A stretch of DNA of 64,000 bases from Gracilaria domingensis. Taxonomy: Eukaryota > Rhodophyta > Florideophyceae > Gracilariales > Gracilariaceae. Of the stretch, positions 1 to 64,000 are shown one piece after another (position 1 is the first letter of the stretch; each line of letters starts with the position of its first letter). Where the stretch lies: positions 1 through 64,000 of the forward strand of contig VCMS01000019.1 of assembly GCA_022539475.1 (NCBI GenBank), given 5' to 3'. The notes under the pieces are model-generated. The model saw only the letters and a program-made list of their open reading frames with translations. It was not told where the DNA came from and made no database searches. Position numbers and translations under genes: made by a program.

Positions 1-1200
1 ACAACACGCATCAAAACTGGTCCCCAAAAAATTTCCTACGCATACGCATACAACATTATCCATGTAGCATTCAACATCAAAAGTCCGACAAAAAGCTCTC
101 AAACTTACCAATGGCCCCGCCAAAGACATTCACGCTAAACCTGCTTCCAAATCCCTCCATGCTCTCGCAAAATCACGTAACGCGCGGCAATGTATGACTT
201 TTCGGCAAACAGCCGTAGCATCAAAAGGTCCCACTTTTACATTGAACCATTCCAGTACGCATCCAATACATAAAAAACCTGAACTACTCCGGTTCCCAAT
301 TCCAAACAAGATTCGCACGCTTGCAGCTTCATGAACTGTCCGCGCTCATTCTCCGCACACAGCCCGCTGCCCGCGCAAAACACTGGTCAGTAGGTTGCGC
401 ATATTCGCCATAGCAAACATTTACGCCTCGACTTACCGTGTTCGCACGTTTCACATCCCAGGACAAGAGGACTCTGAGAGGGCGAGCGTATTGGGGATCC
501 TCCTCCGCCACTGAAGCTCACCACGAAGAACAGAACTTCAATCGGCAAGCCACCACGTGTACGGCGATTCAATCACGCCGGCCGCGTAAGCATGCGCCGT
601 CAGCGTAAAGTTTTGAAAAGTTGTGTTCAGAAAAGTCGAAATCCTCCCCACACTGAAACGAGTGCAGGAAAGGTAACGTAAACGATTACGTGCGACGGGA
701 CTGCGCGAATGGTGAGTTGTGGCGTATAAACAACACTTTATACTCTCCTGCGGGTGCCCAAGATTCTGCGCCGTCACTATCACACCACCAGACCTCCATC
801 TGCAAGCAAACTTCCTCACTACTTCCACTACCCTGCCGTCCACCCAGGCCATGCACAACTGTGTTCCCCGCTGGCTCAGTCTCATACACAGTCCTCGCCT
901 CTCTCGCCCAGCATCAAAGCGGAGTGCAGACCAGGAATTGACCGAAACCCGTTTCTCAGCCCAACAGCCGTCATCCGAGGATCCACGTGTCCGCTCCCCG
1001 AAGCCAGCGGCGCAGGACTCAACGGAACACTCGGGGGAACCTCCACTTCATATGCCCCCCCTCTAGGCACCCCCAGTCGCCGATAACCGTAGCACCGCAG
1101 AAGACGACCTCTTATCTCGCAGGAATACAGCTTGCTCTCTCACTACGTGCTCCTCGACGCAGACACAGATACTCAGCCAAGCATCACCGAACCGCCTCGC
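1..1200. other. No supportable gene
   Basis: Only short overlapping frames occur on both strands. The + strand is pyrimidine-rich. Some short frames read like plausible protein on either strand, but none could be tied to a family. It may be the decayed upstream part of the transposase-like gene that follows. Confidence 0.4.
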
Positions 1201-1279
1201 CATTCTTCCACACGGCTCAGGTAACGCTTCTCTCCCTCTCGCCACCCCTCACAGAAAGACGACATCCATAAGCTCGGAC

Positions 1280-3340
1280 ACATACATATCCTCGCCCTCG
1301 CCCACAAAAACTCGGAAAAGCCGTTCTGCTGACGAGCTCATCAAACATTGCATGCAAGGCAATCCCACCTTCACCCTCTTCTCCTCGTTCCAGACCCTCA
1401 TCACTTCCGCCTGCCGAATGTCTGAAACTGCACTCCAAAATCTTCCGAAGAAACAGTGCAGCTCCATTGGTTTCACCTCAAACATCATCCAGGGACAAAA
1501 ACCATAGACTTTCTCGCCAACCGGCTCTTCTCAGGAGACCTCCGTTCAAGGGTTCACCTACCGAGACAAGCGCGAGCGAGGGAGAGTCTTCTTTCGATCC
1601 AGTCAAACAAAGCTTCAAGAACAGGTAGGGGAACTAACCGCAATCGCAATCACCCTATGCTTCGGAGCCTCGGACGCCAATGTCGTTCCCGACTATCAAT
1701 GAAGCCTTGACTATACGCATTCTCCGAACCCCGACGTCATACTGTACAATCCCAGTATCCAACCGGGCCAAGACTACGTTCGTCTGGCCTCGTTCAAGCG
1801 ATATTCAGCTTACAGTCTTCCTACTCTTTGAAAAGTTTCCTCTGTACGTCGTATCCTCTTCTCAATCCACCTCTCAAATTTCAATGACTCCTTCCGCAGA
1901 AAGTGCAATCACGCAGAACTACACACTCGTCGGATGACATACCCACATCCTTCACTCCGATCTCCTCCAACTGACACAGATTCTTGGAACGTCGCTCCCT
2001 CAACCCGTCAGTCGTGACACGCCACTGGGTGCGCATTGCAGCTCGTCCCAGGAAGTCCTAAGAAACCATCCTCAAACACATCTGCTCACATAATCGGTAT
2101 GGAAGGAGGTTCTTCCCTTCCGCGACGCCAAAACGCCGGCCTTCGTCATGGCATCCACTCATCTCCAATCTACCACTGCGCTGAACATCCCCGAAGCCAC
2201 ACGTCAATGCTCTGGGGCGGCAGTAACTTTCATTGGCACAAATCCAAGCTAGAACGCCTGCCACCGGTTGTTCCATCCTTCGTTCAAATCACACCTCTAC
2301 AACTACTCAACCACAGAGCGAAGACCGCTCAAACACGAGTCATATGCAAAAACAAGCTCGCATGACTACCTTCTCCGAGGCAATATCGGCTTCCCTTCCC
2401 ATAGTCAACGGAGTTTGCAAGGAACTCACAAGAAGAAGCTGCAGAACTTTCTCCCTCCACCACTCGTCTCTCATCACCAAGTCTTTTTCTGGAAATCTTA
2501 CCCTCTTCTCACCATCTCTTCACGTGCTGCACTCCTATGTCAATCTTCTCGCTTCGGCCCCTTCACGACTTTTTCACCAATGCGCATCTAATCTCTAACC
2601 TCATCAAACTCGCCACAAATCGAACGCCTGAAGTCCTGTATTTCTCTTTCCACTTTGGGCGAATGGATCCTCCAGGTCGTTTCGGTCCATGCAGACATCT
2701 ATTCTTACTCGACACAACATCATCCTAAGCCTGACATCGAACGCTCGTTTCGCCGGCTCGCAGGGCTCAGTATTGACTCTCTCTCGATCATCGTGAAAAG
2801 GGTAAGTCTCTCAACGCTTCTTCACCATGAACGGAATTAGGAGGCATGCTAGAAGCAAAGGGACTATCGCGCCCTCGAACATTGGTCTTCCCCTTCATCG
2901 GTGCATTCTTCCACCAGTTGCTGGCGCGGAGAAGTATACTCTCCGCCGCACCAATAACCACCATATAATCTTCACCTCTTACGTCGAAATCGTCAAGTAA
3001 GGTTCTTCACTACCATCAGGTACTGCGTCCAAGAATGACTGAATGATCGCTTACGCTCTTTGGAGACTCTCATCAAGAACTTCAAGACTCAAACTGTCTC
3101 AGTTTTGGGTCCATACCAGACCTCCAACTTTCCGTACTCTCAAATTCTATCTCCTGGATCACATCATTCTAGACATCGTCGATACGGAGGCCTCCATTTC
3201 GGTGATGCAGGTGTGTACGAGCACGCGCATCTCCTCTTCAAGAACCACTACCGCCCGTACTCTCGCAGAAGATCAACTGCGCATAAGGAACAGTGGACTC
3301 ATCCAAGAGTCGCAGGATTTCTTACACTCCATCTAGGTAA
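1280..3340 (+). pseudogene. Broken DDE-transposase-like gene (KDZ/Plavaka-like)
   Basis: The recognisable part is near the end. At 3120-3175 one frame gives TLKFYLLDHIILDIV, and at about 3180-3285 another gives YGGLHFGDAGVYEHAHLLFK followed by a basic YR..SRRR stretch. The order K..LLDH, a short gap, GG, DAG.YEH.H...K and Y...S.RR is the C-terminal pattern of DDE transposases of the Kyakuja-Dileera-Zisupton and Plavaka/CACTA-related groups. Upstream (1290-2830) is a Ser/Pro-rich stretch and other plausible coding split among frames. A GTAAGT...TTAG interval of 39 bp near 2800 could be a mini-intron or chance. I see at least one 1-nt frame change inside the signature, near 3175. No intact catalytic triad was identified. 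Confidence 0.38.
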
Positions 3341-3633
3341 GGAAAATCTTTCTCCATGTCTACCAACTCAGCCAGTCGTTTGTAGCAGCGGTGTCCCTCC
3401 ATGGTTCGTGATGGTAGTTCATTCTCCTCTTCGACATCATCACGGCCGACAAGTATCTACGGTCCATCCAAACTTCCCGTCATCTGCTCTCACAGATTTG
3501 TTCTCCAAAACTACATTGCAGTTCATCAACCAAATCTCTCGCGACGCCCTCTCTTCCTTCCGTACCCTAAGCTTAGAAACTCTTCAACCGTTGGACAACC
3601 CCATGACATCAAAATCAACGTCGTTAACTCCGC

Positions 3634-6600
3634 TTACATTGTTTCTGGATTCTGCCCTCGCTGGATGACTACGATCGTCACTTTCAATGCATTAGACTGC
3701 GAGAGCCGGAGGTCTCTTTGTGTGACCGTATTTTTGCAACTACTTCTTTCGGCCGTTCCAAGTCCCCAAAATTCTCTACCGTCCTGGTTAATGGAACTCC
3801 TCCTCCCGGTTGTGACTTCCCGACCGCATGGGTATGCAAAGTCTTTGCCCTGGTTCGCTTTAGCAGATGTAACCAAAGCAATTCCGATTCTGAATTTGCC
3901 TTTGTTCGCTTCTTCGAGGTAACGGAGCCGTTGGATAACATTGACGAATCCTTGAACTGCATTTCCGTCCGCTGGGCCACGGATGACGAGGAAGATCACA
4001 CATTGCAACCTCCAATTCTCTAAAACGGTCAACAACTGCATCTGTATCCCCATGGTTCGGTCTCGTCCCATTCTCTTCGATCAAAGGCTCGGTACACATC
4101 CTCCGACAAAACTATCCCGCACGCCCCTTTTTCCCTCTATTGCACTGGAAGTTCCACCGATTCTACATTAACAGATTCTATCGCAATCCCCGAGCTCGTT
4201 TACACTACCATCCAATCACCCAACTTTCGTAACGTAAACCATAATGCATTAGTGACGTTCTATCCAATTCTCCTCATGTAATCCTTCTTGCACAGACCTT
4301 TCCCTCACATCCCTCTCTGCAGTTATGTCGTAGAACATACGGTCTCCCCGACTGCAGCATCCAACATAGCAATCCAGTACACCTCCGAGCTTCTCAGAGA
4401 TCTCTCCCATAAACACATCTTCTAGGACAGCAAGGTACATTTTCCTTTTCGACGGAATCCAGTAAACCACAGTGCCCACCCGGTCATCATTTCCATGCGG
4501 CGCATCTTCAGCATTCGATGGGCCATTTCTGAACTCTGTTGGATAACTCTGCTGCATGCGGACCCTCACGGTCTTCAGTATACTCTCAAGTGCCAGTGGT
4601 AGATATTTCCCGAACAAGTTGGAGAACAACACTTGTCTCTTACCACCTCTCCCTCGTTCAGACTCTGTCGCGCGAACAACGGACGCTATCCAGGCATCAA
4701 GACTGCCAGATGCATAATTGTTCCATCCACTGGATCCCTCTCTTCGGTATTCCTCGAACTTGTTTTTAAAACGTCGTAGCCCATGAACTCACGCAGCACC
4801 TCCAAGCTCAGGCTGTTCCGAAAAAGCAAGTCACATGGTTCATCTTCGGTTGCATGATATGGGTTAAAGCCCGAGAAACATATATCTTCTACCTTCTGAG
4901 TTCTCCACGACGACAGAATCTCACATCCATTTGCATCTTTGGGTAGGAGTTTTTCACGTACCTCTCTGGTTTGTATTTCATACTTGTTCTGCTCCCTTTC
5001 ATCATTTTTTATCGGGGTCCTTACAAGCATGTCGTAACCTAGTCCCATCAATAACTTCTCCTTCGCATGGCGTTTTCGAACACCTATGCATCACTTAAAG
5101 CCTGTTTCAACCTTCTGCGCAAACAAATGTCGTGCGTTAACTGTTTCACACAGTCATCTTCCATTTTCATTCCTCGGATAGATTCCCAACGTGGCTTCAT
5201 TACCTCCGTCTCCACAATGTGCATCAACAAATGGTCGCCTCCACCACTTACGGATGGCGTGTACGCCCTCATCTCCATGGCAAGATCCATTGGGCACCGT
5301 GGCACTATCTCCTTCCCATCAACAACCAGCACACTGTCGTCTTTCTCAGGTCCAACTGTCTCACTTCGGTTGCCCCAGTTCCTTGCCGGTATACTCATCT
5401 CGAAGCATAGCTCTCTTGTCTCGTCTTTGGCGTATTGAAGTATAGAGTCATAGACGGTCTTCGCAACACCAACAAACTCGTCGTTCACGTCAATATTGTA
5501 CCGCTTCCTGCTCTTGTTACTGTCACGTTCGTTCCTTTTCCCTCCACGTCTGAGAGCCTCTCTCCAAAGAGTGTATGAGAACCTCTTGTTCTCTGACCTT
5601 AATCTCCAGTTGCTCTATGTTCTTCTGAGCAAGTCGCACGCTCATTTTCAGACTTTGCTTGTCCTCTATTGTACGATACAGATCTCCTTCAGTTTCCCGA
5701 TCTTTTCCAAAAGCTCGTATCTCGGAGTAAGGGATTCATCTTCATCTTCTTCCATTGCACCATGCAGGGAAAATCTCCGTGACAAAGCACCACGATCAAC
5801 ATCTTTATCGTTCCATACTTCTCTACGGGCGTTTGCTATGACAGGTTGCCGATCGTTCCCCACCGGTCTATTCTCATTTCCATGGTTCGTCCTTCTTCTG
5901 ACCTGATTGAACCTGTTTCTCTGTGACTCACCTGTGACTGGTGTCGGTTGTATCTCGTCTTCGTCTTCGTCTTCCTTGTGTCTGGACCCAATATGAGGGA
6001 CGGAATCATGCCTGCCTTCGATGGGAGCCATATGCGTTGCATTTCCGGCGTCCATGTTGTCGTTCGCCTCCACGTTATCCTTGTCCTCGACGTCACTTGG
6101 GATATCTACTGCGTACGTGGACTTCCCGCTCCTTTCTCCACTGAGACACCCTCATTCATTTTCTCGTTCCTCTTCACTTTTCTCGAATCATAACTGTTAC
6201 GTTCTGTTCCGGCAGCGCTTCTGGGTATCTCCCTATCCCCAGGTTCGGCTCTAGGTTCGGCTCTCACGATGGCGCAATCCACGGTTTCCATCTCCGCATT
6301 GTCATCCGCAGTTCTCACCTTGTCGAACAATCATCGATACGAGGACCTTCTGTTCCTCCACTGCCTCTTGTCCTCCTTACATTCTGACGTACAGCCGTTC
6401 TTCTCTTATTTCCTTTCATCGCTTTTGATATCTACATTTCCATCATCACTGACCCTTGGCTCTTCCATTGCAGCCATGTGGCGTGTAACAGGCCCACGCA
6501 TTGCACTATCCTTGGCTTGAACGGTTTCACTTACTGTGCGTTGCGTAGTGCATGTGGAAGCTCCTGACCTCCTTCTCGGTTTTACTTCCGATACTGTAGA

Positions 6601-6783
6601 TGAAGATTTTGGTTTGCGAAGTCCAGCACGAGGTGCTCGGCCTCGGCTACCTCTCCCATTAGTAGCACTACTTCGTGAGACGACCGCGCTCCTACGTTTG
6701 GCCACCCCAGTATCCCAGTGCTCCGGCGGTACCGATGCCTTTCTCGGTTTACCACCTGCATGCTCCGCACGTTGAGGAGCCAT
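3634..6783 (-). pseudogene. Fragmented unknown protein gene
   Basis: A chain of - strand frames reads like one degraded gene. It starts at an ATG at 6783 (MAPQRAEHAGGKPRKASVPP) and continues through pieces at 6330-6106, 6073-5666, 5488-5084, 5051-4686, 4632-4249 and perhaps 4071-3634. The first piece is basic, with an AT-hook-like GRGSRGR stretch, which suggests nuclear localisation. The piece at 6073-5666 has an acidic run (KEDEDEDE). Gaps between pieces are 33-178 bp, mostly too short for the introns seen in host genes here, so I favour frame damage over splicing. No family was recognised. It is convergent with the transposase-like remnant and in line with the methyltransferase gene upstream. 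Confidence 0.35.
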
Positions 6784-7249
6784 CCGAGATCCTTCGGCCT
6801 TCGTGCGCGGTAGTATTACGGAACAGATATAGAAACGAGAACGATACTGAAGGTATATGATTGAGAGTGATATGTGAGGGTCACGTACTCGGTGTGCAGG
6901 ACTGATATGTGAAGGGGAGGGGAATTTAACCTCGTACTGCATATATGGAGAAAGCATTCTGCAGCATTTGTGGCGGATCGGCATTCAATTTTGGACCTTT
7001 CCCGGGTCCATATTCCGGACTTGGTCCGGTTTTCCCGGATGTTGCGCCCTGCATATACAAGTACGGCACTTTCAACGATCTTTCATACCACTATATGCAT
7101 CAATATGTTACACAGTACAGCTTGAGTGTACATATGAGTAGTATTTCTGCAATCATAGCAGAAGTGTTCAATACAATTACTTCAACAAAAAGCTTTTCTC
7201 ACTACATTGAGCCCATACGAAGTTCAAGGACATTGTCTGAGAACCTAGG

Positions 7250-7870
7250 TTAACCTTTCCAAGGATATGTGGGTCCATAGTCAACGTAAATTTCGTCGTG
7301 CTCCTTAATGTCCCTTGAGGCCGTGACTACGAGGAGTCTGTAGTTCTCCAAAAGCCCCAAAGTTGTAGCCTGATACTCTGTGGGCTGGCGAATGAATACA
7401 TTTGGTTTGCGTGCCATGTTAGAATCCATTTCTTCCAATTCCTTGTCTTCATCACCTTCACAATATGACGCGTCATTGATATAGCCCGCTACACAGAAAG
7501 GAGCAGGAACTATCCAGGCATGACCAGCGTTGACTTCAGTATCATAATGCGGGAGAGTGTTGTACATTTGCCCCTTCACCCTCACTTGCATGCAATACTT
7601 CCTGAACCGAGATGCAGTGGCCCCCAGCATTCCGTCTCCATACGTCAAATGTGTGGTATTGCGTCGGCTTAGATCATGATACACCAAGGTCCCATAAAAG
7701 TATCCAATAACCTCCCCTTCGGAAAACGCCCTACTCGTAATACTCCATTTCCACTTGCTGCATGTTTGATATTCGACTTCTTCACATAGAGCCATAGCGA
7801 TGTCGCCTCGACAGAGAGTAAAGTGTGACTGTCCAACGTAGTCATCTTCCCTTGTAAGGCAAGTGGCCAC
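7250..7870 (-). CDS. SET-domain segment following the methyltransferase
   Basis: The frame encodes a SET-type lysine methyltransferase domain. The first motif is GEVIGYFYGTLVY, the Asn-Pro-Asn region is CVAGYINDASYCEG followed by KPNVFI, and the C-terminal motif is DIKEHDEIYVDYGPTY, matching the usual GEEI..DYG. The canonical NHSC reads NDAS here. No Cys-rich pre-SET or post-SET region is visible. There is no ATG at the start of the frame, and it overlaps the end of the methyltransferase frame by about 200 bp in another phase. The simplest reading is that SET was the C-terminal half of a methyltransferase-SET fusion, joined by a frame change. Substrate is unknown; histones are the default expectation for the family. 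Confidence 0.7.
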   Translation of the reverse strand: MATCLTREDDYVGQSHFTLCRGDIAMALCEEVEYQTCSKWKWSITSRAFSEGEVIGYFYGTLVYHDLSRRNTTHLTYGDGMLGATASRFRKYCMQVRVKGQMYNTLPHYDTEVNAGHAWIVPAPFCVAGYINDASYCEGDEDKELEEMDSNMARKPNVFIRQPTEYQATTLGLLENYRLLVVTASRDIKEHDEIYVDYGPTYPWKG

Positions 7871-9810
7871 TCATGGAACGGTTTCTCTTTGTACGTAGTG
7901 ATAAGACCAGGTTCATTCCAATAGGTGGATAGGTACGACATGATATGGAATGGGAAAGATTGGTACGATGGGAATCCCTTGGGTGCATTCCATACAGTCG
8001 AAGTCTTTCGTTTCCGTTCAGGAAATTTGGCATCCACCACATAAGACGCTTGAACTACCTCATTCGTAACCGGTTCTTTCATCTTCAATTCATTGCGCCA
8101 CACCTTTCTTGCGTAATGCACAATAGCATTGTGCTTGGCATGAGAGAAATACTGCTCATCTTGCTCACATCCAATGAAACGCCGAGGCTCCTCAATATCC
8201 ATACATGCTAGCGCGCACGAGAACGTCCCGGAGTAGAGATCAACCACAACATCCCCGGGATTCGAGAACCTCGCTATCAGCTCCATCAGTAGTTGCCTCG
8301 ACTTTTGTTCTGGACGAGCCTTCGCGGTTCGAATTCTTCTACCACTCTTCACTCTCCATCGGAGGCTCTCCCCAGGCGTAAGATTTGGAACCTGGTCAAT
8401 GATAGAATAGTGCCCAGGATAGCGAGCTGAAACGTAGTTGAAGTTCTGATAGTTCACCATTACCTTCTGTTCCGCGTACGGGTTTCCATTCCTCACGCCA
8501 TGCACGGCGTACTCCGTCGCCCCAAACAGGCGAGTAGTATTACGCGCAGGGTTCTTCAAGGGGTTCGAACGAGAACGAATGAAGTTCATGGGCGTCGAAT
8601 CCACTAAGAATGATGCGGTTTTCTTTCCGCTTGCGTCCTCCGACTTGTGCTCTCGCAAAATCTCTTCCCAGTCTCCAAACTGGTCGATACTGCAGAACAA
8701 AGCGAAATGTCCTCCTGGTCGAAGCATGGATGCCATGATGTCCGCAGTATTGTCCATATCATCGTCAGCCAATTCGTCGTACTCGCTGTCGCGGATGCCA
8801 TATGGTGGGTCTGTGAGCACGAACTGAACGTTGCCTTCCAAAGATGTATCCGATGGGAAGATAGTACCATGGGCCTCCACCAGTTCGTCATATCCGACAC
8901 AATGCATTGAGAATTGCTTCTCCATGCTTCCTCGCACCACATCTAGAGCATTTAACGTGCGTGTGTCATCAAAGTCATGAGGGGGGAGAACCCCATCTGG
9001 AACGTTATCTTTCGCCACAACAGAGGCACCAGGTGTATCACCTTCTTCATTGTCGCTATCGAGAATGACGATGACATCGGAGTTAACTGAGCTTTTCCCT
9101 GCGGCGTTCCTCTTGGAGGAGCTCGGAATCTGTATCGAGTCCTCAACCTTAACCGTGACGGTATTACTTCCTCCATCCTGCCCTGAAGGAGCGGCCCTAG
9201 GGATAAGTCGAGATGGTTGGAGGTTATGTACAGACATCGCTTGACGAATAGAAGACACGTACTCTTTGGAGAATACATTGAAACGGGGTGGTACTCGTGC
9301 GGGGCGGCCAGGTCTGAAGCTTTCCAACAAATTCCATCTTGACGTTGGGGACATTTTGTATAGGAAGCCATTCAACACAATCTTGCTGAAATCTGCCAAG
9401 AATTCCTTTGCCAGCTCCCGTAAGTTGGCGTCGATAGTATCCGGAAGAGTATGAACCCAAGAAACGGTGTCGTTCACATCCAACGTGGGTTTCAGTTCTT
9501 CCCCCAGCGTATGAAAAGCTGACTCCGGACTGTACCCAACAGAGCGGGATTCAATGACATGGAACCCAAGCGACTTCTTTTCTACAAGCAGGTATGGCAG
9601 CAACATCTGCTCACCATCACCAAAGCCTAAGGTTGAGGCAAAGAAATCCCATCCCTTACAAATCGTTTGCACTGCATGTGCCATTCGTCTCCCGTGCCTC
9701 TCATTCGAAGCTATGTAGCCGTCGACGAACTGCACAGCTCTATGGGTTCCCTTCTCGGTCCTTCCTCTCTTCGCCGCTGGGAGATTTCTCTCCGAAGTTA
9801 TATGCTTCAC
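7669..9810 (-). CDS. DNA N6-adenine/N4-cytosine-type methyltransferase
   Basis: The frame has a circularly permuted amino-methyltransferase core: catalytic motif TDPPYG at residues 333-338, then the AdoMet-binding block FSNPGDVVVDLYSGT at 515-529 followed by RFIGCEQDEQYFSHA. This is the beta-class order (catalytic motif first), as in N-4/N-6 DNA methylases. Residues 1-230 form an unrecognised N-terminal domain. Residues 244-256 (SDVIVILDSDNEE) look like a SUMO-interacting motif. The last 60 or so residues overlap the SET frame and are probably not native. The in-frame ATG is at 9810, but coding-like sequence continues upstream toward 9916 in other frames, so the real start may be the ORF at 10410. 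The sequence cannot tell adenine from cytosine as the target. Confidence 0.75.
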   Translation of the reverse strand: MKHITSERNLPAAKRGRTEKGTHRAVQFVDGYIASNERHGRRMAHAVQTICKGWDFFASTLGFGDGEQMLLPYLLVEKKSLGFHVIESRSVGYSPESAFHTLGEELKPTLDVNDTVSWVHTLPDTIDANLRELAKEFLADFSKIVLNGFLYKMSPTSRWNLLESFRPGRPARVPPRFNVFSKEYVSSIRQAMSVHNLQPSRLIPRAAPSGQDGGSNTVTVKVEDSIQIPSSSKRNAAGKSSVNSDVIVILDSDNEEGDTPGASVVAKDNVPDGVLPPHDFDDTRTLNALDVVRGSMEKQFSMHCVGYDELVEAHGTIFPSDTSLEGNVQFVLTDPPYGIRDSEYDELADDDMDNTADIMASMLRPGGHFALFCSIDQFGDWEEILREHKSEDASGKKTASFLVDSTPMNFIRSRSNPLKNPARNTTRLFGATEYAVHGVRNGNPYAEQKVMVNYQNFNYVSARYPGHYSIIDQVPNLTPGESLRWRVKSGRRIRTAKARPEQKSRQLLMELIARFSNPGDVVVDLYSGTFSCALACMDIEEPRRFIGCEQDEQYFSHAKHNAIVHYARKVWRNELKMKEPVTNEVVQASYVVDAKFPERKRKTSTVWNAPKGFPSYQSFPFHIMSYLSTYWNEPGLITTYKEKPFHEWPLALQGKMTTLDSHTLLSVEATSLWLYVKKSNIKHAASGNGVLRVGRFPKGRLLDTFMGPWCIMI

Positions 9811-9915
9811 GAAAGAGAGATAGAGTAACTGCTGAAAACGAGTGGGAGGCCCAATCCTGAACGTAGTTCTCTTCGTCTGCTTACTGCCTGGACCATGTCG
9901 TTTGAAAAGGTCATT

Positions 9916-10410
9916 CTAGAAAGCCCGTTCTATGAACGAGTTACCGTTGTCGACATCCTTTTCAAGACTCCAGGTAAACAAATCTCTCACGCGCCGATCA
10001 GAATTCTCGTCGTCTAGATCAGTGATACGCGTATATTTGTAGACTCTGCTCAGAAAACGCACGTCCAGACAGATCTTCGTGAGTTCTTTTGCGGAGTAGC
10101 TTTGGAAAGGACCCTTGACCGCAGTGGTGATGAACTCTCGTGCACATGCCAGGTGTTCACGGTTTGATACAGCGTATTCCACAACTTCCGTGTACCCAAC
10201 TTCACGCGGATTACCAGTACCACTTCTTGAAGCGGCATACGCATCTCGCAACTCAATGAACAACCCCCAACATTTCAAGAAACGCGTTGCCATGCTGGCT
10301 GAATCGAACGACGTGCTAGAGGATGCGCTAGAGGATACCGTGCCGTGGTTCTCATCGGCCAGTACACTCTGCTTAACAGTCCGAGGAGCGTCATTTCCGG
10401 TGGACGCCAT
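9916..10410 (-). CDS. Unknown protein, probably N-terminal part of the methyltransferase gene
   Basis: A 164-residue frame from ATG 10410 (MASTGNDAPRTVKQS) ends 105 bp before the first ATG of the methyltransferase frame. It has a Ser-rich linker and then an alpha-helical stretch with no recognised motif. The spacer to the methyltransferase is also open for about 35 codons in a different phase. I infer that this is the true N-terminus of the methyltransferase-SET protein, separated by frame damage or a very short intron. An independent small gene is possible. Its start lies 280 bp from the inverted repeat that separates it from the divergent ParB-like gene. Confidence 0.45.
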   Translation of the reverse strand: MASTGNDAPRTVKQSVLADENHGTVSSSASSSTSFDSASMATRFLKCWGLFIELRDAYAASRSGTGNPREVGYTEVVEYAVSNREHLACAREFITTAVKGPFQSYSAKELTKICLDVRFLSRVYKYTRITDLDDENSDRRVRDLFTWSLEKDVDNGNSFIERAF

Positions 10411-10690
10411 GTAAGAACTGAGAATCGGAAAGGACGCGAAGTAAACGAGTATTGTGAAACGGTAGAAGTTTCGGAGATGTTTAAATGGGTGGGAAGCGTC
10501 GGAAACGTCGGGAAGCGTCGGAAACAATGGTGGAGAGCGCGGTTGCGACGGATTACCGAGAACTGAGCGGGTAATGAAATAGAGATACGAGAGTGGGATC
10601 TAAACACATCAAACCGGTGTGGCACCTCAGTATGTGCAGTGCATTATATGTCTAGTATGTAAAACCAACGTAGAAAACACTGGGTTCGTA

Positions 10691-11324
10691 CATCTTTGAA
10701 CATCGCCCGAGCGCCGTGTGGGAACCGCGGTTCGCCGAGTTCATAGCCGAGATCATAGCTATGATCTCGGCTATGAACTCGGCAAACCGCGGTTCCGGCA
10801 CGGCGCATCTGACGAAACGCCACGTGTATACCGCCGAAAGGACCCCCCCTGAGGACCCCCCTGGAGGACCCCTTGCTGGCGTTTATGTGGGCAGTGACGT
10901 CGAATAAACGGGAGAGCGATGGAGACGCGGATGACACTTCGGACACATTGTGTAGCAAGCGTGGAAGACGGAGGGGAAGGGCTTGAGGAGGATAGACGAT
11001 GCGGTGGGAGCGGAGCAGCGCACGGAGGGCGGCGGCCATCGACTGGGCGTCACTTATTCACTGCCCACATAAACGCCAGCAACACCACCAGGTAGTGGTG
11101 GTGTGGGTGAGAACAGGTGCTTTGGTGCGCATTGTGTAGTAGAAGTGGTCTCCAGGGGGTCCTCAGGGGGGGTCCTTTCGGCGGTATACACGTGGCGTTT
11201 CGTCAGATGCGCCGTGCCGGAACCGCGGTTCGCCGAGTTCATAGCCGAGATCATAGCTATGATCTCGGCTATGAACTCGGCGAACCGCGGTTCCCACACG
11301 GCACTCGGGCGATGTTCAAAGATG
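10691..11324. repeat. 634-bp inverted repeat containing two 76-bp palindromes
   Basis: The left arm runs about 10691-10897 and the right arm 11058-11324. The outer ends are catctttgaacatcgcccga and its reverse complement; the inner ends are ttgctggcgtttatgtgggc and its complement. Each arm contains a palindrome centred on catagctatg and flanked by ccgcgg. The right copy is perfect over 76 bp and the left has one mismatch. The right arm carries about 68 extra bp (11083-11150) with its own small hairpin. The 160-bp spacer (10898-11057) is unique. It sits exactly between two divergent coding blocks. No target duplication is visible at the ends. Confidence 0.85.
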
Positions 11325-11574
11325 ATGAAAGGCGGGGACAGTGGTCAACCAGGACGGAATCAGACATTGATCCAACCATTTATAACCATCAGGAACTGTA
11401 CCCACACTGCTCACGTGGGCATTGCAGCCGTTTTGAACGTGAGTGGTTGCGTCCATTGTGCTCACGCGAGAAAGGGTGGAGATTCGAACACGAGCGGTTG
11501 CAACTTCACGGGAGCAAACGTACGATTTGAAGAACACCAGGACTCGTGTATATCACACACACTGGCACCATATA

Positions 11575-14121
11575 ATGGATATGAGGGGACTGGGAAAGGG
11601 TCAAATGAGACGCTCTCGAAAGGTGAGAAAGCCTCGACGAACCATGGCACTACAACTTCGGAGCGGGACCAGAACTGCTGAACCGAACGCAGCGACGGGG
11701 AACGCATCCACAGCTATGAAGTCGAAGCCCGCACCGGGCGAAGAAGTGACCTTGTTGTTGGGAGGGGCAGGAGGGAACAAAGCAGCGATTGGGAAAGCTG
11801 TTCTCGTTGAAGTGGACGCTGGTGGAGGGAAGACAACGTTCAGAAGGGAAATGCATGGACATGCTCTGCAGGGAAAACCAGGGGAAGATGTAGTTGGTAT
11901 ATGGCGAGCGAAGATATCTCATGAGCTTGACACTCCCTATCCCTATCCCTTTAAGTGTACCGATGAAGATTCCGTTCCGAAGACATTGAAGGACATGAAC
12001 AGGCCCGGTTTCTACGCCTGGGACCTGAACTTAATGTCTAAGGTGGGTGACGTCGTAAGCGCTGATGAAGGGGACAAGGGTGCTCCGAGTTCCAAATTCG
12101 TCGCCCCTGAGAAGCCATCGAATACTGCTGGGAAACGGGTGCGAGTGGTAGAACCTAAAACTCCATCCAGTGCGCGAAAGCGAATGCAGATGAAAGTGGC
12201 TCATGTGAAAACCCCGTCGAATGCTAAAAAACCCCAAGGCGGGAAACAAGCGCCAGTACCAAAGCTGAAAACACCATCGAACGTTCACGGTGGTGGAAAG
12301 CAGATGCAAGAATTCAAGATGACCACGACCCCAGAGAGTGCTGTATCGGCATTTCGTAAACAAACTGCTACGATTGTGCAGTCTGGAGCATCGAGGAACA
12401 GCACTGCGGAAGCTATTACTCAGGCTGGAAATCGCAGTGGAGTGACAATGGAAGTGATTGACGTGGATGAAGACGAAGACGAAGACGTGGTTCTAGTGAA
12501 GGAAAGCCTTGGAAGCAACGTCAATGAACTCTTTGATGAAGGTGATGTGATACCTCCTGATGATGTCGATACGAGTTTAGCGAGTTTGGTATTTGACTTA
12601 CATCATTACGAGTATGTGTCTGTTCAAGTCGATATTGAGCTCATTCAAGTTCCGGAAATGACTGTGAGAGGGTTGTTCCGGAATCATGTCGAGGCTCTGA
12701 AAGAAGAGATTGGACGCAAAAGCTTCTTACAGGCACTTGGGACCATGAGCGTTGCTGTTCTGTCTCAGGATGTGTCCGAGAAGGACGTAGTGCAGAACAA
12801 TCGCTTGAAAGTGAATTGTGTGCTGATTGATGGAGCTCATCGTCATGTAGCACTCAAAGAGCTCTGTGAATCTATGCCCAACATTAGGAATCTATGTGGA
12901 GGTCTTTCTGTTTTGCTGTGGAAGAGAAAAGATGGACAGAAGATGACCACGAGGGAAATCTTGAGCCTTGGCAATGTGCTAAACGATGGATTGAAGCAAG
13001 CTCGTCTTATGGGTTTTGCTGACAAGGTGCATTGTATTGTGTCATTTATAAGGGTCCTGGTTGAGGAAGAGAAGAAGGACTTGAGCAAGATGACGAGGAC
13101 CTCTGTCGCAGGTGCACTAAGTGTTTGCGGTATCATTGGCCAGTACAATATCAAGCATTTGGCAAGATTTGCAGAGATGGGGTTGAAGGTGGCGAGAAGT
13201 CCTGGATTGCTGGAATATTTGGAGCGGATTTGTGGGGACTACCATGAGATTGGAATTTCTTGTATATCAAGTGATGAATTCTTTACCATGGATGAGCATA
13301 CAACCCACTTCACGCTCGACGCTCTGGTTGCATACTTTTCCAGGAGGCGAGTGTCGAAACTGACGGGTCGTTTTGAAGACGTACGCAAATACTTCTTTAT
13401 CTGCTGCAGGAGGCTTCAATCTTTGCCAGAAGAGCTTTCGAAGAAGAAGAAAGTTACATCGGAAGAAGCGTATGCCATGAAGGTGGAAGTGACAAAGTTT
13501 GAAATGCGCACCGTTCGTGAGTACCTTGCAACACAGGCAGCGCGAATTGAAGTACCTTCGAATAAGAAGCTCTGGGAAGGAAGGATTTCGAGAAGAGTCT
13601 GGATTGCTCGTGATAAGCTGGCAAAGAGTTTAGGGGTGGATATGTTGAAACCTGCCACTGGTACTACGCCGACTGAACCACAGTCTGAGACCAAAGCGGT
13701 AGACGAGTCTACAACACAGAGAATGGCCACACGTTCGGCAAGTAGGAAGGTCAAAGCGCCAGTGCGCAAGGGCTCTAAGGACTCTGATGTAGAAAGTGAA
13801 GAGAATATGCCATCGAAGACAAAAAGCATGAGGAGTTCAAGACGAAGCCGTCGACGAAGGAATGCAATGAGAGACGTGAACCCTAATCAACGGAAGAAGT
13901 CAAGGACGGAGGGTATTCAATCTGTTCAGGATGAAGTTATCAGTCATCTGCGGAGTCTTGGTGCGAAGGGGGTGAGAAACTTGTTGAAAAGTCATCAGAT
14001 ATCCATTGGCAGCGACACAGACTCAGATGGAGTACCAATTGTGGTCTCACAGGCAGAGGACACTGACCCCTTCGATGACACAGTACCGCAGGTGTTGGTG
14101 CCAGGTCTGAAGAAGGCTTAA
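11575..14121 (+). CDS. ParB/sulfiredoxin-fold-like nuclear protein
   Basis: An 848-residue protein from ATG 11575; the frame is open further upstream but without an ATG. The N-terminus is basic. Residues about 190-260 contain three TPS-type repeats (KTPSSARKR, KTPSNAKKP, KTPSNVHGG). Residues 293-305 (EVIDVDEDEDEDV) form a SUMO-interaction-like acidic motif. Residues about 348-440 resemble a ParB/Srx N-terminal domain: VDIELIQVPEM, then NCVLIDGAHRHVALKEL, matching the family's DG.HR..A core. The rest is helical. The C-terminus has a basic nuclear-localisation-like run (RRSRRRRNAMR). The same frame stays open for about 70 codons after the TAA, so this may be the front half of a longer protein that included the next ORF. 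ParB assignment is from motif only. Confidence 0.55.
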   Translation: MDMRGLGKGQMRRSRKVRKPRRTMALQLRSGTRTAEPNAATGNASTAMKSKPAPGEEVTLLLGGAGGNKAAIGKAVLVEVDAGGGKTTFRREMHGHALQGKPGEDVVGIWRAKISHELDTPYPYPFKCTDEDSVPKTLKDMNRPGFYAWDLNLMSKVGDVVSADEGDKGAPSSKFVAPEKPSNTAGKRVRVVEPKTPSSARKRMQMKVAHVKTPSNAKKPQGGKQAPVPKLKTPSNVHGGGKQMQEFKMTTTPESAVSAFRKQTATIVQSGASRNSTAEAITQAGNRSGVTMEVIDVDEDEDEDVVLVKESLGSNVNELFDEGDVIPPDDVDTSLASLVFDLHHYEYVSVQVDIELIQVPEMTVRGLFRNHVEALKEEIGRKSFLQALGTMSVAVLSQDVSEKDVVQNNRLKVNCVLIDGAHRHVALKELCESMPNIRNLCGGLSVLLWKRKDGQKMTTREILSLGNVLNDGLKQARLMGFADKVHCIVSFIRVLVEEEKKDLSKMTRTSVAGALSVCGIIGQYNIKHLARFAEMGLKVARSPGLLEYLERICGDYHEIGISCISSDEFFTMDEHTTHFTLDALVAYFSRRRVSKLTGRFEDVRKYFFICCRRLQSLPEELSKKKKVTSEEAYAMKVEVTKFEMRTVREYLATQAARIEVPSNKKLWEGRISRRVWIARDKLAKSLGVDMLKPATGTTPTEPQSETKAVDESTTQRMATRSASRKVKAPVRKGSKDSDVESEENMPSKTKSMRSSRRSRRRRNAMRDVNPNQRKKSRTEGIQSVQDEVISHLRSLGAKGVRNLLKSHQISIGSDTDSDGVPIVVSQAEDTDPFDDTVPQVLVPGLKKA

Positions 14122-14230
14122 GAATTAGCATATGAAGGTGACGATTCGTGGCTAAAGTTGGTGAAGACCTTACCAAGCAAGTGGCCGACTGGAGTGGAGA
14201 ATTTCATTAAATCTGTGTACCCTTGGATGG

Positions 14231-15424
14231 ATGCGATACATCTCCAGAAGCAACACCGAGGCCACTTGTTGGAGCCCAAGGACTTTGAAAGTGTGCACCA
14301 TGCAGTCTTTTTGGCATGCAGGGTATCATGGCCATAAACTCCTGAACGCGGCAATGGGAGGCATGGAGGTCGACGAGAAGACGTTATGGGGGGATGCACT
14401 GAAGAACGACTCTCTTGCGTATGTCTATTTTGTGAAGAAGAACGTCGAGCTTCGAGACAGAGGTTTCTGTATTCTGGACGGCTTTGCATCGGATGGAGAG
14501 TTGGTGAAGCTGACAGAGAGTTTGAGCAAGCTCATTGACGGGGATGTTAGTGTGGAATTACTGGACTTCTTCCGAAGGGACTTCGAGAGGGCTCCAGACC
14601 TTAGGATACCAGAGAACCGAATCACATGGATACCGATCATCAACGCAGATGGTGGGAGGTACATGACTACGAGAAGAGGCATAGTGGATGACATGGAGGC
14701 AGCCGTAGAAAGACATGTGCTTGTGAAGAAGAGAGCTTTACTGGATGCCCGACTGGGACAGATATGTGCTTTAATGGGTTTACAAGATAATAGGGTGGAA
14801 AAGGAGAGGATGTATGCGCCGAAGACGGGGGGGAGGGTGTTATGCACCGCAGTTGGATGCAAGCGGCAGCAGTTACATACGGATTTCCCGACCTTGGCGA
14901 ATGAGGATAAGCTGGAAGAAAAGAAGAACCCGGGGTACTTTATGATGGTGTCCGGAAGTGTGTCGTTTCCAATTTGGGTATGTGAAGGGTCTCATACACA
15001 CTACGCAGTTACTCTCAAGGCATTTGAAGGTTTGGCACGGGGGATGTTTGTGAGGAAGTTTTTCCTTCCGCCTAAGTCTATATTTATTGGAAGAGGTGAT
15101 GTGTTCCATGCAGGCGCTTCAAATGAGGATGGAAGATTCCCCGAGATTCCCTTGTTTCGTTACCACATGTACATGGTACCTGAGAAATACAACCTCCCGG
15201 ATGCGGTACACCTTAACCAACACTTTCGACCTCAGTTCAAGGAGGATGAAGACCTGGTTAGTATGAAGGAGAAGAGGAAGAATCCAGAACCGTCGAATTT
15301 GGAGGAGGAGAATGATGAGGTGATAGTAGAGGAAGGGGAAGAACAGTATGAAGAAGATGACGAAGATGAGAATTATGAAGTGGAGGAGATTGAAAACGAT
15401 CTTGAGGATGGCGAAGAGGACTGA
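14231..15424 (+). CDS. 2-oxoglutarate/Fe(II) oxygenase-like protein
   Basis: A 397-residue ORF with a double-stranded beta-helix oxygenase pattern: H216-x-D218 in QQLHTDFP, then IWVCEGSHTHY, the distal metal His in GRGDVFHAGAS (H293), and arginines at 301 and 310 that could bind 2-oxoglutarate. This resembles the phytanoyl-dioxygenase-like and DNA-demethylase-like superfamily; I cannot name the subfamily. The tail (about 330-397) is strongly acidic and includes DEVIVEEGEE, another SUMO-interaction-like motif. The start is uncertain: the first 40 residues overlap open sequence continuing from the ParB-like frame, so the native N-terminus may be fused to that protein. It lies 109 bp downstream on the same strand and is probably co-expressed with it. 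Confidence 0.55.
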   Translation: MRYISRSNTEATCWSPRTLKVCTMQSFWHAGYHGHKLLNAAMGGMEVDEKTLWGDALKNDSLAYVYFVKKNVELRDRGFCILDGFASDGELVKLTESLSKLIDGDVSVELLDFFRRDFERAPDLRIPENRITWIPIINADGGRYMTTRRGIVDDMEAAVERHVLVKKRALLDARLGQICALMGLQDNRVEKERMYAPKTGGRVLCTAVGCKRQQLHTDFPTLANEDKLEEKKNPGYFMMVSGSVSFPIWVCEGSHTHYAVTLKAFEGLARGMFVRKFFLPPKSIFIGRGDVFHAGASNEDGRFPEIPLFRYHMYMVPEKYNLPDAVHLNQHFRPQFKEDEDLVSMKEKRKNPEPSNLEEENDEVIVEEGEEQYEEDDEDENYEVEEIENDLEDGEED

Positions 15425-15701
15425 GTGAATATGTGATGAAACTTTGTAGTAATCTATGTGTCGAATATAGTTTCGAAGTAAATGATCTTGTGAATCGAGA
15501 GAAAGTTTAAGAATTGTGGAAGCGACGACTCTACCCAAGATTGAAGGGTAGGATAGGATACCATACCAAACACTTCAATCCTGGAGAGCGTCATGAATAT
15601 GTGGGAACTATGTTTGTAGAGAAGAGATTCTGTTTAGTTGAAACATGTATCAGTTATGTACTTATGTTCGTATACTACTTGTCTCGCACTTGGTGAATAC
15701 G

Positions 15702-16904
15702 TCAGCCAAAAGGCAGTAGATGTTGTGTCGGGGGTCTAGGGTGCTCACCAATGGCGCACAAGTATCGCTTTGCGTTGATTCTTGGTGCGTGTTTGACGAC
15801 TCCGGAGCATACAAGTAGTACAATGAACAAGGTGTTTGTGAGGAGGGGCGGGATACCTCTGTACGAACCAAAGGATTCGGGGTCCAAAGACTCGGAGAGT
15901 GTGTGTGCGAAGAAAACTGGGACCACTCTGTTCAGAAAAAGTCTGATAGAAAGCAGGAAATCCTGAAGGAACAAAGCTTTCCGGAACGAGTTTAGAATAC
16001 AACGGCAGTACGGATTTAGCCCTCTTCTCCGGTATACCACCCGATTGGAGAGCGGAACTATGTTGTTGAACGTATGTTTTGTAGAGAAATAGATCCCGAA
16101 TGTGTTGATGAGAATGGTGCAGAAGCCGAAGAAGAAACCGCCGGGGAAGAAGGAAATACATGCAGTTTTGAGAGAATCCATGACATCGATTGGAGGAGGA
16201 CGGAGCTGATAGGTGACGAAGATAGAGAGGTTGAGGACGATAAGCCCACCGATGCCCATGCCGAGGTATTTATTCCTCAGTGCCGAAACGGTGCTGGATG
16301 TGTGCGACGGAGTCATTGGACCATATGCGAGTCTACCATACCTTGTGGCGTGAAGAGAGAATGCCAATTCAAACAGAATAATGTGAAACATAGTTTCGAG
16401 CATGCTGTAAAGGATGGTGAATCCCAGTTGTGTTTGGCGGGAGGAGCGATCGTAGAGAAGAGCGTGTGTTGTGAGAGGCTTTATAATCCCATAGAGAGCT
16501 CCTATGGCTACTGAAACGAAGAGGGAGAATGCCAAGAGAGAGGATAGCGAGAGCATGTTCAGGGGATTATGTGAATAAGACCGAGCCTCTGACATGTAGT
16601 TGGGTAGCTCTGAAAGATTCCCAATTGTGTGGAAGAAGGGAGGATGTTCAGGGATTCGGTCATGAATTGAAACTTCGTGAAGTATGTCATAAACATCACT
16701 GAGTTCATCCAGCAGTTCGGGGGATAAAAGGGTCTGGACTCCTCGAACCGTGGCTTCCCCGGTGTCAACGTCGTACTTCAGTTGAAGGCAGTCGTCAAAG
16801 GTGATGTATGTCCTATGGGGAAATGCGTTGAGATGGATAGGTATGAGAGCAGTTTGGTTGCGAAGCTGTACATGCGATACCTTGTGGGTGTTTTGGAAGG
16901 CCAT
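15702..16904 (-). CDS. Multi-pass membrane protein, unknown
   Basis: An intact intronless 400-residue ORF (MAFQNTHKVSHVQ). The first 115 residues are soluble. Hydrophobic segments follow at about 117-140, 163-187, 212-232, 243-268 and 360-380, consistent with five membrane helices, with a basic loop after the fourth. I recognise no family. It converges on the oxygenase-like gene with a 277-bp gap and diverges from the gene at 17539. Its intact state, next to broken genes, means it could be either an element passenger or a host gene. Confidence 0.6.
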   Translation of the reverse strand: MAFQNTHKVSHVQLRNQTALIPIHLNAFPHRTYITFDDCLQLKYDVDTGEATVRGVQTLLSPELLDELSDVYDILHEVSIHDRIPEHPPFFHTIGNLSELPNYMSEARSYSHNPLNMLSLSSLLAFSLFVSVAIGALYGIIKPLTTHALLYDRSSRQTQLGFTILYSMLETMFHIILFELAFSLHATRYGRLAYGPMTPSHTSSTVSALRNKYLGMGIGGLIVLNLSIFVTYQLRPPPIDVMDSLKTACISFFPGGFFFGFCTILINTFGIYFSTKHTFNNIVPLSNRVVYRRRGLNPYCRCILNSFRKALFLQDFLLSIRLFLNRVVPVFFAHTLSESLDPESFGSYRGIPPLLTNTLFIVLLVCSGVVKHAPRINAKRYLCAIGEHPRPPTQHLLPFG

Positions 16905-17538
16905 TGTGAGCTCTGCTGCCTGTGAGTAGGTAGGAAAGAGGAGAAGAAATGAAGAAAGAAGGGGCGAGGAGAAGATATATTTATTGAGAACGAAACGAGC
17001 AGATATTACCTATAAAGAGGTGTATCGAAGGAGCTATATCTATGTTTTGTTTCCTTTAAGGCTTGTAAATTTGAAGTGAAGAAGGTGTTCATAAACGAGT
17101 GGCGAAATTAGCTTCTGTGATGGAAAAGCTATGAAGAGTACATGAAGAGTAAAATGTAGGGCGATGAAGAGGACGGAAGAATCATGATATGATGGTAGTG
17201 GTAGGATTTCTTTTCTTATACTACTGGCATGAACCATGTATGAAAAGGGACGCCCTTCTCGCAACGGTTGGGAGAACATGGAGAATGATAAGCATAGAGA
17301 GTGTTCAAAAGTGAAGAATTGTGCTAGTAAATATGAAAATAATTGCGATGCAGAGGTTGGACGGATATGAGCGGGTGCGGCGGTACTACAGTGTCATGGG
17401 ACGAAAGCGTCTACCCTTGGTACACCGTGATCGGTTTGCGAAGGAACGATCAGCGAGTTCTGTTCTTTTCGGCTTCCCTGATTTCTCTTCTTTCGATATC
17501 CCTTTTGCTCTTCTACCAGATCTTCTACCAACGGGACC

Positions 17539-18351
17539 ATGAGCGATGACGATTCGCGTTCGAACATTAGGTGGCCGTGGGAGTCGGACGAAGGGGTACG
17601 GTCGCACAAGAAGTTAAAGAGTGTGTTCGAGGAGGAGGAAGAAAAGGACGAGCTGGACTGGTGGGCCACTGCAGTGCTGGGGTGTGCCGCAGCGATGGGG
17701 ACGCGCATGGGAGAGGACGTGGGTCGACTGACGAAGAAGGTGACAGGGTTCGTGGTAAGGGAACTGTTGGGGATGAAAGAGGAGCAGAAGAAGATGATGA
17801 AACGCATTGAGAATCTGGAGGGGAGCTCGAAGGAGGTGAATGGGAGGAAGAAGGACGGGGTAGGGGGTGTGGAGGGAACGCCGGTAACTCCGGCGCCGAA
17901 GACGAAGATCGTGAACGGCGTTGGGGTAGGAGTGTGCATCGGAAGCGAGGACGAGGATGCGAGAGACTTTGTACCGGCGACGGATAGTTTTGGGGCGGAT
18001 GAGGTGATGGAGGGAGAATTGGTGAGGAAGAGAGGTCTGAAGAGGAAGGTTGGCGAGAAGAGGCCGATCCAACCGAGGAGTGTTGGGGTAGAAGAGGATG
18101 AAATTCAGCCGAAGGTGGAGAACAAGAAAGGAAAAGGGGATAGTAAGAAGAGGACACGGGTTGGGTTCAGGACTGTTCCGAAGCCGGTGTGGAAAGGGAG
18201 CAGTGTTGTTGGATACGAGGAGAAGTGGAGCTGGGAGGATGTTGTGGAGGATGAGGAGGAAACCGTTGAGAATGATGATGGGAAAGAATTTCGTACGCTA
18301 TCATTCGCGGATGTGGAGGTAGAGGAAGGAGATGAAGGTGCTTTACTTTGA
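17539..18351 (+). CDS. Acidic/basic nuclear-type protein, unknown
   Basis: A 270-residue ORF (MSDDDSRSNIRWPWESDE). It has an early acidic run (FEEEEEKDE), a helical segment at about 50-95 ending KEEQKKMMKRIENLE that could form a short coiled coil, a low-complexity centre, basic patches (RKRGLKRKVGEKRP, KKGKGDSKKRTR) that look like nuclear localisation signals, and an acidic C-terminus. No enzyme motif is visible. The opposite strand is also open over much of this span because of base composition; the + frame has the better start and composition. It diverges from the membrane protein gene 635 bp away. Confidence 0.5.
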   Translation: MSDDDSRSNIRWPWESDEGVRSHKKLKSVFEEEEEKDELDWWATAVLGCAAAMGTRMGEDVGRLTKKVTGFVVRELLGMKEEQKKMMKRIENLEGSSKEVNGRKKDGVGGVEGTPVTPAPKTKIVNGVGVGVCIGSEDEDARDFVPATDSFGADEVMEGELVRKRGLKRKVGEKRPIQPRSVGVEEDEIQPKVENKKGKGDSKKRTRVGFRTVPKPVWKGSSVVGYEEKWSWEDVVEDEEETVENDDGKEFRTLSFADVEVEEGDEGALL

Positions 18352-19560
18352 TTGAAGTGATACAGTAGTTGCCGGGTTGATGGAGGTAGAAAAGCGGTGG
18401 GGGAATGGATGTGCGCAACTACCATTTCATGAATGTTGTACTAGCCAGAGTTAGTTTACATTCATTATTTGTGTTTATTTGCAATCGACAAGTATGCAAG
18501 TGCCGTTGGTAGCTTCCAGATCGAGCTACCACCTAATCCGTCTGAGTATACTAGGTACAAAAACTTTCATGTCATGGAGGTGAACTAGCAATTATGTCCG
18601 CTTTCACTCATTCTACAAATTCTGTAGTATTGCTTGAATAAATGAAATGATGATATCCAAAATTTTTTTTTTGGCTTGCACATAGCCGTACATTCAATTC
18701 TTTGCACATTTTTTAACGATTCAATCCACAAAATAGCATTCTAGCCTCTTTACATAGCGTTCCCGAAACACAGACGTAGGGATGATTCCGGGTACTCGGA
18801 AGATATGAGTATTGGCCCACGGATGGGATCCTTTTTGGCAGTATTGAGGTATAGCACCCTCAGGGGTCGGCCATGACGTTGCGTAGATGAGTATTGGTCG
18901 CGTATACCCGTGTGTACGAATGGGTGTGTTTACACATGTTTTGGTATGATTGTCGGATATTTTACTGGCCGCTGCCACGGGTGGTCACGTGCACCACGGG
19001 TATGGACCTGCTTAGGTGTGCATTAGATTATTTAATTTAGTTTAACTAATTTATCGGCTACGATATAAGGGGTGACCTCCCTGTCACCTCCTCCTTCAGT
19101 GTCACCTCCTCCTTCAGTAAAGGGTAACCGAGTTCGGCTCTGAACCACGTTCGCATGCGCGAAGTGCACAACTCCCTCAGGAGGGTCACTGCGTACGGTA
19201 CGAACTAGATTCATCCCTCGGGATCATTCAGACACTACTGAGCTACACAGCTGTTGCCCTCGGGCTTATTTCCGTCTTCGGACCATTATTTCACTTGTCT
19301 TTACCTGCAGATTACTGCTTACCTGTGTTAGGTGAGTTTTCCGTCTCTGTACAGAGTTACTGCCGCGTGGGCTTAATACGCAACTCCCGTCTCCCGTCGC
19401 CGGGTCTGTTGCCGCTTTTCGCACGCCCCGCCGAGGGTTCCTCCTTTGCTTTTCCCTTCCTGTTCCCCTTCTATCTAGGGCTTACACCGCTCTGCGGTAC
19501 CTTTCCTCTTGACTATTCCGTCACTTTTCGCCGGACTCCTGGATCAGGCCCGTTCACCCC
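18352..19560. other. No gene seen; possible repeat-element edge
   Basis: Short frames only. The stretch at 19080-19560 has several short direct repeats (for example gtcacctcctccttcagt twice in tandem at 19081-19117) and could be a terminal region of the element fossil that follows, but I found no matching partner copy. Confidence 0.4.
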
Positions 19561-19599
19561 TCAACCTCCGTAGGTATATCCGGTACCACGGGCGGTCCT

Positions 19600-20960
19600 A
19601 CACCCGAAGTATCCGTGTTCGGAGGGCCCACCACTGAGTTCACCTCGTCTAGAAGGCAAGAACTTGAACGCCTTGAGAGACGATCCCATCGCTGGGGTTT
19701 TGCTCTACACGAGAGCCATCCGGTAGTAAATGAGGTTCACCTTCAGAAACTTCTGATGAATTCGTTTATACATCTTGCTCCGTGCAGGTGTCTCTTGTGC
19801 TCCATACTGCTCCCCAGAAACACTTGAACGTGCCATTCTTGCGGACAAAAGCACAACGTCATCGTCTTACTGCTACGCAGTTTATGGTGCAGCTTGTGGT
19901 GCAGATGGACCAGCTCCTTGTGTGGACTGCGCATCCGCGTCTGGAAGAGTACCTTTTATGATCTCATCTTCCTCTTCTTGCACAGCCGTCCCGTTTTGAA
20001 CCGTCTGCTTCGACGCAGAAGATCTCCTTGTGTTGACGGTCGGCTTCATCGCAGAAGAGGCCCTTCTTGACGCAGTGAGCTTCGTAGCGGAAGTACACTT
20101 TGTTCAGCCTGTCCGCTTCGTAGCTGGGGATGTTCTCGTCTCCGTAGTCCGCTTCGTTACAGACGACGGACAAGGCTGCGGAGGTACCGCTGATACGCTA
20201 CCTCTTGGTGTTGATGAACTTCGAGGGGGCTCCGTGCGGCTTGTCCGCGTCATGAACTCACTCATAATGCTCACCGTTCGTCGCTTGGACGCCGGAATGC
20301 TGGCTGCGACCGGTTCCATCATTTACTTATCCCAAAAAGCGGCCGTCCGGAGATCCTGGATGTATTATGGAAGATCCAGGCCCTCCGCACGGTAAGGGTA
20401 GAACGTATGACCGCTTTGACTGATGAGAATAATGTGAACCACCACAAGACCTGGGTCCAATTGCTTCCCGTTCATCTTGCGGCGTATAAGACTTCCAATT
20501 CCATGCAACAACGCTTCCCCGACTATCACCTTTCCTTCGTTCTCAATATCCATCTACAGAGAAACCCGCATTCCACCTTGTAATGATCGAATACTCCGGC
20601 GTGTGCGAGTAGTCACGCTTTGCGTACGCTTTCGAACAAGAGTCGGCTTCATGTTGAACAGCTATTGCAGTGAAAGGTGTATGTCAACAACACGGTCGCT
20701 CTGGACGATACAAGAACCGAGGCGATCCTTTAAATGGAACGTTACGATCCGCATCCCCGCTTTCGGCAGCTCCTCCCAGCGCACTGCCAGTCTCGTCCGT
20801 GTCCTGTCCATGGCCGTTCGCACGCTGATTGTACGCTTTAGAGTCGTGGAGTACGCGCAACGATGACTCACGCGAGCATAATAGTGAAGAGAGCAATATT
20901 TCATGTACAGCCCCTTCCCGGCAATCCACGTGGATAGCGCTGTCAACGTACCGGCGGGCG
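19600..20960 (+). mobile_element. Possible LTR-retrotransposon fossil (Ty3-like integrase tail)
   Basis: Between about 20300 and 20560 one frame reads like the end of a Ty3/gypsy-type integrase (a W..LLPVHLAAYKTS stretch, matching the family's W...L......AY..S pattern). The surrounding sequence is strongly degraded and no reading frame is intact. Paired long terminal repeats were not found. Family assignment rests on this one short match. The element looks old and heavily broken. Confidence 0.25.
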
Positions 20961-20977
20961 GGTGTAGCAAAATGGGT

Positions 20978-21272
20978 GCCGGAAGTGCCGGGGGGTGTGT
21001 TTTGGGAGATTTCCGGAGGGTGGCAAAATGTGGCGAAGACGTGCCCGCTCGAGGAGGGTGTCGGTCATGTTAGGGTAAGTACCCTAACATGACCGGACTC
21101 CCCCCGCCCGCGGGCACGTTTTGGCCGTTTTTTTGAAAAATGTGCGATTATAGTTCGTGTCAGGGTACCTACCCTAACACGACCGGTCCCCCCGCTCGAG
21201 GGCACGTTCTGGCCACATTCTGGCGCCTCACCGGGACCTCGCAAAGCAAGCCCCCTGGCACTTCCCGCAACC
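20978..21272. repeat. Imperfect foldback repeat with nested hairpins
   Basis: The left end (gccggaagtgccgggggg) is complementary to the right end (ccccctggcacttcccgc), and similarity continues inward through matching gacgtgcccgctcgag / ctcgagggcacgttc blocks. Nested inside are a perfect 15-bp hairpin at 21062-21095 (cggtcatgttagggt, loop aagt) and a near-perfect one at about 21156-21181 (cgtgtcagggt, loop acct). The total is about 295 bp, the size of a small foldback or MITE-type element. No target duplication was recognised. Confidence 0.7.
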
Positions 21273-21279
21273 ACCGCGT

Positions 21280-22550
21280 CACCTCACCTCACTCACCCGT
21301 CTTCTCCACCATCCAAACTCTTCCTACTCTCCATGCGCACCACACTAACTCTTTCTGTGATCACCACATCACTTCCGAGGAGCTACAATTCACTAGATCA
21401 GTGATCAAATCTGTACCGTTGAGTTGTTAATACCTGCTTTACACGCTGCAGCAGGGATGTAAACCCCGTCGATGTTCTTGGAAGTGGAAAAGTGAGGTCT
21501 AGTTGCAGTGGGCAAGTTTAATTGCTAGTCTAACCGCTTAAATGGGCGCGCGATGTTATAGTTGACGCTGGCACTCAAAACGTTAACAAATTTTGGAACA
21601 ATATATTCCACTTTAAGTAATGTTTTTTTCAGTTCTTCTAGTTTTTTTTGGCAGGCTCCATTTTACTCCAACCAGAACCGCATCCTTTTCCAGAAAAATC
21701 TCCGTTTATTTCACTAGCGCTAGTTTTCCTACCCGTTGCAGTCAAAAACACAGTTAACATCCCAACAACCCTCCCTACAACAAACGGCACATGTCACACG
21801 CACTTAGCTCTAGTTACTCTCAAACCAACTGAAGCACACATCAAAACACTTTACTTATCACGCTTTTTCAGTCTGCGTATCTTCAAACGTCATTTCGTGA
21901 AAGGTGTAGCGCAACTGTGTCATTTACCCTACACATGCCTCGCTCTTATACGACTCTTTACCCTTTTCGCCTTTCCGCCACCTGCTTTTGTACAGTACTC
22001 TCGGCCAGCATCCCTCTTTTCTTCTTTTCAACCATTTCCATCCCTCTTCTTCTCTTTTCAAACGGCTCTAATTGTCATATTCTTAGCAAAGATCAATATA
22101 CCTCTTGCTCCCTCTACTACTCTTCGGCGTCACCGGCGACCCTTGCTCACCACCTCCCGCGGCCCCCTTCAAGAACCCCTTCATGTCCATCACCTGTCGC
22201 ATCAACGCCTCCAGGACTAGAAACCTCCCCTTAATATTATCCCTCAGATCGGCTCAATTTGGAATAAGAGATTTATTTGGACTCAAATCCATTCCGACTT
22301 CTTGACACCCAGAGATGAGAGCTGGTTGAGAGTACGTGCGACAATTCATAAGATAATAATGGCAGAAATCATCGCGATTGTGTAAACCCTTCGATTATCT
22401 TCTAAACGCGCAACAATCATTGACAATAAACCATGATCAAGGGTCATTCACTACTACGTAGCGATTGCTCACGAGCTGCGCAAGGAACCAAAACTTCTTG
22501 TCGTCCGAAACACAAACTGGACACTCATCAAACATAAATGCAAGACTCCA
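21280..22550. other. No gene seen
   Basis: Only short overlapping + frames, rich in Ser/Pro/Leu, with no family resemblance. The longest (21648-22220) lacks an initiation context and has codon use unlike the host genes. Confidence 0.4.
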
Positions 22551-22556
22551 ACTGCA

Positions 22557-24111
22557 ATGACTTTGTGCGGCTCCAACTCCCAGCTCCATCTCATGCCGTT
22601 GTCTATGCGGCGACAAACCGCCTTGCAAAAGCGTCGAGTTCAACGTGACACGCTTCGAGAGCATCAAAGAAACCACGTTTTGCATTTGTTTCGTAAGCAG
22701 GCGGGCACTAGCACAATTCTAACGCAAACAAGAATATCAAAAACCACACTACATCGCCTCCGCGTTGCTGTGTCGACCAATAATCAGGTCAAACTGGAGA
22801 AACTTTTGAACCCTTCGATCAATAGTGCTGGTCGGAAGCCAATTCTGGGTGAGGACGAGAACGCGCTGGTTGTCGCTCATATGGAGCCCGCATCAGAAGG
22901 AGGATTTGCAGTCAACGTCGTCACTGCCAAACACATCATGGGACAAGTCGCGAACGATGGTAGAAAGCCGTTTACCAGTAGCATTCCTTCAGATGGCACA
23001 TTGCGAGCCTAGAGGGCACGCAATAGAGATATTTCTCTTCGCAAGATGGAATCGAAGCAGGCTGTCAAATATCTGGCGTAGACCGGAGCACATTCGAACC
23101 CATGCAGATTTCCTTCAGGGCGTACACACCCTCAACCCCTCGCTTTTCGAAAACGCCGACTATGTTTGGAACCTGAAAGAGACGGCCGTTGTCCCCCAGT
23201 ATGGAAAGAGAACCAGAACTTTCTGCAATGCAACCTCGAAACACGGTTGGTACCGGGCGACTTTTGTTGGAAACAAATGTGCGAGGCATGTTACAGTGGT
23301 TTTGGCCTTTTCAGATTCTGGTCGTAAAGCGCCATTGATCTTCGTAGTTGAGGGTAAGAACGTCATGTCAAGTTCGGTGATGGGTCTGGATAAGGAAATG
23401 TTTCAACGCAATGGAGTTCCGCATCCTCTCTGATCTGGAGAGTGGTTGCCCGGAGATAGCCTCAACGTCACCAAGAAATCCGGCTTGGTAACGATAGAAA
23501 TACTTCCTCTCATTATGAAGCATTTATCGAAGTTCATTCGCAGGGTCGTTGATAAATTGATGCTTGTTCTTCTTCTTCTGGATGAATATTCTTCGCGAAA
23601 TGGGGTTAGGTGGCTGGAAACCTCCCTGTCACACAATATCGAAGTTGTGCAAAGTCTTCCAGCGAATACCAGTCACTTTTTGCAGCCAATTGGTCAATTT
23701 GTCAACAAACAGTTCAAGAAGTCTGTTTGTGAGAAGCAAGACGAGCTCATGGCCACAACTCCAGTGCGACTGACTTCAATTGGTTTGAAAGTGATGCTCG
23801 GGATCTCTGGATGGCCTTCGATTCAATCCGAAGATAACACGGAGATTTGAAAACGAAGTGGGCTTGGGATTGTGGACTACAGATTTGTGGAGATGGCGCT
23901 CAGGAATACTGCAGAACGAGATGGAGAGGAAGGCTCTGGCTCGTACTTGGGGGTACATTTTCGATTCAGTAAAAGAACTTGCAATCAAGGCGCATTGCAA
24001 GAAGTCAAAGCTAAAGTTTCCTCCTCCGTTTTTCCCGCAATTGCTTTTAATTGGGTACTTTACGTTTTGCAAAAGAATAGTAGCGCGCTAGAATCTCAGC
24101 AAAGTATTTGA
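22557..24111 (+). pseudogene. Decayed pogo/Tc1-like DDE transposase
   Basis: Pieces in different frames follow the order of a DDE_1 (pogo, jerky, CENP-B type) transposase. At 22557-23012 there is a helix-turn-helix region ending AGRKPILGEDENALVVAH. Near 23161 the first catalytic block reads VWNLKETAVVPQYGKR, followed by KAPLIFVVEGKN. Near 23570 the second catalytic block reads LLLDEYSSRNG, and near 23670 the third reads ANTSHFLQPIGQF. In active relatives the first block is WN.DE and the third ends LQPLD, so the first and third acidic residues are Lys and Gly here. With at least three frame changes and a stop at 23431, the copy is dead. No terminal inverted repeats were found. Confidence 0.7.
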
Positions 24112-24410
24112 TGATAACTGAGCTGTTTCATGCAAGTGAAAAGCGTAATTTGTATTTGAGTATACGCAAGGAAAGGAAAAGCAGGACGAAAATTCTTGAG
24201 CCAGTTGCAGCGCAATAAGAGACATTGAATGCCGTGCTTATTGTGAATTTTGTTCAGGGTTTATCTGAACATAAAAGTGTTGCTCTAGAAGTTTTGCGTG
24301 ATTTCAGCGATGGGTCTCTTAATTGAGCCGATAGTGCTGCGCGTTTTTTCTCGAATTAAAAATAGGTATCAAGTGTGCGTACATAGTCTGAGTTAGTCAA
24401 GAGCGTCACG

Positions 24411-24740
24411 ATGAGTTCTGATGCTGAAACAAACTTGTTGCCGTGCACTAGGCTCTCTGATCTCCAAGAAATTACTAGACTACATATCTGGTGTAGATGT
24501 GATGGCAGAAGCTGCTGTGAGGCGTATATGACACTTCTTGTCACTCGGGTACTCCCCGTGGGCCGTGAGTGGAACTGATCTAAAGATGCGCTGAAGCGTG
24601 CACTGGCAGGACTCAAACCTGCGACCTTATTACCTGGGCCCATAACTTGTGACTCCCCAAAAACTACTAGGCTACATATCCGGTGTAGATTTGATGGCGG
24701 TAGCCGCTGTCAGGCGTATATGACAGGCTTCTTGGCTGCG
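24411..24740 (-). repeat. tRNA-derived SINE-like sequence, two related copies
   Basis: On the - strand the right copy has a perfect RNA polymerase III box A (tagcctagtag, 24674-24664) and a box B (ggtttgagtcc, 24619-24609) inside a 5-bp stem (gcagg/cctgc), at tRNA-like spacing. The bases either side do not form an acceptor stem, so it is not a functional tRNA. A second, diverged copy lies at about 24411-24530; the two share the block ctacatat.tggtgtagat.tgatggc and gaggcgtatatgac-like ends. Copy number elsewhere in the genome would confirm it as a SINE. Confidence 0.5.
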
Positions 24741-25837
24741 AGCAAGGACATATATTACAGCGCCAAGATCGCTCTGAAAACTTTCGTTCCAAATTGAGCC
24801 GATCTGAGGGGTAGTACAGAAAGTTGGCCCGAAATTTTGCCGTTTATTATTCAATTCTTCCTGTGGAGGTTGCTTTTGCTTTTTTAATTGCTTACTGATT
24901 GTTTTTTTTTGCATTACTGCAGATTGTCATTTTTGGCTGGGGCTTCCCAGCCTTTCTGGTTTGTTTTGGATTTGTCACAAAGCGGGTTATTAAATTGTTG
25001 ATATCATTTTTGTAACAAAATATTTTTTACAAAGAGATGTCGACAACTATGTTCGATTGATAGCCGCTGTTTGAATGGTTTTCAAGCCTTCAGAAGTTTT
25101 GTATCAACTATACACGAGAAGTTTTGACATTTAGCGGCGGTCGTTGGATGGTCGCTGCGTTGATTTTGAGTTCGCTATTTCTGTCCGTTTGCCACAAAGA
25201 ACTGTTCGCACGTACGGACACTGACGGACAGGGAGTTCCGGGGCATCAGTCTTTAAGTTGTCACACAACTGTAGCTATTACGCGAAAAGTGACCCCTAAA
25301 AATCTGCATGTAGTCTACGCGATTTGTAATACAAGCCAGTTTTGTGACCCCTGACCCCTAAAAATCTACCAACACCCAATAGAAAAGGCAACCCCTAAAA
25401 GACCCCACGCCCGCCAAGAGGTTGGGGTCAAATCCCCTAATAATCCATTATTACAGCGTTTTTGCAGTGCCTTTTTTTTCTGCAGTGATACAGTCATGTA
25501 AAATATGAAGTCCAATAGCTTTTTCTGCATCTCGCACCCGTTTAAGCTCTTTCATCTACGAATATAAGAGAAGAGACTGCTGGAATTCTTGCAAGAATTT
25601 GATGATGCTCTAATACGAATTCATCGTTGAGGCTCCATTAATGGGACCAATTCCCAAGTATTTTGTCCCAGAAAATGTCTAAGCCAGTTGAGCAACAACA
25701 TTGAAACGTTGTTGTACAGAGCAGTGAGTTTCTTGGAAGTTCAAGGAAACAGCATAGTTTTGCGGCCTTTTGCAAGACTTAATGACACCGAAGAGAAGTG
25801 AAATTTCTTGGTTCAATATGAATATGCATAGTCCGGC
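24741..25837. other. No gene seen; AT-rich with CCCCTAAAA repeats
   Basis: AT-rich intergenic sequence with poly-T runs. Four irregularly spaced copies of acccctaaaa or close variants occur between about 25290 and 25440. No coding frame is supportable. Confidence 0.4.
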
Positions 25838-26980
25838 ATGGTTACTATTCTTTGTCGCGTTGCAATTGTGCTAATCTTGTACTCATTGATATGCTACAAG
25901 CCAACTGGTTATTTCAAAAGAACATATAATCTTTATGCCACCGCCGCAAACGTACCAAATTCTCACGATGTGGGGAAAGAGAACGTTTCAGGTGCATCAA
26001 CTCGTCTCAAGGAATCATTCCGCGACTTCATTAGCGCTCTAACAGACTTGGGCAAGGCGGTGCTACGGATTGTTTTCTTTGCTCTAAAAGTATTGTGGTA
26101 TCCATTTCATCTATTGTTTCTAGTACTAAGATTTGTTGGGAGATTGACGTTCATTATACTGAAGCCCATCTTGAAACTTCTGTGGTGGCTTTGTACTCCT
26201 CTACACGGCATCATCTTGGACTTTATTCGGATTGTGAGGTCTTTTATAGAGCTGGTGGCCAGCGTATGGATTTTTCTGTGGGTGATGGTATTGTCTGCTC
26301 CGCTCGAAGTTCAATTGGTCATCGTGACTGCCTTGTGTCTTGTGGCTACAGTGATATTCAGGCGCATCGCTGGCACTGCCACTTTTGTGTTAAAGTCCTT
26401 GTGGTTGAACCTCAGTTGGGCGCTGAATCTGTTCAAAGACGTGATTGGCGGTCTGATGGAAGTGGCAAAACTATGCATATGGCGGCCAAGTGACATACCT
26501 CAGGCAGAGATTGAGGTGAGACTCGCGAGCATCTGGCTTCATCTTCGAAGCGCACGTCCTCCATTAGTGGCACCAGGTGGTGGACGGAACTCAGGGTCTT
26601 CTTACGGTAGCACTGCACCACCGGCGCAGTGGTCGGTACCGGCGCAGTGGTCGGTACCGGCGCAGTGGTCGGTACCGGCGCAGTGGTCGGTGCCGTCTTG
26701 GCTACATACAAACAGCCTGGCGGCGAGCAATGCCACTAATCTTGGTACCGGCGGTAGCCTTACGGGGAACAATAGCACGGCCGCAACGAGCAATGAGCAG
26801 AGTTTGGAATGCTCCATATGTCTAGCGGAACTTCATGTACCAGGAAAAAGAGTGTTGGCGCTGGCCAGATGTGGACACGTGTTTCACGAAGAGTGCATTG
26901 AAACATGGCTCTCTGCGAATAACAGCTGCCCCATCGACCGCATGCGCACAGAAGAAGGTGCCACCGCTACACGTAGATAG
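25838..26980 (+). CDS. RING-H2 membrane E3 ubiquitin ligase
   Basis: An intronless 380-residue protein. The N-terminus is hydrophobic (residues 1-22). Further hydrophobic segments lie at about 70-125 and 135-200, giving several membrane spans. A Pro/Gln/Trp repeat at about 262-288 comes from four 18-bp tandem units. The C-terminus has a RING-H2 finger (about 327-368): CSICLAEL, CGHVFHEECIETWL, CPIDR, with the Cys3-His2-Cys3 ligands complete. Such proteins place ubiquitin on membrane substrates with an E2 partner. The layout (multi-spanning N-terminus, C-terminal RING-H2) resembles ER or endomembrane ligases; the exact orthologue is unclear. Confidence 0.85.
   Translation: MVTILCRVAIVLILYSLICYKPTGYFKRTYNLYATAANVPNSHDVGKENVSGASTRLKESFRDFISALTDLGKAVLRIVFFALKVLWYPFHLLFLVLRFVGRLTFIILKPILKLLWWLCTPLHGIILDFIRIVRSFIELVASVWIFLWVMVLSAPLEVQLVIVTALCLVATVIFRRIAGTATFVLKSLWLNLSWALNLFKDVIGGLMEVAKLCIWRPSDIPQAEIEVRLASIWLHLRSARPPLVAPGGGRNSGSSYGSTAPPAQWSVPAQWSVPAQWSVPAQWSVPSWLHTNSLAASNATNLGTGGSLTGNNSTAATSNEQSLECSICLAELHVPGKRVLALARCGHVFHEECIETWLSANNSCPIDRMRTEEGATATRR
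26623..26694 (+). repeat. Four 18-bp tandem units inside the RING gene
   Basis: The unit ggcgcagtggtcggtacc is repeated four times with one base different in the last copy. It encodes AQWSVP-type repeats just before the RING finger. Near identity points to recent slippage expansion. Confidence 0.95.
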
Positions 26981-28020
26981 AGCTACCGTAGCTGAAGGCT
27001 AGAAGGATCCGGTTTCCCTTGTTGGATCTACGAACGCCTTCTGGTCCGAACTGGATGTGGAGAAATGCGATTCGCACGTCCTCTGCCAGATTTACCTCAA
27101 AGGATGATTCCCTCACTTTTTCAAAAGAAACTTTCTGTTTCGTAAGGTCCGTAACATACAGAAATATTTCTGTGCCAAGCCCTACAGTCCCTCCACGATG
27201 ACTGGCTCCAAGGTGACTGTACTGTCGGTACCGTCGGTAGCCAGGTAGGGCTTGGCGTCATATGAACTATGTGAATGAGTTCTTGTTGTCAGCGGTGGTC
27301 CTCGTGAGTTTCAGTACCAAAAGGTAAGAGGACTGGCCACCCCTGTGGTAGGCTATCCTTACCGTGGGTATCCTTAGATACCGTTGGGACTTGTACCAGC
27401 GTAACTTCAGTCTCGGTGTTGCAAAGCTTTCAAAGCTTGGATACATCGCAAGTAAGTTTTATTGTTGGAGCGGCATGAGGACTCTTTGACAATTGCAGTT
27501 GACAACTGCTGATTGAAAGTAGAAATTAGCTTCCTCAAGAGGTCAAAATTCGACCCTTTTAACGGTATTGTGATTATGAGATTGGCAGATAGAAAGCTAT
27601 GCATGTATGATTCAAAACAAAGAAACGCGCTTCATTATGGTTCGGATGCAACCTCCTACGTCAAACCTGAAGAAAACCTAGTGCGGCATGTACCCTCCAA
27701 GCCTGTACTGACATCTGAGGAAGAAGTCGAGGACCAGGAAGTCAAAGGACCAGGAAGTCAAAGGACGCTCTGTTATTGTGTCTGACGGATGTGCTACCTC
27801 CTACACTCCCAATCTATATGAATGCGGTGGATCACCTACACTGTGCGGCATGCAAATTCGTAGAAACAAGAACCCTCCACAAGGTAGTCACCAGAATACT
27901 CCAGTAGAACAATTCTTTGCGGCAATCTGCCCATGTTTGGCAGAAAAGGAGCTGAATCGCCTACATTCAAAAGTTTCGCGGTCCTTTCACAAACGTAAAC
28001 TCTTTTGTTCAGTGCTCAGT
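26981..28020. other. Intergenic, no supportable gene
   Basis: Short frames only. One + frame (27513-27785) reads plausibly but has no family match. A short direct duplication (ccaggaagtcaaaggac) lies near 27733-27770. Confidence 0.4.
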
Positions 28021-28022
28021 GC

Positions 28023-28030
28023 TATATAAG
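28023..28030 (+). promoter_or_regulatory. TATA box of the germin-like gene
   Basis: A tatataag motif lies about 105 bp before the germin-like ATG, with a pyrimidine-rich stretch after it. It is a good TATA match at a normal distance for a short 5' leader. Confidence 0.5.
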
Positions 28031-28132
28031 AATCGCTCTCCCTAACCGACTTCAGCTCGGTCTCCAGCTCGCTCACAACAACCATCACGAACGAGACTGA
28101 AGTTTTCTCTCACATTCTGAACACAGGCACAT

Positions 28133-28663
28133 ATGATATTCGACTTCAACATGAACAAGATTGTCTTAACTTCCACGATGATGGTTTTCGTCTTTACCAC
28201 CTCCGTTCTGGGCTCCATCCCGAGTTTTGGAACTCAGACCAATGGAGCGATTCGCGGTCAACTTGCTGATAACGACTTCCGCATCAGACCAGAACAAGGT
28301 GTAATCATCAACAACCCAAACTTTCGCGTTCGAGTTGCGGACCTCAGTAACTTTCCAGCATTGGCGGGACAAGATGTTCAGGCTCAGATTACTCGAGTAA
28401 CCCTTAAGGCAATGCAACCATTTATTCCTCACTATCATCCCAGAGGAGTGGAAGTGCTGAACGCAATTCGCGGGAGCTTCCGAATCACGTTCAAGTTTGA
28501 AGGACTTAACCCTCGCACGGTGACGAACATTATTCACGCTGGAGAATCGACAGTGTTTCCGCAGGGTCTTATGCATGAAACGGTCTGCATTAGCAAACGC
28601 GACTGCGAATTCCTTTCTACTTTCAACTCTGCAGATCCGGGCTTTGTGCCGGTTAATTTGTAG
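28133..28663 (+). CDS. Secreted germin-like cupin protein
   Basis: A 176-residue intronless protein. Residues 8-27 (KIVLTSTMMVFVFTTSVLGS) form a signal peptide; an internal Met7 could also initiate. The germin metal site is complete: PHYHPRGVEVL gives H100, H102 and E107, and FPQGLMHE gives H148. Germins are secreted Mn-binding beta-barrels with oxalate oxidase or superoxide dismutase activity in plants; the substrate here is unknown. The protein is shorter than most plant germins (about 210-220) and lacks the N-terminal Cys pair. The 5' region has a TATA box. Confidence 0.8.
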   Translation: MIFDFNMNKIVLTSTMMVFVFTTSVLGSIPSFGTQTNGAIRGQLADNDFRIRPEQGVIINNPNFRVRVADLSNFPALAGQDVQAQITRVTLKAMQPFIPHYHPRGVEVLNAIRGSFRITFKFEGLNPRTVTNIIHAGESTVFPQGLMHETVCISKRDCEFLSTFNSADPGFVPVNL

Positions 28664-29612
28664 GCCTTTGTGGCTGCAAAACCAAAATTAGTTTCTCAAG
28701 TAAGGTATTTGATGTTTGAATAAACTGGTAGACTGACTTGCTCAAGTCAGTGTTGTTTGAAGCTATACTCCAAGCACTTGGAGTTTTGATCTGTTGAAGT
28801 GCTCATGAAAAACTAATCCTGCTTCAGGAATTTTGCCGCCTCATGTTGCGGCAACAGGCCGTTAGCGGCGACGGTGTTTCAAACTGAATATAGAGAGGTA
28901 TTGTTGTGAATCCAGGTTTTTGCAGTTCAGTTGCGCTGCACGGGTTGTGGATATGTCGGCAGCAAGCTTATGATCACGGATTGTCCAGGACCATCAGATG
29001 TGTCTCGGTTTATGCTGCTTTGATGTAAGTAACAACAGCCTTACGGCAGGTAGATTATGAAACCTTAGTGGAGATTCGTAAGGACATGGAAGCGTTCGCT
29101 TGAGTGCAGTGAAAAAATCATGACGGAGTGCAACATGAGCAATGAATTGCGGTGCACGCATGTGGCGCGCGATGGAGACTCTGTAGAACGGATGTCGAAA
29201 ATGTCATTTGCCGAGGAGAACCACGTACATATCAAATACGAGACGTAGCTGAGAGTCGACAAAGAGCTTTCCCAGTTTGGTTCGAGCGTCAGAGCTTTGG
29301 ACGATGATGCCCGAGTGCCCGCCGACAGGTCTGTGCCAGACGTTTTGGCTTTTTGAATTCAAATGTGCACGACGTGGGTTCGTGGACGACGTTCCCACGT
29401 TGCATGGCCCATCACCGTCCCACGTAAACATTTTGACTGTCATTCAAAGGTGATGCGCGAACCGCTTTCAGCACAGCATCTCTCTCGAGAAGTCTCCTGC
29501 CTGTCTGGAGCTTTGCTCCAATAAGCTTCACTACGCGTTCATCACCAGCTTCACCGCGTCGCTTCGCGCCGCTTTCTCCTTCCGTCGCACCCACCCCCAA
29601 TTCCTCTGAAAA
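28664..29612. other. Intergenic, no gene seen
   Basis: Short frames on the - strand only. It holds the 3' end of the germin-like gene (a hairpin-like gacttgctcaagtc repeat near 28734) and the promoter of the Sey1-like gene. Confidence 0.5.
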
Positions 29613-32045
29613 ATGACCTCAGCCATCTCCGATGAGCCTCCTGCCGTGGAGCCTGACGCTTCGCACATGGTGCAGGTGGTCAACTACGAGGAGCAGTTCA
29701 ATGATGGGTTGGAGAGCTTTTTACAACAAAAGCAAGTTTCAGAGCTGGGATTTGATTACAATGTCACCGCAATCATGGGGCCTCAGTCGTCCGGAAAGTC
29801 CACTTTGATGAACATGTTGTTCGGCACAAAATTCCCTACTATGGACAGCGGTGGCGGTCGTTACCAGGTCACGCAGGGCGTATGGCTCGGACGAGACGTG
29901 GACGCGGGAATTCTCGTCATGGACTTGGAAGGAACCGACTCAAGAGAGAGAGGAGAGGATGCCGCCACATACGAAAGAAAAAGCGCTTTGTTTGCCTTAG
30001 CTCTTGCCGAGGTGCTAGTCGTCAACGTGTGGATTCATGATGTCGGTCGAAACAACGCGTCAAACATGCCTCTTCTTCGAACTATCATGGAGCTCGATCT
30101 TCAGCTTTTCTTCGGCGCCACTGGTTCCGAATCTGATGCAAAACGAATGCCGAAAACTAAGTTGTTGTTTGTCATCCGCGATTACGACTCTACCCCAATG
30201 GAGAAGTTGTGCGCTTCTCTTCGGGAGGATTTGGACAACATTTGGAACACGATTAACAAGCCGCCTGCTGCTTTGGATACTCCTATCACTGATTACTTCG
30301 ACCTAGACTTTGAAGCACTACCTCACAAGGTCTACTGCCCGAAAGAGTTTGAAGAGCAGGTGGCAGAACTCAAGAAGCGTTTCCACGGCGGCGATATCTT
30401 CAAGAAAGAGTACAGTAGAGGTGTTGCTGCAGATGGATTTTCGGAGTACGCGCGATCTGTTTGGGAAACCATTCGTGCAAATAAGGAGCTTGATATTCCA
30501 TCACAGAAAGAAATGCTGGCTCATGTTCGATGTGAACAGATTGCAAAAGATGTGTTCTTCATCTTCGAAGATGCAATCGCTCCCCTCAAAGAGGACCTGC
30601 TACCCGCGGATCGCTCAATGCCCTCGATTGTTCCTGGATTGTTCAGCTCTTTGCTAGAGAATTGTGATAGCGCTTTGAACAAGTACAATGAAGGGGCTTC
30701 ACGTTACTCGAAAACGGTCGCTGACATGAAGGCAGAGGACGTCCGTGCCCACCTATCATCCGAGTGCAAGATGTTGTTTGATGGTCAAATTACTGCCGCC
30801 ACAGATGCGGCCGTGAAACAGTTTCAAGAGATCGTGAACGGTAGCGAGAACGGAACTGTATCCGAACCGTGGCTGAACTGGAATCAGAACTCCAAGAATG
30901 CTATGGAAAGCGCTATGAAAGTTTTTGATGATGCCTGTACAACAACGCTACTTCACGGAAGGGTTTCAGATTCGTCCGAAATGAAGTCGCATCCTCTTGG
31001 ATTCGCTATCACTTCTTCCGCAGTGGCTCGGAAGAGGCTTCAAAAGACCTTAGACACTGAGCTCAAGCGCGAGACGAACAGGGTACTTTCGGAGTCCAAG
31101 ACGCATTGCTTGGAGACTTTCCAGTCAGCGTTTAAGGCTCCGATGACCACTGTGTTGGAGAGCGTTCCTGACGATGTATGGAGTCGAACATCTGAGGTTG
31201 CAGATGTATCATGGGAAGCCACAGCCAAAGAGGCCAAGACTGTGTATGGTGAGAAGGGACTTGCTTTGGAGGGGGAGCGGATGACGAGTTTGGAAGATGA
31301 ACTGAGGAGCGAGTGTCATAATTCGGCTGTGAGCGACATCAGGACTGCTATCGGTACTCCATCCAACATGCTCTTGAGAATGATGAAGCGCTTTGAAGAT
31401 GCGTTCCGCTTTGACGAAAGAGGTGTACCAAGGCATTTCGGGCCGAATGAGGATATCGAGGCTCTGTTCGTTGCTGCGCGGGAAAGGGGAGAAAAACTTG
31501 CCGAGTTGCTAGCAGAGGTGAAGTTGGAAGGTTCGCTTGCAACGACCACGATTACAGCCAGCCGCAACCTGGGCAAGAAAGATAATCAGATGACGATAAT
31601 CGACTCGAACGCGAAGGCAGACCTAAAGGACAAACTGAAGCGACAGAGCGGGGCGATTTTCATGGAGGCGAAGCGTGCGCAGGAGGCTGCAAGAATCACA
31701 ACCAAGGTTCCCATCTGGCTTATCGGGGTACTACTGATTCTCGGTTGGAACGAGTTCATGGCTGTGTTGCGAAACCCGCTGCTGCTAATGCTGACGATTA
31801 TTGTTGTGCCAATCGTCTACGTTGGTTATACACTGGACGCCCCCACGTATTTGGCTCCCGCAGTGATGGCCACTTTGAGGCCATTGGCCGACCAAGCGAA
31901 AGACTTTCTAGATCAGGCCACGAGCGCTCCGGCTACCGAGAACGCACCGGGGGGTTTGGCGATGTCCAAGTCTGCGTCAAGCGAGAGCACGGCCGTATCA
32001 GAGAACCAGACAGAGGGCGCCGGGGCAGCGGCGAATGCAAGCTGA
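29613..32045 (+). CDS. SEY1: RHD3/Sey1-type ER membrane-fusion GTPase
   Basis: An intact intronless protein of 810 residues, a normal length for the Sey1/RHD3 family. The dynamin-like GTPase domain has the P-loop GPQSSGKST (56-64), the switch/G3 motif DLEGTDSRERGED (104-116) and the atlastin-type RD motif VIRD (187-190). A long helical region follows, then a membrane hairpin at about 699-741 (two hydrophobic stretches either side of FMAVLRNP) and a short cytoplasmic tail rich in Ser/Ala. The family fuses ER tubules to make three-way junctions. The start is the first ATG in good context (aaaATGAcc). The downstream USP gene is on the same strand. Confidence 0.93.
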   Translation: MTSAISDEPPAVEPDASHMVQVVNYEEQFNDGLESFLQQKQVSELGFDYNVTAIMGPQSSGKSTLMNMLFGTKFPTMDSGGGRYQVTQGVWLGRDVDAGILVMDLEGTDSRERGEDAATYERKSALFALALAEVLVVNVWIHDVGRNNASNMPLLRTIMELDLQLFFGATGSESDAKRMPKTKLLFVIRDYDSTPMEKLCASLREDLDNIWNTINKPPAALDTPITDYFDLDFEALPHKVYCPKEFEEQVAELKKRFHGGDIFKKEYSRGVAADGFSEYARSVWETIRANKELDIPSQKEMLAHVRCEQIAKDVFFIFEDAIAPLKEDLLPADRSMPSIVPGLFSSLLENCDSALNKYNEGASRYSKTVADMKAEDVRAHLSSECKMLFDGQITAATDAAVKQFQEIVNGSENGTVSEPWLNWNQNSKNAMESAMKVFDDACTTTLLHGRVSDSSEMKSHPLGFAITSSAVARKRLQKTLDTELKRETNRVLSESKTHCLETFQSAFKAPMTTVLESVPDDVWSRTSEVADVSWEATAKEAKTVYGEKGLALEGERMTSLEDELRSECHNSAVSDIRTAIGTPSNMLLRMMKRFEDAFRFDERGVPRHFGPNEDIEALFVAARERGEKLAELLAEVKLEGSLATTTITASRNLGKKDNQMTIIDSNAKADLKDKLKRQSGAIFMEAKRAQEAARITTKVPIWLIGVLLILGWNEFMAVLRNPLLLMLTIIVVPIVYVGYTLDAPTYLAPAVMATLRPLADQAKDFLDQATSAPATENAPGGLAMSKSASSESTAVSENQTEGAGAAANAS

Positions 32046-32684
32046 TAATGAGGGTTAGATAGTTGTATCGTTTGCTGACTGTAGCTAGACTGGGGTTGAA
32101 ACATGCGTGTTCATCAGGGATGGATGTCAGAGACCTCCTTTTAACTTATTCACTACACTAACAAAGCGGTTGCACATGACATGCGTTCGTTGCGGAATTA
32201 GGCGGCCAGGCAATGTCGGCGCAGCTGAAGGGCGGGGCAATTGCTCGTCTGGTGCGCGCGTTTCTACGTGGCGGTGGTTGAAGCCGTCTGCACCTCGACA
32301 GATCCGTGAGGGAGCCATGCGCCACGCCACGGACCGGCGCCACGGAGAAGCGGCTTCGTTCGAGGGCCCGCTGCGCCCCGAGTCGCGTGGAGACGGACGG
32401 CGAGCGGCGTTCTGACGGGACCCCGCGCTACGTGGCCACCAATTTGAAGCGAAAAACTGGAACGCGCGGCGCGAGCAGCGAATTGCAGCGCAGGTGCGGC
32501 GGATGCACCACAAGTTGATAGGCGCGGCACGACATGCGGCAGTCATCCATCTCGCCCACCAAAACCAGTTGCTCCCCACCTCCGCGCCGCCGCCGGGAGC
32601 ACTCACGCGTTGTATAAGTCTTCACATGCTCTCTTGTTCACCGCAAACATAATTAATCTGCTACGCTTCGCCCATCGCTTTGCG
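32046..32684. promoter_or_regulatory. GC-rich intergenic, likely USP promoter
   Basis: From about 32200 to 32600 the sequence is GC- and CpG-rich, and both strands are open by composition. It contains ctacgtggc twice (near 32263 and 32429). A - strand frame (32127-32606) has no family resemblance and I treat it as a shadow. Confidence 0.45.
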
Positions 32685-34460
32685 ATGGGTTCCGTGAACT
32701 CCACGGGCAACAAACTGGAGAAGGCTTTGCATGCTGACCTTCCCGAGGATGAGCGCTACTTCGGCCTCGAGAACTTTGGCAACACTTGTTACTGCAACTC
32801 CGTGCTGCAGGCGCTCTACTTCTGCGAACCGTTTCGAAGGGCGGTGTTGGATTATACTAACAATCGAAGGATCGCCAAGCCGCAACTCATTGATTCTCGA
32901 GTCAACTCGTCCAGTTTGTTTCCCACCGCCCCGTCGTTGCTGCCCAAGACAGCCAATACCACTCCTCTTGGAAACACAATGTCCAATGTTGCGCGCCCCA
33001 CTGACGACGCCTCCCCGAATGAGTACGGGTCCAGCAGCGCTAACTTTCTCGATTCCAGCGACAGCAACGGAGCGGAGGAAACCATGCTTACTGCTCTCGG
33101 CGACTTGTTTATGCAGATTGCGACGCAGAAGAAGCGCACTGGCTCAGTACCGCCGAAGACCTTTGTCAACAAGCTGCGTCAAGAAAACGAACTTTTCTCC
33201 AGCTATATGCATCAAGACGCGCATGAGTTTCTCAACTTCATTCTCAATGAAGTTGTCGAATGTTTGCGAAAGGAGAACTTGGCGAAGCGGCAACGAGAGC
33301 AAAATGAACTTTCGAAGGACAGCTACTCTAACTACCTTACAAACGTCAACGGAAAGCTGCAAAACGGCACCACCATCCCGTTCCGGACGATACTTTTTCT
33401 GAAGAAAAAGAAATCCTAAGACGTTTGTGCATGAGCTGTTCGAAGGCCATCTTTCCAATGAGGTAAGATGTCTGTGTTGTGAACTGTCACGCAAAGAGTG
33501 GAATCGTTCTTTGATTGAGCGTCGATGGAGCGCAGCTACCACTCCTCTGGAAACACAATGTCCAATGTTGCGCGCCCCACTGACGACGCCTCCCCGAATT
33601 GAGTACGGGTCCAGCAGCGCTAACTTTCTCGATTCCAGCGACAGCAACGGAGCGGAGGAAACCATGCTTATGCTCTCGGCGACGTTCAGAGGCGACTCTT
33701 ACCAAGACTTGTCAACAGGCGCGAAAGCTTGCACAAACGGGAGCAAATCAACTTCGGCGACCACGCCTCTAACTACCTTACAAACGTCAACGGAAAGCTG
33801 CAAAACGGCACCACCATCCCCGTTCCGGACGATACTTTTTCTGAAGAAAAAGAAAATCCTAAGACGTTTGCATGAGCTGTCGGCCATCTTCATGAGTAGA
33901 TGTCTGTTGTGAAACTGTCACGCAAGAGTGGATCGTTCTTTGATTTGAGCGTCGATGTTGAGCAAAACTCGTCGCTTACGTCATGTCTTCGCAACTTCTC
34001 TTCGACAGAGCTGCTTGAGAAGCAAGACAAGTTTTTTTGCGACGCATGCTGTTCACTTCAGGAAGCGGAACGGCGAATGAGAATCAAGCAGTTGCCGAAG
34101 ATTCTCGCATTGCATCTGAAACGTTTCAAATATGTGGAACCGTTGGGCAAGTACAAGAAGCTCAACTATCGAGTTGTATTTCCGCTTGAGTTGCGTCTGT
34201 GTAACACTAGTGATGACGCTGAGGATCCCGATCGTCTGTATTCTTTATTTGCGGTAGTTGTTCACGTTGGATCGGGTCCGAATCAAGGTCATTATGTATC
34301 TCTCATCAAATCTCATAGACAATGGTTGATGTTCGATGACGATGCGGTAGAACCCAAGGATGAAGGGGAAATTCAGAGTGTATACGGCGTAACACAGGAG
34401 AGCGCTCAAAGCACCGAAGCTGGGTACATTTTGTTCTACGAACAAACCAACGCATCCTAG
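32685..34460 (+). CDS. USP12/46-like ubiquitin-specific protease, middle disrupted
   Basis: The start is ATG 32685 ([13 protein letters not shown]). The Cys box is [20 protein letters not shown] with the catalytic Cys; the His box is [13 protein letters not shown] and the Asp region [10 protein letters not shown], near the C-terminus. The zinc-finger pairs are VRCLCCE and CDACCSLQ. These and [20 protein letters not shown] match USP12/USP46 closely. The N-terminal part is open to 33419 and the C-terminal part from 33900 to 34460. Between them about 430 bp repeat the preceding coding sequence with many small indels. Each copy alone is frameshifted at different points, which suggests sequencing or assembly error rather than a dead gene. 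USP12/46 enzymes act with WD40 cofactors in deubiquitination. Confidence 0.8.
33531..33960 (+). repeat. Indel-ridden partial duplication within the USP gene
   Basis: The sequence from about 33537 (ccactcctctggaaacacaa) repeats that from 32961 to about 33530, including the whole [19 protein letters not shown]-coding block and the GKLQNGTT-coding block. The second copy lacks a central segment and differs mainly by single-base losses and gains, with almost no substitutions. Confidence 0.85.
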
Positions 34461-35310
34461 GCTGATCGCAACCACATTTTAACACGCTTCGCAAGAGGTT
34501 TTGTTTTGTTCCCATCTCTACCTTCCGCCAGCCAGCGCGCTTGTTTCGTTCCGTTTGTACCTGCGTGGCCTGATCGAACCACCACAACCTGCATATAACT
34601 GTTTCTAAGCTCACTATGTTCAGCACTTCAGTTGTTATAACGACTGCATTACCTTGTTCACTTCATTCAGGCTGAAACTAAAACACAAGTATTTCGCTTA
34701 TCTGTAACTTCACAAGGACTGGCCCTTTAAAGCTCCATTTTCGGAAACCGTTTCTGTATAGTTTGCGGCCTTAAACTTTGTAGCTGACGATCCTTGAATA
34801 TATCTAGTGATACAGTACAGGCGATTAGGCAGATAGATGTTCTCCTTCGAGGCGGAACATTTGCTTGTAGACCCTGAGATATCTTTCCCACAACCATTTT
34901 CGAGCTTGCACTAACTCCTGTGCCTGGCACAGCAACGCTGTCATGGCGCTCCCGAAAGTCTCCCGGGGACTTTCGGGAGCGCCATGACAGCGTTGCTGTG
35001 CCATGCGTCAAAGACACGCCAAGTCTGTTTTCAAGTCGATTTCAATATCTAAATTTCTGCGATCAAAGATCGTGTGGCAGTGTTGAAAAACTTGTTCAAC
35101 CCGGAAGTTTGTCACGTACACGCAATCCCTACAGATAGGCAAAACGCAATTGAGCCCCATTAAATGTTCTCAACAGCAGTAGGGATTTCAACTCTTGAAG
35201 AATAACAAACAGAGGAGAAAATTTGTTGTAGAAGGAACACCATTGTTACCCTTCATTATCGCGATCAGGCACGCCTGACTCTTCTCTCTCTCTTTCATTT
35301 ACGGGTACAA
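34461..35310. other. Intergenic, no gene seen
   Basis: Downstream of the USP gene. It contains the long hairpin at 34925-35003, annotated separately; the rest shows no coding signal. Confidence 0.5.
34925..35003. repeat. Perfect 79-bp hairpin
   Basis: The 36-bp arms, starting tggcacagcaacgctgtcat, are exact reverse complements around a 7-base centre (tcccggg). No coding frame is supported across it. Confidence 0.95.
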
Positions 35311-35314
35311 CGCA

Positions 35315-35632
35315 TTAACTACTACGTGTTGCAGAGCGTTTCTGTTGAAAGAAACGCTCTCTCACTACGTAGACCAGCACTCTTTCTGGTCCTTTCATAT
35401 GATTTGTGCAAACCGTCATTCGTCGACGTTCGTGACGGGGTGGTAGGCATACTGCTCTTGACAAGGCTCTCATTGGACAGCGCAGAATAAAATGCTCAAC
35501 GTCGTTGAGCACTCCTGGACGATAGTTGCAAATCGCTCCCTTTCCCGTCAAGTACGTCGCAAGTGGATGCAAACATGATGAATAAGCCATTGCTAATTGC
35601 GAAAACGCAACTTTGGCTTCCCGTAGAGACAC
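35315..35632 (-). pseudogene. Possible LINE 3'-end fragment
   Basis: A 105-residue - frame contains GAICNYRPGVLNDVEHFILR followed by CPMRALSR, resembling the C-terminal zinc-binding stretch after the reverse transcriptase of non-LTR elements (C..C....D..HF...CP....R). The first Cys pair is incomplete. No reverse transcriptase domain is adjacent. The hAT element lies just beyond. Confidence 0.3.
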
Positions 35633-35677
35633 AAGTTTTGCAATGCGAGCCTGACTCTTAGCATATTAGGAGACTTA

Positions 35678-36399
35678 CCTCTTAATAGAGGTCACGAGAA
35701 ATATATTCTATTTAAATTATTCAGAATAAATACTATTGAATAATTTATTTTATGCTAATCGACCACATGAGTAATTTATTCCAAATCAGAAATATATTCT
35801 GAATATATTCGTTCAGGGTTTTGAGAAACGTTCTTGAGGCTCTTGACGTACAGTGCTCCACTGTGATTATTGGTCCTAATGTATTTTAAATTGTTTATGT
35901 GTTTTCGAAATTTTGCAGTACTCAGCTTTCGATTTGTCCCACTAAACTATCTTTGTTTCTTACTACGCCCCTTATTGAAGTCCAATTTAACGAATAAAAG
36001 ACTTTTTAATTTTAGTAGAGAAATAACTTAACATCGACTGGTCTTTAGGGAAAGGCACTGCAAACTGATAGAATGGCCCTAATCAAACAAAATCCAAAAA
36101 AAGAGGCTTCTCTCGAGTTTTTAACGTAATCCGGAAATAAAAAGGAACTAATCAAAATAAGCACACAGTAAAGCTGTAGAACACCAGGTTGTTCTTTTTC
36201 AATCACTGAAAACTAGTACAATAAACCTCTATTATCAAGGTTTGGGTCTCCCTTTGTTACTAAGGTTATCACCCAGAGAATACAAATAAATAATTCGAAT
36301 TATTTATTTACCCTCTCCGCTTGTAGTGAATAATTTATTTTGATCTCAAGACGGCACAAATACTATTTAAATGCTATTTTCGTGACCTCTACCTCTTAA
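35678..36399. mobile_element. Non-autonomous hAT element (706 bp) with 8-bp target duplication
   Basis: The element occupies 35686-36391. It starts tagaggtcacga and ends with the inverse (tcgtgacctcta), and is flanked on both sides by the identical 8-bp cctcttaa (35678-35685 and 36392-36399). An 8-bp duplication and ends fitting YARNG are diagnostic of hAT transposons. The interior is AT-rich with subterminal inverted stretches of attatttatt type and has no transposase. The intact ends suggest fairly recent insertion, moved by a transposase encoded elsewhere. Confidence 0.9.
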
Positions 36400-36458
36400 G
36401 ACACTTCTCTCTCCCCAAAGTAGATCGGCCGAAACCCTCAATGGCGTCTCTTCACTAG

Positions 36459-36517
36459 TTATCTGTACTTCGTTCCACTCTCACCCTAAGGGTGAGAGTG
36501 GAAGGAAGTGCAGATAA
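36459..36517. repeat. Near-perfect hairpin of about 59 bp
   Basis: The arm ttatctgtacttcgttccac continues to tctcaccct and pairs with agggtgagagtggaaggaag and the following bases, with two mismatches and a one-base centre. It lies just outside the hAT element. Confidence 0.85.
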
Positions 36518-36922
36518 TCCTACTAGATAGAAAGTTATTGGGTTCCGCAAATACTTAAGATTATTCCTTAAACGATTACTCTACATACAGAAATTTATAA
36601 ATCACAAGCAAATGTTTACACGCACTGTAGAGGAGTCCAACACATCATGTGTTGCCAACACATGTATATATATCGTACAGGGTTCGCTAATTGTCCGCAA
36701 ACGCTGTACCATATATAAGTTATATACATTGTATATACGGTGCATAACGTTAGTGGCTACGTTGATCAACTTTGCCAATCGGGCAAAGATAAAAAGAGTT
36801 CTTTTACGACAAATCGAATTGAATAAGGGCAAAGTTGTCTTTACAACATGTACGAGGATGCTACTAGCTCTCCACGAAGGCTGGCACAGCGATTATACCT
36901 GCATGTTTCTTTGATGGGCTTG

Positions 36923-37810
36923 CTACAAATCTTGAAAATGGGCCATATTTTGTTGTGCCTGCTGTTGGGTGATACCGGTGTCACCGACACCGCTGAAACA
37001 AGGTAGAAACAATGCCGCAAGAAAAGTTCCGAGCGCATATCCGCGAAATGAATCAGTGTAGATGCCTATTGCGATTTCAATAGTCCCAATAAGAAGCATC
37101 ACAGGGAGTGACTGAGACAAGTAAGCTGTCAGGGATAATACCATCACTATGAACGCGACAGACTTCCAGCTCTTACCCGTAAGTTTCTCATATTCCAGAC
37201 AACGTCGGTGTTCGGTCTCGCAACGGTTGAAACCTGCTTCACGGCCGTTCTTTAAGGAAGTAGCCCAAAGCGTACAGTTAATGTAGTTTGCCCCGCATCG
37301 GTCATTCCTATTTGCAAGACGCCATCCGCACGTTAGAAATTGCCCCATACATGTTTTGTTCGAGTTACTTTCGTCCATCGTGCAAGCCTGAAAAGACTTC
37401 AAGCAATCTTTTCTTTCTAGCACGAAACTTTCATGCTTGGTAACATCCAACCTCGGATGTGGCCAGATCTTAATTAGAATACATCCGACGACAAAAAGTA
37501 TGAAATGTGTCGCAAGCATTTGGGACGTAGAGAGTTTGTGCGTTCTGCCTACATCCAACTGAGGGTTCTCGTTATGCTTGAGAGCCGCTGACTTCACGGT
37601 TTCTGCATCGGTTTCGATAACCTCGACAGGCATACGACAATCTTCTCCATGTTTATTGAAAGAACGGATTTCATTCGTCACAGAACCATAATTAAGTTCC
37701 TTGTTCTCATCAGCATAGATAATTATACCACGACCAGAAATTGAGTGACCTTGGTTGTTTTCACCGTATGCAAGTCCATCACGCTCCATAACAGCGCTGT
37801 AGTCTGTCAT
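36923..37810 (-). CDS. Membrane protein with four CX6C motifs
   Basis: An intact 295-residue ORF (MTDYSAVMERDGLAYGENNQ). Residues 1-95 are soluble. A membrane helix lies at about 99-117. A loop at about 133-208 has exactly four CX6C pairs: CLKSFQAC, CMGQFLTC, CGANYINC and CETEHRRC. Two or three hydrophobic segments follow at about 215-270, then a Gln-rich tail. The regular Cys spacing suggests stacked disulphide helical hairpins in an oxidising compartment, with N-glycosylation-type sites (NKT, NCT) in the same loop, so the loop is probably luminal or extracellular. I recognise no family. Confidence 0.65.
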   Translation of the reverse strand: MTDYSAVMERDGLAYGENNQGHSISGRGIIIYADENKELNYGSVTNEIRSFNKHGEDCRMPVEVIETDAETVKSAALKHNENPQLDVGRTHKLSTSQMLATHFILFVVGCILIKIWPHPRLDVTKHESFVLERKDCLKSFQACTMDESNSNKTCMGQFLTCGWRLANRNDRCGANYINCTLWATSLKNGREAGFNRCETEHRRCLEYEKLTGKSWKSVAFIVMVLSLTAYLSQSLPVMLLIGTIEIAIGIYTDSFRGYALGTFLAALFLPCFSGVGDTGITQQQAQQNMAHFQDL

Positions 37811-40800
37811 TTTGATGACTCCAAGATCGCCATGACAAATTCTCCATCATGGGCTTTTATAGAATATAAGCTGTAGCTTCGAATACGCGAAAAAACACCC
37901 ACATAACGGTGAATTCTAGGACCCCACGCAAGTTTGCTCGCTCTTGAAGACGTCTCATGTGCGTACAACATATTTTGTCCACACTGTTCAGCTCTTGAGG
38001 GTGGCCCAAACCTGTTACCGTTTCTCATGAGAACCCTCTCATAGCAAATGGACAGACGAACTGTCAAAATTCACATATGTCCCCTTTTCAAGACAGTGGT
38101 CATTAACAGAGCACCTCCGTACATTCCACAAATGCAATGTTCGGGCGAGATAGTTCAAAGTCCGCTTTTCACTTGCATATCGTGCTCGTTGTGGATGTCC
38201 CAAACAAGCAACCTCAAAACACAGTCGAACTTTTCGCTGGCAGCTTAACACGGTTCCAATCCTGCGAATAGCGAGAACGAGATTCTCAAAAACAGCAGGG
38301 TCGTAAATGTGCGTTGTTCTTCTTCGGTATTCGTTGCCGAATAGGTACATTCAATGCGTAGACGGCATCCTTGTTGATGGTGCTTTTTGAAAGAGATCCG
38401 GAAGATATCTATTCGTTTCTCTTTGCGGCAACTATAAAGCTGAAGTAACGATGTATACCAAAAAAGTCTCTGCCAAATTATCTTGGTGAGGGTGCTGAGA
38501 AAAGAACCCGCAAGTGATGCAACATCATAGATTGCTTTGATCAACCGTAGTTTCGTGCAGCCAATGACAAAGTGTCTGTCGCGGGCGCATCTCTTCTAGA
38601 CTAGCACAGCAATCAATTCACCTGACAAATGAAGTCACATTCGAGTGTCGCCTTCAGAGAACTATTCCTTCGGGAGAACGGTCTTGAAATCAATACGTAG
38701 AAACCGTACAGTCTCGACTGGGCCAACTGGAATTTCTTCCTATCTACAGACAGTTTACGGACAAATTCTTCACCTCTGGCGAGCAAGCACACGAACGCGG
38801 AACGCGAAAGACCACAGATTAGCGCCAACTTCGCAAATACGCATCTTAAAAGCGAAACATCTGCCTGAATAGAATTTGAGTACATTCAGGGGTGTGTGTG
38901 AACCTTTGTTAGCTCCTGCTCAAGCGAACCAGTCCGCAACACTTCTCTAGGTTCGAAGTCTGAACAAACCACCACTGACCAAGGCCTATGGATGAACGAA
39001 CGAACGAGACCTTTATTTAATGGCATTTGAACGATCAAGAAGGAAAGCGCAACATTCGCTCGGAACGGCACAGCATGGTACTGTGCTGCACCCCTCTGCA
39101 AGAGAGTACCCATGTACCCGTGTACACTACGGATACGGTTTACAAAGGTACACGTGGTCATAGTTCGAAAAACCGGCATTTGCATCTGATCGATTTCCCA
39201 TCCAATTACCAGTTGCAATTTGCAACTTGCAAATGCTCTTCGTCTATGCACAGTGCGCATTGCGCCGTGCAATCTTTGCGTCGTGAAGGGGATTAGTTGA
39301 ACAAATCCGTTTTCAGGCTAGGGATCAACTCAATTCTTTTAAGAAAGGAAAAGCGTTGTACAAACATTAGTGAGGGTCACTGAAATATAAGTTACTTCCT
39401 CAGAAACATCGCTTGTTCAATTTGTGCGACTCCCACTCTGAGTGGGAGTCGCACAAATTGACTGCAGTTACTGGGTGTACACCTCTTTTTTCCTTGAGAC
39501 CTTCACGCTTAACTTGCGTCTTGGTTTTAGGGCTCGCAAAGGAATGCGTAACACAAATTCTGCACATAACTGTCTTGTTTCCTCGATAAGAGAACAATCA
39601 GCGAAGAAGTCGAAAAAGCTGCAGAATTGAATCTAGGCCGGAGTCTTGACCTCTTAACTAAGCGTTCTAAAAACGGACAATCTCAAATACAGTATATGCG
39701 CAAGTCGCTGTTTGTAGGAAAGGAGCACAACAGCTAGATGCACGAACAGGATATTGCTCTAGAAAGGTGAGCGCAATAACCTTGAAACTTTTTTCAAAAC
39801 TGTTTGTTGATCATGTACCTTTGTACTCGCCCGCGAGAACATGACCGTTTCACTTCCTCGCTGCTCGTTGTATCGAATTGTTGCAATTTTCACTGAGTCA
39901 ATTGGAAATCAAGTCCTGTCGGACGAGCAGTTTGTCGCACAGGACCGAGTCGAGCGATATTGCAAACCCCAGCTCAATGCTTGGTCTCGCTTCTCCTCTG
40001 CAACCATTCTCAGAGCAAGCATTCGCCTCGGTCCACAATCGCTCGGTTCGGTCCTGTGCAATAACCTATACATATTAACATGATACTGGACGACCATTGA
40101 AAGAATTCTGTCTCGTGCAAGAATTGCCCAGCAAGGATTTCGGCTTTCGATCTGGCAGGTGAAAACTTAACTTATCTTATACTTCTCTGCTTATATGCCA
40201 AGGAAACTGGTTCAAGTGATTATCACATTCGCTGGTTCCTTTCGACGATTATTGTAAAGATAGATGCAGTCTTCACCAAAAACGCTTATCGAATAGATAC
40301 CTGCCCCACACATCGGCTTGATTCACGATGTCCACCCAAACGGCGATGGGCAAATTTAGAGCAGGAAACCGAAGCCACTGTTTACAGAGAAAAGGACAGT
40401 CTGGCATATGCGACAGAGGTAAGCAGAAAGGTGAGCTAGAGACAATCATTCAAACGCTGTGTTCAGTCGATAAGAAGTAGTGCGTCGAATATCGAAAAAG
40501 CGTAGAAGAAGAAGAGTCGCCTTTCGAAGTAGGCCTCTTCTGCACTGTTTTAGGGGACCGGGTTGGTCTTCCTCGAAAGTTCACATCATTTCTTTCTTTG
40601 CAACCATACTTCGGGTAGAATTCAGTGCTTCAGAGATTTTCGCACGCATTGAGAACCAAAAAGTTCAAGAAGTTTTCTTCAGGTATGGGGGTTCATATCA
40701 GGACGGCGACTCTGGATCTCCAAAAGTGGAAGAATTAGAAGGAAAGTGGATACTAGCACACAATGGTACAAGGTGGGAATTACTATCTCGAAACGAAGTG

Positions 40801-41757
40801 TCGACACTTCGTGTCGAGGTTCTTCACCAGCGGTTAGGTATCGATATTCAGTACAGACAAGAAAAGACGAATTCCTGCCCTGCTTTGAGTTGTACGTGCA
40901 TCCAAATTCTAGTTCTCCTCATCGATATTGCGAAATTTGTGCGACTGCCAACCTTTTACTCAAATTCCTTTATCATAGACGATGTGCATGCCCGAAACGT
41001 AATTCCAAGCGATAAGATACCGTAGGCAGTTGAATCGGCCATATAATCCCACATCACAATAGGGAAACATATCTGCAGAAAACAACGTTCTTCGAGCTAG
41101 TGTGAAAGGTATGGGCCAGTTCTGCTCCGCTTCTTGCTGGGTGCGTCACGGAAGTGCGGGAAGCCCAGGGTCCAGGGTCGACGGTATTCCTTCAAGAGAG
41201 TGAAACAATAGATATTCGTGCTAGTTATCCAGTGCGCTAGAACTGCATTGTCCTCGGGTTCAAAATCCACCTAGTGGTCTGCAATATGCTCTTTCGCAAG
41301 CTGGCGTCTTTGCCAAGGGTAGTTTAAGGCCAAGCGGGAATCTTCTACCTTATCAGAGTCAGATATTTCATATATTTAACCGCTACAGTTTCAATAGCGA
41401 TACTGGAGCAGCCCAGTTTCACGGCAATAAGATACGGCAATGTGATAGGTGACAAATTCCCCAAATCAGAATTTGATGGAAACGAGACATTCATCCCTGA
41501 CTCTCGTCCTTCGTTGCAAACAATACACGGGAGCAACAATCGCAAAGCGATGGAGAGCTTCTCAATGACTCTTGTGTCATACAGTTGGTAGCTCTTACCC
41601 TGTACATCAAAAGAATATCGTTTTAAGATGATACTTTCTTCTTGTGTTTAACTCCAACTTATCGTCATCTCTTTCTGAACAGACCCAAAGAACCATCTGG
41701 AAGGCGGTGAGCCTCGTTTCACTCAGCCTTTAGGAAGAAAACTATCCCCCAACCAAT
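37811..41757. other. Gene-poor stretch, repeats and short frames
   Basis: No gene can be supported. Two frames read more like protein than their surroundings: 38350-38039 (-, 103 residues, basic) and 40480-41025 (+, 181 residues, no ATG start); neither matches a family I know. The region has several short inverted repeats, including a perfect one at 39417-39461 and an 18-bp palindrome (cgaagtgtcgacacttcg) near 40795. Confidence 0.4.
39417..39461. repeat. Perfect 45-bp palindrome
   Basis: The 22-bp arms (tcaatttgtgcgactcccac and two more bases) are exact reverse complements around a single central t. Confidence 0.95.
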
Positions 41758-41895
41758 GTGTATATATTGCTCTTCCACTTTTCGTACCTCATGCACACAT
41801 CACGCCCAGCCCACTCGAATTCGAGCAACGCCGCGGATTGTTGCACTCGTTCAGGCATCGCACAGTACCATTTCATTTCGTATTACTTTGCTGAG

Positions 41896-42384
41896 ATGAG
41901 GAATTCTATCAATCTCGCTTTGGGCATTCTTCTCATTTGTTTCTCTTTGTTTCCACGTTTGACAAACTCGGAAATACATGATATCCACTCCGGGGCTTTG
42001 CAGATTGTCTCCGTTCAAGAGTTCATTGAAGATTCGGAAGAACTTCTTCCAACAGAAACCCCATCTCCTCTTGAACCCGTCTTTAGCGCAAGTGTAACTC
42101 TGGTGGAAAGTGCAGAACTGGTACAAAGTATCTGCTTGAAATTCTTTGACGACAATGGGATTGTATGCGCGGGTGCCAAAGTGGAGACGACGTCTTGCGG
42201 GATCATTCTAATCATCACTACGCTCACGTGCATTGGTCCTGTTCCGCTATCGGTGTTCGAGGGAGCACTCAGTGTTCTGGTCAGCACTCCCAACTTTGAA
42301 TCCATTTTCGATCCAACCAGCAGCGTGCTGGATTATGATATGGTTTCTGGTGTGTCTACTGTCAGTATCTCGTTCAGGAGTTAA
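41896..42384 (+). CDS. Small secreted protein, unknown
   Basis: A 162-residue protein from ATG 41896 (MRNSINLALGILLICFSLFP), whose first 24 residues form a clear signal peptide; the frame is open upstream but an earlier start would bury the signal. The mature part has few Cys and a Pro/Glu stretch (LLPTETPSPLEP), then beta-prone hydrophobic sequence. No family was recognised. It stands alone between gene-poor stretches. Confidence 0.5.
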   Translation: MRNSINLALGILLICFSLFPRLTNSEIHDIHSGALQIVSVQEFIEDSEELLPTETPSPLEPVFSASVTLVESAELVQSICLKFFDDNGIVCAGAKVETTSCGIILIITTLTCIGPVPLSVFEGALSVLVSTPNFESIFDPTSSVLDYDMVSGVSTVSISFRS

Positions 42385-43706
42385 AGCAAATGACGTATTT
42401 GCAATCTAAGAAAACGTTCCGAGTTTCTGCCTGCTCTTGGTCAGCTCTTCAAGGTGAGGAACAAACACTCTCCAGCCTTTTCATTCTTCCTAAGTATCAC
42501 GGTCTTTCGATCTGAGCACTTAGTACGACTCTAGCTTTGTTCGTGAAACACTTATGTGGCACATGACACATGCCTGTAGTGGAGAGGAAGGAGGTATAGT
42601 GTGTAACCCAAAGTTTGATGTCTTTTGAGAACGTAAACACCAATTTGAATCAGAATCGTAGTGTAGAGTATTGGAAAATTCTTCGAGATGGCTCACATTC
42701 TCCCTCTCTCCTGCTTCACTCCACAAACGTGTTTTGCCTGGATCCCAAATTCCCAATTGAGAGGCGGCCCAGTAATAACTTGCTTCACTAGCGGATAGCG
42801 GGTAGACTCTGGAACTCTTGGTGATGTTCTACGAAACTGTCGTATTTTCGTTACGCGACTGTTGCGCTAAACACTCTGGGCAGGCTTGAACTTTTCTTCA
42901 CCTATCCCTAGAGTCAAGAACCAAAAACAGGGAACATCTCTTCCACAGGTGGACGCCATGTTCAGGGTTTTCGAACAAGAATGCCATGGAATTTCCAGGC
43001 ACGCAGAAGAAGATTTATTTGGGTCGGCCGAGCTGCGGCAGGTCGATCGCATCATCGACGCCGGCAACCGTTGCGCCCCCGGAGCCGGCAGCTGGGCGCA
43101 CTCGGTTGCTCACGGCAGCCGCAGGACGCACTCCCCAGAATCCTTGCTTCTGCGTGCCTGGCTCTGCTTTGGATACCCTCCACCCACCCGGGACTCCTGT
43201 CTCTACAGTGTGTTCAGGAAGCCCTGCTTCCTGAACGAGACAGCATCACTGGTGCGTCTCTTTGCCGCCCACAATAAAGATCGCCGTTGAGCAGTACAGA
43301 GGCTACAAATAAAATTGATAAATTCTAAATCAAAGGCGGGTTGGAACGACAAACTTTGATTACGACGTTAGAGGGCTACCCAAAATCGCTAGCAAACTTG
43401 GCTAACTGACATTCACGCTTCGTATGTTTGAGACGAGATCAAATCCAGATTATGGTATGATACCCGAAGGGCCGAAAGTTCGGTCAATAGTTCTGCTGCG
43501 CGAAGTTCTGAAGTGGGGGCCTGATCTCAAGGAGGGTTAGTGACGTGGGGGACAATTCTGAAGTATAAATAAACGCACCTATCCTCTCTCGACGATGGGA
43601 TTTCAAGCTTTAGGATCTACATTGCAAAGGCCCCCAAACTCATCAAGGCGCAAAACTCACAGAAGGCTCTGAGATTCAGGGACGTAGCAGCGACTATAGT
43701 GCCGGT
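42385..43706. other. Intergenic, no firm gene
   Basis: A + frame at 42886-43290 (134 residues) overlaps other open frames in a locally GC-rich patch and matches no family. A hairpin with an 11-bp stem (gttcaggaagc, loop cct) lies at about 43215-43239. Confidence 0.4.
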
Positions 43707-44606
43707 ATGGACCCCCGCGCTGCTCTGGACAACAGACAGATCATAACGATTCGGAAGCCAAGTGAGTTAGTGACACATTTGAACTCATTACCCGACTCAT
43801 GTAGCACGGGAATCGTGATGACCATGGGCGCTCTTCATGGCGGGCATGCAGCCTTGGTGAAACAGAGTGTCGCAGAAAATGATATAACGTTGGTCACTCT
43901 TTTTGCGAATCCTTTGCAGTTCGCCCCCCATGAAGATTTTTCAACCTATCCCAGAACTGAACAGCGTGATAGAGAACTGTTTCAGGAGTGGGGTGCAGAT
44001 ATACTATTCGCACCCGAAGTGGAACAGGTGTATCCGCCATCGTTTGATACTTATGTAATGTGCGCAACTGGAAATCCAGAGAGGAACGAGTCCAGTGAGG
44101 GAGCTTTCCGCCCTACGTTTTTCCGTGGAGTGGCAACTATTATTGCTAAAACGTTGTCTTTAACCAGAGCAGATCGGTGTTATTTTGGTTTGAAAGACGC
44201 ACAGCAGTGTGCTGTCGTAAAGCGCATTGTGGAAGATCTATGGCTTAGATGTGATGTAAGACTTGTGGATACGCAAAGAGAAGAAGACGGACTAGCAATG
44301 TCATCAAGAAACGCCTATCTCACTGCAGAAGAGCGACAAGAAGCAAACGCACTCTTTAAAGCCTTACACGTTGGGAAGAAGTCTTGGGATGCTGGAATGC
44401 GGGATGTTCAAGCACTGCGGCAGTCTGTTATCACGGAAATAGAGAAGCATCCAAAGCTACAGTTAATGTATGTGAGTATCTGCGACAGATGGACGATGCG
44501 AGAAATGAGTGGCGAAATGCCTTCTGAGCATCGTTCGATTGTGCTCTGCGTGGCAGCTATGCTTGGTCGGGCGCGCCTTATTGACAATGTTGTCCTTGCA
44601 GAGTAG
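43707..44606 (+). CDS. panC: Pantothenate synthetase (pantoate-beta-alanine ligase)
   Basis: An intact intronless 299-residue enzyme, full length for the family. It joins pantoate and beta-alanine using ATP in vitamin B5 and coenzyme A synthesis. The nucleotidyl-transferase HIGH-type motif is in MTMGALHGGHAALV (38-51). The pantoate-binding region is LFANPLQFAPHEDFSTYPRT, and the KMSKS-like MSSRNAYLT lies at about 198-206. No transit peptide is evident, so it is probably cytosolic. The first ATG gives the full N-terminus. Confidence 0.93.
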   Translation: MDPRAALDNRQIITIRKPSELVTHLNSLPDSCSTGIVMTMGALHGGHAALVKQSVAENDITLVTLFANPLQFAPHEDFSTYPRTEQRDRELFQEWGADILFAPEVEQVYPPSFDTYVMCATGNPERNESSEGAFRPTFFRGVATIIAKTLSLTRADRCYFGLKDAQQCAVVKRIVEDLWLRCDVRLVDTQREEDGLAMSSRNAYLTAEERQEANALFKALHVGKKSWDAGMRDVQALRQSVITEIEKHPKLQLMYVSICDRWTMREMSGEMPSEHRSIVLCVAAMLGRARLIDNVVLAE

Positions 44607-45186
44607 TCATGGGCACACCTGTCCCAGCCCTGTGCCCAGCCCTGTGCCCAGCTCTCATCAGCTGGGTCTCGGCTGGTTTCCGCCACACACCTGCTCATGT
44701 GGAGTGATTCGACCACATTATGAAGATTTTCATTTATCCGCTTCGGGTTTCTAATGGACACAAACACAATGTAGGCAGTCTGTTTTGTTGCTGGAAGGTT
44801 TTTTGTAGTTTTCGTAACCGATGAAACTACAATGAGATCGTACATGAGGATAGAAACATGACCGCTTGCCCAATTATTCAATAGCTCATTTACAAGTATT
44901 AGCGTAAGCGTTCAAAAGCGTTCGGAGCCAACTTTTGATGTTGCTGTGAAGCGTCCGCTTTCTACTTTTCGTAGATTGATGGGATTGGACGTTACCGTAC
45001 TTTTACGCCTAAAGTATACGATGGCGCGGTTGAGGCGTGCAAGAAGACGTCATGACAAGCACATATCACTTGCTTGTGTTTGAAGATGATGCCAATACGG
45101 TGACGGATTCATGATTGGTCCGCAAAAATCCGAGTGGACTCAGGACTGATACGACGTGCAAAGTAAAACGCATGCTGCCTTTATGC
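44607..45186. other. Intergenic with a short tandem repeat
   Basis: Just after the panC stop there are three partial copies of cccagccctgtg (about 44623-44658). The rest shows no coding signal. It separates panC from the convergent proteasome alpha gene. Confidence 0.6.
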
Positions 45187-46696
<1,510 letters not shown>

Positions 46697-47932
46697 ATGA
46701 GCAACGCCATGGAAGTTGAGCCGGTGGTGGCCGCTGTAGCCACCATACTTGAAAAGCCTACATTAGCAACCAACGCGGAGAAGAACGACGATCTGTACAT
46801 CAAGTACAAAATGCTCGAACGTCAACTTGAGTTCTTGGAGATTCAGGAAAGTTATGTCAAAGACGAGATGAAATCTCTCAAGAGAGAGTTGCTCCATGCT
46901 CAGGAAGAGGTGAAGCGAATCCAATCAGTACCGCTAGTAATTGGCCAGTTCTTAGAGATGGTCGATGCCAATACTGGTATCGTTGGCTCCACTACGGGTT
47001 CGAACTGCTACGTCCGCATTCTTTCAACCGTCAATCGCGAGTTATTGAAGCCCAGTTCTTCTGTTGCTCTTCATCGCCATTCCACCGCTCTTGTTGATAT
47101 TCTTCCCCCGGAAGCGGACTCCACAATCTCCATGATGGGGGCCGATGAAAAACCTGATGTGTCATATTCAGATATCGGAGGACTGGACATTCAGAAACAG
47201 GAAATTCGCGAGGCGGTTGAACTCCCACTCACCCACGCTGGCCTGTACGAGCAGATCGGCATTGATCCGCCACGAGGTGTGTTATTATACGGCGCTCCTG
47301 GAACTGGAAAGACTATGCTTGCAAAGGCCGTTGCGAATCACACAACGGCATCCTTCATTCGCGTCGTGGGGTCAGAATTCGTGCAGAAATACCTCGGGGA
47401 AGGTCCAAGAATGGTCCGCGACGTATTCAGACTAGCGAGAGAAAACGCTCCTGCGATTATTTTTATAGACGAGATTGATGCCATTGCTACCAAGCGTTTC
47501 GATGCCCAGACCGGTGCTGATCGTGAAGTTCAGCGTATTCTTATGGAGCTTCTCAACCAAATGGATGGGTTTGACCAGTTTTCTAATGTTAAGGTTATTA
47601 TGTGTACCAATCGTGCGGACACTCTTGATCCTGCGCTACTTAGACCAGGGCGTCTTGATCGAAAGATAGAGTTCCCGTTGCCTGATCGCCGTCAGAAACG
47701 ACTTGTTTTCCAAGTAATTACTGGAAAGATGAATTTGGCTGAAGATGTAGACCTTGAAGACTTTGTTTCAAGACCTGATAAGATTAGTGGTGCGGAGATT
47801 GCCGCAATATGCCAGGAGGCTGGCATGCAAGCCGTTCGCAAGAATCGGTATGTCGTACTACAATCTGATTTTGAAACAGCGTACAAGGCAAATGTACAGA
47901 AAGACGACCAAGAGTTTGCGTTCTACAAGTAA
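46697..47932 (+). CDS. RPT3: 26S proteasome regulatory ATPase Rpt3
   Basis: An intronless 411-residue AAA ATPase of normal Rpt3 length. It has an N-terminal coiled coil (about 30-80), an OB-fold, and an AAA module with Walker A GAPGTGKT (199-206; usually GPPGCGKT), Walker B IIFIDEID (about 254-261) and the arginine-finger region [20 protein letters not shown], which is specific to Rpt3. The C-terminus ends EFAFYK, retaining the HbYX motif that docks into alpha-ring pockets and opens the gate. It unfolds substrates in the proteasome base. Confidence 0.95.
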
Positions 47933-48722
47933 ACGCCATTGCGGTTTTTGTTTTCACTATACTGCCCATCAAAGCCCTCCGCTTCTGAGAGCGAATAAAC
48001 CTTATAACTGATGACTTCTAAGCATTTCAAACGAATGAGCCTTCTGATGCCCGTTGGTCGCCATCTAAGAGAGGGAGGCTCGAAGATAGAATCGATGGAT
48101 ACCACCGTCGCACGGTCTACGAAGGGTAGAGGGCAGATGTTCTTTTTCTGGACCAATAGTACAAAGGTACTCGTAGGATCTCAGGCGGTCGTTGCCAGTC
48201 CAGACTCTGGACTCAGAGCAAAGCAGAGAACTGATAGCAGAATTTCATTCACGTTTTGGCGATATATGAAAAATCCACGAGCAGCTGGTCAGTTTCATGT
48301 TGGCAGAGTGCGAGACCTCACCGAGTTGCTGGTTTCCAAGTTCGGTGAGAAAGGCAAGCAAAACGTTTCTCTCGCGCACAGAACATAGGACCCAAAGTCA
48401 GACAGCGGGCAGCGCAGCGCGAGCTGTCGTGCGTGGAATCGCTTGTACGTGCTCGATCAAGAAAGAGGGTTTCGGTTAACTTCAAACGGTCATCTCAATA
48501 ACTTGTGTATTCTCGCAACCTTGGGGTACGTGGCTGACAAGCTTTTCGAAACGCTCTTATCGGCGAATCCTGATCTTGCTCCGCAGAACCATTCAATTTT
48601 ATCGATCAGTGGGACGCAGGATCGACGTGCGCGGATTTAAACGAGTATAATCGTTGTTTAATTCAACTACTGTACCTTCGCCGTAACTGCATAAAGCTCG
48701 CTGCATACTTGGACCTCCGGGA
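47933..48722. other. Intergenic, no gene seen
   Basis: Short overlapping + frames (48011-48388 and others) have no family match. It holds the 3' region of Rpt3 and the promoter of the next gene. Confidence 0.5.
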
Positions 48723-49673
48723 ATGACCACCAGTATAACCTCCTTTCACTCTATTCGTCCTTCTTGCGCACTCCGAGGGATACATACGTATCTCAGGTTG
48801 CACCACCGGAGTACAACAACGTTCTGGCGGTCTATGGCTCAAAACCATGACCAATCCCAAACTTCTCAAGAGGTCATGAATATGGCAGCCAACCGTGCAA
48901 CTAGATTTGTTTACCTTCGTACTCTTCCCCTAGTTAAGCAGCCAGAACTCGGAGCACATGTGAAACCTATCGTGGACCAGATAGAAGATGGCACTAGAAG
49001 GCTTTGCGAAAAGCACCTTTCCACGGCGACAGACGAGCGAGCTGCTGTTCACTTGCACACCACTGCTCTTGCGATAGCAACACATCGAGTTTTGTCAGCC
49101 TGGATAAAGAACGAAATTCGGCTGTCAAACATCATTCGATCTGGTTTTGGCGCCGAGACGTTGAGCGAATCCTCTCCATCAGAGAAGCATAAACAGCAAG
49201 TGGAGACATCAGCCAAGAAAAGGCCAGATTTCTGGATTGTGCGCGCGGCTTTGTGGTTCTCCCTAGATCGGATGGCAGCAGTTCGACGTATGACGGAGAA
49301 CATGGTAAAAGATTTTGGAGCAACTTTCGAAACGTCACAAGAGGATGACGTTATAGAGGGGCAACAGCACCACTCTCTGTTCGTGAGTAAGTTTCCACAC
49401 CTCCCCCCCTTTCGACGTGAGCAGAACTGTATCTAACGTGTGTCGGAAATGTATAAATCATTTACAGAGAAGTGCTACTACAATGAACTGTGCCGAACGG
49501 AAGGAGTTCCCCACTTGACCGGCATCTTCTGTGCGTTGGACAAGGCCATATACTCTCCAATTACGACCAGCAGTCACGGAATCTCCTTCAGATTGGATAA
49601 GACATTGGCGAACCAAACCGATGGTGATAGCGCTGACCACAGATGCGAGTTTCGGTTTGTGCAGCACAAGTAG
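48723..49673 (+). CDS. ATC-hydrolase-family protein (L-2-amino-thiazoline-4-carboxylate hydrolase-like)
   Basis: Two exons: 48723-49386 and 49468-49673, with an 81-bp intron (donor gtaagt, acceptor tttacag); phases match and give 289 residues. The C-terminal half has the family's Cys pattern: KCYYNELCRTEGVPHLTGIF, then CALDKAI and the ending CEFRF. Bacterial members hydrolyse L-2-amino-thiazoline-4-carboxylate to S-carbamyl-cysteine; the eukaryotic substrate is unknown. The first 45 residues are Ser/Arg-rich without acidic residues, like an organelle transit peptide; a second Met (MAQNHDQ) could start a cytosolic form. Confidence 0.7.
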
Positions 49674-49817
49674 TAGATATAGATATCATATAATATTTGT
49701 TGACAACGCTTTTGCGTTCTATACAACGATCAGCGGCGTGTCCTCAAAGACAAGCGTTGAAAATCTGTTTGCATATCATCAATGGGAGTGACCCAGGTTC
49801 CTCTTATGTTCTTGGAT

Positions 49818-50630
49818 CTAGTTCCATTTTCTTCTGAATAGCCTGAGCACACGACTCGGGAAGTTGCGCGGACCGAATCTGCCCTTGGTTTCTCGTTGTG
49901 CAGACGCATGAATGAATTCAACGTACTTATCGACTGAGCCTCTCGGGTTTGAGCTCCTTGCCTCCACTGCGTCAGACGGTGACACGGTAGCCAGAGCCTG
50001 CCTTTGCTCAGCCAAGTCTGTAGACGCAGCCAAAAAGCCGTGTCCACCACCCGACACCAGCAGCTGAGCCGCGACGGCATGCGGCTGTTGCTGTCTATCT
50101 CTACGTGCACCGGCCCACAAAGAGCGCTTGTGAGGGCCCCCAAAATTGGCGCGCATTCTCATTGCAGCAAAGCCGCGAATATGGTTCTGCCCATTGACTG
50201 AGCGGTCCCTGTTTTGAGAAAAGTTGGAACCGCTGGAACGAAGACTGCACGCGTCGTTCTCACTATAACATTCAAATTGCTTGCCATTGGTGCGGTTGCT
50301 GCTCTTGCCACGCGCACGACGCCACTTGGCGGATGCCAGACTGGCGAATGAAGGGTTCTGCTTCTCTTGCGAGACGGAGAGCGTCTGGCCCCACGCAGTG
50401 TCAAAGTCCTCGACCTGATTGGATTGGAACGAGATGCTGCGCAGCGCGCTGACGGCGCGGCGCACCTTAGTGGAGAGCGCATCGCTGGGCGAATTTTGGG
50501 TGAACGGCGATTTGGTGGGGTCCACCAGCTGCGAGTCGAACTCATCCTCGTCCGAGAAGTACATGTGCTCCTCTGCCACGTTGGTGAGCTTGGCACTAAA
50601 TTGTGACGAACTTGGCACCAGTGCGTTGTG

Positions 50631-50668
<38 letters not shown>

Positions 50669-51632
50669 CATACGCCATTTCAAAGTGCTGAGAGGGGGAA
50701 AAGGGAATTTCGCGCGGCACGAGCTGCGGCTCGAGAAAATGGCCGCCGCACGCACTGGGCACGTGCTTGACGGCAGCGGCGTCCACGACGGATGAGCGTG
50801 TAGAGTTTTGTCGAATGAACACCTTTGGACGCGGCAGACGCGACGGGGTGGCCGGACGTGCAACAGACGGAGGCAAATGCTGCACCTTTCCACGCGGCAT
50901 ATCAAAGTTACGCGTCAGGCTCTCTGACCGAGCGCGAAGCTCAGGCTGGGCAGCAGAACTAGTAGGGGGATTGTTTCGATGATCCAGCGAGAAGCGATGA
51001 CGTAGGGCAGCAGGAAGATTGGCTGTAGTGGGGTTGCGTTGCGAGAAGGCCTTGCGGAAGGGCGTCTGATTGAGCGGCTGCTGATGCGGCGACGGATTGA
51101 GGGCGTTGACTCCGGCGCCATTGATGACCTCACCGCGGAGAAGGCTGCCGTGCAGACGGTGGTCGCACATGGAACGGGTGTGCATGAGCGGCGCGGGCTC
51201 GGAGTCGGACGAGGTGGAGGACGAACACGAGGCGTCCTCCTCCGACGCGGAGGCGGAGCGGGAGTTGGGATCGTACATGGACGAGAGCGGGCTGAGCGGC
51301 GGGAGGTGATGCATCGGAGAGCCTGACGACGGAACGGATAGAGGCTTGTCGGAGGGCGCGGCGGAAGAAGCATGACACGAGCTGAAGCGACGCGGCAGCG
51401 ACGGCGACGACAGCGTGGAGGTGGGCGAGTTGACGGCGGGCTGCGGGGCGGGCGCGCTGGGCGGCACGGAGCTGAGGTTGAGCGCGGTGAGACGCGCCAT
51501 GAGCACGGGGTCGGCGGCGGGCGTGGCGCGCATGGACTGATGAGAGGACGCGGCCGTGTCGAACGACTGGGTGGAGTCGGCGCTGGCGCGGCGCGGGGAC
51601 GGCAGGAAGTCCAGGCGGAAGGGGGACTGCAT
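49818..51632 (-). CDS. Disordered Ser/Pro-rich protein with polyQ
   Basis: A 604-residue single-exon ORF (MQSPFRLDFLPSPRRASADS). Most of it is low-complexity Ser, Pro and Ala, with many SP and TP sites. An acidic patch (SASEEDASCSSSTSSDSEP) lies near 130-150 and a run of about 12 Gln near 325-335. More ordered, basic sequence (KWRRARGKSSNRT, RRDRQQQ, RVLRLFRRKW at the end) suggests nucleic-acid or phosphoregulated scaffold roles, but no domain is recognised. It is transcribed away from the GC island at 51.75-52.3 kb. Confidence 0.6.
50631..50666 (-). repeat. CAG/CAA repeat encoding polyglutamine
   Basis: On the coding (-) strand there are nine CAG followed by three CAA codons. Length is likely to vary between individuals. 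Confidence 0.95.
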
Positions 51633-51749
51633 GACAAAGGGGGTGGGGGATCGGGGGGTTGGAGCAGGGGGGGAGCAGGGGTGGGCGGGAGCACGAACGC
51701 GACGGCGGCGATCAACGTAGCGCAGGTCGGGCGTACGCGCCGCGCTTAA

Positions 51750-52330
51750 AGTGACGCTCGCGCGGGCGCCGCGGCGAGCAGCGTGCGGTGAACAGCCGCG
51801 TTCAATTTTAGCGCGCGCGCGCGCGGCGGGCGCGTATCCATCGCGCGCGCGCGCGCTCGGCGGCGGCGGCGCGGGCGCGGCGCGCGGGCGGCGCGCGCAG
51901 CAGACAATGTCAGACGGCGGCGCGGGGCGGCGGCGCGAAAGGTGGCGCCGCGCGGCGGCGCAACGTGGCGGCCGGCTGCGGCGCGCGCGCCGCGCACGCG
52001 CGCGCGCGACGCGCGGACGGCGCGACGCGCGTCGCTACGTGGCGATGGCGCGCGCGCGCGCCCGCACGTGGCGCCGGCGCCGGGGCCGCGCGGTGCGCGC
52101 GTTCCAGATGGCGCGGCGCGCCGGCGCGGCCCTTTGGCGCCGCTTTTGTGTGACGTGTCGTGGCCGCGCCGCGCGCGCCGCCGCGCCTGCTTCCGGCTAC
52201 GTGCGGCGCCGGCGCGCGCGCGCGCGCGCCGCCGCCGCCGCGCTGCGCCGCTTCGGCTGCGCCGCCGCGGTGCGGCGGAAAGCGTTGTCAGCTGCGCCGC
52301 GGGCGTGTTGTTCCGCTGCCGGCGACCGGG
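51750..52330. promoter_or_regulatory. Extreme GC/CpG island in a divergent intergenic space
   Basis: Almost pure C and G with gcgcgc runs and repeated gcggc and cgcgc blocks. ACGTGGC-type motifs occur repeatedly (near 51963, 52036 and 52066). Long frames here on both strands are a by-product of the lack of stop codons. It lies between the start of the polyQ gene (-) and the sulfotransferase-like gene (+). Confidence 0.6.
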
Positions 52331-53228
52331 TGAGCCACTGTAGCTTTATAGCATCTGTCAACCACGTGGGGGTGATCTTGTTGACTATACAGTGTATACC
52401 GCTGCGCCGCACTTGCCAGGCACGCTTCTTTGCACGCGGGGGCCACGTCCTTGGCGAGCCGCCTTTCCATTCCAATTCAGGCCGCAAGTTGGTTGCCATT
52501 GCTCCCAAACTGTCAATTGCCTGCCGCTGTGACTGCGGCCGCCGAACAAAAGGTGAAGGAGAGCACATAGATAGAACAGCAACAGCAAGCAACTTGCCAC
52601 GATTCGCTCTTGATTCTTCGCCTTCTCACCCGCGCTCGGGCAGCAGCAATGCTGGCGCAATCATTGCCTCGCACTCAGCTCCCGTGCCACAAAACATACG
52701 ACCAATCATCGCGCGCAGCCGCCCTAATACGCCGCGCACAAAACAAACACCTTTCAAGCCACAAATTTCGAACTTTCAATTTAAATTTCAATCTTTCCCG
52801 CGCCCGTTCCTCACCCGCGACAAGCGCTCACTGCTCGTCACTTGTGACCTGCTCGACATGTACGAGCCCCACCCGCACAAGCTGTGGCACAGCCCCCAAC
52901 TCACCTCCACCACATCCTCAGTCCCCTTCCCTCCCAAATGTCGCACGACTACATGATGTATGTACGTCTAAGCATGATCTCGAGCGCCACTGCCGCTCTT
53001 TCCTACTGGCCCGAGCACTCGCTTCTCTGCCAAGGCGCCCAACCACACTACACTCGCACGCGCCCAGTATTCCGCTTCCACGTCGGCCCTAAAGCAAGCC
53101 GTTTTGTCTTTGGCACTCTCTTGAACTGCCGCGCTGCGCGTACGTCCTTCGCCCCTGCCACCGCACATACCCAGTCCCCGCCAAACCAACTCAACGAATT
53201 CTTCCCCCCTTAATGTCACATCAAGGTC
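52331..53228. other. Promoter-side intergenic, no gene seen
   Basis: Between the GC island and the sulfotransferase-like gene. The + frames here are Pro/Ser/His-rich with no family match. Confidence 0.45.
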
Positions 53229-54146
53229 ATGCCACGACGATTGCATTCAGTCGCAGCTCGTCGCACTCCTCGTCAACTTCCCACACCTTCAGTCCTCTTC
53301 GCAGCGGCAATCACCCTCGCAATCATCCTCACACTCTTTCGGTATAATACCTCAACGCAATCCGTTCTCCCTCATCTAAACCTCAATCATCCTCGAATCT
53401 CCGAGCCACACACGCCGCTCATACCCGACAGAAATGTCATCACCCCCACCCAATGCATCCTCTACGACCGACCTCCGCGAACCGCCTCCACCACCATAGG
53501 AACCGCCCTGCACTCCTGTCTGCGTCCTCACGGCTACTCGCAGCCTTCCGAGCCACCCGCTGAACAGCGTCCGTCGCTTGTGTCCCAAATGCTGTCGCAG
53601 CCTGGCTATCGAAAGGCTCTTCTTTCTCGCCACCTCTATCTCAATGCTACTTCCATCAACCTTCTCCGTAACAACTGTCATATGATGCTATACATATCTT
53701 CGTGCGCCCCCATGAACCGGCGCATTTGGAGCGCCGTCAAGTATTCCATGTCTGACCAACATGGCAACGCCTCACTCTCCGAAACCGACGTGCAGAACGC
53801 TCTCAAGCGTGCTCGCAACAGTCGACGACAGTTCCATTATTTGGATGCGTATCCATATGTAGATAAGCGCAAACGTCCATTGCATGTATACGACCCGCTT
53901 ATTCCCGATTACGTCATCCGCATCGATAATCTTGATCACGATTTAGCCAACTTGCTCGCCGCGTTCGGCTGCGACACCAATTACGTCAGCGGCAATGTAC
54001 ATCAAACTTCTCCAGGTGATCAAAAGTTGCTGGAACAGGTGCATGTCGGTCATGATGCCACTTATAATCGCCTCGTGGAGTGGGCACGCACAAAGAATGA
54101 AATGGGACTCCTGAAAGCAGCGGTGTTTGTAGACACCATTTCGTGA
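53229..54146 (+). CDS. Sulfotransferase-like type II Golgi membrane protein
   Basis: An intronless 305-residue protein with a short basic N-terminus, one membrane anchor (about 23-37, VLFAAAITLAIILTLF) and a luminal domain. Residues about 78-95 (CILYDRPPRTASTTIGTALH) look like the 5'-phosphosulfate-binding loop of carbohydrate sulfotransferases (R.P.TASTT). A later VIRIDNLDHDLANLLAAFGC fits the family's C-terminal half. Many such enzymes sulfate cell-wall galactans in red algae, a plausible but unproven role. At 305 residues it is compact. Confidence 0.65.
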   Translation: MPRRLHSVAARRTPRQLPTPSVLFAAAITLAIILTLFRYNTSTQSVLPHLNLNHPRISEPHTPLIPDRNVITPTQCILYDRPPRTASTTIGTALHSCLRPHGYSQPSEPPAEQRPSLVSQMLSQPGYRKALLSRHLYLNATSINLLRNNCHMMLYISSCAPMNRRIWSAVKYSMSDQHGNASLSETDVQNALKRARNSRRQFHYLDAYPYVDKRKRPLHVYDPLIPDYVIRIDNLDHDLANLLAAFGCDTNYVSGNVHQTSPGDQKLLEQVHVGHDATYNRLVEWARTKNEMGLLKAAVFVDTIS

Positions 54147-54668
54147 TTCGCTGCCATCGCAAACCACCGCAAACCACCTGCCAGGCGCCGCGCCAAACTC
54201 CCCAGTTATGCTCAACTACAAACTCTGCGGGATACTCGTACAAGAGTTTTATGTATTGCTCGTGCTGTTGTATTTTGTGTAAGTTTTACCCATGTGACAA
54301 CAGACTCTGGCCCGAATGCTGTTGTTTCTTGCCGATAATGAACCACATAACGACGTTTGGTAGCAAAACCCTGGATTTGTTCAATCTTCCAAGGAAAAGT
54401 GCAAAATGTGCGCAACAACATGCTCGCCAGAGCCAATACCGTTGACATGATAAGCTTTACTTAGTTTTCCAGTACACCAAATCCATGCATCACACAAGCG
54501 CACACATGCACCCGAGGCTTGATCACTGCCACGTCCGAAAAGTAAAAAACGTTGCAGCAACCACACAATCACTCCTCTATCCGTACGCGTAAACAACTAC
54601 CCTTGGTACCAGAAGCACAATCCCAGCAACACAACTAACCTGCCCTATCAACGAAAAGAAAGCGACTC
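54147..54668. other. Tail-to-tail intergenic, no gene seen
   Basis: Lies between two convergent genes. Short frames only. Confidence 0.6.
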
Positions 54669-56468
54669 CTACAATCCCATGCGCACAAATGTGCGCAGCA
54701 AATGCTCCTCAGCTGTGGTCTCATACCTGGCCGCAAATGCAGTGAAGCTAAGACCTTCGGTATGAGAGTTCACTCTAGTAGCACGTCGGTAACGGGGGCT
54801 GTTCACCTTCATGATCTTCGGAGCACAAGTAGCCTTGGAACAATAGCTGCTCATCATCATTGGCTTATCATTGTACATGACGATATGTCCTGGCGTGGCA
54901 CAGCTGTTATTCTCGTCACAAAGTACACGGGCAACTCTGTTGGAAGAGTACAACAACTCATCATGCGGCATGTGAACGAGATGATGTTCTCCAATGCATA
55001 TCACGTCCTCAGGTGTGGGAGTCGGCCCAAGCTCATCATCAAGCTCGACATCAGGTGTGCTGGACACTCCAGGTTCAATCAAGTCATCGTCAGGGCTGGG
55101 AAGCATCTCTCCATCCTCCTCATCGGTTATCGTGGGGCCCACATCGACATCGGTATCTGACGGCACAAGGTCTTCGCCTTCCTCCGTATCCGGGGACACA
55201 TCAGCACCATCAGCACCCGGCAGAAGGATGGCAGGTTCTCTGTCAGCCTGCTCTGGTTCGGTCCCTTCCGGAGCAGTAGGCTCTCCAGGGGCTGGCTCTG
55301 CAGGGGCAGGTTCTTCAGGTTCTCCAGGGGCAGGCTCTGCAGGGGCAGGCTCTGCAGGGGCAGGCTCTTCAGGTTCTCCAGGGGCAGGCTCTGCAGGGGC
55401 AGGCTCTGCAGGGGCAGGCTCTTCAGGGGCAGGCTCCGCAGGGGCAGGTTCTGCAGGGGCAGGTTCTGCAGGGGCAGGCTCTGCAGGGGCAGGCTCTTCA
55501 GGGGCAGGCTCCGCAGGGGCAGGTTCTGCAGGGGCAGGCTCTGCAGGGGCAGGCTCATCTCCATCGGGAGTTGAGTCAGCCGGTAACGGAACTGGAATAA
55601 CGGCCGGGGCGTCTGGGGTTTCCGAGTCAGATGTTTCCGAAGTAGTCGGAGCAGACGTACCCATACCCGTATCAGTGGGAGCGTCCGGAGCAGGCTCTGT
55701 GGGCGTCATGTCCGACATGGGCGGAAGCTCAGGGGCACCGTCAGGGATGCCTTCGATTTCCTCATCGGTTGCGTCTCCGTTAATGATTGCGGTCTCAGAA
55801 ATGCAAATGGCATTGTTCGATCCCTCTCTCTGTGTGCAAGATTCGCCTTCTGAACACTCCGACGCGGAGATACAACTGGGATCCGGTCGGACACAGAAGC
55901 AGTTCGGCCCGGAGCACTGTCCGAACTCACCACTCACGAACTGGACACAGTTACGAGGATTCTGACAATCTGCGATGGATTCGCACGGATCCAGGTTGAG
56001 ACCCAATGAAGGGTCGACCTCATCGACCGAAGCGGCACCCGGGACAAATGCGTTGGAGACACATGTTCCACCAGGAGCACAGGTCTCTCCCGCGAGACAA
56101 TCATCAGCCGAAGAGCAGCCTTCCATGTCAGCGCAGAAGCAAAGCTTGTCGTCACAGGTGACGATTTCGACCGCACTGGAGCCGGAGCCTGCCAGCTGCA
56201 CGCACGATCGCCCTCCCTGACAGTCGGCGGCGGCGCCACATGGCTCGAAGGCCAAGCCGACGCGCGAGGAAACGGCTAGCTCAGTCGTTCTCGACAGGGC
56301 GTTGGAGGCGAGCCTGACGGTCGTATGGCGGATGCGACGCGCCTTCAGTTCCAGGAAGGTCTGGTGGATATGACGGGGATGAAGGACATTGGGTGCGGGC
56401 TGGGCGGGGAAGGCCACGACGACGGGGAGAAGGAGGAGCAGGAGGAGGCAAGGGGTTCGGGAATACAT
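54669..56468 (-). CDS. Secreted Cys-rich protein with PAEPA repeat
   Basis: A 599-residue protein from ATG 56468 (MYSRTPCLLLLLLLPVVVAF), a strong signal peptide; the longer upstream frame would hide it. Cys-rich modules lie at about 75-225 with EGF-like spacing (C....DC.....C, CFCAD, CSSADDCLAGETC, CISASECSEGESC). A long PAEPAPAEPAPEEP repeat runs at about 300-400. The C-terminal domain is basic and has six or so Cys. The layout suits an extracellular-matrix or wall protein. It is divergent from flotillin, with 907 bp between starts. Confidence 0.65.
   Translation of the reverse strand: MYSRTPCLLLLLLLPVVVAFPAQPAPNVLHPRHIHQTFLELKARRIRHTTVRLASNALSRTTELAVSSRVGLAFEPCGAAADCQGGRSCVQLAGSGSSAVEIVTCDDKLCFCADMEGCSSADDCLAGETCAPGGTCVSNAFVPGAASVDEVDPSLGLNLDPCESIADCQNPRNCVQFVSGEFGQCSGPNCFCVRPDPSCISASECSEGESCTQREGSNNAICISETAIINGDATDEEIEGIPDGAPELPPMSDMTPTEPAPDAPTDTGMGTSAPTTSETSDSETPDAPAVIPVPLPADSTPDGDEPAPAEPAPAEPAPAEPAPEEPAPAEPAPAEPAPAEPAPAEPAPEEPAPAEPAPAEPAPGEPEEPAPAEPAPAEPAPGEPEEPAPAEPAPGEPTAPEGTEPEQADREPAILLPGADGADVSPDTEEGEDLVPSDTDVDVGPTITDEEDGEMLPSPDDDLIEPGVSSTPDVELDDELGPTPTPEDVICIGEHHLVHMPHDELLYSSNRVARVLCDENNSCATPGHIVMYNDKPMMMSSYCSKATCAPKIMKVNSPRYRRATRVNSHTEGLSFTAFAARYETTAEEHLLRTFVRMGL
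55270..55560 (-). repeat. 15-bp tandem repeat encoding PAEPA
   Basis: About 18 imperfect units of ggggcaggctctgca type (+ strand). They keep the frame open on both strands, which makes a spurious + ORF at 54994-55965. Confidence 0.9.
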
Positions 56469-56599
56469 GGTGGAGGTATGATGGGGGAAAGGGGACGGGA
56501 GGACGGGACTCGGGACCGGGACGGAGGGGAGGGGGAGGCGGTGGGGAGAGCAAGAGGCAGTGTGACTCAGGGTAAGCACGACGGCGGGCTTAAGAAGGG

Positions 56600-57375
56600 C
56601 TTTACCCGAGCGGCACACGAGGCGTAACGGACGGATCAAGGACGGCCAACTTCGCGTTCGACACGACCTGCGGTCGTCTGGCGGCGTCAGTGGCGTGTGC
56701 GGCGCCTGGAGCGCTTTACAGAGGCGTAGCGAAGCTGATGCCACGAGTGGGCTCTTAGAGCCCACTGTGGGCTATAAGACCGACGACGCGCCAGCGCCAG
56801 CACACGCGCGTTGCTCTTGTTCACATCTGCGCGTTCAACGGCAAGCAGGAAGCACGCGCTATGATTCACTGTAAGACCGCCGCGCGGCTGGCCACGTGCC
56901 GCCCGATGCGCCGCTTTCCTGCCTGCGCCATCTGCGGCTGCGAGCCGCCGACGACAGTCTTCTTCTTTCTTCCGTTTGCTTGTCCGTTACGTGCACACGT
57001 GGAAACTCTGTCCGCGTGCGCAGATCACCGTGATCACCACAAGGCTTCTTTCACCGTCGGCGCGCGCGTGCCCAATCAAGGCCAGATACCAAGGGTAAGG
57101 TTACACTCGGTCAACTTCACTCAGCTTTTCAGCGACGCAATGCTGTGCGCTGCCGCGTTTCCATTGGACCGGTTAATACGCCAATTATCGACGTCGAACC
57201 TGGAGTCGCTTGGAATCTTTGGATCAATCATCCTTGTTGCCTTCCTAACTCTTGTCGTCTTTTCCGGTTACAACTCCACCGCTCTCGCTCTCATTTCGCT
57301 CAGTTCGTTATCTCCGAAACAACCTCCCCACCGCCCAGGAACACGAGCACCAGTTCTTCGTTCCCTGCCTTCAAC
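56600..57375. promoter_or_regulatory. Divergent promoter region, GC-rich
   Basis: Separates the secreted Cys-rich gene from flotillin. It is GC-rich near 56640-57080, with gccacgtgcc (near 56891) and cacacgtgga (near 56994). The + frame 56861-57808 runs into the flotillin gene in another phase and is a shadow. Confidence 0.45.
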
Positions 57376-59002
57376 ATGCCGTCCTTTTTACGCGGCTTCG
57401 TGTATACGGCGGGCCCCAACACCGCCCTCATCAAGTCGTCGGGAAAGAAACATGTCTCGGTCATCATTGGCGGCCGAATGTTCGCCATCCCATTCTTGCA
57501 GCGCGTCGACAAGTTGGGTTTGGAACTACGCACCATCACCGTGCACACTGAGCACGGCACCACCGTCAATGGCGTCAGCGTCAACGTTACTTCCTGTTGT
57601 CAGGTCAAGATTCAGGGCTGGTCTACCACCGACGAAGGTGGCGACGACCTTCCCCCGCATCATGCCCGAGTCGGAGGCGACTTGCACATGGACCAGTCCG
57701 CCATCAGACTGGCTGCTCAGCACTTTATCGGCAAGAGGGACTCCGAGATTGAGGACTCTATTCAGAAGACTGTTGCGGGGCATCAGCGTTCAATCATTGG
57801 TTCCTTGACGGTCGAGGAGCTTTACCGCGACCGTGCTACCTTTTCACGACGCGTGCTGGAGCTCTGTCACAATGATATGAGAAATATGGGACTCACTATC
57901 GTGTCTTATACCGTCGCTGAAATCGCTGATGATAATGGATATATTAAGGCCTTGGGTGTCGACCCCACTGAAAATGTAAAGAGAGCTGCTGTTGAGGGAC
58001 GCGCTACGCATCAAAGCGAGGCCGCTGCGCGTAAAACCGTCGAGGAAACAAAGGCTGAGGTCCGGATGAACGAGCAGAAACAGGTTAAAATCGTGTCGGA
58101 TCAGCAGACTAACATCAAGAAAGCAGAGGCCCAGAAAGAAATCGACAAACACATTGCCGCTCAGAAGAAGGCGTTTGGCATTGCGGACGCCGAACAGGAC
58201 AAGATCCTGCTCGTGCGAAAGAAAGAAGCAAAGGCCGCAGAAGCGCAAGCAGAACTCGAGGTCATGAAACAGTATGTAGAAAAGGAACGTCTGTTGAAGG
58301 AACAGAGCGTACATGTGGAAGCGGATGCCAAGCTGTACAAGGCTAGAGTTGATGCCGACGGCGTGCGTGCTACCGCAGCTGCGGACGCTGAAAAGATTCG
58401 GCTACTTGGAAATGCGGAGGCAGAGAAGCAGAGCGTTATTCTGGAGAAGGTTGGTATTGCCAAGGCCGAAGTTGAGGCGGAAAAGATCAAAAGGACGGGA
58501 GACGCCACGGCGGATGTGATCCGCGCCAAGGGCGCCGCGGAAGTGGAAGTGGAACTTAAGCGAGCTGAAGCGCTTCGTGCGAAAGGAATGGCTGAAAATG
58601 ATGTGCTTCAGCGAAGACTTTACATCTGGCAAGAGCAGTACGTTACTCTTTCCTCACTTATTTATGAACGTGCTCGGACGATTCGTGTGGTACATTCTTT
58701 GCTAACATATGTTTTCTATTTGTCTTTGGCGCAGTGCGAACTATGGCGTGCTTCTCGACAAGATGATCGATATGATGCCGCGTGTGGCGGGCTCGTTGGC
58801 CGAGCCGCTGTCTAAGACGGAGAAGATGGTGTTTGTCAGCGGTGGAGGTAACAGCGGAAGTGGACCCTCTCAATTTACACGTGAAATGACGCGTATGGTG
58901 GCGGAAGTGCCAGAGGCTATTCAGGCGTTGACAAATTGCGATATTCGACAGGGACTGGCGAATTTGGCGAATGGAAAGGTGAGCAACAAGTTGACCGGCT
59001 AA
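57376..59002 (+). CDS. Flotillin/reggie-type membrane scaffold protein
   Basis: Two exons: 57376-58637 and 58735-59002, with a 97-bp intron (donor gtacgt, acceptor gcgcag); the phases join to give 509 residues. The N-terminus MPSFLRGFVYTAGPNTALIK starts an SPFH/PHB domain (about 1-180) with the flotillin pattern NCT-like VNVTSCCQVKIQGW. Residues about 190-410 are a long helix rich in Ala, Glu and Lys with repeated AEA/EKI heptads, as in the flotillin coiled coil. The C-terminal domain (DKMIDMMPRVAGSLAEPLSK) ends NKLTG. Flotillins assemble microdomains at plasma membrane and endosomes. The start was chosen because upstream frame sequence lacks similarity. Confidence 0.88.
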
Positions 59003-59896
59003 GCAGGTAGGAGGCCAAACAGAGGAATGGGACCCCGGTTACTGTAATAGAGTGTGGTATCTTTAGTGAGCGTTTTGCTCGTACCAGAGCTGTGTGATAG
59101 TTGTCGGCGTACAGCTTAAGAACCTTTGATGCCTTGATTACAAAATGCAAGTATTGCAGACTCCTCAATTTTGAGTCTTTCCCTTGGTGTATTTACAGTT
59201 TTCTTGCCCATCTCGCAATATACCTTCATCACGAACCTGTGATCTAGGTCTCCGAGTCCAATGAATCCATGGACCGGGCCAGTCAGCACTTGACAGGTCA
59301 GCATCAGCATTATACTGTCATGATGCCACGTCTCGCTTCCTGGGGATACCGTTCCTGGGTAGAGGGGTCGGCGGGAAGGCGAGATGCTGATGTAAACAAA
59401 CGAAGATGATGATCCACGACTCTTTCGTACCCGAGATGCATTGTATAAGACAACGTGGCTCATCGAAGCCCATAGGGCAATGCATTCTGCAAGTGCACAG
59501 CACTCGCCAGAGTAATCAGTCACGCTCGAGTCGCAAGAGATGCCGCTCGTCTCAAGCTTCCATGATCGGTACTGTACCTTTGAACGTAAGGTGCGATTTT
59601 GGCGCCTAAGCGCGCCAGCTTTCACGCCTGACTATTTCAAAAAGCATGGAATGCCAGCTTTCAACTTTACTTAGAGCAAATTGCACCTGGCGACCATGAC
59701 CCTGTTTTCAAAGAGAGAAGCCCAGTGCTTTCAAAGCTGAATGCTCCAGCACCAACCAGTCCTATAAGCTTACGAATGTTGAACCCGAAAAAAACTAAAA
59801 CGAGGACATAGTCCCGTCATCACAAGTTTGTAAAAAGCCGTTCAAGACGGCCTCATTGGAAAATCAGCGATCGTGGTACGAGTGTACCGCAGGTAG
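59003..59896. other. Tail-to-tail intergenic, no gene seen
   Basis: Short - frames only (59116-59625 and others), without family match. Confidence 0.55.
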
Positions 59897-61075
59897 TTAG
59901 AACGGGATACAAGCAGTATGGTTCGGGTTAGATGTGAATCCAGCAGCACAAGTATGACAAAACTCAATGCCCTCGTTTGGTTTGACGCTCGTCGCGTGAC
60001 ACTTGGTGCACTCCGCTCCATATTGGTCGTAGAACTGTCCCGGAGGACAGGTCTTGCACTGCTTGGTGCTAAGCATGTAACCCGTGTTTGGTGGACAGTA
60101 CACACACTCTGAAGATCCGGCCTCACTGAAACTGCCGCGAGGACATGTTTGGCATAACAGCCTGTCCCCTCCTGCACTGATATGATTCACCGGGCATTGA
60201 ACGCATGTAAACTCGAGCTGGTCATAGTAAAAGCCAGGCTGGCATGCGGCACATGAGCCATCTTTCATCAAGGCTTGATTGGCAGGACACTTGATGCAAG
60301 ACGAGGAACCCTCAAAGGCGTAGCTATGTCCGGCGCACACGAAACACAGCTCCATTGAATTAGCGTAGCTTGTAAAGGTTCCAGCACGACACTTTTCACA
60401 TTCTCGGATGAAAGGATTGTACGAATATCCTGGCGGACATGAAGCACAGCTGCCGTTCTTCATGGGCGCAGTGTTCTCAGTGCACTGGACACACTCAGCA
60501 GCACCGACGTCCGAGTAGGCATTCAGCGGGCAGGGTATACATGGCTGATAGCCCGGTTGGGTCTTGAAGAAGTCGAGTTTGCAAGGGATGCAAGACCGAT
60601 CGTAAGCGTCGTACTCACTTCCAGGGGGGCAACTGCCGCAAGATGAAGACTGCACACTGGCCACGTCATGTGGACATTCGGTGCAGGACAGCGATCCAGG
60701 CGGAGAAAAGGTGGAGGGCGGGCAGGCGAGACAGTGAGGCTGTGCGGCGTCGGGTTGGTAGGTGTTGCTGCGACATGGCTCGCAGGAACGGGAACCCTCA
60801 AGGGAGGAGTAGAAATAGGTGCCTGGCGGACAGGGCTGGCACTCGTGCTCGGTGCTGTTCCAGGTAGTGCCGAGCTGGCACTTGCAGCTGGTGGCGTCCT
60901 GGGATGGGAGCGAGTTGAGCGGACAGGTCCAGCACCTTGTGGCGTTGGCGTTGGGCATGAAGGTGCCGGTCGGACATGGCTGGCACGACGAATCGGGCGA
61001 GCGAAACGAGCCGGGGGCACAGGCGCACGCCAACGCGAGCAGGAACGCGGCGGAGAAGAAGGGGAGCAGCGACAT
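59897..61075 (-). CDS. Secreted Cys-rich GCC2/GCC3 (ephrin-receptor-like) repeat protein
   Basis: A 392-residue protein from ATG 61075 (MSLLPFFSAAFLLALACACA), an evident signal peptide. The whole mature chain is a series of about eight modules of roughly 45 residues with the pattern C..CP.GT(Y/F).......C..C, such as CQPCPPGTYFYSS and CKTCPPGQFYDQYGAEC. This is the GCC2/GCC3, ephrin-receptor-like fold family, common in extracellular proteins of algae and ciliates. There is no membrane anchor at the C-terminus (ends CIPF), so it is probably secreted. It is divergent from SUMO. Confidence 0.75.
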   Translation of the reverse strand: MSLLPFFSAAFLLALACACAPGSFRSPDSSCQPCPTGTFMPNANATRCWTCPLNSLPSQDATSCKCQLGTTWNSTEHECQPCPPGTYFYSSLEGSRSCEPCRSNTYQPDAAQPHCLACPPSTFSPPGSLSCTECPHDVASVQSSSCGSCPPGSEYDAYDRSCIPCKLDFFKTQPGYQPCIPCPLNAYSDVGAAECVQCTENTAPMKNGSCASCPPGYSYNPFIRECEKCRAGTFTSYANSMELCFVCAGHSYAFEGSSSCIKCPANQALMKDGSCAACQPGFYYDQLEFTCVQCPVNHISAGGDRLLCQTCPRGSFSEAGSSECVYCPPNTGYMLSTKQCKTCPPGQFYDQYGAECTKCHATSVKPNEGIEFCHTCAAGFTSNPNHTACIPF

Positions 61076-61079
61076 GGTG

Positions 61080-61748
61080 GCGAACTGAAGAGGGAGAGGA
61101 GCGAGGAGAGGCCACACGCGCTCGACTTATATCAGGTGGGAAAGGACGTCGCCGGCATCGCGCGCATCGTGCCGGCACGCCGGCATGGACGGGAACCCTA
61201 AAAACCTAGCTGGCGAACGCGGCGCGCGGCGGCGCCAGCGCGTCTGCAAGCCGCTGCGAGCGGCGTAAGTTACGCCGCGTAACGTTGAGAGCGAACGAAC
61301 GCACTTGTGTGCGCCGCCGCTTGACGATACCCGCCGGCCACTGACAAACGCCCACTTCAAGCGGCGCCCTTCGCGCCGCGCCGCGCCGCGCCGCGCCGCG
61401 CCGCGCCGTCGCGCAACGTGTGCGTGGCGCCGCCGCGCAGCGCGCGCGCGCGCGCGCGCCGTGAGCGCGGGCACACGTGGCCAACGACCGAAAGTGTTGG
61501 CGCGCCCGCGTTGATCGGATCAATCGGATCCGATGGCGCTTTTGGTCGCTGTCCACGCGCGCGGCGCGCAGGCGCAGAGTTTCGCCTCGCGCGCGACTGT
61601 CTCCGTCGGAGGATACCGCCGCTGCCCTGCCCTTCGCCGCGTCACACGCGTCCGTCAACCGCAACCGTCGCCCCCCCACCCGCAGTTTCCCGCCGTTTGT
61701 TCGCCTCCCCTGCTCTTTCTCGTCGCTCCACCGCACACTCTCCGCACC
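61080..61748. promoter_or_regulatory. GC-rich divergent promoter of GCC2 protein and SUMO
   Basis: Has a five-copy ccgcg/gccgc run (61378-61410), a gcgcgc run at 61441-61460, and gtgcgtggc and cacacgtggc motifs at about 61420 and 61473. Confidence 0.5.
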
Positions 61749-62140
61749 ATGGCCGAGAAAGCGCCAGAAGACTCAAAAGCCAACGTCGAGACCAAGCCTG
61801 AGCCCGGCGAGCAGATCAACATCAAGGTACGTCGCAAAACCCCGTCCCAATACTCCCGCATCTCTCCCGCGCCCCGAGCCTCACCAACCCTCTCTCATGT
61901 CGCGCCACGCCCGCTGCACAGGTACGAGACGCGGAAGGAAACGAAGTCCAATTTAAAATCAAAAAGACTACGCAGCTCAAGAAGCTCATGGATGCGTACT
62001 GCGCGCGTATGGGAACCACCAAGGGCGCCTATCGCTTCCTGTTCGACGGCCATAGAATTAACGAAGAGGATACACCAGAGACTTTGGACATGCAGGAACT
62101 CGATTGCGTCGACGCCATGGTTTCGCAACTGGGCGGTTAA
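61749..62140 (+). CDS. SUMO: SUMO, ending directly at the di-glycine
   Basis: Two exons: 61749-61826 and 61922-62140, with a 95-bp intron (donor gtacgt, acceptor gcacag). The product has 98 residues. The N-tail is acidic (MAEKAPEDSKANVETKPEPG), followed by the ubiquitin fold: INIKVRDAEGNEVQFKIKKT, then TTKGAYRFLFDGHRINEEDT and a C-terminus reading MVSQLGG and then stop. Most SUMO genes encode extra residues after GG that ULP/SENP proteases must remove; here none is encoded, so the mature end is made directly. SUMO is conjugated to lysines in nuclear proteins. It is tail-to-tail with the next gene at 134 bp. Confidence 0.93.
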
Positions 62141-62274
62141 CTTCTCAACTTACAGCCTCATCGCTAGGTTACTCCCCACCCCGCTTGTCTCGTAGTAAAC
62201 GTGCTCTACACTCGCTGTCTTTCGTGAAAATCCACAATCCCTATCACAGCTCACGCTTTTCTTTTAGTCTGTTG

Positions 62275-64000
62275 TCATCCAACTCTATCGTACAAATCTC
62301 GTATTGTTCCTTCAATGCGCAGCACCCCCTTTTCCCCTTCACACCCCACACTCGCCGCAATCCCTCGCTTCAACGATGCGCCAAGCTGGTCAAATTCGTC
62401 TAGAAGGTCCCCGTCCACGCAGTACATCGCCGGCCGCCCATAAGCTGAGCGAAACCTCTCGTGAGTGCACCCGCTCTTGCGTCCGCCCACCTCACTAAGC
62501 TTGCTTACTTCGCGCTCAACCGCGCTCAACAGCTCATACGCCTCTGAAGACATTGACACTGCACACATGAGCGCCCCATTCACCGTCCCACAGAACACAG
62601 CTTCACTCCGCCTGTTAAAGAACGGTTTTTCCGCCATCGTGGAAAGCCTTTCACCTTCCAGTTCCCAATCTTCCATTTCGTTCACTTTTTCGCTTCTGCT
62701 AAAGCACCCCACGTTCAATCGCATAGCTATGTCATTCATATTAAAACTATGATAGCACACCAGGTTTCTGGGTACACCGTGGTGCCGTGGGTCTTGCTCA
62801 GGATCTATACTTTCAGCAATGGGCTGTTCCGGCGCAACAACCACCTGAACAGCACCTATAACACCTCCCATATCTTCCACGTCCAGGTTGTCATCATCAT
62901 TCTCGTTATCCTCTATGTTTGCCACGTCAGAACCCTCGCTATCTTCATTGTCGGCATTATCGCTTTCTTCCATGTGAACCTCTTCAATACCATGCACGTC
63001 GCCGATCTCATGGCCAACATCCATGTTATCCGATGGTGTTAGCAATCCAGTCGCTTCGGGTGTGGTGGCAGAATAGTCGGATCCAATTTCAGGAGGCATC
63101 TCGTCGTATTCTTGACCTAGAGTGGAGGGTATTGCATCCTGCGAAGCTGAATCCTGGGATGCAATGATTCTGTCACCTTCAGTTTCCATTGCCATTACCA
63201 CCGAGATATATGGAGAGTTCACAGATCCATCTTTCTTTAGAACCTCCACACGCCGGGGAGCATCTAATTCTTCATATCCAAGAGAAAATAAATTTCCGAG
63301 TCTATCCACACCTATCATCTGGCCTCGATCGATAAGAACCGCATCTGAAACCACACGCTTTCTAAAGTCACTTCTGTCCCGAACCAGCTTTTCAACTCCT
63401 GCGTGGATCTGGAAGAAAGCTACCGAGTCTTTTCGATCAACGACACAGATCATGTCTTCTTGAACACTCAGACTCATAACCAAGGTACGTACGGACGCTC
63501 GGGCTATTTCTACAAGTGAGTCCTTCGATGGAACCAATGCAAGTAAAATGATATCTGCGTTACATGATATGGCGAGCATATCCGCACTTGGATGTGGACA
63601 CCCGGCCAGTACAGCGCCTGGAAGAACAAGCTCAGTACAGAGCTGAAACTGTACTCGTTCTTCTCCGTGTCCTGAAGAGCCTTTCTTTGTAACAGAACGT
63701 AACGAATACAGAAGTAGGCGACCACGCAAGCACTTGTCATGTGGACCTAAGTCTCGCAGCCCCCATGAAGTCCCCACAACCAAGAAATCATTCCATTTCG
63801 TCAGTACGTGAACCAGCTCTCCACTAAGTAAGGAAATCTTGCCCAATCGTTTTCGAGTCCGCTTGCTATATACCTGGAGTTGAGAGGACTCTGACATACT
63901 GGCCAGATTTGCCTGGGGGTTCTCATCATCTTTGACGGCATTATGCTCCATGACCGTCGCCACTACAACACAGTTTCTCAATGTTGGCGCTTGCGCAACT
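62275..64000 (-). CDS. CPSF-A family protein (SF3B3/DDB1-like), C-terminal part
   Basis: The gene is cut by the right window edge; about 570 C-terminal residues are visible. Features of the CPSF-A C-terminal beta-propeller: LRGRLLLYSLR, a SDAVLIDRGQMIGVDRLGNL block (as in the splicing factor SF3B3 and DDB1), FCGTVNGAL and the end motif VDGDLLDEF. A long acidic insertion (SDNADNEDSEGSDVANIEDN and more) splits the propeller and is not typical. I cannot tell SF3B3-like, DDB1-like and CPSF160-like members apart with certainty from this end. Such proteins scaffold splicing, RNA 3'-end processing or CUL4 ubiquitin ligase complexes. Confidence 0.75.
   Translation of the reverse strand, partial: VAQAPTLRNCVVVATVMEHNAVKDDENPQANLASMSESSQLQVYSKRTRKRLGKISLLSGELVHVLTKWNDFLVVGTSWGLRDLGPHDKCLRGRLLLYSLRSVTKKGSSGHGEERVQFQLCTELVLPGAVLAGCPHPSADMLAISCNADIILLALVPSKDSLVEIARASVRTLVMSLSVQEDMICVVDRKDSVAFFQIHAGVEKLVRDRSDFRKRVVSDAVLIDRGQMIGVDRLGNLFSLGYEELDAPRRVEVLKKDGSVNSPYISVVMAMETEGDRIIASQDSASQDAIPSTLGQEYDEMPPEIGSDYSATTPEATGLLTPSDNMDVGHEIGDVHGIEEVHMEESDNADNEDSEGSDVANIEDNENDDDNLDVEDMGGVIGAVQVVVAPEQPIAESIDPEQDPRHHGVPRNLVCYHSFNMNDIAMRLNVGCFSRSEKVNEMEDWELEGERLSTMAEKPFFNRRSEAVFCGTVNGALMCAVSMSSEAYELLSAVEREVSKLSEVGGRKSGCTHERFRSAYGRPAMYCVDGDLLDEFDQLGASLKRGIAASVGCEGEKGVLRIEGTIRDLYDRVG

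Follow-up and report, generated by a model that had tools for sequence, protein, structure and literature searches.

Transposons bearing one epigenetic enzyme each are already known, among them the fungal TET/JBP elements, SET-bearing HarbingerS and DIRS with Dam. In fungi, Plavaka and KDZ DNA transposons encode TET/JBP (Kojima 2025, PMC12730594), and the Phytophthora HarbingerS and MuDR elements cited in that article carry a SET histone methyltransferase. DIRS elements with a Dam-type adenine methyltransferase and DNMT-bearing retrotransposons (PMC5890265) are mobile elements with a DNA methyltransferase of their own, VANDAL transposons of Arabidopsis encode a factor, VANC, that acts on the element's own non-coding repeats (PMC10398659; PMC5735166), and the bdelloid N4CMT is a eukaryotic protein in which a bacterial-type amino-methyltransferase and a chromatin module are joined (PMC8885841). 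Judged by the sections of these articles drawn on here, the Gracilaria domingensis locus that we describe resembles the fungal elements in its Plavaka transposase, in TSDs of 2 bp and in a cargo that looks like an Fe(II)/2OG oxygenase, of the kind proposed to act against DNA methylation. It differs from them in that its termini read CGTCTGTG..CACAGACG rather than TGT..ACA (PlavakaA) or CATCA..TGATG (PlavakaB), the oxygenase-like part shares its protein with another domain and is matched by no TET/JBP model, and a DNA amino-methyltransferase–SET fusion is added. The main text of PMC12730594, in the portion consulted, has no mention of ParB and one of "SET domain", within a reference title. HarbingerS and MuDR belong to another transposase class, and the same portion mentions no fused DNA methyltransferase for them; the DIRS and DNMT elements are retroelements, for which the sections of PMC5890265 used here describe no SET fusion or oxygenase partner. 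Whereas VANC targets are rapidly diverging tandem repeats (PMC10398659), a conserved palindrome and enzymatic domains are found here, and whereas N4CMT is a captured gene with SPPY, a chromodomain and 4mC at transposons (PMC8885841), the gene here is transposon-borne, with DPPY and SET. The giant Plavaka repeats of Amoebidium differ in that many of their cargo genes are tyrosine recombinases, according to the sections of PMC11244446 used. In open-access literature searched largely at title level, we found no published account of a DNA transposon whose DNA amino-methyltransferase is fused to SET, or of one that pairs such a gene with an oxygenase-like fusion across a conserved palindrome.

The window, a stretch of 64,000 nucleotides (contig VCMS01000019.1, positions 1 to 64,000), holds at 7250-15424 the interior of a larger, autonomous-type, Plavaka-class TIR DNA transposon of ~20 kb. 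Dozens of copies, mostly 94–99% identical, occur in the 77.9-Mb genome. The transposon-like island proposed in the preliminary description is thus borne out by TIRs, an own transposase and many copies, as a unit larger than 7250-15424. The TIR is CGTCTGTGTTTCCGG; the right end lies at window position 18776, with the right TIR (18762..18776, plus strand) reading CCCGAAACACAGACG in the window and CCGGAAACACAGACG in other copies, and the left end lies ~1.37 kb beyond window base 1. The termini CGTCTGTGTTTCCGG..CCGGAAACACAGACG match neither fungal Plavaka type of PMC12730594. The TIR is present in 9/11 left-end and 10/10 right-end stretches fetched, and in seven further right-end reads, some of them from the same copies; C8 deviates in the last bases. 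A 2-bp TSD, within the 2–3 bp of Plavaka elements, is seen in four of the seven copies with both ends (TA in C96, AT in C202, CG in C120, AA in C25). The three without one (C12, C233 and C293a) have right flanks that recur at another copy, C12 and C233 having theirs in common and C293a sharing its own with C442. The inverted repeat between the two cargo genes is distinct from these terminal repeats.

The Plavaka (CACTA/CMC-like) transposase region (gene D, 1..4080, plus strand) is broken in the window, where the first 3 kb hold 8–11% extra bases compared with other copies. Elsewhere the gene is unbroken, as 1110-aa open frames without stops within the match in C12, C247, C665, C227, C277 and C456. 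The ORF of the C442 homologue (L022:7420-9981:-) matches the Plavaka family PF18759 at E 3.9e-20 (72.8 bits, cut-off 26.3), and matches across the genome reach E 2.1e-23. This ORF has a C(2)C motif, CHRC, at 436 and an H(3-4)H motif, HLLDH, at 714, both placed between the second D and the last E, with the catalytic D and E assigned by eye. KDZ elements had been brought up earlier as a parallel; membership in KDZ is not supported, as Plavaka is the only Pfam family above cut-off for the transposase and KDZ families are absent from the scan up to E 1. The genome also contains another abundant Plavaka-like lineage, at least one.

The cargo had been described as four genes, but copies elsewhere show two divergent intronless fusion genes, with methyltransferase and SET in one ORF and the ParB-like and oxygenase-like parts in another. 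Gene B (7250..10410, minus strand) consists of an N-terminal region, a beta-class amino-methyltransferase and a SET domain. Its window copy is interrupted by a stop codon at 9916-9918 and by a shift of frame somewhere from about 7670 to about 7870. The two domain calls made earlier on the minus strand nevertheless stand, both above Pfam cut-offs: N6_N4_Mtase (PF01555) at 8134..8829 (residues 363-594 of window:7672-9915:-; E 1.7e-15, 58.1 bits, cut-off 26.7) and SET (PF00856) at 7274..7738 (residues 45-199 of window:7250-7870:-; E 2.6e-5, 25 bits, cut-off 22.4). One open frame of C442 carries both, PF01555 at E 1.2e-14 and SET at E 4.4e-8 (33.9 bits against 22.4, profile positions 1-105 of 105). 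Both domains also share a single ORF in C293b, the N-terminal part and methyltransferase share a frame in C8, and C12 has an uninterrupted frame of 1118 aa, by frame length only. The canonical SET motif is of the NHxCxPN type; at this position gene B reads INDASY...KPNVF, and because the NHxC-type motif reads INDAS, SET activity is uncertain. The methyltransferase is of a bacterial or phage amino-methyltransferase type (PHROG 67, E 2.8e-26, with DpnA and CcrM matches), and its motifs run with LTDPPYGI first and the SAM-binding VVVDLYSGTF (DVVVDLYSGTF) after it; in the copy C231 of a second family, the SAM motif has E replacing G. As a beta-class enzyme with DPPY, it is predicted to have N6-adenine specificity, DPPY being the bacterial N6A form and SPPY the N4C form in the sections of PMC8885841 used.

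Gene A (11575..15424, plus strand) is interrupted in the window, with a stop at 14119-14121. Counted from the proposed ATG, it is one ORF of ~1,282 aa in C140 and C434, and its two parts share a single ORF in C140, C61 and C434. For both parts, the domains named in the preliminary description are seen as motifs and supported by no profile. The first part (12553..13350, plus strand) has VLIDGAHRHVALKEL with GxxRxxA and a possible HTH. The GxxRxxA-type motif belongs to the ParB/Srx superfamily, though a short motif of this type is by itself not family-defining. DGAHR.VA is kept in 3/3 family-1 copies compared, and DGAHRLVA is intact in two of five family-2 copies (L059, L063) and altered in L060, L061 and L062. 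Pfam gives no ParB family in gene A, and hhalign against seven SopB/P1-type ParBs gives a probability of 0.06%, a weak negative given the shallow, narrow profiles. The second part (14309..15262, plus strand) has the HxD...H...R pattern of a 2OG-Fe(II) oxygenase as HTD ... RGDVFHAG ... RYH. HTD, HAG and R are conserved in the window, C434 and L059, and the pattern is kept in the second family. The R expected to bind 2-oxoglutarate is L in two of four family-1 copies compared (C140, C61), and HTD reads HTY in C2 (L064). Eight members gave no Pfam family on this region up to E 10, so that no profile, including the TET/JBP type, backs the pattern; PF12851 and PF20515 were without match in genome searches whose control also matched nowhere. 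AlphaFold models have mean pLDDT of 30 and 29 and are uninterpretable, also with respect to the double-stranded beta-helix fold of such oxygenases.

Between the divergent genes lies the palindrome-rich inverted repeat that had been noted earlier, with 170-nt arms that are 99% complementary, each containing a zero-loop palindrome with 46–48-nt arms. The left arm (10691..10860) holds a palindrome at 10711-10806 with a 44-bp core at 10737-10780; its centre, at 10758/9, lies 348 bp upstream of the ATG proposed for gene B. In the right arm (11155..11324) the palindrome is at 11211-11302, with its core at 11235-11278 and its centre at 11256/7; the ATG proposed for gene A follows 319 bp downstream. 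The segment between them (10873..11082) has a perfect 25-bp inverted repeat at its ends and lies within the segment inverted in seven other copies; among 40 scored candidates its orientation is forward in 30, inverted in 7 and partial in 3. The seven inverted copies show that the repeats do recombine. Single-palindrome copies are found among the listed sites (C20, C25:324440, C146, C200 and C294), and the double inverted repeat is therefore not obligatory. Recombination, together with zero-loop palindromes whose arms reach from 46 to 70 nt, would accord with a palindrome that is a structural or RNA element (a hairpin or siRNA source, a replication origin or a recombination site) and with enzymes that are independent cargo. 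We consider this fairly unlikely, as the palindrome sits upstream of both divergent genes in family 1 and 391 bp upstream of gene A in family 2, and the window has no Rfam family at gathering threshold.

In another reading, the methyltransferase would serve transposition itself and not anti-silencing. Dam methylation times transposition of some bacterial transposons, and methylation of the element's DNA could likewise time its excision or replication, with the palindrome as an operator or replication-related site. Besides the DpnA and CcrM matches, the palindrome core has two GATC, and GATC is scarce in gene A (3 observed, 13.6 expected) and gene B (5 against 11). However, GATC is one of 16 palindromic tetramers examined, single genes are short of other tetramers as well (CGCG in gene A, 1 against 5.9), and GATC is low in the rest of the window too (135 against 168). 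Since such a role needs neither a SET fusion nor an oxygenase-like partner, we regard it as unlikely.

The earlier proposal that genes and repeat belong together is supported, in that the genes form one mobile unit which the palindrome accompanies. The block of gene B, palindrome and gene A is collinear with the window in seven of ten fetched copies (in a single alignment; two for C273), and C61 has gene A without an adjoining gene B. Among the matches listed, a divergent partner lies within 7 kb at 29/50 gene-A and 29/59 gene-B loci; these are minimum values, as partners of the remaining 21 and 30 loci could be hidden by the listing. The second family, at ~54–65% protein identity, retains the divergent pair. 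Between families, dN/dS of gene A is 0.13–0.18, and gene B has dN of 0.23 with synonymous sites saturated; the comparison indicates purifying selection on both genes. In C231 the order is methyltransferase, palindrome, gene A, and the palindrome pairs at 65/70 arm positions. The 44-bp core differs between families at two of 44 positions; on the gene-B side of C231 only a shorter palindrome is found, and the conserved core is absent. Likeness of the palindromes could also stem from gene conversion or exchange between families.

Genome-wide, the core has 106 sites (reversed control, 0). Of 50 tested, 47 have gene A, B or C no more than 6 kb away and two are enclosed by the left and right ends of the element on C120, so that 49/50 are with the element; the other, on C127, is 16 kb from a gene C. 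This points to self-directed action, and argues against a cargo that acts outward, silencing or modifying competing elements, viruses or host genes as a weapon or to the host's benefit. Purifying selection on the cargo and the other Plavaka-like lineage in the same genome would suit that explanation, which we nonetheless find quite improbable. Because the enzymes flank a conserved palindrome, the element may be able both to set and to take away epigenetic marks of its own. Our leading, still tentative reading, to which we assign a little less than an even chance, is that a selfish transposon encodes a writer of epigenetic marks aimed at itself and, probably, an eraser, with the palindrome serving as their address or for autoregulation. 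Gene B would put N6-methyladenine on the element's DNA and methyl marks on its histones, and gene A, with a putatively DNA-binding, ParB-like front and an oxygenase-like part, would oxidise or remove methyl marks at the element. One of the two proteins, most likely that of gene A, would bind the palindrome, which would confine activity to the element and set the balance of both divergent promoters. Overall, the element would have a sequence-specific means to escape or control host silencing, by a logic akin to VANDAL/VANC anti-silencing but with dedicated enzymes. A fuller form, possible but somewhat doubtful, would be a self-contained selfish epigenome: a dual DNA N6-adenine and histone writer in one polypeptide, a matching DNA-binding oxygenase eraser and a private palindromic address, conserved across families, through which both are controlled, with marks installed and removed on its own copies. 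If true, this would be a natural locus-addressed system that rewrites DNA and histone marks, and the element would permit a direct test of N6-adenine methylation in transposon self-control.

Finally, three more genes lie on the element, none with a Pfam family above cut-off. Gene E (15702..17009, minus strand) has an open frame of 435 aa and four hydrophobic segments, and six of ten fetched copies keep it open over 425–436 aa; gene F (17482..18351, plus strand) is an acidic 289-aa open frame. A conserved membrane protein, intron-poor large genes and DNA-modification enzymes might suggest an origin from a large DNA virus or a virus-like entity, and sections of PMC11244446 describe giant Plavaka-flanked repeats beside endogenous giant viruses in Amoebidium. 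Against this very improbable origin, capsid, packaging ATPase and polymerase have no Pfam match above cut-off in the six genes, genes A and B are without relatives in IMG/VR in a short-peptide scan, and TIR, TSD and transposase are of the DNA-transposon type. Gene C (4249..6984, minus strand; homologue L009:3243-5156:-) is a 953-aa open frame in several copies, broken in the window, and is convergent with gene D, within 4 kb, at 41 of the 53 gene-D loci tested.

Positions 1-18776 of the window hold a broken copy of a transposon with its own transposase and two co-conserved divergent fusion genes, A and B, between which lies a private palindromic site. The transposon-like island of the preliminary description is borne out by terminal inverted repeats, a Plavaka transposase and many copies; its comparison with KDZ elements fails, since the transposase is Plavaka, and a KDZ element is ruled out. 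The transposase gene, gene D (window 1-4080, plus strand), carries CHRC and HLLDH motifs, matches PF18759 (E 3.9e-20) in copy C442 on another contig, and is a stop-free open frame of 1110 aa in six copies, while it is broken in the window. Relative to other copies, window 1-3000 has 8-11% extra bases and 3-6% mismatches, against about 1.5-2% mismatches farther in, and this contig end looks either poorly assembled or like an older copy. The genome also holds a second abundant Plavaka-like lineage on many contigs (e.g. C23:30979-31752 and C186:17332-18102), which has 1100-aa open frames and matches the profile elsewhere, at about positions 41-272.

The survey covered the genome of 77.9 Mb in 680 contigs. 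The window begins at a contig end, and the element starts about 1,371 bp farther to the left. On the right, similarity ends at window 18774-18783 in 8 of 10 fetched copies, the other two being interrupted by a contig end (C266) or by the end of the fetched stretch (C293a, whose end was located separately). The termini are the inverted repeats CGTCTGTGTTTCCGG / CCGGAAACACAGACG, present in 9 of 11 left-end and all 10 right-end stretches; among the former the repeat was not found in C293b and C161. Copy C8 deviates in its last bases. With the termini so placed, the intergenic inverted repeat is ruled out as the transposon's terminal repeat. Seven copies have both ends, 13.2 to 23.1 kb apart (20.0 kb in C12, 20.5 kb in C25). 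Four of these show a 2-bp target duplication (C96 TA, C202 AT, C120 CG, C25 AA), and Plavaka duplications are put at 2-3 bp in the consulted part of Kojima 2025 (PMC12730594). In the other three it is absent, and their right flanks reappear at another copy (C12 with C233; C293a with C442), so these copies look recombined or duplicated. Identical matches also occur on separate contigs (C110/C440, C420/C469 and C253/C368), which suggests haplotype duplicates, and copy counts may therefore be inflated. At the element's left end in another stretch, L037:4780-5800, there are diverged direct repeats with spacings of 456 and about 554 bp. Just beyond the left end in C293, L037:2424-4124 has two adjoining open frames without a Pfam match up to E 1, which give the impression of a fragment of another mobile element.

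The preliminary description counted four genes; single frames in other copies show instead two divergent fusion genes. Because those frames are longer and unbroken, introns linking the open-frame pieces of the window were dropped as an explanation. Gene B (window 7250-10410, minus strand) joins an N-terminal region, an amino-methyltransferase and a SET domain. The first two share a single frame in C8, and the last two do so in C442 and C293b; C12 has a stop-free open frame of 1118 aa here. Pfam places both enzyme domains over cut-off on the minus strand of window 7250-9915 (PF01555, E 1.7e-15; PF00856, E 2.6e-5), and SET in C442 scores 33.9 bits (cut-off 22.4), with INDAS at the place of the NHxC-type motif. 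The methyltransferase also matches PHROG 67 (DNA methyltransferase, E 2.8e-26) and DpnA and CcrM in the PDB, and it shares 24-28% identity with phage methyltransferases along roughly one third of its length (best 12 of 182 records). Its DPPY motif predicts an N6-adenine enzyme: according to the section of PMC8885841 consulted, bacterial N6A enzymes have DPPY and most N4C enzymes SPPY.

C140 and C434 carry gene A (window 11575-15424, plus strand) as a single frame of about 1,282 aa. The methyltransferase and SET calls thus stand at profile level, whereas those of a ParB-like and an iron/2-oxoglutarate oxygenase-like domain do not: Pfam returned nothing over cut-off for the plus-strand proteins 11575-14121 and 14303-15424. 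For the ParB-like part, no Pfam ParB family matches, PDB profile matches are at chance level, and hhalign against seven SopB/P1-type ParBs gave 0.06%, a weak negative with such shallow profiles; a ParB-query scan of bacterial genomes yielded 3 close relatives only and was set aside. The pattern DGAHRxVALKEL is nevertheless present in all three copies compared of family 1, the close copies that include the window, and intact in two of five copies of the diverged family 2. The window, C434 and the family-2 copy L059 all keep the oxygenase-like residues HTD, RGDVFHAG and R; C140 and C61 have L in place of the R, and the decayed C2 copy has HTY in place of HTD. Pfam and PDB profile searches with this part gave no match. 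AlphaFold models bearing on the two parts have mean pLDDT of 30 and 29, probably owing to shallow alignment depth. Given these profile searches and models, both names stay at motif level, and the eraser fusion is probable but unproven. Matches of gene A in other libraries (PHROGs "holin", E 0.015; a PADLOC orphan methyltransferase, E 0.039; PRA-CH, E 0.13-0.2) are taken as chance. The idea that genes A and B come from a phage or virus was set aside, as an IMG/VR short-peptide scan, a weak test, found no relative; two parts of gene A matched phage at chance level only (E 5).

Between the genes, the palindrome-rich inverted repeat of the preliminary description is present: its 170-nt arms (10691-10860 and 11155-11324) are 99% complementary, and each contains a zero-loop palindrome with 46-48-nt arms. 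One palindrome is centred 348 bp before the proposed start (ATG) of gene B, the other 319 bp before that of gene A. Allowing up to 3 mismatches, the genome contains 106 matches per strand to the 34-bp inner core and 0 to its reversed control. Of 50 sites tested among these 106, 47 have gene A, B or C no more than 6 kb away; two further sites, on C120, sit inside a TIR-bounded element (TIRs at 105751 and 118977), and one on C127 is 16 kb from a gene C. The 1,351 intergenic bases match in one piece in 30 of the best 40 of 106 candidates (91-99% identity), partially in 3, and with an inverted centre in 7 (C12, C161, C166, C299, C532, C61:42763 and C25:726233), so the repeats recombine or get flipped. 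The core holds two GATC sites, and GATC is scarce in gene A (3 against 13.6 expected) and gene B (5 against 11), with milder depletion elsewhere in the window; this pattern is a lead only.

The A-B unit is conserved between families. A six-frame genome search with gene A returned close copies and 12 rows at 54-60% identity; for 5 of these 12, a divergent gene B lies no more than 7 kb away among the matches listed. The family-2 copy C231 (L059) has the methyltransferase, palindrome, gene A and a gene E remnant in the same order as family 1, the SET part falling beyond the fetched stretch. Between families, gene A has a dN/dS of 0.13-0.18 and gene B a dN of 0.23 with saturated synonymous sites; within the family, values from few differences are near neutral for gene A (0.87 and 0.92) and 0.57 for gene E, as expected of transposon copies. 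That the genes form one mobile unit is supported by a divergent partner within 7 kb at 29 of 50 gene-A and 29 of 59 gene-B loci among the matches listed. Among the palindrome sites listed, some copies have a single palindrome (C20, C25:324440, C146, C200 and C294). These counts enter 50 of 60 gene-A, 59 of 76 gene-B, 67 of 78 gene-C and 53 of 63 transposase rows, those left out being second fragments in regions already counted; the candidates scored were the best 53 of 660, 60 of 922, 69 of 811 and 53 of 1820, respectively.

Our best explanation, which we put forward tentatively, is a self-targeted writer with a probable eraser, addressed through the palindrome. Gene B would deposit a histone mark as well as N6-methyladenine, gene A would oxidise or remove methyl groups, and the palindrome would direct one or both proteins to the element and balance their expression, by which the element may escape or set its own silencing. 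In C231 the palindrome 391 bp upstream of gene A spans 140 bp and pairs at 65 of 70 arm positions; its 44-bp core, GAGTTCATAGCCGAGATCAT-RGCY-ATGATCTCGGCTATGAACTC, departs from that of family 1 at two positions, both in the centre, despite the saturated synonymous sites. Such strong conservation makes the writer/eraser idea testable. On the gene-B side of C231 there is only a palindrome of 40 bp (85%) that is similar to the outer arm and lies some 295 bp before the proposed ATG; the core is absent from it. This one-sided core and the DGAHR pattern intact in two of five family-2 copies weaken our explanation and strengthen a rival in which the palindrome is an RNA or structural element, a reading we still consider rather unlikely. 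Copies show no CpG hypermutation of the kind that 5mC on the element would leave (C-to-T 57.7 per 1000 CpG sites against 52.7 per 1000 other C sites), a result that speaks neither for nor against protection from 5mC.

The element belongs to a known class, transposons with epigenetic enzymes, in which it stands out by an unusual writer fusion, a probable eraser fusion and the strongly conserved palindrome. The consulted part of PMC12730594 reports TET/JBP genes in several kinds of element, Plavaka and KDZ among them, refers to SET genes of HarbingerS and MuDR, makes no mention of DNA methyltransferase cargo, and describes two Plavaka types, neither of which fits the termini found here. In the portions consulted of other papers, DIRS elements bear Dam-type enzymes (PMC5890265), VANC targets repeats of its own element (PMC10398659), and Amoebidium has giant repeats flanked by Plavaka (PMC11244446). 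Searches of an open-access library, outside whose coverage most subscription papers lie, turned up no description of this combination. The preliminary observations were largely right, and their interpretation partly so.

The remaining genes are C, E and F. Gene C (window 4249-6984, minus strand) has no family assigned, gave nothing informative in other profile libraries, and is convergent with the transposase within 4 kb at 41 of 53 transposase loci (among the matches listed). Gene E (window 15702-17009, minus strand) is an open frame of 435 aa that encodes four hydrophobic segments and stays open in 6 of the 10 copies fetched; it lies on the pyrimidine-rich strand, a membrane-type protein inside a DNA transposon. 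Gene F (window 17482-18351, plus strand) has no family assigned. As to the host, an Elicitin search was negative, with a control that was itself uninformative. Beyond the element, window 25832-47929 carries host genes so poor in introns as would be unusual in a mushroom, each one long open frame: a Sey1-like GTPase (810 aa), a proteasomal AAA ATPase (423 aa), a RING protein and a proteasome subunit.
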